From the IMG/VR virus record IMGVR_UViG_3300043783_000120, positions 1-35,043 of that record: a stretch of 35,043 nucleotides of DNA. One strand, written 5' to 3'. The notes under the pieces were generated by a model. That model had not been told where the DNA came from. It worked only from the letters and a program-made list of their open reading frames with translations, and did not search any database. Each line of letters opens with the position of its first letter. Positions within the stretch are counted from its first letter, which is position 1. Source of the DNA: a virus. Both the position numbers and the translations under genes were made by a program. Positions 1 through 35,043 of this stretch are shown piece after piece.

Positions 1-486
1 GCCTATGGTTGCCGTATCGACTGGCAGACAGAAGGCCAGCCTTCGCAGCAGTTCTTTGAAGATGTGGTTTACATTGGCTGCGAAACTGTGGATGACGCGT
101 ACAATCGTATTCGGTACCCGGCATGGTTCAACGCGGGCAGAACAACAACGAAGATTTCACAGTACGCTCGCGTGTGGCGTTGTCACTGGACGGTGGAAGG
201 CCCCAACAGCTTTGACAACGCTCGGATTATTCACTCCTACCTGATGACGGACGAGGAAACGCAATACAGCCTGCAGGCTTCTGGGCTTTGGTTTATTCCA
301 AACTCTGCCGCGCCCCTTCGGCTGCCCTACTATGAAGACGGGCACTGGTGGGAGCGGGCGGATTTTTACGCGCGGTTCTACGAGCTTGTTACGGAGCAGT
401 ACACTTCTGGGCTCATTACTTCTGCGGAGGTCGTTGTACAGAACCCGCAGGGCGTTTTAGCCGACATCGAAATTAAAGGAGCTTAA
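1..486 (+). CDS. Tail terminator / neck protein, gp12-like (LIC_12616-type), 5'-truncated
   Basis: The frame is open from the first base, so the gene begins upstream of the window; 161 residues are visible. The pattern WTVEGPNSFDNA, followed by residues around RLPYYEDGHWWERADF and a C-terminal beta stretch ending DIEIKGA, resembles the phage neck/tail-terminator proteins that sit just before DUF3383 sheath genes. Such proteins cap the tail tube at the head-proximal end and stop its polymerisation. An internal GTG at 64 could be taken for a start, but the reading frame and plausible protein sequence continue upstream of it. The sheath gene follows 3 bases after the stop. The call rests on remembered family patterns and on position. 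Confidence 0.7.
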   Translation, partial: AYGCRIDWQTEGQPSQQFFEDVVYIGCETVDDAYNRIRYPAWFNAGRTTTKISQYARVWRCHWTVEGPNSFDNARIIHSYLMTDEETQYSLQASGLWFIPNSAAPLRLPYYEDGHWWERADFYARFYELVTEQYTSGLITSAEVVVQNPQGVLADIEIKGA

Positions 487-489
487 GCT

Positions 490-1917
490 ATGAGCACCCC
501 GCCACTGTTGCCACTGAGCGATGTAGTAAGTGTCGTTGTAACCATATCGCCCACGTCGCCTGCGTTGCCATCGTTCAACCAGGGTCTAATCACGGGCACC
601 AGTGCGGTGATTCCCGGTCAGGGTGGTGTGCGCGCGCGCATTCGGCAGTACACTTCTACAACTGCGATGATCGCCGATGGTTTTACCAACTCCGAACCTG
701 AATATCTGGCGGCGCAGGAGTATTTCTCGCAGAACTTCAACGGCCCCGCGCCTGAATTTGTGTGGATTGGACGCCAGGATTTAACTGCCGTTATCGCCGC
801 TGCAATTCATACGGCAGGCACGGGCTGGGCCGTTGGCGATCAATTTACAATTGCGGGCGGTTCCGTGCTAGCTACGGGGATCATCTTAGCACAGACGGGT
901 GGTGTTCCTTCTTCCATCGGACTTCTGGATTACAGTTCTGGTACTGGCTATACTGCCAATACCAACGTGGCCTGCACGGCTATTTCTCCCTCCGTGGGCA
1001 CCGGCCTCACGGTCAACACAACGGTAGGCGAGACGTGCCTGATTGCGGCGCAAATGTGCCGAGAGCGTAATCTTCAGTGGTATGGACTGATGTGCACGGG
1101 ATCGGTGACGGCAGACCACGAAGCCATTGTGGGATGGGCGCAGACGGCGCTGGTTCCCACTTATTACTTCTTTCAAACGGCAGATGCGGCTGTGTTGAAC
1201 GGAATAGCTGGCAACGTGTTTTTGACTTTGCAGGCAGCAAGCTACGCCCGGTGGTTTGGGATTTACAGTACCACCCAGGGCGGCGCACCGGCTGCGGTGA
1301 ACAATACCTACGCGGGGGCTGCTGCGCTTGGTGTAGCCATGGGACTGAATACTGGGCTGGCGGGTTCCGTGTTTACAATGGCGTTCAAAACGTTGGTGGG
1401 TATTGCTCCGGAACCGGTGACACAGGCGCAGTTCTCCTCCATCCTTAACGCGGGCGGCAACGTATTCGCGCTGCTGGGTAACGCCTTCGCCGTTATTCAG
1501 GGGCAGCTTCCCAATGCCGGAATTCCGTGGCAGCTCACTTCGCAGGTGGACATGCTTACGTCTGATATCCAGTACTCCGGCATGACGGTGTTCGTGGACA
1601 ACGAGAACATTCCACAGAACGATCAGGGGGAGTCTGTCCTGCTTCACGCGGTGAACGGAGCAGCCCAGCGATCGCAGATTCGTGGCTTCATTGCCGGGGG
1701 CACATGGACAGGCGCAACGATTGCTCCTGGCGGCCCCAGCTCGCTAACTTCGGGAACTAACCTGCCGAACGGTTATCTGGCGCTGGCAGCTCCGTTTTTC
1801 TTGCAGTCGGCAAGTGATAAATCGGCTGGAAAGGCAATGCCAATTTACCTCGCTATCATTACAGCGGGAACAGTGTTGAGCCTGGTCATCCAGGTGAACG
1901 TTCAACAGGGAGGCTAA
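490..1917 (+). CDS. Contractile tail sheath protein, DUF3383 family, with an inserted beta domain
   Basis: This 475-residue protein opens with LPLSDVVSVVVTISPTSPA and continues with EPEYLAAQEYFSQ and FVWIGRQD, the characteristic N-terminal signature of DUF3383 tail sheath proteins of myoviruses. Sheath subunits form the contractile sleeve around the tail tube. The normal run from the IGR segment into the helix around AAQMCRERNLQWYG is interrupted at about residues 104-181 by a Gly/Thr-rich beta segment (GWAVGDQFTI ... GTGYTANTNV ... GTGLTV). A similar segment occurs in the tail protein I-like gene at 8868, so it looks like a mobile decoration domain. The start has a good ribosome binding site (AAAGGAGCTTAAGCT before ATG). 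Confidence 0.9.
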   Translation: MSTPPLLPLSDVVSVVVTISPTSPALPSFNQGLITGTSAVIPGQGGVRARIRQYTSTTAMIADGFTNSEPEYLAAQEYFSQNFNGPAPEFVWIGRQDLTAVIAAAIHTAGTGWAVGDQFTIAGGSVLATGIILAQTGGVPSSIGLLDYSSGTGYTANTNVACTAISPSVGTGLTVNTTVGETCLIAAQMCRERNLQWYGLMCTGSVTADHEAIVGWAQTALVPTYYFFQTADAAVLNGIAGNVFLTLQAASYARWFGIYSTTQGGAPAAVNNTYAGAAALGVAMGLNTGLAGSVFTMAFKTLVGIAPEPVTQAQFSSILNAGGNVFALLGNAFAVIQGQLPNAGIPWQLTSQVDMLTSDIQYSGMTVFVDNENIPQNDQGESVLLHAVNGAAQRSQIRGFIAGGTWTGATIAPGGPSSLTSGTNLPNGYLALAAPFFLQSASDKSAGKAMPIYLAIITAGTVLSLVIQVNVQQGG

Positions 1918-1922
1918 CAAAA

Positions 1923-2417
1923 ATGACACAGGCAGCGTTCACAGTTTATTCCTTCAAAGACCTTTCTCTGGCTTTTGAAGATCCTGACGTGGGATCGTTT
2001 TCCCCCACGGCGGGCGAGCTGGGCTTTGGGCAGCTAACCATTGAGATGACTACCGAGCGCATTGGCCAGCGCATTGCGGCGGATGGTCTCTGTATGATTA
2101 CCTACAAGCCCGGATCGAACGCCAACATTGACATTGTGGTACAACAGACCAGTCCGCTGCACAACTGGCTGCTGAATTGGGCCAATACTAAGTTCGGCAA
2201 CGCCGACGGTGGGCAGGTCTTCACACTAGCGGGTATGACGTTCACGGCTCGCAATGTGCTGGACGGCACGCAGCATGTGTGCGTTGGGGTCACGCCTACG
2301 CGTATTCCCCCCAAGAGCTACGCCGCCGATGGCGGGGATATTACGTGGCGGCTGATGGCCGCCAATGCGACGCAGGTGAATGTTTCTGCGCCGTTTGTAG
2401 TAGCCGCAACTCCGTAA
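1923..2417 (+). CDS. Tail tube protein (DUF3277-like)
   Basis: This 164-residue protein sits directly behind the sheath gene and has the beta-rich composition of a tube subunit. It contains FSPTAGELGFGQLTI near the N terminus, ANIDIVVQQTSPLHNWL in the middle and a closing beta segment around GGDITWRLMA. These match the DUF3277-type structural proteins found next to DUF3383 sheaths. It would stack as hexameric rings to form the inner tube of the tail. A ribosome binding site (GGGAGGCTAACAAAA) precedes the ATG. The family call is from recalled pattern and strict gene order. Confidence 0.82.
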   Translation: MTQAAFTVYSFKDLSLAFEDPDVGSFSPTAGELGFGQLTIEMTTERIGQRIAADGLCMITYKPGSNANIDIVVQQTSPLHNWLLNWANTKFGNADGGQVFTLAGMTFTARNVLDGTQHVCVGVTPTRIPPKSYAADGGDITWRLMAANATQVNVSAPFVVAATP

Positions 2418-2435
2418 AGGAAAAGAGGAAATTAA

Positions 2436-2933
2436 ATGCGAGCACCAAAAAAGGAATTGACATTTCAGATGCGCAGTTGCCGGGTAGGGAAGATAGACGT
2501 ACTTTCGGCTTTGTGGGTTATTAATGTTCTGCAGTCAGCCCAGCTGGTTGCGGCCAAAAAGCTAACGTTTTCCAGCAGCGGGGGCGGCAATACCGGAGAA
2601 GCGTCAATTGCTCCAACAACGCCGCAGGTGGAAGACATGATTGCTGTCAGCTGGGCTATGGCGGGGCTGGGAGCAAGCGAGGAGGAGCAGCGCCGGGTGC
2701 AGCAGCTATGCCTTGCCACGTGCGAGGTGAAGAGCGGAACCAGCGGTATGTTCGAGCCGGTCATCACAGCAGACGGACGCTGGGTGCAAGATGATGTCGC
2801 GGACAACCTGAAACTGGTGAATTTTCTCGTGATTGAGACATTGAAGTACAACCTGACAAGTTTTTTTCTCGAAGGCGCATCGGAGGCGGCCAGGCCGTCG
2901 CTGGTTTCAGCGCCGTCCGTTGCGTTGCGATAG
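2436..2933 (+). CDS. Tail assembly chaperone, short (frame 0) product
   Basis: The gene lies between the tube and tape-measure genes, the invariant place of tail assembly chaperones. The 165-residue frame-0 product has a basic N terminus (MRAPKKELTFQMR), a central segment EDMIAVSWAMAGLGASEEEQ, and a C-terminal region that contains Phe-Phe encoded by a run of seven T at 2861-2867. Chaperones of this type bind the tape measure and deliver tube subunits, usually as two forms made by ribosomal frameshifting; the extended form is listed separately. The start follows a purine-rich site (AAAGGAAAAGAGGAAATTAA). Confidence 0.8.
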   Translation: MRAPKKELTFQMRSCRVGKIDVLSALWVINVLQSAQLVAAKKLTFSSSGGGNTGEASIAPTTPQVEDMIAVSWAMAGLGASEEEQRRVQQLCLATCEVKSGTSGMFEPVITADGRWVQDDVADNLKLVNFLVIETLKYNLTSFFLEGASEAARPSLVSAPSVALR

Positions 2934-3091
2934 ATGCTTATGCCTGGAGGCCAGTGCTTGCGAGGCTTTGGATGCATCATGAAATTTTTGATGGGACTTA
3001 TAGTCTGGATGACCTTGTGGATGTGCACGAGGCGCTGGACTGGAAGGCCGCAAACGAGGAACGGCTGCGCGAGATTTTGAACCGGAAATAA
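2436..3091 (+). CDS. Tail assembly chaperone, long product by -1 ribosomal frameshift (G-T type)
   Basis: Seven T at 2861-2867 are phased as T TTT TTT in the reading frame, the canonical X XXY YYZ slippery heptamer. Shifting back one base opens a frame with no stop from 2867 to the TAA at 3089-3091, giving 218 residues (144 from frame 0 plus 74). The extension ends with FDGTYSLDDLVDVHEALDW and EERLREILNRK, which resembles the C-terminal part of T-domain tail chaperones. The stop falls one base before the tape-measure ATG at 3093. Frame 0 ends at 2933, so without a frameshift 158 bases of good coding sequence would go unused. Confidence 0.82.
2861..2867 (+). other. Slippery heptamer for programmed -1 frameshifting
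   Basis: T TTT TTT, in phase with the chaperone reading frame (codons 2862-2864 and 2865-2867). Both tRNA-Phe can re-pair perfectly after slipping back one base. It lies 63 bases before the frame-0 stop. I did not verify a downstream pseudoknot; the following 40 bases are GC-rich. Confidence 0.8.
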
Positions 3092-3092
3092 A

Positions 3093-4460
3093 ATGCAGAC
3101 AATTGAATCCTATCTCGTTTCGTTAGGCTTCGCGGTTGACAACGCAGCCCTAAGGCGCTGGGAGGACGCGCTTAACCGGCTGAGCGAAACCGTTGCCAAG
3201 CATACTACCAACCCGCTAACCGGCATTGGCGGCATGTTTGTTAAAACAGGCGGGATGATCATCGGTACGCTGGCTGCGCTGGAGGGCGCGGTGGCTGGGG
3301 TAGCCTTCCACACTGCCAACATGGACTTGAATATGCAGATCGCCGCGCGGCGCATGTTCATGGACGTGGGCAAGTTCCGTGATATGAAGACGGCTCTGGA
3401 CGCGCTGGGCGTAAGCATGGAGGACGTGATGTTCGGGCCTCCGGAACTGCGGCAGCGTTATGCGGCGCTGATGGGTGATGAATCTCGTATGGGCCTGGAT
3501 GCTAACTGGGAGAAGCAGATGCGCCGCATCCGGGATGTGGAGTTCCAGTTCACGCGCATGCGCATGATTTTTGAGAGAGGATTTATTCCGCAGTTCGTTG
3601 GCTCGCTTTCTAAGCAGCTGTTTGGCGATCAGGGGGATCTCGAGCGCAATCTGGATATGTTCAACGAGAAATTTATACGAAATTTGCCGAAGTGGTCTGA
3701 TGAGCTGTCTACAAAAATCGTGCCTGTAATGAAGGAGACCATCGAGCTGATTAATAAGATTCCCGCCGCTCTCCAAACTCTACTTCCTATTTTGAAAGAC
3801 ATTGGCGAGCGTGCCGGAATTGTTTGGGATGTCATCAAGCTGGGCGTGGGTGGAATTATTGATGTAGGAAAGTCCGTAATTCCGAACACACCGATGGACA
3901 ATCTGCGGGAAATGCAGGCCAATGCACGGGCGCTGGCGGCGCATAACAACATCGATCCGGCGTTGTTCGAGGCAATCGTTTCTCATGAGACAGGAGGAAC
4001 TTGGAATCCGAAGTCTAGGAATCCTACATCCGGGGCCTATGGCCTGTCACAATTGATGCCAGACAATATGCATGCTTACGGTTTTAATGGAGAAGACCCG
4101 TTTCAGAATCTAGAAATCGGCGCTCGGTTGTTCGGAAAGTTCTTGAAAGAATTTAATGGCGATGTGCCACGTGCACTGCAGGCCTATGGGGGATTCGTAT
4201 CTAAGGAAAAAATCCAGAACGAGTTTCCGGGATATTACTCTGACATCATGAGGCGAGCTGAGGAGTATAAATCCGACCCATTCAAACCGACATCCGGGCA
4301 CGACTCCGTTTCTCCCACCTTCCACACGCAAGTTACGGTAAACGTGGATGGTTCCAAAGATCCGCACGCCATCGGGCAGGCCGTGGGGAACGAGATAGAC
4401 GAAAAGATGAACAAGCTGTTTAATCGTCTGTTGATCGAAATGGGAGGGGTGTACGCGTGA
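3093..4460 (+). CDS. Tail tape measure protein with C-terminal lytic transglycosylase domain
   Basis: This 455-residue protein has a tape-measure-like N terminus (SYLVSLGFAVDNAALRRWE), a Gly/Ala hydrophobic stretch at about 50-75, a helical middle, and an SLT-type lysozyme domain at about residues 285-400. The catalytic glutamate is E299 in IVSHETGG, followed by GAYGLSQLMP, an EIGARLFGKFL helix and ALQAYGGF, all standard for this fold. The enzyme would cut peptidoglycan glycan strands during DNA injection. The protein is short for a tape measure: only about 285 residues precede the enzyme domain, which suggests a short tail. The ATG lies one base after the frameshift product's stop. Confidence 0.88.
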   Translation: MQTIESYLVSLGFAVDNAALRRWEDALNRLSETVAKHTTNPLTGIGGMFVKTGGMIIGTLAALEGAVAGVAFHTANMDLNMQIAARRMFMDVGKFRDMKTALDALGVSMEDVMFGPPELRQRYAALMGDESRMGLDANWEKQMRRIRDVEFQFTRMRMIFERGFIPQFVGSLSKQLFGDQGDLERNLDMFNEKFIRNLPKWSDELSTKIVPVMKETIELINKIPAALQTLLPILKDIGERAGIVWDVIKLGVGGIIDVGKSVIPNTPMDNLREMQANARALAAHNNIDPALFEAIVSHETGGTWNPKSRNPTSGAYGLSQLMPDNMHAYGFNGEDPFQNLEIGARLFGKFLKEFNGDVPRALQAYGGFVSKEKIQNEFPGYYSDIMRRAEEYKSDPFKPTSGHDSVSPTFHTQVTVNVDGSKDPHAIGQAVGNEIDEKMNKLFNRLLIEMGGVYA

Positions 4461-5101
4461 GCGGTCAGTACGTTTCTCCCACGTTCCAGCGTCCACAGAA
4501 GTACAGCTTGACGACTACGCTGCCGTCGCCTTCCAGTACAAGTACAGCTAGCCCGGCTTCTTCGTCTTCGCCGCAATCACCTACTACTTACTACTTCCAG
4601 GCTATGCTTCGGGCCTACCACGCGGAGCGGCTGGTCTTAACCAATCATCCAGTGCAGGGCGGAGCGTCGATTTCTGACCACGCCTACGTGGAACCTGCCG
4701 AACTGCTGCTGGATGTGGGATTTTCCGATGCGCAGGCTAACCCCACTCCCAATGCCTACAGTGGTAGTAGTTCGCAGTCTGTAGCCGCGTATCAGCTGTT
4801 TCAATCCATCAAGAATGCCAAGGTGCCATCCACGATCGTGACGCGGCTGTGCACCTATATGAACATGGTGCTGGTGGAGATTACGGCTCCGGAGAACCAG
4901 GAGACCATTGCTGCTGCGCTCATCACATTGCGCTTTCGACAGGTGCTGCTCGGTTCTGTTTCCACGGTACCGGCCAGCTCGCGCCCGCAGCTTACGGGAA
5001 GCACCAATGGCGGCGTGTGTGGCACGGAGACGCCGCCCAACAGCCTGAGTGGGATGCTGCAGAATTCTGATGGTTCCTGGAACAGTAATACTTTGCAATG
5101 A
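4457..5101 (+). CDS. Dit-like distal tail / baseplate protein
   Basis: This 214-residue protein starts at a GTG overlapping the tape-measure stop (GTGA). After a Ser/Thr/Pro-rich N terminus of about 45 residues comes a conserved-looking core: LVLTNHPVQGGASISDHAYVEPAEL, here split as LVLTNHPVQGG and SDHAYVEPAELLLDVGFSD. It continues with VPSTIVTRLCTYMNMVLVEI. This is the pattern of the Dit-like N-terminal domain in baseplates of DUF3383-type myoviruses, where a ring of Dit joins tube to hub. The C-terminal 45 residues are low complexity. The call is from recalled family pattern and gene order. Confidence 0.72.
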   Translation: MSGQYVSPTFQRPQKYSLTTTLPSPSSTSTASPASSSSPQSPTTYYFQAMLRAYHAERLVLTNHPVQGGASISDHAYVEPAELLLDVGFSDAQANPTPNAYSGSSSQSVAAYQLFQSIKNAKVPSTIVTRLCTYMNMVLVEITAPENQETIAAALITLRFRQVLLGSVSTVPASSRPQLTGSTNGGVCGTETPPNSLSGMLQNSDGSWNSNTLQ

Positions 5102-5439
5102 GCAGCCAGCTTGTCAATTTTACGAACGACCCAAACCAGTCGGGGGAGCTTGCGCTTCAGATCGATGGCACGCAGAAAAGTTATTTGTACAGCTTGCGCT
5201 TTAATGAAGTGGCCGGGTACTGGGCGTTGAGTCTTTTTAATCTCCAGGGCGTGCTTATTCTAGATTCCATTCCGCTGGTGACGGGCAACGTGCCTTCGGG
5301 GAACATCCTGAAGCAGTTTGCCTATCTGGCCCTGGGCAGTGCGACTGTGGTGAACGAAAGCGGGGTGACCGCGCCCGACTATCCTAACGAGAATGATCTC
5401 GGTACAGACTTCGGGGTTGTGTGGTACGACACGCCATGA
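5098..5439 (+). CDS. Baseplate plug protein, Pam3 gp18-like (DUF6983)
   Basis: This 113-residue protein overlaps the previous gene by four bases (ATGA). It carries the small beta-barrel pattern LYSLRFNEVAGYWALSLF followed by GVLILDSIPLVTG, as in baseplate plug proteins of small contractile-tail phages (cyanophage Pam3 type). The plug fills the channel between hub and tube. Length and position between the Dit-like and hub genes fit. Confidence 0.75.
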   Translation: MSSQLVNFTNDPNQSGELALQIDGTQKSYLYSLRFNEVAGYWALSLFNLQGVLILDSIPLVTGNVPSGNILKQFAYLALGSATVVNESGVTAPDYPNENDLGTDFGVVWYDTP

Positions 5440-6470
5440 CCGCCGTTAATAAATTTTATGGGCGTAAGTTTCAGCTGGAAGTAACATTGCCTTCCGGTGA
5501 CGTGCTTAATCTTCCAGCCAATGCCAGCCAGCCGGAGGCACTGCGCATTGTGTTCAACGTGTCCACCGTGTTCTATCAGGTTTACTGGTGGGCGGATATC
5601 GACATCTACAATCTCGATCAGTTCACGTCCACTAAACTTGTTCAGGGCGCAGGAACGACGCAGCCCTATATCAAGCAGGGTATGATAGCGAAACTTTCTG
5701 CCGGGTACGAAAATGGTAACTTTGGGGTCATCTGGCAGGGGCCGGTGTTCCAGGCAAAATTCACGCGCGAAAACGTTACGGACTTCAAGATTTCTTTGCA
5801 TTGTTTGCTGTGGCTAGATCCGCTGTCGCGCACTTCGGTAAACAGTTCTTACTCGGCGGCTCAGGCCCAGACGGATTTGATTCAGAAGATGGTGAATCAG
5901 GCCTTTGGCGGTGCGGTTCCTTTTAACGCTTCTTCCAACTTGCAGCCTGTAAAGCAGTCGCGTGGCGGGGTGGTGTTCGGCACGGTGAAGACTGTGATGA
6001 ACGAATTTGCCGACCAGAACAATGTGCAGTGGTTTGCAGGGCCAAACAGCGTGACCATGGCTCGCGTGGACGACAATATCGCCACGGATACCACGGCGCG
6101 GGTGTTCTCGCCCCCTGCCAGTCCCGGCCAGCAGCCTCCTCAGGCCGACGGCATCATTGTTGGCACACCGGAGCAGACGCAGTATGGCGTGCGCTTTCGC
6201 GTGCTGCTCGATCCCACAGTGGTGGTGAAGTACCCGGCGCAGCTGGTGAATATCGACAATTCTCAGATTGTGATGCTGAAGCGCAGCATCGGAGAATACT
6301 TGAATGTGCTCGATCAGAACAATACGTATATCGTGATGGGAGTACGTTATTACGGTGATACGCGCGGCCCTTCTTCTCCGTGGTACACGGAGATCGACGG
6401 GCTGACTTCGGTGAATGGTAAGTGGGCGGCGGCGCAGTATCTGGCCTCGAAAGCGAGCTTAAATAATTGA
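5436..6470 (+). CDS. Baseplate hub protein (gp27/gp44-like)
   Basis: I chose the ATG at 5436 (344 residues) because it overlaps the upstream stop as ATGA; the GTG at 5421 in the same frame is possible but less likely. The N terminus (YGRKFQLEVTLPSGD) and the internal TDLIQKMVNQAF and NNVQWFAGPNSVTMAR segments fit hub proteins, which form the trimeric base that carries the spike. The neighbouring plug and spike genes support this. No catalytic motif is seen. A long shared beta core rather than short motifs defines this family, so the call leans on context. Confidence 0.72.
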   Translation: MTAVNKFYGRKFQLEVTLPSGDVLNLPANASQPEALRIVFNVSTVFYQVYWWADIDIYNLDQFTSTKLVQGAGTTQPYIKQGMIAKLSAGYENGNFGVIWQGPVFQAKFTRENVTDFKISLHCLLWLDPLSRTSVNSSYSAAQAQTDLIQKMVNQAFGGAVPFNASSNLQPVKQSRGGVVFGTVKTVMNEFADQNNVQWFAGPNSVTMARVDDNIATDTTARVFSPPASPGQQPPQADGIIVGTPEQTQYGVRFRVLLDPTVVVKYPAQLVNIDNSQIVMLKRSIGEYLNVLDQNNTYIVMGVRYYGDTRGPSSPWYTEIDGLTSVNGKWAAAQYLASKASLNN

Positions 6471-7252
6471 CGCAACAAAATTCATCCTGGATTAATCTTC
6501 CACAGCGATCACGCGATCCGGTGCTGGCTTTTCAGGAAGCGTTACGGCAGTTCGGTTGCATTTTCTGTGCAGTGCGTGTAGGTATTGTGAAGAGCTTCAA
6601 CCCCACGGCGCAGACAGTAACGGTGCAGTTGGCCATTAACGAAAATATCAAGGTGAACACCCCCGATGGCCAGGGCAATATTGTACCCGTGCCCACGCCC
6701 ACCACTATCGATCTGCTAACGGATGTACCGGTATTGATGTACGGCGGGGGTGGCTTCAGCGTGTGCCCGCCCATCACAGCGGGTGATGAGTGCATCGTAC
6801 TATTTTCAGACAATTGCATCAATTCCTGGTGGGCCAATGGCGGGGTGCAGAACCAGGAAGTGAGCCGGAGGCACAATCTTTCCGACGGTATCGCCATTGT
6901 CGGCCTGCGATCGCAGCCACACAAAATTACGAATTACAATTCCAGTGCCCTGGAAATTCGTTCTGACGACGACAATACCAAAATTAGCGTTTCTCCAGGG
7001 AGCGTAGTTGTAACACCAGACGGCGGTACGACCGAGATCACTTTGGTGGCCGGAGTCGCGACCGTGAAGGCCGCTTCTATCGTGTTTGACGGCCCCGTGA
7101 CCTTTGATGACGATGTGACATTCGACAACGATGTGACGGTGACTGGGGACGTGAGCGCCGCTGACTTTAAAGTCGGAACGATAACGTTAGCGACGCACCA
7201 ACACGGTGGAGTACAGAATGGCAGCGGTGTGACCGGAGGGCCGTTTGGATGA
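6467..7252 (+). CDS. Membrane-puncturing baseplate spike, Gp138 family
   Basis: The start is a TTG overlapping the hub stop (TTGA), giving 261 residues. The N-terminal half (about 20-150) is an OB-type domain with VRVGIVKSFNPTAQTVTVQ, DVPVLMYGGGGFSVCPPI and GDECIVLFSD, matching the Gp138 N-terminal domain. The C-terminal half is a repetitive beta region (VTFDDDVTFDNDVTVTGDV), expected to form a trimeric beta-helix needle. It ends in THQHGGVQNGSGVTGGP; the paired histidines H244 and H246 resemble the metal-coordinating tip of spike proteins. It would pierce the host outer membrane. Confidence 0.88.
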   Translation: MTQQNSSWINLPQRSRDPVLAFQEALRQFGCIFCAVRVGIVKSFNPTAQTVTVQLAINENIKVNTPDGQGNIVPVPTPTTIDLLTDVPVLMYGGGGFSVCPPITAGDECIVLFSDNCINSWWANGGVQNQEVSRRHNLSDGIAIVGLRSQPHKITNYNSSALEIRSDDDNTKISVSPGSVVVTPDGGTTEITLVAGVATVKAASIVFDGPVTFDDDVTFDNDVTVTGDVSAADFKVGTITLATHQHGGVQNGSGVTGGPFG

Positions 7253-7629
7253 GTACCCCTGCTATTAGCCAGCGTAGCGTTGTGAATGGGGAGCCTCAAT
7301 GGGGCCAGGGGCAGGGCAACTTTGTTACGGGAATCGAGGCTGTAGCGACGCTGATTCAAACACGCCTGCAGCTGTTTTTAGGTGAGTGGTTCCTAAACCT
7401 TTCGGATGGGCTTCCGTTGTGGAACATTCTTGGCCAAAGCAACGACTCAGCTACAACCAATGCGATTATTCAGGCCCGCATTCAGGGCACACCCTACGTC
7501 ACGGGTGTTAGCGATGTGGCGTGGAGCTTTAGCCAGTCCACGGGGCAGTTCAGTTACTCAGCACAGGTGGCAACGGTGTTCGGTCCGATTAGCATTAGTG
7601 GAAATGTAATTGCACCGCCTTCGAGCTAG
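7249..7629 (+). CDS. Baseplate wedge protein, gp25/W-like
   Basis: This 126-residue protein starts at an ATG overlapping the spike stop (ATGA). It contains FVTGIEAVATLIQTRLQLFLGEWFLN split over the centre of the gp25-like fold, then LPLWNILGQ and a beta C terminus. The segment LFLGEWFLNLSDGLP is close to the pattern of gp25-like/DUF2634 wedge proteins, which join sheath to baseplate and start sheath assembly. Its position between spike and baseplate J gene is the standard one. Confidence 0.82.
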   Translation: MSTPAISQRSVVNGEPQWGQGQGNFVTGIEAVATLIQTRLQLFLGEWFLNLSDGLPLWNILGQSNDSATTNAIIQARIQGTPYVTGVSDVAWSFSQSTGQFSYSAQVATVFGPISISGNVIAPPSS

Positions 7630-7632
7630 ATT

Positions 7633-8868
7633 ATGGGATCTTACGCTCCTCCAACGATAGGCACTGCTGGCCTGACCATTCCGCAACTCGCGGCCATTTT
7701 GAACTTTCTCCAGACTAGTTTCCTGGGAATTTATGGCCAGAGCGTGGTGCTGGACAATAGCAATTCCGATACCACGATGATTGGGATTTACGCCACAGCC
7801 ATTGCCGACCTGGACGCGCTGCTACAGCTGGTGTTCAACAACCAGTCGCCGTTGTTTGCCGTTGGGGCAGGACTGGACAACATTGTGGCCATCAACGGCA
7901 TCACGCGCGAGGTAGCTACATACTCCACAGCCCAGGTGACACTGACGGGTACTCCCGGAACGCCCATCACAAATGGTTATGTGACGGATACAGTCTTCGG
8001 CTATACGTGGAACTTGCCACCCAGTGTGACGATTGGAGGAGGCGGGACGGTGGTAGTCACGGCGACATGCGCCGTGCTGGGGGCAGTAAACGTCCCTTTG
8101 GGTAGCATTACTGGCATCGGCAATCCAACATCTGGCTGGACGAGCGTGACTAACGCTGCCGCCAGCGTTCCCGGCAGCCCGGTGGAAGCTGATAGCCAGC
8201 TGCGTACGCGGCAGGGTGTGAGCCAGGAGCGGCCTTCTCTGACGCCACTGGAAGCTACGCTAGCGGCGATTCTAGCCGTGGCGGGAGTGACGGCAGCCAC
8301 CATACTGGAAAACTTTACTAACTCTACGGACTCACTAAGCAATCCGGCGCACTCCATCAGCGCAGTGGTGGCCGGAGGAGACCCAACAGCTGTTGCCACG
8401 GCTATTTACGGCAACAAGGGGCCGGGAGCGCTAACCAACGGCAGTACGGGCGGCACACTTGTTACAAAGAACATCGCTGGAAAGTCTGGTATCGTCATTC
8501 CCATCAGCTTTGCCACGCCACAGCAGGTTTCCATTTATGTCAGCATGCACATCACGGTATTTGCAGGCGGAACCCTGTCGGTGATTCAGGCTGCAATTCA
8601 GGCGGCGCTGGTAGCATATATTGACAGCATTCCGCTAGCTTCACCGGGAACGGCCACGACGACTACGTTGCCCACAATTAGCTTTGGGGAGCTGGTGGCA
8701 GCAGCGAACAGCCCGAACGAAACTGGAGCGCCTCCAACGTACTCGATCAAGGCAACGAACTTCTTTTTCGGCACATCTGCTAGTCCTAGCACGAACACCG
8801 ATATTACGCTGGCCTTTTATCAGCAGGCGGTCAGCATAGCCGCAAACATCGTGGTGGCTTCTCCATAA
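7633..8868 (+). CDS. Baseplate J-like protein (gp47 family)
   Basis: This 411-residue protein shows typical gp47/gpJ features: LQTSFLGIYGQSVVLDNSNSD near the N terminus (read as FLGIYGQ and NSNSDTTMIG), GAGLDNIVAINGITR, the domain around residues 100-180 rich in small beta strands, EADSQLRTRQGVSQ, and a C-terminal half with SAVVAGGDPTAVATAIYGNKGPG. The EADSQLRTR motif is particularly diagnostic. Baseplate J forms the inner wedge dimer that triggers sheath contraction. The stop overlaps the next ATG (TAATG). Confidence 0.9.
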   Translation: MGSYAPPTIGTAGLTIPQLAAILNFLQTSFLGIYGQSVVLDNSNSDTTMIGIYATAIADLDALLQLVFNNQSPLFAVGAGLDNIVAINGITREVATYSTAQVTLTGTPGTPITNGYVTDTVFGYTWNLPPSVTIGGGGTVVVTATCAVLGAVNVPLGSITGIGNPTSGWTSVTNAAASVPGSPVEADSQLRTRQGVSQERPSLTPLEATLAAILAVAGVTAATILENFTNSTDSLSNPAHSISAVVAGGDPTAVATAIYGNKGPGALTNGSTGGTLVTKNIAGKSGIVIPISFATPQQVSIYVSMHITVFAGGTLSVIQAAIQAALVAYIDSIPLASPGTATTTTLPTISFGELVAAANSPNETGAPPTYSIKATNFFFGTSASPSTNTDITLAFYQQAVSIAANIVVASP

Positions 8869-10178
8869 TGAGTTCTCTGGCTCTCAATCCAGCAAACATC
8901 TATACTCCGCAGCCGCTGGGGATAGAGAACTACAATTTCGAGCTGTCGCCATCCACGTTGCCACCCACAGGCTGGCAGACGGGCGGTGTGGGGTTAAATA
9001 CATCTGTAACGTTGAGCTATGACACGTCCACACCATACGAAGGGGCGAACAGTCTCGTCATCGCGGCTACGGCGCAGTTTGGCGGTGCATCGGTCATTGC
9101 ACAGTATCCCGTGGTGCCAGGACAGGTGTATGGTTTAACGGCGGCGCTTAAATCCAACACTGGCGATCAGGCCAACGTAGAAATTGTTTTCCTTGATTTC
9201 AACGGTAATCAGATTCCTGTGGCGAACGAGTTAGTTCGTCCATTGATTAACACGACGAGTGCTAGTTGGCAATTGCTTTCGGTACAGGGCACGGTGCCGT
9301 TCAACGCGGTTACGGCGCAGATTCAGTGCTACATGAGTGGAGCTAGCGGCGGCACGGGCGAGTTCGATATAATACAGGCTACGTTGCTGTCCAATGCCAT
9401 TCCCTATTACTTGTCACTTGTTCCCAGCCAGTGGCGAGCTGCACCGAAATTTTTAAGCTGGTTGGCTGCGTTGTTGCAACCGCTGGTAGACGTTGGTATT
9501 TGCGCGGCGGGGCTTAACGCAGCGTTCGATATTGACACGGCAGTTGGCAGTCAGCTGGATGTACTGGGACAGTTTATCGGGGTCAGCCGCACGCTGCCGT
9601 TTGCTCCTGGTAATTCCATTGCCACAGCTGTTATTGACGTTGCGGGAAGCAGCTACGTGAACGGCGACGTTCTTAACGTTGTTCAGGCCGGAGCCACGGG
9701 TGGGCAGGTGATTTACAACTCCACTGGCCCTAGCATCGTGATCTCCAATGTCGGCTCGGGATACACCAACGCCACGGGCCTGGCCACCACGGGCGGGCAC
9801 GGCACTGGGTTAACGGTGACGATCACGACTGTAGCGTGGTCGCCAGTGTTGGATGATGTGCACTACCGCATCCTGCTCATGGCGAAGATCCTGCAGAATC
9901 AGTGGAATGGGCAGGTGGATTCTCTCTGGAATCCCTGGCAGTTGCTGTTTCCAGGTGGGCGAATTTATATTACTGACAACCAGAACATGACCGCCACGGT
10001 GTTGCTGGTAGGGGCTTTCGACGGGCTGGTTCAGCAGATGATCGAGCAGGGTTTGATCGTGCCGCGCCCTGAGACGGTGCAATACGTTTACGAATTCCCA
10101 CAACTGCCGGGGTTCGGTTTCGGCAGTTTAAATCCCACGTTCGTGGCTGGTTTTGGAAGGGGATATTTTAATGGCTGA
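8868..10178 (+). CDS. Tail protein I-like baseplate protein (DUF2612) with added beta domains
   Basis: There are three parts in 436 residues. Residues about 15-170 form a carbohydrate-binding-like jelly roll (YNFELSPSTLPPTGW, GANSLVIAATAQFGG, PGQVYGLTAALKS). From about 185 a DUF2612/gpI-type core begins (LDVLGQFIGVSRTLPF, then DDVHYRILLMAKILQNQWNG). Between those two core blocks, residues about 248-326 insert a beta module (SYVNGDVLNVV, GSGYTNATGLATTGGHGTGLTVT) similar to the sheath insertion. The C terminus PRPETVQYVYEFPQ and GFGRGYFNG closes it. This protein links baseplate to fibres; the N-terminal sugar-binding-like domain may contribute to adsorption. Confidence 0.8.
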   Translation: MSSLALNPANIYTPQPLGIENYNFELSPSTLPPTGWQTGGVGLNTSVTLSYDTSTPYEGANSLVIAATAQFGGASVIAQYPVVPGQVYGLTAALKSNTGDQANVEIVFLDFNGNQIPVANELVRPLINTTSASWQLLSVQGTVPFNAVTAQIQCYMSGASGGTGEFDIIQATLLSNAIPYYLSLVPSQWRAAPKFLSWLAALLQPLVDVGICAAGLNAAFDIDTAVGSQLDVLGQFIGVSRTLPFAPGNSIATAVIDVAGSSYVNGDVLNVVQAGATGGQVIYNSTGPSIVISNVGSGYTNATGLATTGGHGTGLTVTITTVAWSPVLDDVHYRILLMAKILQNQWNGQVDSLWNPWQLLFPGGRIYITDNQNMTATVLLVGAFDGLVQQMIEQGLIVPRPETVQYVYEFPQLPGFGFGSLNPTFVAGFGRGYFNG

Positions 10179-10767
10179 TACGAACCTGTCACAATGGAAC
10201 CCCACGGCGGCGTCGCAGGAAACGGACGCCAATTATCAATCCGATTCGCAACGCACAGGCGGAGCGGCGGACGGACAGTTCTGGGACGCGGCTACCGCCA
10301 ACAAGTTCTTATACCAGAACAGCACCTTTATCCGGGCGCTGGCACTGATGCTGGTGAATAAGGGTTACAGCCCCAAGGACGGTACTACCCCATATCAAGC
10401 TGACACGAGCAGCAACGCGGCAGTGACGGCTCTGGCGGCGGTATTGGCGAATATTTTAACTGAGGCCGACTTGCAGACGGCCAATCTACTTGTAACTGCT
10501 TCTGGTACCGCGTACATAAAATTCGGACCGGCATTAGGTGGCCTAATCCTCCAGTGGAACACTGCGGTAAGCTTTACACTGGGCACGCCGCTGGCGGTTA
10601 CATTTAACACGCCGTTCGCTAATTCTTTGCTTCATCGGGTTATGCTGACACCGTATACTAGTGGCGTTACGTCCTGCTGGATAACTGGTGATAGCGCTAC
10701 AGGGTTTACACTCAATTCAACGGGAAGTGGTACTGCCAGTGTCGCCTGGCTGGCAATCGGATTCTGA
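10171..10767 (+). CDS. Short tail fibre protein with gp53-like C-terminal domain
   Basis: I chose the ATG at 10171 (198 residues) because GGAAGGGGAT lies just upstream; a TTG at 10153 in the same frame is less likely. The middle (NKFLYQNSTFIRALALML) resembles N-terminal attachment parts of phage fibre/collar proteins. The last 75 residues (GGLILQWNTAVSFTL, NSLLHRVMLTPY, VAWLAIGF) match the putative tail-fibre gp53-like C-terminal domain, a beta sandwich for receptor contact. It has no signal peptide, unlike the four proteins that follow. Confidence 0.72.
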   Translation: MADTNLSQWNPTAASQETDANYQSDSQRTGGAADGQFWDAATANKFLYQNSTFIRALALMLVNKGYSPKDGTTPYQADTSSNAAVTALAAVLANILTEADLQTANLLVTASGTAYIKFGPALGGLILQWNTAVSFTLGTPLAVTFNTPFANSLLHRVMLTPYTSGVTSCWITGDSATGFTLNSTGSGTASVAWLAIGF

Positions 10768-10768
10768 T

Positions 10769-13741
10769 ATGAAACAACTTCTCTGGCTTCTGCTCATCGC
10801 TCCCGCTCTGGCCCAAAATACCGTAACGGTAACGGCCGGCCAGATCCACTCCAACCCCACGACCCTGCTGCCTAGCGGCACGATTCTGTTTCAGGCGCAG
10901 GGGGCCGGAGGCACGCCGCAGGTTGGGCAGAATATAAGTTACCAGATTGGTGCGACTGGGCCAAGCATCACCGCGCCAACCGTGTGCCCCATCGTCAACG
11001 GTGCTATTACCGGAACCTGTTCTGTCGCTAACGTCACCGCAGCCTTCCCCCAGAACTTCTGCTTTTCGGTTACTGTGAAATCTTCGACCAACATCGTCAT
11101 CCTCGGGGGCCCCAACTCTGGGTACCAGTGCGTTCAGCCGCAGCCAAACTCCAACTGGTGCTCCAACGGTACTTGCAACTTCGACACATTTGCTCCGTCC
11201 GGTTACCCAAGCCAGGTGCTGGTAATCAACCTTCCACCGCCGACTTCTACCAGACTAGGGGGGGTGCTCAACGTTCCATGTCCGGTAGGCCAGGCCATTG
11301 GCAGCTACACCAGTCTCGGAAGCCCCATTTGTGTTTCGGCAAGCGGCGGAAGTGGCGGAGCATGGGGAACGATTACAGGCACTTTGAGCAACCAGCTCGA
11401 TCTTGCGTCGGCACTGGCTGCTCTTGCTCCTCTTAACAGCCCCGCGCTCACTGGAACGCCTACGGCTCCTACGCAACTGCTTTCTGACAGCTCCAATGCC
11501 TTGGCTACAAATAGCTTCGTGAAGGGGCAAGGCTATGCGCCCCTGGCCAGCCCGGCATTCACCGGTCTGCCTACGGCTCCTACAGTATTGCTGTCGGACA
11601 GTTCGTCTTCGTTGGCCACCACGGCGTGGGTTCAGGGCCAAGGCTATAGCACCGGAAGCGGTAATGTGAGCGGCCCTGGAACTTCAGTGGTCGGCACTGC
11701 CGCTTTGTGGAACAGCACCAACGGCCGCGTGCTGCAAGGATCTTCCATCAGCTTCCCGCTTTCTCCTGCCAACATCGGGACTCTGGTTGCCGGGAGCAAC
11801 GGATTAGCCAACTCGGCTACGACGGACGCCACCAACGCTGCCAACATCACGTCCGGAACTCTGCCGGCAGCACGGTTACCAAACCCATCGTCCTCCAGCT
11901 TTGGTGGCGTGCAGTCGTTCAATGCCCTAGCCAATCAGTTCCTTACTGGACTCGCCACCACCGGAATATTCACCAGTGCTCAGCCTACCTGTGGGAACCT
12001 GTCCAACGGAGCGCCAAGTTGCAGTACGGACACGACGAACGCCAACAATATTACTTCTGGCACAGTTTCCAGCAGCCTGCTTCCCAACCCGCTGTTCCCA
12101 AGTTCTACGTTGCTTTATCCGTCGGGTTCGTCGTCGGTTCCAGCGTGGGGGTTCAGCGGTGACCCCACTGCTGGCATGTATCTGGCGCTCAACCCCGCGC
12201 AGTGGCAGGTGTCGGCCACGTCTGGCACCGGCAGCGTCGTCACCCTCACCGTCGGCAACACGCAGGGCTGGCTGTTCGACGCCACACATCCTCAGTTCGT
12301 GGTTGGAAACTACATCAATGCTGCTGGAATCGGCACTGGCTACAACTGTAGCAGCTGCATTCTCACCGCCGTGAACCCCACGGCGCACACGATCAGCTAT
12401 GCTGGCGCCGGAACTTCGCCGCTCAGTTCTGGAACAGTGCAGATTTACAACCCGTCGTTTACCCCGACCGTGTCGCGCATCACGTTTCCAGTTGGCATCC
12501 AATTCGGGAGCGGCAGCACATCCCAGAACGGGACCATCCAGATGGGGGCTACCGACAACATTACCAGCTGGAGCAACACCGGGGGAGGCTACACTTCTAC
12601 GCTGCTGATTCGCAACGCCAACGCCACTGCTGGCGACCTTCGCGCCGCGCAAATCGGAGACAATACCTATGGCGCGGTGACGGCCCTCGGCGCTCCATTC
12701 AACGTGAACGGCGCGCTTACCGTGACCGGGCTGTCCACGCAGTCTGGGGGCTTGACGATTTCTGGCACCTGCGTTGGGGTCGTTTGCAACTACCAACCCA
12801 ACACCTATGCCGTAAACCAGATTCAGATATTTCCAGCCACCAGCACGCTGGCCGACCTCGTCATTGGCACGGTCGGCCTCGACCCCTGCTGCAGCCTTCA
12901 GGCTGGGAGCACGTGGGTCAATACCAACGGGCTGAATGGTAACGCTCATCTGGACTTCTTCGATGGCAGCTTCTACTGGGCAAACATCACCAACGGCGAC
13001 AACCCGTGCAACCTGGCCAACGGCTGCTCCGGCACGGGCGCGACGGCCTTAATAAATTCCCCGTCGTTCGTCACCCCCAACATCGGGGACGCCACCGGTA
13101 GGAGCCTGACTCTGGCGGCCCTCACTGGCGACCAGATGGACTTACAACCTGGTTTGGGGTTGATCGTAAACGGCTCCCTGACCAGCGGCACGTTTGTCAG
13201 CGGGGAGACGGTAATTCAGGGAACTTCCGGGGCGTCGTCCGTGTTCACCAAGATCGAGCCTACTGGCAACATGCTGATCGGCGGCGTCACCGGGACCGCT
13301 GATGCCACGCATACATGGGTAGGCCAGACTTCTGGGGCAGTGTTTACGCCTACCTCAATTCCGGGAACGCCATACTGCCAGTATGTTCCCGCTTCGGGTC
13401 ATATCTACGGCTGCTACGCCAGTACCAACGCCTACCTGATGAGCTTCAACGGCGATCCTCTGATGCCCGTGACGCGCACCGTAGGCTCCGGCACCGCTGC
13501 GATGACCACCGCTGCCATCGGCAACGGAGCATGTGGAACGACCGTTACGGTGGCGTCTTCCAATGTGTTATCCAGCGACGTGGTGAACTTCTCGTTCTCC
13601 TCCGCCCCGGCGGCTAACCCCGGCACGCTGAAGATCAACGCCTGGGCCACCAGCGGCAACGTGAACTTCGAGTACTGCAACGGCACCGGGGCGAGCGTGA
13701 CGCCAACGGCTACGACGATCAGATGGAGCGTGCCACGATGA
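10769..13741 (+). CDS. Large tail fibre A with Sec signal peptide
   Basis: The start at 10769 lies one base after the previous stop and gives 990 residues. It opens with MKQLLWLLLIAPALAQ, a textbook signal peptide with Ala-x-Ala cleavage. Residues about 17-200 are a cysteine-rich beta region (NWCSNGTCNF). At about 225-300 are two fibre repeats of the type NSPALTGTPTAPT ... SLATTAWVQGQGY, common in phage tail fibres. From about 335 comes an IGTLVAGSNGL repeat shared with fibre B at 16047. The C terminus (GNGACGTTVTVASSN, VNFEYCNGTGAS) resembles a fibre-tip beta module. The first 450 residues are clearly paralogous to fibre B. The many cysteines and the signal peptide suggest export, which is odd for a virion protein. 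Confidence 0.75.
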   Translation: MKQLLWLLLIAPALAQNTVTVTAGQIHSNPTTLLPSGTILFQAQGAGGTPQVGQNISYQIGATGPSITAPTVCPIVNGAITGTCSVANVTAAFPQNFCFSVTVKSSTNIVILGGPNSGYQCVQPQPNSNWCSNGTCNFDTFAPSGYPSQVLVINLPPPTSTRLGGVLNVPCPVGQAIGSYTSLGSPICVSASGGSGGAWGTITGTLSNQLDLASALAALAPLNSPALTGTPTAPTQLLSDSSNALATNSFVKGQGYAPLASPAFTGLPTAPTVLLSDSSSSLATTAWVQGQGYSTGSGNVSGPGTSVVGTAALWNSTNGRVLQGSSISFPLSPANIGTLVAGSNGLANSATTDATNAANITSGTLPAARLPNPSSSSFGGVQSFNALANQFLTGLATTGIFTSAQPTCGNLSNGAPSCSTDTTNANNITSGTVSSSLLPNPLFPSSTLLYPSGSSSVPAWGFSGDPTAGMYLALNPAQWQVSATSGTGSVVTLTVGNTQGWLFDATHPQFVVGNYINAAGIGTGYNCSSCILTAVNPTAHTISYAGAGTSPLSSGTVQIYNPSFTPTVSRITFPVGIQFGSGSTSQNGTIQMGATDNITSWSNTGGGYTSTLLIRNANATAGDLRAAQIGDNTYGAVTALGAPFNVNGALTVTGLSTQSGGLTISGTCVGVVCNYQPNTYAVNQIQIFPATSTLADLVIGTVGLDPCCSLQAGSTWVNTNGLNGNAHLDFFDGSFYWANITNGDNPCNLANGCSGTGATALINSPSFVTPNIGDATGRSLTLAALTGDQMDLQPGLGLIVNGSLTSGTFVSGETVIQGTSGASSVFTKIEPTGNMLIGGVTGTADATHTWVGQTSGAVFTPTSIPGTPYCQYVPASGHIYGCYASTNAYLMSFNGDPLMPVTRTVGSGTAAMTTAAIGNGACGTTVTVASSNVLSSDVVNFSFSSAPAANPGTLKINAWATSGNVNFEYCNGTGASVTPTATTIRWSVPR
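11774..11873 (+). repeat. Fibre repeat unit in fibre A
   Basis: Codes for IGTLVAGSNGLANSATTD followed by TNAANITSGTL. Two further copies lie in fibre B (17028-17126 and 17334-17433). Protein conservation is much higher than DNA conservation, so selection on the protein is likely. Confidence 0.7.
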
Positions 13742-16050
13742 TTGATTATTTAGTTGACCTTTCGATCCGAACGGCATTTCGAGTTTTTCTATTTGCTCTG
13801 GCCGTTGTGCTTGCCGTAGCGGCGGGAAAACTATGCGATGCCCAGGTCACCTATGCTGACGCCCCGGGCAGCGTCAACGTGGCCTTCACCATTACTCCCA
13901 CCGGCACCGGCACAGGGTCGCTCAACTCACTCGACGGCCTGATCAACAACTGCCACGTCGGCGGCGGCAGCTGCACCGGCGTGTACCCCCTCGGATCGTC
14001 CATCACTGTCACCCCTACTGCCACGGGCGGAAGCAACTTCAACTGGGTTGGAGGCACAGACGGGGCCAGCGTGTGTTCGGGCACTGGGGCCTGCACGTTC
14101 ATCATCACTGCCACTGCCAGTATAAGCGGGGTGTTCTCGGCGGCGGGGAGCGCGGTGCTGGCCTCCCCGTTCTTCTCGGTTGATCTGAACTCGTCTACAA
14201 AGTTCCCGGCCACCGACTGCACTGGAGGCGTTGGCATCTGCCCCAACATGACGCTCGGGCAGGGCCGGTTGTGGGACACGCCACAGGTGTTGTGGCCGAT
14301 GGTGGAGACTGCGAACAACGTGTTCAGCTGGAGCGGCCTCGACGGGCTGCTGTCCACGATGAACGCCAACTCGGTGCATTCGGCGCAGATGGCGCTGGCG
14401 CGTACCCCGAAGTTCGCCACCGACGGCGGCGGATATACGGACGCTGGAAGCTGTTCCTACATCGCGTACTCCAGTACCGGCACCGTTACTGCCTTATCTG
14501 AGTCTGGCTCGACGGTCACAGCCACAAGCACGTTTAATCCCGGAGTAAACAATTGGATTGTGATGAACGGGGACACGCCAAAGGGCTACGACGGTGTGTT
14601 TCAGGTGACCTCGTCCAGCGTCACGCAGTTTCAGTACACCGCCGTCAATACTGGGCTTGGGGCCGGAACGGCATTCGGCACCGTTGGCATAACCCAGAAT
14701 CAGACGTTTTCCGTGGCGGGGCAGTGTGACCCGCCGACCGATCTGAACCGCGACGGAACAGGAACCGGCTTGTTCTTCCGCAACTGGGTCGGGGCACTGT
14801 CGAATCACGTCACCGTCAGCAACTATACCAACACCCATGCCCACATTCTGGACTACGAGTGCTGGAACGAGCCGGACACCAACCAGTTCTTCAGCGCGTC
14901 TTTCGGAACCTACGATCAGCTGGCCCGCATGTGCCAGGACGCCTACTACATCATCAAGGGCGACGCCAACTTCATCTTCGCACTTACCTCAGTAAACTCG
15001 TCCGGCGTCTACACGGGAACCGTGACCAACGGTGCCAGCAACTATTATGTGGGGCAGCACTTCAACGTCACCGGGTTCACGAACGGCGGCAACAACCTCA
15101 CGAACGCGGTCGTCACCGCTTCGTCCGCAACCTCGCTCACGTTCGCCGCATCCACCACGACCGAGACGCACGCGGCCACTGCCAGAATGGTCAACCGCTT
15201 CACCGGGGAAACAGCCGCACAAGTGCGGGCTGCGGTGACCAGCGTCGCCAGTTGCTGCGATGGCGCAGGCAACCCTGCGGACACGACAGCTAACGTGGTC
15301 ATGCCGAGCTACCACGGCAGCAGCCCGGCCATCGGTTATAGCCAGTGCTATCTGTACTGCACCGGCACCTGCACCAACCCTGGAGGCTCGAACAGCTGCC
15401 ACGTCGGGGCCAATATCTATACCGACGCCATCAACTTCCACATGAAGCCTGGTCAGAACCTCGAGGGCCAGATGTCCACGTGGGTCACGGCCATCGACGC
15501 GCTGCTCGTGGCACAGGATCTTGCCAAGCCGCTGTACAACACGGAGGGTGGCTTCTCGGCTGCCGGGTGGACTTCGCCCTACAGCGCGGACTCCAACCTT
15601 CAGGCGTCGTTTATCGCCCAGTTTTACCCGTACAGCTACAGCCTCGGCGTGCTCAACAACGTGTGGTACGACTGGACGACGAACAGCAACGCTGGCCTCG
15701 GCAACAGCACCGTGGGCAGCGTCGGGGCTCAGACGGCGTGGAACCAGATTTACACGTGGATGGTGGGGAGCACGATGGGCACGCTGACTACCAGTTCGCC
15801 GCAGGGAAGCAGCTGCCCGGCGGGGGAGACGTGCTTCACCTACACCTACACGATGACTCTGCCCAACAGCGTGGCTGCCGCGATTATCTGGGACACGTCG
15901 CAGACCTGTACGCCATGCACAACCGCCAACCAGACGGTGAATAGTTCGTATCTCAGCTACCTGACTACTCTGGGAGGGATCACGAAGACCAGCATCGTGA
16001 GTCACCAGGTGCCGGTGGGAATACAGCCGATTTTGGTGCAAGCACAATGA
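13738..16050 (+). CDS. Secreted clan GH-A glycoside hydrolase-like protein
   Basis: The ATG at 13738 overlaps the fibre A stop (ATGA); 770 residues. Residues about 1-36 are a long signal peptide (FLFALAVVLAVAAG, cleavage near CDAQ). Residues about 37-135 resemble a bacterial InlB-type repeat (YPLGSSITVTPTATGG, FNWVGGTDG). From about 140 a TIM-barrel glycosidase begins: ETANNVFSWSGLDGLL, then YECWNEPDTN with probable acid/base E378, and PLYNTEGGFS with probable nucleophile E603. This spacing fits retaining clan GH-A enzymes (GH39/GH5-like). Two beta inserts (about 245-320 and 415-485) interrupt the barrel. It could digest host capsule or exopolysaccharide. The exact GH family cannot be fixed by eye. 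Confidence 0.72.
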   Translation: MIDYLVDLSIRTAFRVFLFALAVVLAVAAGKLCDAQVTYADAPGSVNVAFTITPTGTGTGSLNSLDGLINNCHVGGGSCTGVYPLGSSITVTPTATGGSNFNWVGGTDGASVCSGTGACTFIITATASISGVFSAAGSAVLASPFFSVDLNSSTKFPATDCTGGVGICPNMTLGQGRLWDTPQVLWPMVETANNVFSWSGLDGLLSTMNANSVHSAQMALARTPKFATDGGGYTDAGSCSYIAYSSTGTVTALSESGSTVTATSTFNPGVNNWIVMNGDTPKGYDGVFQVTSSSVTQFQYTAVNTGLGAGTAFGTVGITQNQTFSVAGQCDPPTDLNRDGTGTGLFFRNWVGALSNHVTVSNYTNTHAHILDYECWNEPDTNQFFSASFGTYDQLARMCQDAYYIIKGDANFIFALTSVNSSGVYTGTVTNGASNYYVGQHFNVTGFTNGGNNLTNAVVTASSATSLTFAASTTTETHAATARMVNRFTGETAAQVRAAVTSVASCCDGAGNPADTTANVVMPSYHGSSPAIGYSQCYLYCTGTCTNPGGSNSCHVGANIYTDAINFHMKPGQNLEGQMSTWVTAIDALLVAQDLAKPLYNTEGGFSAAGWTSPYSADSNLQASFIAQFYPYSYSLGVLNNVWYDWTTNSNAGLGNSTVGSVGAQTAWNQIYTWMVGSTMGTLTTSSPQGSSCPAGETCFTYTYTMTLPNSVAAAIIWDTSQTCTPCTTANQTVNSSYLSYLTTLGGITKTSIVSHQVPVGIQPILVQAQ

Positions 16051-17885
16051 AAAAAATCTTCCTGTTGTTTTTGCTTCTTTCTCCGGCCTTCGGGCAGACT
16101 TACATCCCCATCACCGGTTCCCAGGTCGGCGGGGCTGCGCCCGTCACCGGGACGATCCTGTTTCAGGCCACGGGCACCAACGGCCTCGCCATCGGCTACC
16201 AGATTGGCGGCGGAGGTCAACAGGTAAACCAGGCCACGGTCTGCGGCGTGACCAATGGGGCCATCGCAGCCGGGTGTCAAGTAGCCAATGTGCTGCTTAC
16301 GTCGCCGCAGAACTTCTGTTACATGGTGGAGGTCAAGAACTCGCAAGGGCAGATCGTCATCGGTGGACCGCGCAGTGGCTACTCCTGCCTGCAAGTCGTG
16401 CCGAACAACACGTGGTGCATCGCGGGAACGTGCGACTTCGACAACTACAACCCGCAGCTTCCTAGCACGGTGCTGGTCATCAACATGCCTCTGCCTTACT
16501 CGCTCACCCTTGGCGGCATCTACGCGGGCGACTGTGCTCCCGGAACCGTGGTGACTGGCTACAACTCCACTGGTCATCCGGACTGTGGTCCCGGAGGATC
16601 TGGCGGAGGAGGCGTGTGGGGCGGCATCACGGGTACGCTTGCGAACCAGCTTGACCTTCAGGCGGCACTCAGCGCGCTGGCACCGCTTTCCAGCCCGGCT
16701 CTCATTGGCGTTCCCACCGCGCCAACTGCGGCGCTGGCCGACAACTCCACCCAGGTCGCCACCGACGCCTTCGTGAAGGGCCAGAACTATGCCCCGACGA
16801 ACAGCCCCAACCTCACTGGCACACCTACGGCACCCACGCCGCTTACCGGGGACAGTTCTACGAAGATTGCTACCACCTCCTGGGTAAATTTGCAGGGCTA
16901 CGGTACTGGCACAGGAAACGTGACTGGCCCCGGAACTTCCGTAGTCGGGCACATCGTGCTATTCAGCGCCACCAATGGGCAGCTACTGTCGGACGCAACG
17001 TTCGGCTTTCCGCTGACCCCCGCGAACATTGGTACCCTCGTGGCTGGAAGCAACGGTCTGGCGGCGTCCGCTACCACGAACGCGCTGAATGCCTCCAACA
17101 TCAACAGCGGTACACTCCCCCCGGCCCAGCTTCCACTGCCGACCGCTACCACCGTCGGCGGCGTGAAGTCCCTGACTGCTCCAGCGCACCAGTGGATCAA
17201 TGTCATCTCCACTACTGGTTCCGTGTCCTCCAGCCAGCCTGCATGTGCCGACCTCAGCAACGGCTCTCCCAGTTGCGGCATAGATACCACGAATGCTGCA
17301 AACATCAGCGGCGGCACGCTGTCGAACTCTCGTATTGGTACCCTAGTGGCAGGTTCTAACGGCCTTGTGGCGTCCGCGACAACGGACACGACGAACGCAA
17401 GCAACATCAGTTCTGGAACGCTTGCGGCTGCCAGAATGGCGCAGGTAAGCCTTGGGGCCTCTGGCAATGGCGGCGTCGGCGGAACCCTCCCTGCCGCGAA
17501 CGTGGGCAGCGGCTACCCGTTGTCGTCCCTGTCCGGGGCGTCGCTCGTCGTTCAGGCCACCGGCTACGCCGCACTGACCGACGCTGCCACCATCACGTGG
17601 GCCATCGCCAGTGCGCCTGGGGCAGCTGCGAAAGTGACGCTCGGCGGCAACAGGACGCTTAACGTCACTGGGCTGGTAAGCGGGAACGCCTTCTATACCT
17701 TAATCATTCGGCAGGACGCTACTGGGGGCAGGGGTCTGACGCTCGGCTCCGGCTGCACCTGGCTGGTGGGCGGCGGCGGCTCCGGTGGCATCAGCCCCAG
17801 CCCGGCACCCAACGCGGTGGATGTTTTAGTATTCACTTATGACGGCACCAACTGCTATGCGAACTTTAACAAAAATTTCAATTAG
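16047..17885 (+). CDS. Tail fibre B with Sec signal peptide, paralogue of fibre A
   Basis: This 612-residue protein starts at an ATG overlapping the previous stop (ATGA). The N terminus MKKIFLLFLLLSPAFGQ is a signal peptide. Residues about 18-190 parallel fibre A (TGTILFQATG, PQNFCYMVEVK, NTWCIAGTCDFDNY). Fibre repeats follow (SSPALIGVPTAPT, NSPNLTGTPTAPT, then KIATTSWV), then two copies of IGTLVAGSNGL. The C-terminal 110 residues (VTLGGNRTLNVTGL, AVDVLVFTYDGTNCYANF) match a very common tailspike/fibre C-terminal beta domain. It is shorter than fibre A, mainly in the central region. Duplication followed by divergence of the distal part is likely. Confidence 0.78.
   Translation: MKKIFLLFLLLSPAFGQTYIPITGSQVGGAAPVTGTILFQATGTNGLAIGYQIGGGGQQVNQATVCGVTNGAIAAGCQVANVLLTSPQNFCYMVEVKNSQGQIVIGGPRSGYSCLQVVPNNTWCIAGTCDFDNYNPQLPSTVLVINMPLPYSLTLGGIYAGDCAPGTVVTGYNSTGHPDCGPGGSGGGGVWGGITGTLANQLDLQAALSALAPLSSPALIGVPTAPTAALADNSTQVATDAFVKGQNYAPTNSPNLTGTPTAPTPLTGDSSTKIATTSWVNLQGYGTGTGNVTGPGTSVVGHIVLFSATNGQLLSDATFGFPLTPANIGTLVAGSNGLAASATTNALNASNINSGTLPPAQLPLPTATTVGGVKSLTAPAHQWINVISTTGSVSSSQPACADLSNGSPSCGIDTTNAANISGGTLSNSRIGTLVAGSNGLVASATTDTTNASNISSGTLAAARMAQVSLGASGNGGVGGTLPAANVGSGYPLSSLSGASLVVQATGYAALTDAATITWAIASAPGAAAKVTLGGNRTLNVTGLVSGNAFYTLIIRQDATGGRGLTLGSGCTWLVGGGGSGGISPSPAPNAVDVLVFTYDGTNCYANFNKNFN
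17028..17433 (+). repeat. Tandem fibre repeats in fibre B
   Basis: Two copies of the IGTLVAGSNGL unit (17028-17126 and 17334-17433), separated by about 200 bases, each followed by a Thr/Asn/Ser-rich NISSGTL-type segment. These units are probably beta-strand repeats of the fibre shaft. Confidence 0.7.
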
Positions 17886-20310
17886 CCTGGTTTTGTCCGC
17901 TTCGGCGCTCGCGCAGGGCGGAAGCATGTTCGCAGCCAACCGTAACCCTTGCTTCGGCACGAATTATTGTGCCTATCAGGGTGCGTTGCTGATACCACTG
18001 CCAGCCGCTCCTAACCTCGGAACCTACATACGCAACGGGGCGCTGCTGTCGGACAATTCCTACACCACTACTGCTGGTTATACGGGGTCTCAGCCGCTGT
18101 TCGGGCGTTGCACCGACACCCAGCTGAGCGGCACGCAGGCGTTCGTCACCCACACGGTGGGGCAGGGTGGCGCTGGGAACGTACGGGGCGCGACTAACTC
18201 GGACACCACGCTCGTCCAGATCAACGGCAACGAGATTATGGTCTTCAACCCCAACACCATGGTCTGCGGCCCCGTCACTGGATTGCACGCAGGCTCCGGC
18301 TATACCATCACCACCGACATGAACACGGCTGGCGGCGGGGATGCGAACCACATCGTGAACTTCGGGCGCGGCACGTTCGACGTGCATGTTAATTCTTCCT
18401 ATCTTTATGCCGACTTCGCCCTCAGCGCGGCCACGCAGATGCAGGTCGGCAAGGTCACCATCAACACCACCAGCGGAGCATACACAGACAACGGCATATT
18501 CGCTGACTTATCGCTGGGGCTTCCAGTGGGGGCGAACGTTTCCCCGTGGCAGGCCAACCACGCCTACACCAACGGCACCTACGTCAGCTTTCAGGGCAGC
18601 TTTCCGGCATGGTCGTCCACTCACGCCTACACGCAGGGAGACATCATCGTCCCCACTACGGGCAATCCCGGTGGGTGCTCGTTCAAGGCCAACAATCCCG
18701 GCGGCACCAGCGGGAGCACCCAGCCGACGTGGCCCAACACCTGCGGGTACGGCCCGGTGTCGGGGACGGACGGGACGGTTCACTGGCAGGGGACTTCGAC
18801 CAACGGCACGTTTGTGTACCAGTTGATCAGCGCGAACTGTACCAGCGGGTCTTCGACTCCAGCTTTTATTCCAGTTGGCACCGGACACCCTGACATGATG
18901 AGCCAGGTGACTGACGGCTCCGTGTGCGTGTGGCTCAACGTAGGACCGGACGTCATCATCACCAACAACGGCGCGGTAAGCTGGACGGACTTCTCGTGGC
19001 TCTCTCAGGACAACCTGAAGGTCTGCATGGGGATCAGCACCAACAACTACGGCTGGCTGGCCAGCCCGGCAGGCGGCACGAACCTCCAGAACTACAGCGG
19101 GGCATCGCAGGGCACGGGAATCTATTCCGTGTGCTACGACGTGACGAACAACCTGTTCCACACGCTGAACACGGCCACGGGCATCCAGAGCACGACGACC
19201 TGCATAGGGGGAACCGGGTACGCCTGCTCGGGTGGTTCGTGGAAGATGCTGCCGGACGGCGGCTCCTCGGTAATCACGCCCGCGTCGTGCGGAGGCGGGG
19301 GATTCCTCCACGCCGGGAAAGACTCGCTTGGGGCGGACTACGTGCAGCTGCCATTTCAGACCTCCACGAATTGCAACGCCGGAGCACCGGGCACCGTTGT
19401 GTGGAGGCCGTTTCAGGCTTTCAACGCCGCTACGTCCGTGCAATTCGTAGCCGCAGGGGTGAATCATGGGGCCATCGGCGAGCGATACTTTGTCAACATC
19501 GGCCAGGCCGCAGGCATCAATGGCGGCTTTGCTGGCGGGGCCTACGGTCAGCTCCAGGATCTCTCCAATCCACCAGCGACCCCCAACGTCACCTGGATGA
19601 TCGACCCGTGCGACTCCCGCCACTACACGCCCGGAATCATATACACCATCGGCCCGTGCGAGTTCGCCGACGCCTATGACCAGCACATCAACCTGACGTA
19701 CAACCCGAACAACTCAGACTCTGCCCCGGTGTGTGGGGTGTTCATCAACTACGCCACACTGAACCCCAACCCGTTCGCCCCGTATCAGGGAGAGGTTTTC
19801 TGCATGAGCGTGACGCCGAACAAGGTGTGGGACGGGAACCCCATCGTGGGGCAGCAAACCTGGCGTCTGGCTCACGGCTTTTGCACCGGCACTAACTCCA
19901 ACTTCTTCACCCAGTTCTGCTCGGCATCGACGTCCACGGACGGAAGGTTTCTGTTCTGGAGCACGGACAACCTGTGCGGCTTTGGCAACACGCTTGGAAC
20001 CAACGCGGCGCTGTACCCCGTAGGGGGAACATTGTGCGGCTACAACTGGCAGGCCAGCTTCAACTACAGCACGCTCGGCACGCTCATCAACCCGTTCGGC
20101 TCCACCACCGGGTCGGGCACAAACTACGGCGTGTGGAAGATATCGGCAACGGGGATTAGCGCGGCCACCAACCCGTTCCCCGGCTTCGGGGTGATATGCA
20201 ATTCCAGCACCGCCGGGACGGTCGAGACAGACTCCAACGGCGTCGGCTACACCTGCGTGGGGGCGGCGAACCCGATTGGGGAAGTACTTGTTGTGAGACT
20301 TGGATACTGA
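17857..20310 (+). CDS. Cysteine-rich secreted protein of the fibre region, possible beta-propeller
   Basis: I prefer the ATG at 17857 (817 residues) because it directly begins a signal peptide, MRTLTKISISLVLSASALAQ; an ATG at 17839 in frame would add six residues. It overlaps the fibre B end by 29 bases. About two dozen cysteines are spread along the protein. At about 235-330 there are two carbohydrate-binding-like motifs (NHAYTNGTYVSF and THAYTQGDIIVPTT, then GSTQPTWPNTCGY and DGTVHWQG), like chitin-binding-type modules. The rest has repeated Trp/Gly beta segments that could be propeller blades, but I do not recognise the family. It probably binds a surface polymer; this is inference. Confidence 0.62.
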   Translation: MRTLTKISISLVLSASALAQGGSMFAANRNPCFGTNYCAYQGALLIPLPAAPNLGTYIRNGALLSDNSYTTTAGYTGSQPLFGRCTDTQLSGTQAFVTHTVGQGGAGNVRGATNSDTTLVQINGNEIMVFNPNTMVCGPVTGLHAGSGYTITTDMNTAGGGDANHIVNFGRGTFDVHVNSSYLYADFALSAATQMQVGKVTINTTSGAYTDNGIFADLSLGLPVGANVSPWQANHAYTNGTYVSFQGSFPAWSSTHAYTQGDIIVPTTGNPGGCSFKANNPGGTSGSTQPTWPNTCGYGPVSGTDGTVHWQGTSTNGTFVYQLISANCTSGSSTPAFIPVGTGHPDMMSQVTDGSVCVWLNVGPDVIITNNGAVSWTDFSWLSQDNLKVCMGISTNNYGWLASPAGGTNLQNYSGASQGTGIYSVCYDVTNNLFHTLNTATGIQSTTTCIGGTGYACSGGSWKMLPDGGSSVITPASCGGGGFLHAGKDSLGADYVQLPFQTSTNCNAGAPGTVVWRPFQAFNAATSVQFVAAGVNHGAIGERYFVNIGQAAGINGGFAGGAYGQLQDLSNPPATPNVTWMIDPCDSRHYTPGIIYTIGPCEFADAYDQHINLTYNPNNSDSAPVCGVFINYATLNPNPFAPYQGEVFCMSVTPNKVWDGNPIVGQQTWRLAHGFCTGTNSNFFTQFCSASTSTDGRFLFWSTDNLCGFGNTLGTNAALYPVGGTLCGYNWQASFNYSTLGTLINPFGSTTGSGTNYGVWKISATGISAATNPFPGFGVICNSSTAGTVETDSNGVGYTCVGAANPIGEVLVVRLGY

Positions 20311-20314
20311 TCCT

Positions 20315-20797
20315 ATGGGAAACTTCTACGTAGACACGATTTCCAGCGATCCGCGGTTTATTTCTACCGAGCGAATCTCGGACGTGGCTATGCTGGAGCC
20401 TATAACCGCTTTACGGGTGCAGTCGTTGATTGCTAAGGCCGCTTCCGCCGGTACAGTCTTGGAAGTGTTTGAGACTTACCGCAGCCAGCAGCGGCAGCAA
20501 ATGCTGTTCGACCAGGGAGCGACTCGGCTACGCAACGTCGGCGTCCATCACTATGGCCTGGCGTGCGACCTCGTGAAAGTCGTCAACGGCCAGCCGTCAT
20601 GGGCCGGTGACTTCACCTTTCTCGCGCCGCTATGCTATCAGGTCGGGCTGATCTCTGGCAACGACTGGGGATTTCCAGGCGTGAAGCACGGCTTCGTAGA
20701 CCCGGACCACGTGCAGCGGGTGAAGCTGATAGACCAGCCTGCGCTGTTCGACGGCACGTGGTATCCAGACGACAACTATTTGGGGGTGGTGGCATGA
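20315..20797 (+). CDS. M15-type peptidase endolysin (VanY/L-Ala-D-Glu peptidase-like)
   Basis: The ATG at 20315 (160 residues) is preferred over an in-frame TTG at 20300 because it falls five bases after the previous stop. Motifs fit the M15 zinc peptidases: YRSQQRQQMLFDQGATR (a helix typical of the family), H78-x-x-G-L-A-C-D85 with two probable zinc ligands, and DPDHVQ with H132 as the third. A single catalytic domain with no binding domain is typical of Gram-negative phage endolysins. It would cleave peptidoglycan cross-links during lysis. The next genes are membrane proteins, which fits a lysis cassette. Confidence 0.87.
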   Translation: MGNFYVDTISSDPRFISTERISDVAMLEPITALRVQSLIAKAASAGTVLEVFETYRSQQRQQMLFDQGATRLRNVGVHHYGLACDLVKVVNGQPSWAGDFTFLAPLCYQVGLISGNDWGFPGVKHGFVDPDHVQRVKLIDQPALFDGTWYPDDNYLGVVA

Positions 20798-21276
20798 ACT
20801 GGCACCAGCCGTGGCTGTGGTTGTGGTTCGTACTCGGGGAGTTGACCTACATGTCCATGCGCGCCCACTTCATGGTGCGAGGCCCGCGCCCAGTGGCGAC
20901 GGACTACGTGGACTTTGTCAAGCGGGCGTGGGGGCCGCTGCTGTTCAGGTTCGGACTGGAGAACGCCGTTTTCGGGATGCTGCTGAACCCCAACATTGCC
21001 CCCGCAGTGCTGCACGCTGTTGGCTGGGAGTCGATGGCCACAACGCTGGAGACCATGATCCAGTTTTCCCCAGTTACCTACATGATGGGTCTGTGCGGCG
21101 ACGTGGCAGCGGACTTCGGCGTGGTTAAGATCCCATTTCTGAAAGACATCTGGCCGCAGATGCCTCCGCCTCTGCCGCAGAAAGCGATAGTCGAGTCCCA
21201 GCTGGTGACCCAGACGACCGAGGTCACGCAACTTCAAAGCACTACAACCGTGGTACCAAAGGAGGAAAAGAAATGA
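20794..21276 (+). CDS. Membrane protein of the lysis region, unknown function
   Basis: This 160-residue protein starts at an ATG overlapping the endolysin stop (ATGA). The N terminus is rich in Trp and hydrophobic residues (PWLWLWFVLGELTYMSM). A second hydrophobic area lies at about 45-70 and a third around 90-105. The tail is Thr/Gln-rich and ends in charged KEEKK. I do not recognise a family. Coupling to the endolysin suggests a role in lysis or membrane association, but nothing proves it. Confidence 0.6.
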   Translation: MNWHQPWLWLWFVLGELTYMSMRAHFMVRGPRPVATDYVDFVKRAWGPLLFRFGLENAVFGMLLNPNIAPAVLHAVGWESMATTLETMIQFSPVTYMMGLCGDVAADFGVVKIPFLKDIWPQMPPPLPQKAIVESQLVTQTTEVTQLQSTTTVVPKEEKK

Positions 21277-21437
21277 TCATCTACCTGTCTTTGCTCGTCG
21301 CTGTAGTTGGGCTGCTCATGTACGCCCTGTGCGTCAACTCCAAGTTGCAGGAGATCGGCAGGCTGGCTTACGCCTGTGGGCTGCTGGCATTCCTATTGAC
21401 CAGCGTGCCGAAATTGTTCAGCCTCATCCCGCGTTAG
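21273..21437 (+). CDS. Small two-helix membrane protein, holin candidate
   Basis: This 54-residue protein has an ATG overlapping the previous stop (ATGA) and a perfect ribosome binding site (AAGGAGGAAAAGAA). It consists of a first membrane helix (IIYLSLLVAVVGLLMYALCV), a short charged turn (NSKLQEIGR) and a second helix (ACGLLAFLLTSVPKLF). Size, topology and position behind an endolysin are those of small holins, which open the inner membrane at lysis time. It was identified from the sequence between two larger genes. Confidence 0.7.
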   Translation: MIIYLSLLVAVVGLLMYALCVNSKLQEIGRLAYACGLLAFLLTSVPKLFSLIPR

Positions 21438-21443
21438 ATTTGT

Positions 21444-21800
21444 ATGGGCCAGCTAAAACTTGGCATTCTCAGCGAGAGACTGGCCGCCGCGCGCCAGATC
21501 ATGGACGAGCGTGACCATCGCTACGAGGAACGGTTCAGAGCGATGGACGAGAAGACCAGCTTGGCCCTGAATGCCAGCGAGAAGGCCGTCACCAAAGCGG
21601 AAGTTGCTCAGGAGAAGCGGTTCGACAACACGAACGAGTGGCGCGCGGCGATGCAGGATCGAGATCGGAACCAGATGCCGAGGATCGAAATCGAGAACAG
21701 GTTCGCAGCCATGAAGACACAGCAGAACTGGACTATCGGAATCTGTATCACGCTGCTTATCGGAATAGCGAGCCTAGTGCTGGCTCTGTTTCGCCATTAA
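21444..21800 (+). CDS. Coiled-coil protein with C-terminal membrane anchor
   Basis: This 118-residue protein has a long charged helical region (ERLAAARQIMDERDHRYEER, then LNASEKAVTKAEVAQEKRF) and a single C-terminal membrane helix (NWTIGICITLLIGIASLVLA). Similar proteins are common beside holins in phage lysis regions, where spanin- or antiholin-like roles are proposed but seldom shown. The ATG is six bases after the holin candidate's stop; no strong ribosome binding site is visible. Confidence 0.7.
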   Translation: MGQLKLGILSERLAAARQIMDERDHRYEERFRAMDEKTSLALNASEKAVTKAEVAQEKRFDNTNEWRAAMQDRDRNQMPRIEIENRFAAMKTQQNWTIGICITLLIGIASLVLALFRH

Positions 21801-21809
21801 GAAACAGTC

Positions 21810-21980
21810 GTGCCGCGAAAGGAAGCTAAGGCGGATCTGCAACAAGAGCTGGAGAAGTTGCGCGGCTGCCTTGAAGACAACCCTCAAGGAGCTTTGTCCG
21901 ATGCGGTACGAGACAGAATCAAAATCATCATGGAGCAACTGGACGCCTTGCGGAAGGCGCATCCGAAACCCAAACCGTAG
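21810..21980 (+). CDS. Small charged helical protein
   Basis: A 56-residue reading frame from a GTG. The product is almost wholly helical and charged (KADLQQELEKLRG, RDRIKIIMEQLDALRKAHPK). The ribosome binding site is weak, so the start is uncertain. Codon use resembles neighbouring genes and the strand agrees. Function unknown; it may be a third component of the lysis cassette. Confidence 0.5.
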   Translation: MPRKEAKADLQQELEKLRGCLEDNPQGALSDAVRDRIKIIMEQLDALRKAHPKPKP

Positions 21981-22011
21981 ACGGGAGCAACCGAGAAGTG
22001 GGGAGTGATGG

Positions 22012-22515
22012 ATGGAGCGCACGGTACAGCTGGTAACTGGATACTTGCCGGTCTTACTTTCCTTCTCTTTCGTACTATTAGCCGCGTGGAAGCTTTGGAG
22101 AAAACCATTCAGGAGTTGGTTGAGGAACTTAAGGTACGAAAGGGCGGCCCGAAAGTGGGGTCGTAGCGGGGCGAGCACCTATGCCCCCATCTGGTTCATG
22201 ATGGCGATCTGCGCGCCGCTGCTAGTCTACGGACTGACGCATACTCCGAAACCGCAGTATCCAGTAGAGATCCACCACAACGTGTATATCTGGAGCCGGG
22301 TCAACGGGGAACCGCAGCAGTGGTGGGTAAGCAGCGACGAGGACGCGCGCAATGCCATACCGTTCTCCATGTGGAACTGCTGCCCGGACTTTGACTGTTC
22401 CACTGTGATGTGGGCCGGATACGTGGACGAGACGGCCAAGTGGGAAGACCGAGGGACATGCAAGAGCATTTACGCAAGTGGGTTGGGATTCTTCAACGCA
22501 AAGGAGATACAATGA
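22012..22515 (+). CDS. Membrane protein with cysteine-rich periplasmic domain, unknown
   Basis: This 167-residue protein has one membrane helix near the N terminus (YLPVLLSFSFVLLAAWKLW) and another at about 60-78 (IWFMMAICAPLLVYGL), with a basic loop between them. The last 90 residues contain WNCCPDFDCS and several Trp and would lie outside the inner membrane if the basic loop is cytoplasmic. The cysteines could form disulfides there. No family recognised. An outer- or inner-membrane disruption role (spanin-like) is possible but not supported by a lipobox. Confidence 0.6.
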   Translation: MERTVQLVTGYLPVLLSFSFVLLAAWKLWRKPFRSWLRNLRYERAARKWGRSGASTYAPIWFMMAICAPLLVYGLTHTPKPQYPVEIHHNVYIWSRVNGEPQQWWVSSDEDARNAIPFSMWNCCPDFDCSTVMWAGYVDETAKWEDRGTCKSIYASGLGFFNAKEIQ

Positions 22516-22700
22516 GCGGGCCTCCGAACAAATGGACGAAATTCCAAACTTCCACGACCTCCGACTCTAATGCCCAAACCAGCCAGTACGTGCTGGACGC
22601 ACTCAATGCGCTGGCTACCAACGCTGGCTACCTGACATCAGCGACTTTCGCGCTTACCTGTAGCGACGGGACCTTCGTGTTTGTCAGTTACTACGATTAA
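22512..22700 (+). CDS. Small hypothetical protein, last gene of the + strand run
   Basis: A 62-residue protein starting at an ATG overlapping the previous stop (ATGA), with AAGGAGATACA upstream. It begins MSGPPNKWTKFQTSTTSDSN and ends with a beta-like segment TCSDGTFVFVSYYD. No family recognised. It overlaps nothing and ends 23 bases before the convergent gene. Confidence 0.6.
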   Translation: MSGPPNKWTKFQTSTTSDSNAQTSQYVLDALNALATNAGYLTSATFALTCSDGTFVFVSYYD

Positions 22701-22701
22701 G

Positions 22702-22741
22702 CAAAAAGAAAAAGGCCAATAGCTTAGATGCCGTGGGCCTT
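22702..22741 (-). terminator. Candidate terminator at the convergent junction
   Basis: AAGGCC at 22712-22717 pairs with GGCCTT at 22736-22741 around an 18-base loop. Read on the minus strand the stem is followed by TTTCTTTTTG, a reasonable U tract for factor-independent termination of the minus-strand operon. The minus gene's stop codon sits inside the loop. The stem is only six pairs, so this is a modest prediction. Confidence 0.38.
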
Positions 22742-23194
22742 CTTGTCTTCCTTCCCTGATAGGGGCATAGCCGCGATTGCTCCCATGACGAGGTCTGCCG
22801 TGTCATCACATCCTTCGTGATAGCTGCAACGATGTAAGCGGCCACGCACTTCACAACTCTTGCAGCCGTCTGGGGCTTTCTCGATGTGATAACTGTCGGC
22901 AACCTTCGCGGCCTCTCTGATCGCGGACTCTCTCCCGGCACGGTAGCCAGCGTCGTAGGCGCTTTTAGTATCGGTCAGCACTAAATACTGACAGCCGTGC
23001 TCGTGGCATACTTCCGAAATGTACTTGTGATCCGTTACCGTCTTCATAATCATTGGAGGCTGGTCGCTCGTCCCCACCTCTTGCGCCTGATTCAGCACCG
23101 ACTCGTAGCACTCGTGCGGGCCGCTTACGGGTTGATGACACTTGGGGCAGTCGGGAGTCTCTTGCGGGGCTTTGGCCTCAGAGGGTTCTGGCAT
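22724..23194 (-). CDS. Cysteine/histidine-rich hypothetical protein
   Basis: This 156-residue protein has a good ribosome binding site (GGAAGGAGTAACCG before ATG). A CPKC pair sits near the N terminus, and CKSCEVRGRLHRC plus YHEGCDD lie near the C terminus, so it may bind zinc. A helical segment DAGYRAGRESAIREAAKVAD is typical of many small phage proteins with unknown function. It is the last gene of the minus-strand operon. Confidence 0.65.
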   Translation of the reverse strand: MPEPSEAKAPQETPDCPKCHQPVSGPHECYESVLNQAQEVGTSDQPPMIMKTVTDHKYISEVCHEHGCQYLVLTDTKSAYDAGYRAGRESAIREAAKVADSYHIEKAPDGCKSCEVRGRLHRCSYHEGCDDTADLVMGAIAAMPLSGKEDKKAHGI

Positions 23195-23235
23195 CGGTTA
23201 CTCCTTCCTCGATTAGCGGTGTCGTGAACCGCGTG

Positions 23236-23556
23236 TCAGTTGTCGCCTAAAGCCGCCGACCGTTTGTAGCGCAAAATGCGGCGAAGGTAATCTTCAAACT
23301 GATTCACGTAGCCCTTTCCGCCGATGTCAAGGGCGTCCACGATGTTGCCTAAAAGTAGCAACAATTCCTCTCGGCTCTTGATGGACAACGAGGCTTTGAA
23401 TGCCGCGTTGTCGCTTCGTAGAAGTGCGGTGAGTTCGTCTGTGTTCATCTTCTGTACGGTTTTCATGGTTTCTCCTTCCTTCCTGATGGCGGTTCCAATC
23501 CAGTTTATGAACCTAATTTTAACGGCACGCCGAGGAGTTCTGCCTATCTCGTTCAC
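23236..23556 (-). CDS. Small hypothetical protein with two possible starts
   Basis: The longer form (106 residues) starts at a GTG that overlaps the upstream stop (GTGA) and has AAGGAG six bases before it. A second start, ATG at 23466, gives 76 residues and also has AAGGAG at ideal spacing. The shorter protein (MKTVQKMNTDELTALLR, then SREELLLLLGNIVDAL and FEDYLRRILRYKR) is helical and looks complete. Both forms may be made. Function unknown. Confidence 0.62.
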   Translation of the reverse strand: MNEIGRTPRRAVKIRFINWIGTAIRKEGETMKTVQKMNTDELTALLRSDNAAFKASLSIKSREELLLLLGNIVDALDIGGKGYVNQFEDYLRRILRYKRSAALGDN

Positions 23557-24122
23557 TTTGGCTCCTTGCTCTCAGATGGAAGCGAGCGAGAGTCGCTCGG
23601 TGCGGCCTCTTGGGATGCTGAATATCGTTGTAAGATAACGTCGGCATCATTTGAGGAATGCGCTCTTAAAACTATTTCTAGATCGTGTGCCAAACTATCC
23701 TGCGGAGATGCTTCACTTCCCGCCAACAATGAGTCGTGATCCGGCCCTATCAAGAGATCGGGATCGCCATTCGCGTAACGAATCACCTGCCGCCACGTAT
23801 CATCCAAAGAACGTCGATGGATATTGACTAACGGGCGGTTGCCAACTTCAGCCCGCCAACGTTCTACTGCCCACAAGAGCAAGTCAAGGCGTGCGGCCTC
23901 CTGGAATGCGTAGTCCTTCGAGAATAGCTCTGGCGGCTCTGCGGTAGAGGGCGGCGCTGGAGCTTGGGCATACGCCAATGTACGCCTATGAAAGCAGTGC
24001 AAGTGATCAACTGTGTCCTTCTGGTGCTGGTCTGCAACTGTCTCATCTGTCGTGGCAAACGAACAGTCCATGCAGGCCCAGACATACTTTGGCGCTGGCG
24101 GGGGAACCTTGGGTGCGGTCAT
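23553..24122 (-). CDS. Zinc-finger-like hypothetical protein
   Basis: I chose the ATG at 24122 (189 residues) because it overlaps the stop of the small zinc-finger gene upstream (ATGA) and has GGAG nearby. Near the N terminus is WACMDCSFATTDETVADQH followed by HLHCFH, a CxxC...H...H arrangement that suggests a zinc finger. The middle is helical (AARLDLLLWAVERWRAEVG). The C terminus is Ser/Glu-rich. Function unknown; the small zinc-finger neighbour suggests a shared nucleic-acid-binding role. Confidence 0.62.
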   Translation of the reverse strand: MTAPKVPPPAPKYVWACMDCSFATTDETVADQHQKDTVDHLHCFHRRTLAYAQAPAPPSTAEPPELFSKDYAFQEAARLDLLLWAVERWRAEVGNRPLVNIHRRSLDDTWRQVIRYANGDPDLLIGPDHDSLLAGSEASPQDSLAHDLEIVLRAHSSNDADVILQRYSASQEAAPSDSRSLPSESKEPK

Positions 24123-24241
24123 CGCGGCCTCCGTTTCTTCTTTTTCTTGCATATGTTGTGACGATGTAAAAACGCCGTCGAACCTCCCGAGTCGTACTGT
24201 TTGCCGCAACGTTTACAGCGAACAATTGGGCCTACAGCCAT
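24119..24241 (-). CDS. 40-residue zinc-finger microprotein
   Basis: ATG at 24241 with a strong ribosome binding site (AAGGAGAAAGGCT). The 40-residue product reads RCKRCGKQYDSGG, then FLHRHNIC and a basic tail KKKKKRRPR. The CxxC...HxxxC spacing fits a single C2HC zinc finger with a cationic arm, suited to nucleic-acid binding. Its stop overlaps the next gene's start (ATGA). Too short for ordinary gene callers, but the start signal and motif make it convincing. Confidence 0.72.
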   Translation of the reverse strand: MAVGPIVRCKRCGKQYDSGGSTAFLHRHNICKKKKKRRPR

Positions 24242-24273
24242 AGCCTTTCTCCTTCGTTACGGGATGCGGTGGG

Positions 24274-24450
24274 TCACGATCTGTCCTGCGGTTCTACGTT
24301 TGTTGAGCCACATCGAGTACATCTATCTTCAAGTAGCGAGTTTTGGAGATATTCTGCGTTGCAGTCGTTGCACTCAAAGTAGTATTGCTGAGGCGCAGAC
24401 ACGCATTCTATCGGTACGACATTCGTCCGTTTCCCCTGCGTCTTAGTCAT
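24274..24450 (-). CDS. 58-residue zinc-ribbon protein
   Basis: ATG at 24450 preceded by AGGAGATCGCCC. The protein has a CNDC pair and a CTRCG pair 15 residues apart, a typical zinc ribbon. The open frame extends further upstream, but that part is not preceded by a start signal and overlaps the neighbouring gene. Function unknown; such ribbons occur in small phage regulators. Confidence 0.68.
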   Translation of the reverse strand: MTKTQGKRTNVVPIECVSAPQQYYFECNDCNAEYLQNSLLEDRCTRCGSTNVEPQDRS

Positions 24451-24460
24451 GGGCGATCTC

Positions 24461-24652
24461 CTAGCGATCATCAAATTCCATCTGCATTTCTTCGATGCGC
24501 GTTTTGAGGCCCAAACTCCTATAGTGCTCCTCAGCGCGGCCCACGGTAGACTCAAACAAGAACGGGAAGCCGTTGGAGTAGCCCGGGCCAACCATTTGCC
24601 ACTTCCCAGATTTTCCCTTCACGAATAATTTGTACACCGTTTTTTGGCTCAT
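24461..24652 (-). CDS. Small hypothetical protein
   Basis: A 63-residue product beginning MSQKTVYKLFVKGKSGKWQ and ending in a charged helix. GAGGGTG lies just upstream of the ATG. The pattern of a strand pair followed by a helix (ESTVGRAEEHYRSLG) resembles small phage proteins of unknown function. Confidence 0.62.
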   Translation of the reverse strand: MSQKTVYKLFVKGKSGKWQMVGPGYSNGFPFLFESTVGRAEEHYRSLGLKTRIEEMQMEFDDR

Positions 24653-24686
24653 GGCTTCACCCTCTTGGGTCGCGATGCTGAGGAGG

Positions 24687-24782
24687 TCATCGCAGCCATC
24701 CGTCGTAGGTAATAATCTGCAAGAACCAACGCAATGCCAGCACGAAGATTACCGCACCGACGATGTAGTTATACCAATGCAT
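24687..24782 (-). CDS. 31-residue membrane microprotein
   Basis: The ATG has a very strong ribosome binding site (GGAGGAAGGAAAGA). The product is MHWYNYIVGAVIFVLALRWF followed by a short tail, one membrane helix flanked by aromatic residues. Its identity rests on start signal and helix only. Small single-helix proteins of this kind can modulate host membrane proteins; no target can be inferred. Confidence 0.6.
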   Translation of the reverse strand: MHWYNYIVGAVIFVLALRWFLQIITYDGWLR

Positions 24783-24821
24783 TCTTTCCTTCCTCCATTT
24801 GCGGCAAGGGCCGCTGACCCA

Positions 24822-24905
24822 TTAATGCAAAAGCCGCAACCCTAGGCCGACAATATAGAGCACCATTGCCAAAGCAAGCAGTACTAGAGGCATCCTGCTT
24901 TTCAT
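24822..24905 (-). CDS. 27-residue membrane microprotein
   Basis: ATG at 24905 with GGAGGAAGAGATAAC upstream. The product is MKSRMPLVLLALAMVLYIVG plus seven residues, a basic N terminus and one hydrophobic helix. It neighbours the 31-residue membrane microprotein; the pair may act together. Small but the start signal is strong. Confidence 0.58.
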   Translation of the reverse strand: MKSRMPLVLLALAMVLYIVGLGLRLLH

Positions 24906-25012
24906 GTTATCTCTTCCTCCACGTCAGGCGTGGCAACCGGATCGGAAGCCAGCGCCGCATCATTAATCGCATCCCACAGTCCACGCTTAAATACATCAGC
25001 CTTTCTTCTCCG
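24902..25012 (-). other. Open frame with coding character but no normal start; possible frameshifted continuation
   Basis: Between the 45-residue gene and the 27-residue gene, one frame reads KADVFKRGLWDAINDAAL, then ASDPVATPDVEEEIT, and its stop overlaps the next ATG (ATGA). It has no upstream ATG, GTG or TTG, but is in +1 phase to the 45-residue gene, whose last codons are AAG AAA GGC TGA. A single-base shift there would join the two. Another frame, 24907-24996, starts with a coupled TGATG but reads as an Arg/Trp/Leu-rich peptide that looks like non-coding translation. Confidence 0.4.
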
Positions 25013-25133
25013 CTAGCTCCCTGTAACACCTTCCGCACCGACGCCGATTGATAAGCAATTCCTTGATAATTTCTGCTATTTCTTTGGCTGTCAATGGCGC
25101 TTGGCCCCGGCTGTCAGGTTGGTTAGTCGGCAT
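24996..25133 (-). CDS. 45-residue protein with CxxC pair
   Basis: ATG at 25133 with CGGAGATCGCCA upstream; it overlaps the end of the preceding gene by 11 bases. The product has a helix (TAKEIAEIIKELLIN) followed by RRRCGRCYREL. One CxxC pair alone cannot complete a zinc site; if the frame continued as described for 24902-25012, the protein would be longer. Function unknown. Confidence 0.58.
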   Translation of the reverse strand: MPTNQPDSRGQAPLTAKEIAEIIKELLINRRRCGRCYRELAEKKG

Positions 25134-25431
25134 TGGCGATCTCCGTTTCTGCGATTTGTCGAATCTTACGCCATTCTTTCCGCCAGTCCCCATGAACATG
25201 ATGGCAAGAGTGCGATGGGTCAAGCGAATGCACGATGCGGTAAATCCGGCTCAGCCTCTCGTATGCTTCTCGTTCATATTTTGTTGGAGACGCGCCATCG
25301 CCGAGGACGTGCATCCCAATGTCTTCGAGGAAGTCGTCGCCAGCAATCCGCTCAATCGAGCGAAGCAACACTTTTACTTTCGTCCGCCGTTTCGGGCGTC
25401 TCTTGTCTGGTGAGTCTTGATGGTCAATCAT
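25123..25431 (-). CDS. Small hypothetical basic protein
   Basis: A 102-residue protein with GGAGACAAGGG before its ATG. The N terminus is very basic (KRRPKRRTKVKVLLR) and the C terminus contains HSCHHVHGDWRKEWRKIR, which could bind metal or nucleic acid. The ATG overlaps the stop of the upstream small gene (ATGA). No family recognised. Confidence 0.62.
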   Translation of the reverse strand: MIDHQDSPDKRRPKRRTKVKVLLRSIERIAGDDFLEDIGMHVLGDGASPTKYEREAYERLSRIYRIVHSLDPSHSCHHVHGDWRKEWRKIRQIAETEIANAD

Positions 25432-25535
25432 CCCTTGTCTCCAATCCGGGCGCGGAGTTTCGCGGCCAACGAATGCGCCTCAAACGAATGCAGTGCGTCA
25501 ACCTCCTCCGCAATCTCCCTTATCGCGGCGTTTAT
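25428..25535 (-). CDS. 35-residue protein with apparent AUA start codon
   Basis: The frame reads (M)NAAIREIAEEVDALHSFEA, then HSLAAKLRARIGDKG, a convincing helical protein. Its stop overlaps the following ATG (ATGA). There is no ATG, GTG or TTG upstream before the previous in-frame stop. At 25535 an ATA is preceded by AGAGGAG at five bases' distance, and the ATA overlaps the stop of the gene before it as ATAA. Either this is an AUA start or an ATG mutated or misread as ATA. Confidence 0.55.
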   Translation of the reverse strand: MNAAIREIAEEVDALHSFEAHSLAAKLRARIGDKG

Positions 25536-25618
25536 CTATGCTCCTCTCTTGCGGTTTCAAACTCTAGGAGTGCGGCGCCGACGAACCAGACTTCATTCCG
25601 CGAAGCGCGTCCGCCCAC
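25532..25618 (-). CDS. 28-residue hypothetical protein
   Basis: From a GTG at 25618 the frame reads VGGRASRNEVWFVGAALLEF and ends TAREEHR. It has good protein character but a poor ribosome binding site, so the start is doubtful; the frame is open six codons further upstream. The stop overlaps the AUA-start gene (ATAA). Function unknown. Confidence 0.42.
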   Translation of the reverse strand: MGGRASRNEVWFVGAALLEFETAREEHR

Positions 25619-25682
25619 GTTTACATCCGATCATTGCCAACCCAGCACTCCCTCTTTGCCGCGTCACTAGGACGGCGGCAAC

Positions 25683-26336
25683 CTACTTCTTGACGCCGAA
25701 CGTTCCCAGCCTGACGAACAGCCCGTTGATGTGCACCTTCCTGAGCGTGACGCTTCGCGGCATGGTCTTGTTGGCCGCGTCCACCTTCTTGTTGTATTCC
25801 GCCGTCCACGCCTTGATGTCGAACTGCGGCTGAGCGTAACGGGTGAACTTCAGGGCGCCGGCTGGTACCGCCGCGCTCGGGAACAGCGTCTCCGCTGCGG
25901 CAAACAACAACTGCGCCGCTCCCAACAGCCCCTCGATGTTCTTCTGCTCCAGCGGGTTCAGGAGCCTAACGGCGTCCAGGATGTTTGCGGCATTGGACTC
26001 GAACGTCGTGATGGCCTGGCTCAGCGCCTGAAGGACGGACGGCGGGACTGCCCCCTGGCTCAGCGCCGTATAGTAGTTGATTAGCGCCTCGTCAAGGATT
26101 CCCGCAGAAGAGGTGACGGCCGTGACCCCGCCGACGCACACCGGAGCAGCTGGCAAGAACGCACACACGGCGTCGGCTATGTTCGTCACCGCCGGGAGGA
26201 AGACCTTGATGTCCGTGACGACTTGTAATTTCTGGGCCGTGGTGCAGCCTGTTTCAGCAACCGGAACAACCGCGGCACAGCAGCACAGCAGCGCGATGAC
26301 CGAGTGCTGCCACAGCAGGGTCTTGATTCGCTTCAT
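25683..26336 (-). CDS. Lipoprotein-like or secreted protein
   Basis: A 217-residue protein with AGGAGAAAACACA before its ATG. It opens with a basic then hydrophobic stretch (MKRIKTLLWQHSVIALLCCC) and then VAETGCTTAQ. Cysteine 31 could be a lipid-attachment site, although Glu at -3 is unusual for a lipobox. The remainder is helical and Ala/Leu-rich (GILDEALINYYTALSQ, AAQLLFAAAETLF). Moderate-size exported lipoproteins in early phage operons sometimes block superinfection, but no specific motif shows that here. Confidence 0.65.
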   Translation of the reverse strand: MKRIKTLLWQHSVIALLCCCAAVVPVAETGCTTAQKLQVVTDIKVFLPAVTNIADAVCAFLPAAPVCVGGVTAVTSSAGILDEALINYYTALSQGAVPPSVLQALSQAITTFESNAANILDAVRLLNPLEQKNIEGLLGAAQLLFAAAETLFPSAAVPAGALKFTRYAQPQFDIKAWTAEYNKKVDAANKTMPRSVTLRKVHINGLFVRLGTFGVKK

Positions 26337-26707
26337 TGTGTTTTCTCCTGAAATTGATTTAACAACTGTAACGCCTTACGATACTGCCCCAGCACCAGCT
26401 GCAGGCAAATGGCTGTTTCCTGCTCAGTTAAATTATACGCTAACTGCAGCTTTTCAACACCGGTTTCTTTGAGTTGATAATTGATGTGCTGATCCGCGTA
26501 CAAGGCAATCAGCTTTTCAATGTAGTGCTGGGCCTTTGCCAGCGCCGCCGTGCCATCCTTCTTGCGCCAGCGGCAGATGTACTTGGTAGCACAGCCAATC
26601 AGGTAACCGGGGCCAAAGTTCTCGGCAACCCAGTCCCAGTGCTGAAAATCTCCTCCTCCGTAGTGCGTACCTCCTACCTGCCGAGAGTTAACACTGCTCT
26701 CTTCCAA
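26333..26707 (-). CDS. DUF3310 family protein
   Basis: A 124-residue protein starting at a TTG with AAGGAGGGCCTC upstream. It carries the DUF3310 signature: VGGTHY at 11-16, HWD at 23-25 and ATKYICRWRKKDG at 40-52, then a helix HYIEKLIALY. This family is widespread in phages and often sits near nucleotide metabolism genes; its biochemical role is not settled. Here it lies just downstream of the ThyA-like gene, in keeping with that pattern. Its ORF overlaps the lipoprotein-like gene by four bases. Confidence 0.85.
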   Translation of the reverse strand: MEESSVNSRQVGGTHYGGGDFQHWDWVAENFGPGYLIGCATKYICRWRKKDGTAALAKAQHYIEKLIALYADQHINYQLKETGVEKLQLAYNLTEQETAICLQLVLGQYRKALQLLNQFQEKTQ

Positions 26708-26873
26708 GAGGCCCTCCTTCTAACAGCCGATTTAATTCCCAGTGCCAGTCCATCTGGCCCACCATGGCATCCATCGGGTGAAACGCTTTATAGGTCGCTA
26801 CAGACGCCGTACGGCACACCTGGATCATGTACACCGCGTTCAGCACTTCGTCCAGGCGTGCGAAGTCTTTCAC
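26688..26873 (-). CDS. Small hypothetical protein between ThyA-like and DUF3310 genes
   Basis: A 61-residue product starting at a GTG that overlaps the ThyA-like stop (GTGA). It reads KDFARLDEVLNAVYMIQVC, then DWHWELNRLLEGG. A longer open frame runs into the ThyA-like gene, but that part would be out-of-frame reading of a well-conserved C terminus. Overlaps the DUF3310 start by 20 bases. Function unknown. Confidence 0.55.
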   Translation of the reverse strand: MKDFARLDEVLNAVYMIQVCRTASVATYKAFHPMDAMVGQMDWHWELNRLLEGGPLGREQC

Positions 26874-27871
26874 GCCGTCACCGCCTTTCGCGCTTCGCGG
26901 CGCGCAACCCACTGACTCACGGCCAGCCGCCAATCCTCGGCTGCGATACACTGCCACATTGTGCGATCTTTCCAGGCGCGTAGCATGGGCAGTGCCACTT
27001 CCCAGAAGAACGGTTCCCGAAAATCTGCTAACTGTCCGGCGCAAAACTTTTCTGCATCTTCCAGCCACATCCAGGCATCGTGATTTACTAGCCGAAAGAT
27101 ACGTGGAGGAATTGCCCGCGTGTAAGCGTTAGCATGATAGGAGTCGTCTGAAAGCTCATTCAATCGTTTCGGATTCACCACGTCCGTATACAGATGCAGG
27201 TTGTTGGACATCTGCCGGTACACGCCCACCGGAACCCCCACAGCAAACGCCACCCACTCCTGCAGCACGGAAAAGTGCACTGCGTTGGCTCCGTAAGCTC
27301 CCCAAAAAAGATCATTCGATCTACAGCACACCGTCATGTTCAGCGCACCGCTACGGCGATCGAAGTAAATATGTGTATTGCAGGGGGCGTCCTTGGTGCC
27401 CTGACGCAACCGGCGTAGGTCGCCTGCGTGGGTGGAACCTTCCAGCGCGATCGTGCCGCCGTCCCACATAGCGAGCACCGCGCGCCGCGTGTCTGGGTTG
27501 GTCCGGAGTTCGTCCACCAGCGGACGCAGCTGGTCGTAACCAAAAAACTTGCGCCAGCGAAAGCCATAAGCTCCGGGCTGCGTTTTGCCGTCGTCACTGT
27601 AGGAGCCGAACCGTTTGTTGAACTGTTGCGGAAAAACAACGTCGTTGCGGCCTGCCAGCATCCAGATGGATTCCATCAGATGAAAAAACGGATTCGCATC
27701 CCGCAACGGCGAAAACAGCACGCGCTCCCGGGGGTGCGAGTACACGGTGGTAACAGGTTCCTTGAATACCAGCACTGGGCCGTTGCGGGAGGTTTCGCTA
27801 GTACTGTTGTCTTTGATCAGGCTCAGTGCCCGAGCTAGCGCATCGTTGACATTACGGCAAAAAATTTCCAT
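26870..27871 (-). CDS. Thymidylate synthase-like enzyme, probable dUMP 5-hydroxymethylase
   Basis: I chose the ATG at 27871 (333 residues), four bases after the homing endonuclease stop; an ATG at 27910 would add 13 residues that overlap that gene. The catalytic cysteine is C164 in DAPCNTHIYF, followed by CCRSNDLFWGAYGANA (R184, S185, D187), the phosphate- and pyrimidine-binding segment of the ThyA fold. RRAVLAMWD and NNLHLY are further landmarks. In a hypermodifying phage, ThyA relatives commonly make 5-hydroxymethyl-dUMP with methylene-THF, and the operon context here argues for this rather than ordinary dTMP synthesis. The substrate cannot be proved from sequence alone. Confidence 0.82.
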   Translation of the reverse strand: MEIFCRNVNDALARALSLIKDNSTSETSRNGPVLVFKEPVTTVYSHPRERVLFSPLRDANPFFHLMESIWMLAGRNDVVFPQQFNKRFGSYSDDGKTQPGAYGFRWRKFFGYDQLRPLVDELRTNPDTRRAVLAMWDGGTIALEGSTHAGDLRRLRQGTKDAPCNTHIYFDRRSGALNMTVCCRSNDLFWGAYGANAVHFSVLQEWVAFAVGVPVGVYRQMSNNLHLYTDVVNPKRLNELSDDSYHANAYTRAIPPRIFRLVNHDAWMWLEDAEKFCAGQLADFREPFFWEVALPMLRAWKDRTMWQCIAAEDWRLAVSQWVARREARKAVTA

Positions 27872-27875
27872 AAAG

Positions 27876-28439
27876 TTATGCTCTCTTCCTCCTGTGGAAT
27901 AAACTTCCACCAGGTTGCCACTGCTGCGAAGTTTTTTGAGATTTACGCTGTTTTTCGCTAGGTCGTTCGTGCGCGGCGTACATTTTTGCTAGTCTAAGTT
28001 TTCTAAGCTTGGGATTTTTCCAACGGTTACGCAGTAATTCCGATTGTCGAGCTTTAAATTTTGGTGAAGAAAAATTTTGAATTGCTCGTTCTGAAAATTT
28101 ACGATCTTTGGATGAAGTTGAAAGTGGTTGGTAGTTGTAAAGTTTGCCTTTTGGCCACCAATGATCAATGGCTTTCTGTTCGGCTTCAAATGATGCCTTT
28201 CTTGTTTTACAGAATTCAATTAAAATAAAATCGAATTGACTATCTCCAAATTTGTTCCAGTCAGCTTGTAAATTTAAATTCCAATGCACGCCTCGCTTCA
28301 ATAAAAATAAATGCTCCCGAAACCTTTTTCTTATATTGGGGGCGCTCCCAATATAGCGTCTTCCATTTTTCTTGCAAACGATGGCGTAAGAACCCGTAAC
28401 AGATAGCGGGTGCGGCGGGCGTCCTATTCTAGTCTTCAC
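27876..28439 (-). CDS. GIY-YIG homing endonuclease
   Basis: A 187-residue protein starting at a GTG that overlaps the upstream stop (GTGA), with AAAGGAGCAGC before it. The GIY-YIG nuclease domain is at about 15-105: GSYAIVCKK, RRYIGSA, a conserved-type Arg helix (NIRKRFREH), DWNKFGDSQFDF and the metal-binding glutamate in SFEAEQKAIDHW. A basic C-terminal region (RNRWKNPKLRKLRLAKM) probably contacts DNA. The gene's GC content is low: about 35% over 28021-28260, against over 70% in a sampled line (28681-28740) of the adjacent gene. That marks it as a recent insertion. Confidence 0.88.
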   Translation of the reverse strand: MKTRIGRPPHPLSVTGSYAIVCKKNGRRYIGSAPNIRKRFREHLFLLKRGVHWNLNLQADWNKFGDSQFDFILIEFCKTRKASFEAEQKAIDHWWPKGKLYNYQPLSTSSKDRKFSERAIQNFSSPKFKARQSELLRNRWKNPKLRKLRLAKMYAAHERPSEKQRKSQKTSQQWQPGGSLFHRRKRA

Positions 28440-29404
28440 GCTGCTCCTTTGAACTTTTGTTTGGGACGCCCGTGGCCCAGACGCATTTTCTCATGCTTCG
28501 CGTACTCGCATAAAAACCCTTGCGTGTCCTGCATATGAGCACGTGGCATCTTTGCTTTTTTGAACATGGGTGCTAACCATTTATCCAGCTCTAACAGTAG
28601 TTTATACCACTCCGCTTCTCGCGTCACGGACTTCGACTTGCTTCCATCAGTGGAAAGCAGGTACCCCATCCCCAACCTTGACCCCGGCCCCGACGCGGCC
28701 CATGTCCACCAGTCCAGCATGCGCTTAGGCCCCCACGACGGCAAGTACTTTAATTCCGCGATAAGCTGAGCGGCCATGAACGTGCCAAAACCATACTGCG
28801 CCCGAACCACTTCGTACAGCTCCGCCAGACTCTTACAAGCATACAGCTCCTCGGTGATGCGTTTGCGGTTCACCCACAACAGATGCAGCCGGTCGTTCAC
28901 CACGGACTGAATCTTAGGGCCGATGGAATTCAGAAAGTAAGCACCCCCAAAGATCTGGCGGGACTGGCCTGCGTCGATCTTGTAGCTGCTCCCAAAGACC
29001 TGAGAGTTTTCGCCCGGAAACAGATTCAGCGTTGCGGGCGATACACGTTTCAGCCAGCGTTCGCCCTGCCCCGTTCGGATATCATCTAGGATCTTCACCA
29101 CGCGGGCACGGTTCCACGGCACCGGGTAGCCAATGGCTTCCAGCGTGGGAGGCCAGTTGATGTATCGGGCCACCGCCATGGCGAACCAGCACAGGCGGTC
29201 GTTCTTGTGCGGTTCCCGCCAGTGCTTGCGGAGCCAGATGGTGGTCTTGTCCCATTCGCGATAATTTTCGGTGAAGCGGTAGTCACGCAGAATGGGGTTT
29301 TTTGTCCAGGGCTTGGGCTGCCCACTGTAACGGCGCTCGTGTATTCGGTGCCGTTCCTGCAGGAACTTAAACAGATCACGTACGCGATTGGCCGGAATCT
29401 TCAC
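28436..29404 (-). CDS. 5-hmdU DNA kinase helical-domain / thymine pyrophosphorylase-like protein
   Basis: The GTG at 29404 overlaps the kinase stop (GTGA) and has AAGGAGATTGCCAA before it; 322 residues. The N-terminal part is diagnostic: FLQERHRIHERRYSGQPKPW (9-28 region onward, with GQPKPWTKNPIL at 28-39) and YRFTENYREWDK at 42-53. This is the pattern of the helical domain linked to 5-hydroxymethyl-dU DNA kinase and of putrescinyl/glutamyl thymine pyrophosphorylase relatives, whose fold is related to helix-hairpin-helix DNA glycosylases. It probably binds hydroxymethylated DNA and works with the kinase. In some phages these two domains are fused; here they are separate coupled genes. Confidence 0.85.
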   Translation of the reverse strand: MKIPANRVRDLFKFLQERHRIHERRYSGQPKPWTKNPILRDYRFTENYREWDKTTIWLRKHWREPHKNDRLCWFAMAVARYINWPPTLEAIGYPVPWNRARVVKILDDIRTGQGERWLKRVSPATLNLFPGENSQVFGSSYKIDAGQSRQIFGGAYFLNSIGPKIQSVVNDRLHLLWVNRKRITEELYACKSLAELYEVVRAQYGFGTFMAAQLIAELKYLPSWGPKRMLDWWTWAASGPGSRLGMGYLLSTDGSKSKSVTREAEWYKLLLELDKWLAPMFKKAKMPRAHMQDTQGFLCEYAKHEKMRLGHGRPKQKFKGAA

Positions 29405-29955
29405 TTGGCAATCTCCTTCAACAGCTGTTTCAACGGATCTTTGTCCCAGTGCAGGGTCACCACGCGGCGACCCATGGCCGCGATGCGTTCCTGCGTCCGG
29501 ACGATCGTCACATGCCGTGTGCGTGTGTTGGTTTCGTTCAGCGGCTTGGTGTTGCCAGCCGCCTTGCGTCGCATGCGGATGTGCTTGAGACACTGCTTCA
29601 GGGGTGTGTCCAGGAAAGCAAAAATCCAGCGGTCGCCGAACTGTTCGGAATACTTGCCCACGGTGCCGTACATGCCGCTCATTAGCAGGCCTTCAAGGAA
29701 CACATTCATCTTATTGCGCGTGTAGTACTCCACACGCCGCACGATTTCCGCCTGCGTAGGAATGCTATCACAGCCTCCACACGCGGTGGCATACTTACCC
29801 AGCAGCGCCCAGCTCTGACCAGCATAGTGAAACAGCTGGTCAGGTTCGTCGGAATACACCTCGGGGCCTCCGATAGCCAGTGCCCAAAAAGCCCGCGCCA
29901 GGGTGGTCTTACCGCTGCCGGAATTGCCTCGAATGTTCACAATGATATGTTTCAT
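29401..29955 (-). CDS. P-loop 5-hydroxymethyl-dU DNA kinase
   Basis: The ATG at 29955 (184 residues) has GGAGAAAATTCT before it and overlaps the flavoenzyme stop (ATGA). The Walker A motif is GNSGSGKT at residues 10-17. A segment VEYYTRNKMNVFLEGLLMSG, then IFAFLDTPLKQCLKHI, fits a small nucleotide/nucleoside kinase fold. In phages with hypermodified thymine this enzyme phosphorylates 5-hydroxymethyl-dU within DNA (leading to the pyrophosphate) so that an amino acid can be installed. Co-transcription with the transferase and helical protein supports the call. Confidence 0.85.
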   Translation of the reverse strand: MKHIIVNIRGNSGSGKTTLARAFWALAIGGPEVYSDEPDQLFHYAGQSWALLGKYATACGGCDSIPTQAEIVRRVEYYTRNKMNVFLEGLLMSGMYGTVGKYSEQFGDRWIFAFLDTPLKQCLKHIRMRRKAAGNTKPLNETNTRTRHVTIVRTQERIAAMGRRVVTLHWDKDPLKQLLKEIAK

Positions 29956-30800
29956 AGAATTTTCTCCAACACGCGCGCCACGATCACGGGGGCATGACGA
30001 ATTCCCGATGACCACTGGGGCCGGATGCACCACTGGCCCTTGATCCTTTTCAACAGCAGTGTGTCCTCAGGTGCTGCCACCGGACGCCAGCCCTGGGTGC
30101 GTTCGCCGCAGGCTTTCACTTTAAGATCCGTGTACCGGCCCACATGCTCCAGCCAGTGTACAAATTTGGGTTCAATCTCGAGCTGTCGGGGCACGTGCTG
30201 ACTGATGAGTGAAGATCCTGCGTAGTGCCACCCCGGTTCCATGGGAACGGGGTAAGCATAAGCCAGCTTGAACCGGCCCACGCGCATGTAAAAACAATAA
30301 TTCGACAAACGATGCTGCGGAACGTAATCTAACTGCACCTTGACGTTCCAACCCCACAGATAACGATCGAGCCGTGCTCCGAAACCGTGGGAAACAATCA
30401 CCACGCTGCCTGCCGGGGCCTTGACACACCGCGCGCCCTCGAACTCAATACGCACACGCCGCACAAGGCACTGGGCGTTCAAATGAAAACTCTGTTGGCT
30501 AGCAATACCCCAAGGCCCGATGCGCTCGAATTTGTATTTACCACCGTGGGGCGGACGCTTGCTCAGAAAACAATACGTGGCGGATTCCAGCTCTGGCATT
30601 GCACCAAAGTAGTGATCTCGCCACATGGCCCAGTTCTGGTGATCATAATCGTCGCCACTGGGGTAGATGCAACCCGTGCTGGCCTGCCAGGCATTGACGG
30701 CGCTTTCGTTATCGTCCCACGTGAACGCCTGACCCTGCTGGCTGAGCTTCAGCGCCAGCAGGGAGCCAATGATGCCCATACCCTGGATGTGGAGTTTCAT
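29952..30800 (-). CDS. FAD-dependent DAO-type oxidoreductase / lyase of the hypermodification pathway
   Basis: A 282-residue protein with ATG overlapping the transferase stop (ATGA) and CCGGAGGTGAG before it. The N terminus carries GMGIIG (7-12), the dinucleotide-binding glycine motif, with an acidic pair DD at 29-30 for the ribose. GCIYPSGDDYDHQ resembles the region after the first strand in DAO-family flavoenzymes, and the C terminus (QWCIRPQWSSGIRHAP) resembles the closing FAD-binding segment. DAO relatives such as glycine oxidase oxidise amino acids. In phage M6-type pathways a flavin-dependent lyase removes part of an installed glycine, leaving 5-aminomethyl-dU. The same role is likely here but unproven. 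Confidence 0.78.
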   Translation of the reverse strand: MKLHIQGMGIIGSLLALKLSQQGQAFTWDDNESAVNAWQASTGCIYPSGDDYDHQNWAMWRDHYFGAMPELESATYCFLSKRPPHGGKYKFERIGPWGIASQQSFHLNAQCLVRRVRIEFEGARCVKAPAGSVVIVSHGFGARLDRYLWGWNVKVQLDYVPQHRLSNYCFYMRVGRFKLAYAYPVPMEPGWHYAGSSLISQHVPRQLEIEPKFVHWLEHVGRYTDLKVKACGERTQGWRPVAAPEDTLLLKRIKGQWCIRPQWSSGIRHAPVIVARVLEKIL

Positions 30801-31570
30801 CTCACCTCCGGAGGCATGGCTTTGAACAGCTTGTTGGATGTGCTGTACTGAACTTCCGCCAAAGCGTGCCGAACTTCCTTAATATCTTTTCCCACCCAGT
30901 AGCGGCCATTGATGTAGGATTTAAATTTGCACATCACACTTTCGATCTCCATCACGCCGCAACATCGACCACCGGGGGGTGCTACAAAGTTCCCTAAATA
31001 GTTTCGCAAAAGCCGAATTGCGGTTGGCAGATCCTTATGAATCAACGCAGCTCCAGCTAAAGGTTCCCTATAAAAGAACTTTTCTGCACCCCGTGGATCG
31101 ATTCTGTATTCCAGCACCCGCTCAGCTAGATCACAAAGTTTAAAAGCAGCCCAAGGCCCCATGCCGGTGGTTTCCAGAATCCGTTTGTAGCAATCATGAA
31201 ACGTAGCACCGTCTTCAAACCAATATTCAATCACAGCTTCTGGCGTGTCGCCCAGCATCAGGCAAGACCACGATTTTTCCGCTGCTTCTCCCCTCCAGTG
31301 CCGCCGCTCCGTGCCTCGGGGCCACTTACCATCTACGGGGCCATGGACGTTGTCTGCTGCCAGCCGGAGCTGGTGCCAGAATTTGTCACCCTTGAATTCC
31401 GAAAGGTAGGCGGCGCAACCCAGATGATACAGACAGGCGTAAGCCAGCACCAGCCGAGCGCGCTGGTTCCAGGGCAGCCGTGCCCCAGCGATGACGATGT
31501 ACACCGGATCAAGATCGCCGGTGATGATGAGCTGACGTCCGAACTCACACGCTTGTTTTAGATAGTTCAT
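30797..31570 (-). CDS. Amino acid:DNA transferase (AADT family)
   Basis: The ATG at 31570 overlaps the methyltransferase stop (ATGA) and gives 257 residues; a frame-compatible ATG at 31582 is less likely. The signatures are ITGDLDPVYIVIAGARLPW (17-24 region), AYACLYHLGCAAYLSE, and PRGTERRHWRG at 84-94, as I recall for the amino acid:DNA transferase domain of hypermodifying phages. The enzyme displaces pyrophosphate from 5-pyrophosphomethyl-dU in DNA with an amino acid amine or hydroxyl. Its amino acid preference cannot be read from the sequence, but the linked DAO-type enzyme suggests glycine. Confidence 0.82.
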   Translation of the reverse strand: MNYLKQACEFGRQLIITGDLDPVYIVIAGARLPWNQRARLVLAYACLYHLGCAAYLSEFKGDKFWHQLRLAADNVHGPVDGKWPRGTERRHWRGEAAEKSWSCLMLGDTPEAVIEYWFEDGATFHDCYKRILETTGMGPWAAFKLCDLAERVLEYRIDPRGAEKFFYREPLAGAALIHKDLPTAIRLLRNYLGNFVAPPGGRCCGVMEIESVMCKFKSYINGRYWVGKDIKEVRHALAEVQYSTSNKLFKAMPPEVR

Positions 31571-32289
31571 TTTGGCGACCACGCAAAAATAAGTTGATCA
31601 AAGCGCGGGCGGAACGTTTCCGCTCCGCTGGCAATCGCCTTGTCGTAGGCCGATGGGTATAGCACGTGCTCAAAGCGCCGTTTGAGCTGGTTCAGCCGAG
31701 CCTTGAGGTGCTGAACGCTTGAGTCCCGCGAAGTGTGATACTCCATCACTAGCTTTTTCGTACGCGGCAGGAGCCACGCGTCCAGGATGGGGCCTTCCGC
31801 ACCTTCGATGTCCATCTTGATTCCGGAAAACTCGCCACCCCCGGTGCTGTGTGCTGAGAGCTTTGCTAAATCGCCGGCAAAAAAGTTCGCCACCGGGGGC
31901 AGCTCCACGTAGCCCTGCACATCCAACGTGGTGCCTCGATAGTGATTCAAAGGGTTGGCGCTCTTGACGAAGCGCAGCGTGGGTTCCTTCGACGCCGTCA
32001 CCGCCTGCTGAAAGCACGTAAAGCCCAGGCCCGCGTTTTTGGTCAGCACCCGAAAACATCCTGGCTCCGGTTCAAAGCACACGGCGGTTGCGGCTCGCGA
32101 TCGGCAGTACACCGCGAAGGCCCCGATGTTGGCTCCCAGATCCAGCCACCGCTCCCCCGGTTCCACATCGAAGCCAGATCGCACGCGGCGGTAAGCCCTT
32201 CGCACCAGCACTTCGTCAATGGCCTGTTTGTCAGATTCCGTCTCTGGCCGGTACCAGATTTTGGTGTCGCCTATTTTAAGGAGCTTCAT
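31567..32289 (-). CDS. FkbM-family SAM-dependent methyltransferase
   Basis: A 240-residue protein, ATG with AAGGGGCTACTGAA before it. The SAM-binding motif I is WLDLGANIGAFA (DLGANIG at 50-56), followed by an acidic residue in CFEPEP at 71-76. IKMDIEGAE at 157-165 is the signature of the FkbM family, whose studied members mostly methylate hydroxyl groups of small molecules and sugars. It is coupled at both ends (ATGA) to the transferase and to a small membrane protein gene. Its position at the head of the hypermodification operon suggests it methylates the installed side chain on DNA. The target is inference. Confidence 0.85.
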   Translation of the reverse strand: MKLLKIGDTKIWYRPETESDKQAIDEVLVRRAYRRVRSGFDVEPGERWLDLGANIGAFAVYCRSRAATAVCFEPEPGCFRVLTKNAGLGFTCFQQAVTASKEPTLRFVKSANPLNHYRGTTLDVQGYVELPPVANFFAGDLAKLSAHSTGGGEFSGIKMDIEGAEGPILDAWLLPRTKKLVMEYHTSRDSSVQHLKARLNQLKRRFEHVLYPSAYDKAIASGAETFRPRFDQLIFAWSPK

Positions 32290-32459
32290 TTCAGTAGCCC
32301 CTTCGGACTATAGTAACCTCCCGAATAAACGTAAGGCTTGGGCGGACGAATTTTATTTTTCGCCCACTTTGCCAGTTCTATAACTTCGCTGATCAGCACC
32401 GCAAAAGAAACGGGTAAGCCAAAGCCAATCAACAGCCCCAGAAGAATGTAGTCGCACAT
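32286..32459 (-). CDS. Small membrane protein at the head of the hypermodification operon
   Basis: A 57-residue protein whose ATG has GGAAAGGATTCT upstream and whose stop overlaps the FkbM start (ATGA). It has one membrane helix (YILLGLLIGFGLPVSFAVLI) followed by a helix ELAKWAKNKIR and a Tyr/Pro/Gly tail (PYVYSGGYYS). No family recognised. It may simply be carried by the operon, with no part in base modification. Confidence 0.65.
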   Translation of the reverse strand: MCDYILLGLLIGFGLPVSFAVLISEVIELAKWAKNKIRPPKPYVYSGGYYSPKGLLK

Positions 32460-32480
32460 AGAATCCTTTCCAACATGCTT

Positions 32481-32504
32481 GAACCCCGCGCACTGGCGGG
32501 GTTC
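32481..32504. other. Perfect hairpin in the gap before the hypermodification operon
   Basis: GAACCCCGC and GCGGGGTTC form a nine-pair stem with loop GCACTG. It lies between the stop at 32532 and the start at 32459. On the minus strand it is followed by AAGCATG rather than a U run, so a simple factor-independent terminator is unlikely. RNA processing, protection of the 5' end of the downstream mRNA, or partial attenuation are possible. Confidence 0.6.
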
Positions 32505-32531
32505 AGCGGTTCAACCTTCGTGGAGAAACGT

Positions 32532-33272
32532 TTAGGCGGCGGTCACGGTGAGGTAGCCACCCTTGGTCAGGCGCGCGCGGTAAAAGCTCCAGATGACGCC
32601 CAGCGGCTGCTTGGTTTCGATCTTGCCTTCCATACGCTTTTTGAGTTCCGCGATGGTCAGCTTGCCAGCCTTCTTCACGATTTCCAGAATCCCAAGCGCC
32701 TGAGCAGGCAGAGCCTTTTCGTCAGCCATCTTCTTGAAGGCCACAATGGTGTTGGCTCCACGGGTGGACGTGCTGCTCTTGGCGGAGGCGGCAGCTTTGG
32801 CGCTCTTGGTGGGCTTTGCATTTTTCTGTTTTGCCATGGTCATAAGCTCTTTGTCGTTCAGAATCGTATTGAGATATTTCTTACTGCGCTCGCTTACTAT
32901 TATACTACTTGTTAAAGGTTTAGCAAGTATTTTCGCAGCATCCTGAATGCTGGCTTCCGGGATGGGCTTGAGGCCCCGGCTGCGAATCGTCGTGGTGTCC
33001 ATTTCCACCACCTCAATCGCCGGGCCAGTGTGGACAATGAAGCGCGCGCCCTGGGTTGTCATTTCCACCCGCAGGTAGGCCACACCCTGTGCGTCTACCA
33101 TGACAAGGTAGGGGCGACCGTCCAGCCCGTTTTCCTGGGCTAGCTGGGTGGCCGTCATGGCCCGTTCCATCTTCGTACCTTTGCGGGCCGGAAGGGTGGA
33201 TTTCAGCGCCTGGGTGCCCACCCGGCGCTGGGCTTGCGCAGCACGTTCTCGCACTAACTTTGATCGTGTCAT
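32532..33272 (-). CDS. Protein with Lys/Ala-rich linker and C-terminal winged-helix-like domain
   Basis: The ATG at 33272 has GCGAGGACAAA upstream, within the repeated leader; 246 residues. The N-terminal 140 residues (RPYLVMVDAQGVAYLRVEM) are a beta-rich domain of unknown family. Then comes a histone-H1-like linker (QKNAKPTKSAKAAASAK), and the last 65 residues (GILEIVKKAGKLTIAELKK, then YRARLTKGGYLTV) resemble a winged-helix DNA-binding fold. A candidate sigma70 promoter lies inside the gene at 32899-32926, just before the linker, so the C-terminal part might also be made separately from a Met at about 32838. Confidence 0.6.
   Translation of the reverse strand: MTRSKLVRERAAQAQRRVGTQALKSTLPARKGTKMERAMTATQLAQENGLDGRPYLVMVDAQGVAYLRVEMTTQGARFIVHTGPAIEVVEMDTTTIRSRGLKPIPEASIQDAAKILAKPLTSSIIVSERSKKYLNTILNDKELMTMAKQKNAKPTKSAKAAASAKSSTSTRGANTIVAFKKMADEKALPAQALGILEIVKKAGKLTIAELKKRMEGKIETKQPLGVIWSFYRARLTKGGYLTVTAA
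32899..32926 (-). promoter_or_regulatory. Candidate sigma70 promoter inside the 32532-33272 gene
   Basis: On the minus strand TTGCTA (32926-32921), a 16-base spacer and TATAAT (32904-32899). The -10 box is a perfect consensus match, the -35 matches four of six positions. It sits in a short AT-rich island within a GC-rich gene. It could supply transcripts of the wHTH-like C-terminal portion and of the hypermodification operon downstream. Confidence 0.45.
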
Positions 33273-33303
33273 TTTGTCCTCGCAGTGGTCTAGTTGACCA
33301 CGC
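33270..33303 (-). repeat. Leader repeat, copy 1 (upstream of 33272 gene)
   Basis: Minus-strand leader ending GCGAGGACAAAATG, closely similar to copy 2 at 34969-35003 (first 18 plus-strand bases identical, and the far CCACGC end matches). In this copy GTGGTC and GACCAC form a perfect six-pair hairpin with a five-base loop ahead of the ribosome binding site. It looks like a shared control element, operator or translation regulator. Confidence 0.6.
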
Positions 33304-33339
33304 ACGGAGCCTGCGCCAGCAGGCCCCTAGCGTCGGCAC

Positions 33340-33615
33340 CTAGCAGTCGCGCGCACCCTGCGAGGAGCAGCGCACGGATGGGGGTGGTGCCGAAAGGTCA
33401 GAATGCCACAGGCGTGTTCCCGCCCAGAAAAAGAACCACCAGAAGGCCATGCCCAGCACCAGTGCCAGCAGCGGCCCCAGCCAGCGCCACATGGTTCGTG
33501 GGCGTGGTGCTGCTTCCTCGGCATCTTCCACGCCGAACCACGTGTACCGGTCACGGCGCTCGGGGTTAGGTTTGGTTTCGATTCCCATCTTACGAAAGTA
33601 GTGAAGGTCGATCAT
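33340..33615 (-). CDS. Small membrane protein
   Basis: The ATG at 33615 overlaps the upstream stop (ATGA) and has AAGGAACCCGAGCT upstream; 91 residues. After a charged N terminus there is a single strongly hydrophobic, aromatic-rich helix (WLGPLLALVLGMAFWWFFFW) and a short tail. No family recognised. Confidence 0.65.
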   Translation of the reverse strand: MIDLHYFRKMGIETKPNPERRDRYTWFGVEDAEEAAPRPRTMWRWLGPLLALVLGMAFWWFFFWAGTRLWHSDLSAPPPSVRCSSQGARDC

Positions 33616-33980
33616 AGCTCGGGTTCCTTTCCGTTTTCGATTTTGCAATCATCGCAGGCGGCGGCGGGGAAAGATTCCCCCGTCAGCCGCCAGCTTTCCA
33701 GCACGCGCCGAGTGTCTAGGTGGCGATCACACAACACAAGGGAGCCGTTGTGGGACACAGCCCGGTAAGCTAGCGGCCCCATGGGCTTCACCGCGCGGAG
33801 CGGCAGCTGCACCCCGTGAAGTTTCGTGTCCGCCAGCGTGGTTAGGTCTTTGATCAACGTACCGCTACAATCCGCAGGACGATACATAACGCATTCTATG
33901 TCGCCGTTGTCGTAATATCGAGTACTGCAATTCGGATCACCAAACATACACGCGGTCTTAGCAACTAACTTTCTCGTCAT
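33612..33980 (-). CDS. Cysteine-rich hypothetical protein
   Basis: I chose the ATG at 33980, coupled as TGATG to the preceding stop, with GGGAGGATGTG upstream; 122 residues. The N-terminal third contains CMFGDPNCSTRYYDNGDIEC and VMYRPADC, and the C-terminal part LCDRHLDTRR and CDDC, suggesting a metal-binding protein. Family not recognised. Confidence 0.6.
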   Translation of the reverse strand: MTRKLVAKTACMFGDPNCSTRYYDNGDIECVMYRPADCSGTLIKDLTTLADTKLHGVQLPLRAVKPMGPLAYRAVSHNGSLVLCDRHLDTRRVLESWRLTGESFPAAACDDCKIENGKEPEL

Positions 33981-34807
33981 CACATCCTCCCTGCGCAGTC
34001 CGGCCCGATACCGGCAGCAATGGACTCCGGCACTGTGAGCTTGCGCCCGCAGCGCCCACAGCGTCCTTCGTGCCAGATCTCAGTCTGCGGTGGCATCACG
34101 GGGGTGGAGTAACCCAGGTGTCGCCACACCCACGTGAATGCTGCGAAGGGCTTGCCCTTTTCCTGCGCCCCAGTGGCCCGCGTGGCCTTGAACTGGTTTT
34201 CGCGTATCATGCCCAGGTAGGTGTAGTCGCCGGTGTTGTCCGGCCCCGTGAGCAGGGACACGAAGTACGTGGGGTATTTCCAGCACTGGCAGTCTTTCTT
34301 GCCCACAGCGGGAGCAATCCGCCGGCTCACACGGTAGGTGTAGCGCGTGCCCGTCTTCATCGATCGAACCGTGAAGTAAGCGTTACCGGCCAGGATGAAG
34401 CCCCGCGCGATCGTAACGTCAGACAGGTGCGCCGGGCCAATGCCTTCCAGCGGCTGCTGGAGCGGGGTGGGGCTGCCCGCCGTGGGCAGTTCCGAGTTTA
34501 CGGCGGCGGGCAGCGGTTGGGCGGGAGGAACTTCGTAGGGGTTAGTGCGAAGATTGTCGGTTGCCGTGTTAGGAACGTCCCCCGCCACGTGGTTGACCGT
34601 CCGGGCGGAAACGGGGCGAGCTTCTTCCACCACGGAGTGGTTGCGCTTTTTGGTGCTGAACTTCTTAGCCTTTTGCGCCGTGGTCAAGGCCTCGTGACGG
34701 CGGTTAGCGGCTTCAATGTCGGCCTGGGTGCAGGCATAGCAGTCTACGCCGGAACAGTCGTGCCCGGTGATCGGAGTTCCCATCATGGTGGTATTAGCAG
34801 TTGTCAT
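33980..34807 (-). CDS. DUF6011-type C-terminal zinc-ribbon protein
   Basis: The ATG at 34807 overlaps the upstream stop (ATGA); 275 residues. The C terminus, WHEGRCGRCGRKLTVPES then IAAGIGPDCAG, is the DUF6011 zinc ribbon, common as an end domain on phage and actinobacterial proteins. The preceding core (TRYTYRVSRRI, YFVSLLTGPDNTGDYTYLG) is a small beta domain that often accompanies it. The N-terminal 120 residues are low complexity (Thr/Pro/Ala) with one CxxC pair. Function unknown; probably nucleic-acid related. Confidence 0.72.
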   Translation of the reverse strand: MTTANTTMMGTPITGHDCSGVDCYACTQADIEAANRRHEALTTAQKAKKFSTKKRNHSVVEEARPVSARTVNHVAGDVPNTATDNLRTNPYEVPPAQPLPAAVNSELPTAGSPTPLQQPLEGIGPAHLSDVTIARGFILAGNAYFTVRSMKTGTRYTYRVSRRIAPAVGKKDCQCWKYPTYFVSLLTGPDNTGDYTYLGMIRENQFKATRATGAQEKGKPFAAFTWVWRHLGYSTPVMPPQTEIWHEGRCGRCGRKLTVPESIAAGIGPDCAGRM

Positions 34808-34971
34808 CGCGCACCGCCTATGGGATTCCGACCAAGGATTTCCGTGCGCCACTCCGGGCCGGTAACCGTAACCGTGTTGTACTTGTTGTACAGTTTTGCC
34901 TGATAGCGCTCGGCGGCCTTCAGGCCCTGCTCTGTGCGCGTGTCGAATGTTTTGGATTCAGCCTTTTTCAT
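34804..34971 (-). CDS. Small basic hypothetical protein
   Basis: The ATG at 34971 (55 residues) has GCGAGGACAAA before it, in leader copy 2. It reads KKAESKTFDTRTEQGLKAAE and continues with a basic helix, then TVTVTGPEWRTEILG. The stop overlaps the next gene (ATGA). No family recognised. Confidence 0.6.
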   Translation of the reverse strand: MKKAESKTFDTRTEQGLKAAERYQAKLYNKYNTVTVTGPEWRTEILGRNPIGGAR

Positions 34972-35042
34972 TTTGTCCTCGCAGTGAATTGAATCAACCA
35001 CGCTCTCATTATCCTCTTAATCCTGAATTTCACAAGGCTTAT
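34968..35042 (-). CDS. C-terminal end of an upstream gene (partial)
   Basis: One minus-strand frame stays open from the window edge to a stop at 34968 and reads ISLVKFRIKRIMRAWLIQF then TARTK. Its stop overlaps the next ATG (ATGA), the habitual coupling in this operon. An alternative view is a 13-residue leader peptide from the ATG at 35009, which has AGAGGATA upstream. The window ends too soon to decide. Confidence 0.35.
   Translation of the reverse strand: MSLVKFRIKRIMRAWLIQFTARTK
34969..35003 (-). repeat. Leader repeat, copy 2 (upstream of 34971 gene)
   Basis: Identical to copy 1 over the 18 bases next to the ATG, and again at the CCACGC end; the middle differs but can still form GTG/CAC and TTG/CAA pairs. 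The conservation of ends with a changed middle suggests a functional structure rather than a recent copy. Confidence 0.55.
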
Positions 35043-35043
35043 A

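What the first reader, a model, noticed from the sequence alone, without database searches (positions are those of the whole stretch)
26870..32459. Thymidine hypermodification operon in a contractile-tail phage
Directly seen: six adjacent, start-stop coupled minus-strand genes with ThyA-type (C164), P-loop kinase (GNSGSGKT), kinase-partner helical/pyrophosphorylase-like (GQPKPWTKNPIL), amino acid:DNA transferase-like (TGDLDPVY, PRGTERRHWRG), DAO-type FAD and FkbM methyltransferase motifs. Known: in hypermodifying phages such as M6 and ViI, hmdU in DNA is pyrophosphorylated, substituted with an amino acid and then remodelled. Inferred: this phage makes hmdUMP, incorporates it, and converts part of it to an amino-acid-derived thymine. 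This should protect its DNA against restriction.
Basis: partly seen in the sequence, partly recalled or inferred. Interest (0 to 1): 0.92.

Follow-up and report, generated by a model that had tools for sequence, protein, structure and literature searches.

The report
Phage thymine-rewriting operon with extra methyltransferase
A contractile-tailed phage carries a compact set of genes that very probably rewrites thymine in its own DNA using glycine, a known kind of anti-restriction armour, plus a methyltransferase whose viral relatives repeatedly sit beside genes that make 5-hydroxymethyluracil, which points to an as yet unmeasured methylated DNA base.

Summary
The contig also encodes a contractile tail. 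The core is a new member of a known pathway. Gene order matches Pseudomonas phage PaMx11. The transferase matches a solved 'Glycinyltransferase' (E 1e-49). The equivalent PaMx11 flavoenzyme matches a solved 'Flavin-dependent lyase'; the window's shares only the fold. Best reading: 5-hmdU in DNA, pyrophosphorylation, glycine addition, flavin cleavage to 5-aminomethyl-dU. It follows PaMx11 rather than M6: no radical-SAM or PLP gene is present. The surprise is FkbM. Its nearest annotated-phage relatives lie beside ParB and TET/JBP oxygenases. In viral contigs it belongs to a 100/98-supported clade in which 15 of 17 other members lie in 5-hmdU operons, some lacking transferase and kinase; a control FkbM group showed 0 of 35. 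FkbM probably methylates 5-hmdU or a product of it; which atom is unresolved. No nucleoside was measured, and the key papers could not be read, so a prior report of the FkbM link cannot be excluded.

The parts
31567..32289 (-). FkbM-family SAM-dependent methyltransferase, first gene of the operon (240 aa)
   Evidence: PF05050 E 5e-7; member of a 100/98 clade of viral FkbM proteins found mostly in 5-hmdU operons; AF2 pLDDT 93.1, class I methyltransferase fold
30797..31570 (-). Amino acid:DNA transferase (ADDT), predicted glycinyltransferase; ATG 31570 overlaps the FkbM stop
   Evidence: PF18724 E 3e-10; phmmer E 1e-49 to PDB 8z2m 'Glycinyltransferase'; starts
29952..30800 (-). Short DAO-superfamily flavoenzyme, predicted flavin-dependent lyase acting on the glycyl base
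   Evidence: no DAO Pfam match; AF2 pLDDT 91.5; Foldseek to D-amino acid oxidase E 5e-13 and glycine oxidase E 8e-11; GxGxxG start, invariant GWRP motif in 11 homologues; position of PaMx11_47
29401..29955 (-). P-loop 5-hmdU DNA kinase (GNSGSGKT), ATG 29955
   Evidence: PF18748 E 6e-5, below cut-off; phmmer homologues in 83 loci, best outside the window E 3.5e-58 in L029; phrog_800 E 3e-20
28436..29404 (-). HMUDK_hel protein, GTG 29404
   Evidence: PF18723 E 3e-33; starts
27876..28439 (-). GIY-YIG homing endonuclease inserted in the operon
   Evidence: PF01541 E 1e-9; a GIY-YIG gene lies in the same slot in phage AIIMS-Plu-RaNi
26870..27871 (-). ThyA-type deoxyuridylate hydroxymethylase
   Evidence: phrog_5131 E 4e-101; 46% identity to M6 gp58; best PDB match is CMP 5-hydroxymethylase rather than thymidylate synthase
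26333..26707 (-). DUF3310 protein downstream, a common neighbour of these operons (association only)
   Evidence: PF11753 E 1e-7; DUF3310 genes also near the RHph_I72 and PaMx11 operons

Best explanation
The operon lets the phage replace part of its thymine with a glycine-derived base. (1) The ThyA-type enzyme makes 5-hydroxymethyl-dUMP, which enters the DNA. (2) The P-loop kinase with HMUDK_hel pyrophosphorylates the hydroxymethyl group. (3) ADDT displaces pyrophosphate with glycine. (4) The DAO-fold flavoenzyme cleaves the glycine adduct to 5-aminomethyl-dU. (5) The FkbM enzyme methylates the 5-hmdU-derived base: most likely O-methylation of 5-hmdU to 5-methoxymethyl-dU (about 0.45), less likely N-methylation of 5-aminomethyl-dU (about 0.25), which would be the DNA counterpart of tRNA mnm5U. 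Steps 1-3 rest on strong homology, step 4 on fold and gene position, step 5 on gene association; none was shown chemically.
For: Family matches; glycinyltransferase structure match E 1e-49; 46% identity to M6 gp58; DAO/glycine-oxidase fold with GWRP, like the carboxylate-binding Arg motif of D-amino acid oxidase (own knowledge), invariant in 11 homologues; the PaMx11 enzyme in the same slot is family to PDB 'Flavin-dependent lyase'; same gene set ADDT-DAO-kinase-hel-ThyA in L022, L024, L041. FkbM: relatives beside TET/JBP in HTVC112P and MED4-184; 15 of 17 other clade members in 5-hmdU operons, closest one (L111, 55-56%) within ADDT-DAO-kinase-FkbM-hel-ThyA; 0 of 35 in the control group.
Against: The window's flavoenzyme is not a sequence-detectable orthologue of the PaMx11 lyase (hhalign aligns only the Rossmann start, prob 37), and 8z2o is not among the top 50 fold matches listed. 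The kinase is below the Pfam cut-off. FkbM was in 0 of 50 other ADDT records tested, so it is an optional part. The atom methylated is unresolved. An HD phosphohydrolase, a usual partner, is not on this 35 kb fragment, and no phage DNA polymerase was recognised on it.
Confidence: 0.68

Rival explanations
1. The core pathway works as described, but the FkbM enzyme N-methylates 5-aminomethyl-dU, giving 5-(methylaminomethyl)-dU, the same logic as tRNA cmnm5U to nm5U to mnm5U by MnmC or MnmM.
For: FkbM co-occurs with ADDT and DAO in the window, L111, L112 and L129; in PaMx11 an acetyltransferase, another amine-capping type of enzyme, follows the lyase and is absent here; the tRNA enzyme MnmM is among the fold matches of the FkbM model (weakly informative).
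Against: The same FkbM clade occurs in records with no ADDT and no kinase detected, where no amine product is expected; class I methyltransferase folds match each other broadly.
Confidence: 0.25
2. The operon stops at the glycyl base or another amino-acid adduct, the flavoenzyme doing a different oxidation.
For: The flavoenzyme is a divergent DAO subfamily without sequence-level orthology to the known lyase.
Against: Same operon slot as the PaMx11 enzyme, glycine-oxidase-like fold, conserved GWRP motif.
Confidence: 0.2
3. The FkbM gene is a passenger that methylates something other than DNA, for example a glycan or small molecule.
For: FkbM enzymes are known as O-methyltransferases of natural products (own knowledge); 0 of 50 ADDT records carry one.
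Against: Clade-wide linkage to 5-hmdU and TET genes, against none in 35 control FkbM loci; ATGA overlap with ADDT.
Confidence: 0.12
4. The ThyA-type enzyme is an ordinary thymidylate synthase and the DNA carries no 5-hmdU.
For: Belongs to the wider ThyA family (PF00303).
Against: 46% identical to M6 gp58 and closest in the PDB to CMP hydroxymethylase; all downstream 5-hmdU genes are present.
Confidence: 0.04

Closest known systems
Pseudomonas phage PaMx11 (Abidjanvirus) thymidine hypermodification cluster, genes 46-51; solved relatives 8z2m 'Glycinyltransferase' and 8z2o 'Flavin-dependent lyase'
   Same: Gene order ADDT, DAO-type flavoenzyme, kinase, HMUDK_hel, ThyA-type enzyme; 39% identity in ADDT
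   Different: PaMx11 has an acetyltransferase and an HD gene not found here; the window has FkbM, a different DAO subfamily, a GIY-YIG gene and a contractile-tailed phage background
Pseudomonas phages M6 and YuA (5-NedU pathway)
   Same: ADDT, kinase, HMUDK_hel and hydroxymethylase
   Different: M6/YuA have PLP (PALP) and radical-SAM genes in place of the flavoenzyme; neither is found in the window
Actinobacteriophage TET-type clusters (Rhodococcus phage Tonitrus, Gordonia phage LittleMunchkin)
   Same: Closest annotated-phage relatives of the window's flavoenzyme (30-37% identity), with ADDT, kinase and flavoenzyme side by side; a thymidine hypermodification role was proposed for Tonitrus (PMC11955845)
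   Different: They carry TET/JBP instead of a ThyA-type enzyme in the cluster, and have no FkbM gene there
Pelagibacter phage HTVC112P and Prochlorococcus phage MED4-184 ParB-TET/JBP-FkbM cassettes
   Same: Nearest annotated-phage relatives of the FkbM enzyme (31% and 30% identity)
   Different: No ADDT or HMUDK_HMUD1 kinase found in those records; hydroxymethyl group presumably made on DNA by TET/JBP
IMG/VR contig 3300045747_000487 (L111)
   Same: ADDT, DAO, kinase, FkbM, HMUDK_hel, ThyA, HD; FkbM 55-56% identical
   Different: FkbM lies between kinase and hel; flavoenzyme is PaMx11-type

Membership tests
Thymidine hypermodification pathway, glycine/flavin-lyase (PaMx11) type | ThyA-type 5-hmdUMP synthase | tested here: met
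   phrog_5131 E 4e-101; 46% to M6 gp58; PDB best match CMP hydroxymethylase
Thymidine hypermodification pathway, glycine/flavin-lyase (PaMx11) type | Amino acid:DNA transferase (glycinyltransferase) | tested here: met
   PF18724 over cut-off; 8z2m E 1e-49
Thymidine hypermodification pathway, glycine/flavin-lyase (PaMx11) type | 5-hmdU DNA kinase with HMUDK_hel partner | tested here: met
   HMUDK_hel E 3e-33; kinase PF18748 E 6e-5 but below cut-off; kinase homologues in 83 loci
Thymidine hypermodification pathway, glycine/flavin-lyase (PaMx11) type | Flavin-dependent lyase | tested here: inconclusive
   DAO fold confirmed and same slot as PaMx11_47, but no full-length profile match to the PaMx11 group
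Thymidine hypermodification pathway, glycine/flavin-lyase (PaMx11) type | GNAT acetyltransferase next to the flavoenzyme | tested here: not met
   Absent from the window; many other DAO operons also lack a detectable one, so it looks optional rather than defining
Thymidine hypermodification pathway, glycine/flavin-lyase (PaMx11) type | 5-aminomethyl-dU or glycyl-T in virion DNA | not testable with these tools
   Needs LC-MS
M6-type 5-NedU pathway | Radical-SAM and PLP (PALP) enzymes | tested here: not met
   No hit in the window by phmmer or by HMMs built from operon members; the window may be a fragment
FkbM (Methyltransf_21) family | PF05050 domain over curated cut-off | tested here: met
   30.5 bits against 22.7
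FkbM (Methyltransf_21) family | Class I methyltransferase fold with the SAM-binding glycine motif | tested here: met
   AF2 pLDDT 93.1, class I matches, WLDLGANIGAF
FkbM (Methyltransf_21) family | O-methylation activity | not testable with these tools
   Needs an assay

The most novel reading that the evidence does not exclude
The FkbM clade is a DNA-base tailoring methyltransferase that follows 5-hydroxymethyluracil whichever way it is made (ThyA-type enzyme or TET/JBP oxygenase), producing 5-methoxymethyl-dU or 5-(methylaminomethyl)-dU, to my knowledge not an established product of a known phage pathway (Gracias et al., PMC11550810, do list methylated 5-aminomethyluracil among natural phage bases, so the second product may not be new).
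Probability: 0.4. Interest if true: 0.8.

Novelty: new variant of a known kind. Interest (0 to 1): 0.58.

Why it matters
If right, phages add a methyl cap to 5-hydroxymethyluracil-derived bases, a chemistry that host restriction enzymes and modification-dependent nucleases would have to cope with. The same methyltransferase group appearing beside two unrelated routes to 5-hydroxymethyluracil makes a simple, directly testable prediction about its substrate. It also widens the set of parts that thymidine hypermodification pathways can be built from.

Tried and rejected
Single-sequence scans of IMG/VR with the window's flavoenzyme and ADDT found no relatives; alignment-based scans were needed. 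M6-type remodelling was rejected because no radical-SAM or PLP gene is in the window. A first idea that FkbM is a one-off passenger, prompted by 0 of 50 ADDT records, was dropped after the alignment scan. N-methylation as the main activity, my first hypothesis, was demoted because the clade occurs without ADDT and kinase. TET acting on 5-methylcytosine was made less likely: no C5-cytosine methyltransferase in 37 records, though host methylation is not excluded. A direct FkbM scan of bacterial genomes found no relative. The one viral locus from the single-sequence FkbM scan (L107) showed no modification genes nearby. No close nucleotide relative of the window was found among phages. Papers by Lee 2018, Lee 2022, Iyer 2013, Hutinet 2021 and Wen 2024 are not held.
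Full report
Observation. The window is an IMG/VR virus record of 35,043 bases, classed linear and probably a fragment. On the minus strand from 32289 down to 26870 lie seven genes, nearly all overlapping by four bases: FkbM methyltransferase, amino acid:DNA transferase (ADDT), a DAO-like flavoenzyme, a P-loop kinase, HMUDK_hel, a GIY-YIG homing endonuclease and a ThyA-type enzyme. Five are recognised by Pfam above the curated cut-off; the kinase is just below it and the flavoenzyme has no DAO match. The rest of the window encodes a contractile tail sheath, baseplate and tail fibre proteins.

Core pathway. The ThyA-type protein is 46% identical to M6 gp58, annotated there only as thymidylate synthase; its best structural relative is CMP 5-hydroxymethylase. 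The transferase matches PDB 8z2m, named Glycinyltransferase, at E 1e-49. The flavoenzyme was modelled with high confidence from the window and ten viral homologues (pLDDT 91.5) and matches D-amino acid oxidase and glycine oxidase; the GWRP motif is invariant in the alignment. In PaMx11 the gene in the same slot belongs with PDB 8z2o, named Flavin-dependent lyase. [quoted passage not shown] 2024) is cited in PMC11946847 but could not be read. From this I infer glycine addition followed by cleavage to 5-aminomethyl-dU. The weak point is that the window's flavoenzyme and the PaMx11 group share only the N-terminal Rossmann stretch in profile comparison.

Operon survey. Among about 100 loci (annotated phages plus IMG/VR), ADDT operons fall mainly into a DAO route and a radical-SAM plus PLP route, rarely mixed. 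The window belongs to the DAO route. Records L022, L024 and L041 carry the same core of ADDT, window-type DAO, kinase, hel and ThyA. Close relatives of the flavoenzyme in annotated phages are in Gordonia and Rhodococcus phages that carry TET/JBP in place of the ThyA-type enzyme; for Tonitrus a thymidine hypermodification role was already proposed (PMC11955845). That base modifications of this kind block many restriction enzymes is published for M6, ViI and phi W-14 (PMC6449724); for this phage it is inferred.

The FkbM gene. No PF05050 protein was found in 50 ADDT-bearing viral records, so the gene first looked like a passenger. The nearest phage relatives said otherwise: in HTVC112P it lies directly after a ParB and a TET/JBP gene, and in MED4-184 between them. 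A scan of IMG/VR with an alignment of these three fetched 80 loci. Over all 84 loci examined, 55 had TET/JBP nearby, 14 had HMUDK_hel or ThyA, 6 had ADDT as well, and the rest had ParB only or nothing. The TET share is biased because two of the three seeds are TET neighbours. The clade around the window was not seeded in that way: it has support 100/98 and 18 rows including the window, of which 15 of the other 17 lie in 5-hmdU operons. A control set of 35 loci from a different FkbM group had no TET, HEL, ThyA-type or ADDT gene (Fisher p 4e-22, loci not independent).

What FkbM may do. Six of 41 FkbM records tested have ADDT and three have the kinase, so most FkbM enzymes sit where a 5-hydroxymethylpyrimidine is the only expected substrate. 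None of 37 records has a C5-cytosine methyltransferase, which favours thymine over 5-methylcytosine as the oxidised base, though the host could supply 5-methylcytosine. O-methylation of 5-hmdU is therefore my first choice, N-methylation of 5-aminomethyl-dU the second. The structure model is a class I methyltransferase and its best matches are mostly RNA or ribosome-related methyltransferases, which is only mild support for a nucleic-acid substrate.

Novelty. The core is a new member of a known pathway. The FkbM addition is a new variant as far as I could check: none of the papers listed by my FkbM searches contains that word together with these systems. The papers most likely to mention it were not readable, and one chemistry paper lists methylated 5-aminomethyluracil among natural phage bases (PMC11550810), so the claim is provisional.

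Noticed in passing
27876-28439: GIY-YIG homing endonuclease between hel and thyA; the same slot is occupied in Pseudomonas phage AIIMS-Plu-RaNi (L015).
   Followed up: partly
L114, L117, L119-L125: Viral records with ThyA-type enzyme, HMUDK_hel and FkbM but no detectable ADDT or HMUDK_HMUD1 kinase, suggesting HMUDK_hel can act without the kinase.
   Followed up: partly
L126:1795-2538: Glutamine amidotransferase domain protein next to ADDT, FkbM and HMUDK_hel, a possible further variant.
   Followed up: no
L108, L109, L130, L132-L190: Recurrent ParB, TET/JBP and FkbM three-gene cassette in viral contigs.
   Followed up: partly
33980-34852: DUF6011 protein of unknown function (PF19474 E 9e-15).
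   Followed up: no
10688-20310: Several large tail-fibre-like or unassigned genes in tandem downstream of the baseplate genes.
   Followed up: no

What the first reader, a model, noticed from the sequence alone, without database searches (positions are those of the whole stretch)
31567..32289. FkbM methyltransferase coupled to the amino acid:DNA transferase: possible methylated hypermodified base
The methyltransferase gene overlaps the transferase by ATGA and stands at the head of the operon. I know of no chemically characterised thymidine hypermodification that carries a methyl group added by an FkbM enzyme. If the FAD enzyme leaves 5-aminomethyl-dU, an N-methyl product would be a natural prediction; if an oxygen-linked residue were installed, an O-methyl one. 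Either would be new chemistry.
Basis: inference. Interest (0 to 1): 0.88.

Follow-up and report, generated by a model that had tools for sequence, protein, structure and literature searches.

The report
Methyl-capping enzyme for phage DNA bases
A phage gene predicted to add methyl groups sits in a set of genes that rebuild thymine in the phage's own DNA, and its closest relatives in other viruses sit almost without exception beside genes that put a hydroxymethyl group on DNA bases, so it probably adds a methyl cap to the altered base, a DNA modification not reported in the papers I could search.

Summary
The gene is real: 240 aa, minus strand, 31567-32289, FkbM-family methyltransferase, overlapping the amino acid:DNA transferase (ADDT) by ATGA. 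It does not quite head the operon: a 57-aa ORF overlaps its start by another ATGA. The operon holds the known thymidine-hypermodification set: hydroxymethylase-like TS, both parts of the 5-hmdU kinase, a DAAO/MnmC-fold flavin enzyme and an ADDT related to the solved PaMx11 glycinyltransferase. The window protein lies in a 13-sequence clade (100/98), every member from a record with the helical kinase-domain gene (HEL). HEL was found in 13 of 14 records of relatives, against 0 of 15 records of distant FkbM. HEL and TS, not ADDT, are the constant partners; some clusters hold only TS+HEL+FkbM. A sister group, 57 loci, sits in ParB-FkbM-Tet/JBP modules, the other way of making 5-hydroxymethyl bases. 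So the enzyme most likely methylates the C5 substituent of modified pyrimidines in DNA. O-methylation of 5-hmdU (5-methoxymethyl-dU) fits all contexts; N-methylation of 5-aminomethyl-dU (DNA counterpart of tRNA mnm5U) also fits the window, L102 and L103. The chemistry is inferred, not shown.

The parts
31567..32289 (-). FkbM-family SAM-dependent methyltransferase, 240 aa; invariant D50, G52, E73, K158, D160-I-E162-G163-A-E165, E183; R118 invariant in the DNA-modification clades but not in three distant FkbM
   Evidence: AlphaFold model pLDDT 95.3, Rossmann MTase fold incl. 2py6 FkbM Z 12.2
31567..31570 (-). ATGA stop/start overlap FkbM -> ADDT
   Evidence: sequence
30797..31570 (-). Amino acid:DNA transferase (ADDT; aGPT-Pplase2), from the ATG of the ATGA overlap (the open frame reaches GTG 31582)
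   Evidence: PF18724 E 2.6e-10; 1e-49 to PaMx11 glycinyltransferase 8z2m
29952..30800 (-). DAAO-fold flavin-type enzyme (Gordonia/Rhodococcus-phage type)
   Evidence: model pLDDT 77; DAAO/glycine oxidase/sarcosine oxidase/MnmC Z 19-21 over 265-278 residues
29401..30033 (-). P-loop 5-hmdU DNA kinase (HMUDK_HMUD1-like)
   Evidence: PF18748 E 5.6e-5, below cut-off; 36% identical to the PaMx11 homologue
28436..29593 (-). HMUDK_hel protein (5-hmdU kinase helical domain / aGPT-Pplase1), 'HEL'
   Evidence: PF18723 E 3.2e-33
27876..28439 (-). GIY-YIG homing-type endonuclease, probably an insertion in the operon
   Evidence: PF01541 E 1.2e-9, PHROG 314
26870..27910 (-). Thymidylate synthase-like dUMP hydroxymethylase
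   Evidence: PF00303 E 7.9e-16, PHROG 5131 E 3.9e-101
32286..32459 (-). 57-aa ORF with one hydrophobic stretch, ATGA overlap with the FkbM start

Best explanation
The gene encodes a methyltransferase that acts on phage DNA after replication and adds a methyl cap to the C5 substituent of a modified deoxyuridine. Shown here by sequence: membership in the FkbM family, membership in a clade tied to genes that make 5-hydroxymethyl bases, and a basic protein (net charge about +6). Inferred: the TS-like enzyme makes 5-hydroxymethyl-dUMP, which enters the DNA; the helical kinase-domain protein HEL (or, in the sister clade, the Tet/JBP oxygenase) supplies or presents the 5-hydroxymethyl base; and FkbM transfers methyl from SAM. 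The acceptor that fits every context is the hydroxyl of 5-hmdU, giving 5-methoxymethyl-dU (about 0.45). In the window, and in L102 and L103, where ADDT and a DAAO-fold flavin enzyme would give 5-aminomethyl-dU, the acceptor may instead be that amine, giving 5-(methylaminomethyl)-dU (about 0.3), the same last step that MnmC carries out on tRNA. The likely benefit is protection from host nucleases, as for other phage base modifications. The confidence given is for a methyl cap on a modified base in DNA, whichever atom receives it.
For: Close clade: 13 sequences, support 100/98, all from records with HEL. HEL in 13 of 14 records of relatives against 0 of 15 records of distant FkbM hits (Fisher p 2e-7). 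Translational coupling to HEL (ATGA in L103 and L107). Sister group: 57 loci with Tet/JBP on the same strand, overlapping or abutting in 56, nearly all with ParB; Tet/JBP checked by Pfam in samples. A 54-sequence clade joins both contexts (98/91). Minimal TS+HEL+FkbM clusters include a 67-kb record whose HEL gene is split across both contig ends (apparently circular and complete) with no ADDT, kinase or Tet/JBP hit. Tet/JBP enzymes act on DNA, so FkbM there presumably does too. Charge: window +6.2, close clade median +4, distant FkbM median -11.7. Amine option: window, L102, L103 have ADDT + flavin enzyme and no acetyltransferase, whereas PaMx11, Lucjan and Epa5 have ADDT-flavin lyase-GNAT-kinase-HEL-TS; MnmC precedent from PMC3648344.
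Against: No biochemistry or mass data exist for any member that I could find. The 5-hmdU contexts come from metagenomic contigs, mostly fragments, so a missing kinase or ADDT can be a gap in the contig or in HMM sensitivity. In the window FkbM is coupled to ADDT, not to HEL. O-methylating 5-hmdU would compete with the kinase for the same hydroxyl in clusters that hold both. L126 has ADDT-flavin-kinase-HEL-TS with neither FkbM nor acetyltransferase, so there is no strict one-for-one swap.
Confidence: 0.78

Rival explanations
1. FkbM N-methylates 5-aminomethyl-dU made by ADDT (glycine transfer) and the flavin enzyme, giving 5-(methylaminomethyl)-dU, a DNA copy of the tRNA route cmnm5U -> nm5U -> mnm5U.
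For: Window, L102 and L103 hold ADDT, a DAAO-type flavin enzyme and FkbM but no acetyltransferase; window ADDT matches the PaMx11 glycinyltransferase 8z2m at 1e-49; L102/L103 flavin enzymes are DAO family and resemble the PaMx11 type, whose PaMx11 member is deposited as flavin-dependent lyase 8z2o; window flavin enzyme fold includes MnmC 3ps9, Z 19.1; MnmC chemistry in PMC3648344.
Against: Most relatives lack ADDT and the flavin enzyme. L104, L069 and L117 have ADDT without a flavin enzyme hit in the locus. From general knowledge, characterised FkbM enzymes are O-methyltransferases.
Confidence: 0.3
2. FkbM caps residual 5-hmdU by O-methylation (5-methoxymethyl-dU) in parallel with the amino-acid branch, giving two different modified thymidines in one genome.
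For: The common denominator of all contexts is a 5-hydroxymethyl pyrimidine: TS+HEL+FkbM and ParB+Tet/JBP+FkbM clusters.
Against: Competition with the 5-hmdU kinase in the window; no product known.
Confidence: 0.45
3. FkbM methylates the carboxylate or another group of the amino-acid adduct (for example a methyl ester of N-glycyl-thymidine), or a sugar-like group.
For: Direct ADDT-FkbM adjacency in the window, L069 and L117; a glycosyltransferase between HEL and TS in L070 and an inositol-phosphate synthase beside FkbM in L069.
Against: Minimal clusters have no such adduct-making gene.
Confidence: 0.1
4. FkbM has a non-DNA substrate such as a host surface sugar, as for many FkbM enzymes, and its place in the operon is accidental.
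For: FkbM is a large family often found with surface-glycan genes (general knowledge).
Against: 13/14 vs 0/15 HEL association, 57 Tet/JBP-linked loci, basic charge unlike distant FkbM.
Confidence: 0.07

Closest known systems
Pseudomonas phage PaMx11 thymidine-hypermodification operon (gp46 glycinyltransferase 8z2m/8z2n, gp47 flavin-dependent lyase 8z2o/8z79, gp48 GNAT acetyltransferase, kinase, aGPT-Pplase1/HEL, TS)
   Same: Same gene set and order ADDT-flavin enzyme-kinase-HEL-TS
   Different: Window has FkbM and no acetyltransferase; its flavin enzyme is of a different sequence family that aligns to gp47 only over a short nucleotide-binding motif
MnmC tRNA wobble-uridine enzyme (cmnm5U -> nm5U -> mnm5U)
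   Same: Flavin-dependent removal of the glycine-derived carboxymethyl group, then SAM-dependent methylation, on a 5-substituted uridine (PMC3648344); window flavin enzyme has this fold
   Different: DNA rather than tRNA; separate genes; the methyltransferase is FkbM family; methylation of an amine is not shown
ParB-Tet/JBP modules of actinophages (Gordonia phage Wooper, Rhodococcus phage Tonitrus)
   Same: Tet/JBP + ADDT + kinase + the same flavin-enzyme family as the window; Tonitrus described as carrying a thymine-hypermodification system (PMC11955845)
   Different: They have no FkbM in the module; the window has TS instead of Tet/JBP
Pelagibacter phage HTVC112P and Prochlorococcus phage MED4-117/P-HS2 ParB, FkbM, Tet/JBP module
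   Same: FkbM homologue (29-32% identity) overlapping or abutting a Tet/JBP gene
   Different: No kinase, ADDT or TS in the module; not described as a modification system in the records

Membership tests
FkbM-family methyltransferase | Match to the FkbM domain over curated cut-off | tested here: met
   PF05050 30.5 bits vs 22.7; TIGR01444 49.2 vs 37.7
FkbM-family methyltransferase | Class I Rossmann methyltransferase fold with SAM site | tested here: met
   Model pLDDT 95; 2py6 FkbM Z 12.2, rmsd 3.0, 158 aligned; the SAM site itself only by conserved motifs
Thymidine hypermodification operon (5-hmdU route) | dUMP hydroxymethylase (TS-like) | tested here: met
   PHROG 5131 E 3.9e-101; hydroxymethylase rather than methylase activity is inferred from the context
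Thymidine hypermodification operon (5-hmdU route) | 5-hmdU DNA kinase | tested here: met
   PF18723 E 3.2e-33; the P-loop part PF18748 E 5.6e-5 is below cut-off
Thymidine hypermodification operon (5-hmdU route) | Amino acid:DNA transferase | tested here: met
   PF18724 E 2.6e-10; 1e-49 to glycinyltransferase 8z2m
Thymidine hypermodification operon (5-hmdU route) | Modified thymidine present in virion DNA | not testable with these tools
   Needs LC-MS; the window is a metagenomic contig
PaMx11-type 5-aminomethyl-dU branch | Flavin-dependent lyase homologous to gp47 | tested here: inconclusive
   No sequence homology beyond a short nucleotide-binding motif, but DAAO/glycine oxidase/MnmC fold, Z 19-21
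PaMx11-type 5-aminomethyl-dU branch | Acetyltransferase | tested here: not met
   No homologue of gp48 found in the window
MnmC-like pathway | MnmC2-type (Methyltransf_30) methyltransferase | tested here: not met
   Only FkbM and general MTase families hit; it may work like MnmC2 but is not one
MnmC-like pathway | N-methylation of an aminomethyl-uracil | not testable with these tools
   Enzyme assay needed

The most novel reading that the evidence does not exclude
A widespread phage FkbM clade puts a methyl ether on 5-hydroxymethyl pyrimidines in DNA (5-methoxymethyl-dU or -dC), made by minimal modules (TS+HEL+FkbM or ParB+Tet/JBP+FkbM), and in some phages such as this one the same clade is joined to the amino-acid branch to give methylated aminomethyl-dU.
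Probability: 0.4. Interest if true: 0.87.

Novelty: new variant of a known kind. Interest (0 to 1): 0.72.

Why it matters
If true, it adds methylation to the known ways of tailoring phage thymidine hypermodifications, links the two independent ways of making 5-hydroxymethyl bases in DNA (TS-type synthesis and Tet/JBP oxidation) through one enzyme clade, and predicts a definite, easily measured product in phages that already exist in culture (Pelagibacter HTVC112P, Prochlorococcus P-HS2). It also gives candidate enzymes for capping or labelling 5-hydroxymethyl bases.

Tried and rejected
FkbM as a surface-glycan enzyme: rejected as the leading view because of the neighbour statistics. ADDT as the obligate partner: rejected, most relatives lack it. 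The window flavin enzyme as a gp47 orthologue: not supported by sequence. L006 (flavin enzyme, MTase-like ORF, ADDT) as an independent methyltransferase case: set aside, the ORF looks like part of an Eco57I-type adenine methylase and its surroundings contain a repeated stretch. HEL as a full homologue of ADDT: profile comparison weak (33%, E 4.6e-4), left open. A scan of ADDT relatives with a broad alignment failed for lack of conserved stretches, so I have no unbiased count of how often ADDT clusters carry a methyltransferase; among cultured phages none of the seven FkbM-bearing records is an ADDT record listed. Bacterial genomes: no relative confirmed. Single-sequence scans of IMG/VR found few relatives. 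Structure matches do not discriminate O- from N-methyltransferases: top hits are fibrillarins, other RNA MTases and generic MTases. Key papers (Lee 2018, Lee 2022, Iyer 2013, Wen 2024, Hutinet 2021) are not held and could not be read, so an earlier mention of FkbM there cannot be excluded; searches of the held library found none.

Full report
What is there. The ORF at 31567-32289 on the minus strand encodes 240 aa. It matches the FkbM methyltransferase family above two curated cut-offs. Its TGA lies in ATGA, whose ATG opens the amino acid:DNA transferase gene. It is not quite the first gene: a 57-aa ORF (32459-32286) ends in ATGA over the FkbM start. Downstream, on the same strand, follow ADDT, a flavin-type enzyme, a P-loop kinase, the helical 5-hmdU kinase domain (HEL), a GIY-YIG endonuclease and a TS-like gene. 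The record G000 has 35,043 bases, the same length as the window.

Identity of the pathway genes. ADDT matches the solved PaMx11 glycinyltransferase 8z2m at 1e-49. PaMx11 has the order ADDT, flavin-dependent lyase (8z2o), GNAT acetyltransferase, kinase, HEL, TS. The window flavin enzyme has no Pfam hit over cut-off, but its relatives are gene 5 of Gordonia phages and gene 8 of Rhodococcus phage Tonitrus, which sit in ParB-Tet/JBP-ADDT-kinase clusters. Its model (pLDDT 77) matches D-amino acid oxidase, glycine oxidase, sarcosine oxidase and MnmC over 265-278 residues at Z 19-21. This supports, without proving, oxidative release of a 5-aminomethyl group.

Relatives of the FkbM protein. In 50,697 phage records only seven match, in marine phages and one environmental genome. 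In Pelagibacter HTVC112P and Prochlorococcus MED4-117 the gene lies beside a Tet/JBP gene and a ParB-domain gene; the Tet/JBP genes were labelled otherwise in the records. A profile scan of IMG/VR gave 80 loci. Of 84 loci with an FkbM hit (the window among them, counted also as L007), 57 carry Tet/JBP, always on the same strand and overlapping or abutting in all but one, and 9 carry TS, HEL, kinase or ADDT; no locus has both. A second scan with the closest relatives gave sequences of up to 56% identity. The query of the first scan contained two Tet/JBP-linked sequences, so the number of Tet/JBP loci is not an unbiased frequency.

Contexts of the close clade. Window, L102 and L103: ADDT + flavin enzyme + kinase + HEL (+ TS, beyond the end of L103) + FkbM, no acetyltransferase found. 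L104: ADDT + kinase + HEL + TS + FkbM. L107: three kinase ORFs + FkbM + HEL + TS. L117: ADDT + FkbM + HEL. L008, L009, L011, L108, L109, L111, L116: TS + HEL + FkbM. L119: FkbM about 15 kb from HEL and kinase in one 104-kb record. Whole-record searches of 14 records (13 from the second scan plus L070; L114 and L115 are near copies) found HEL in 13, ADDT in 4, kinase in 4, Tet/JBP in none. The L109 record (67,368 bases) has HEL split across its two ends, so it looks like a complete circular genome, and no ADDT, kinase or Tet/JBP was found in it. As a control, 15 records of distant FkbM hits held no HEL; 13/14 against 0/15 gives p 2e-7. The records are not fully independent, so the p value is a guide only.

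Tree. With 64 sequences, the window lies in a 13-sequence clade (100/98) made up only of sequences from records with HEL, next to L102 (93/54). A 54-sequence clade (98/91) joins this with all Tet/JBP-linked sequences; distant FkbM fall outside. L069 and L070 are long branches of uncertain place. R118 is invariant in both modification clades and absent in three distant FkbM used for comparison; the stretch EYHxSRD of the HEL clade is mostly EWSFDID in the Tet clade, a possible mark of different substrates. The window protein is basic (+6.2); the HEL clade median is +4, the Tet clade about 0, distant FkbM -12.

How it most likely works. The one thing shared by all contexts is a gene that makes a 5-hydroxymethyl pyrimidine, either as nucleotide (TS-like) or in DNA (Tet/JBP). 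The most economical reading is that FkbM methylates the C5 substituent in DNA. O-methylation of 5-hmdU needs nothing further and fits the minimal clusters. In the window, L102 and L103 the amine made by ADDT and the flavin enzyme is a second possible acceptor; there FkbM stands in clusters that lack the acetyltransferase of PaMx11, and the route would parallel MnmC in tRNA (PMC3648344). The swap is not strict: L126 has the same operon with neither tailoring gene. Which acceptor is used is not decided by any evidence here.

Comparison and novelty. As a pathway this is a new variant of the known thymidine-hypermodification operons. For the clade-level association of FkbM with both 5-hmdU clusters and Tet/JBP modules I found no earlier description in the held literature, but the main papers of the field could not be read. 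One synthetic paper lists methylated 5-aminomethyluracil among phage-related bases without giving a phage source in the passages I could read (PMC11550810).

Noticed in passing
window 29952-30800 (-): The flavin enzyme belongs to an unnamed sequence family shared with gene 5 of Gordonia Sourvirus phages and gene 8 of Rhodococcus phage Tonitrus, annotated hypothetical; the predicted fold is DAAO/MnmC-like.
   Followed up: yes
window 32286-32459 (-): 57-aa ORF with a hydrophobic stretch, overlapping the FkbM start by ATGA; function unknown.
   Followed up: partly
window 32532-33305 (-): Basic Ala/Lys-rich ORF; by eye similar Ala-rich ORFs lie just upstream of ADDT in L102 (5739-6872) and L103 (6386-7441).
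   Followed up: no
window 27876-28439 (-): GIY-YIG endonuclease gene between HEL and TS, probably a homing insertion; L009 has an HNH-type ORF between HEL and FkbM.
   Followed up: no
window 29401-30033 (-): PHROG 800, labelled terminase small subunit, matches this kinase-like protein at 3e-20; phage records (PaMx11, P26218) carry the same label on the homologous kinase gene, probably a mislabel.
   Followed up: partly
L001 7094-8002; L002 8708-9493: Genes recorded as DnaJ/SNF2 and as queuine tRNA-ribosyltransferase match Tet/JBP (1e-29; 3.5e-6, the latter below cut-off).
   Followed up: yes
L069 8551-9801: Myo-inositol-1-phosphate synthase domain directly after ADDT and FkbM in a 5-hmdU cluster, perhaps an inositol-type adduct.
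   Followed up: partly
L070 12220-13536: Glycosyltransferase between HEL and TS, perhaps a glycosylated 5-hmdU.
   Followed up: partly
L006 5349-8771: Flavin enzyme, Eco57I-like methylase fragment with NPPW, then ADDT, kinase and TS; the region contains a repeated stretch.
   Followed up: partly
L107 2-3167: Three different P-loop kinase ORFs in one small cluster with FkbM, HEL and TS.
   Followed up: no
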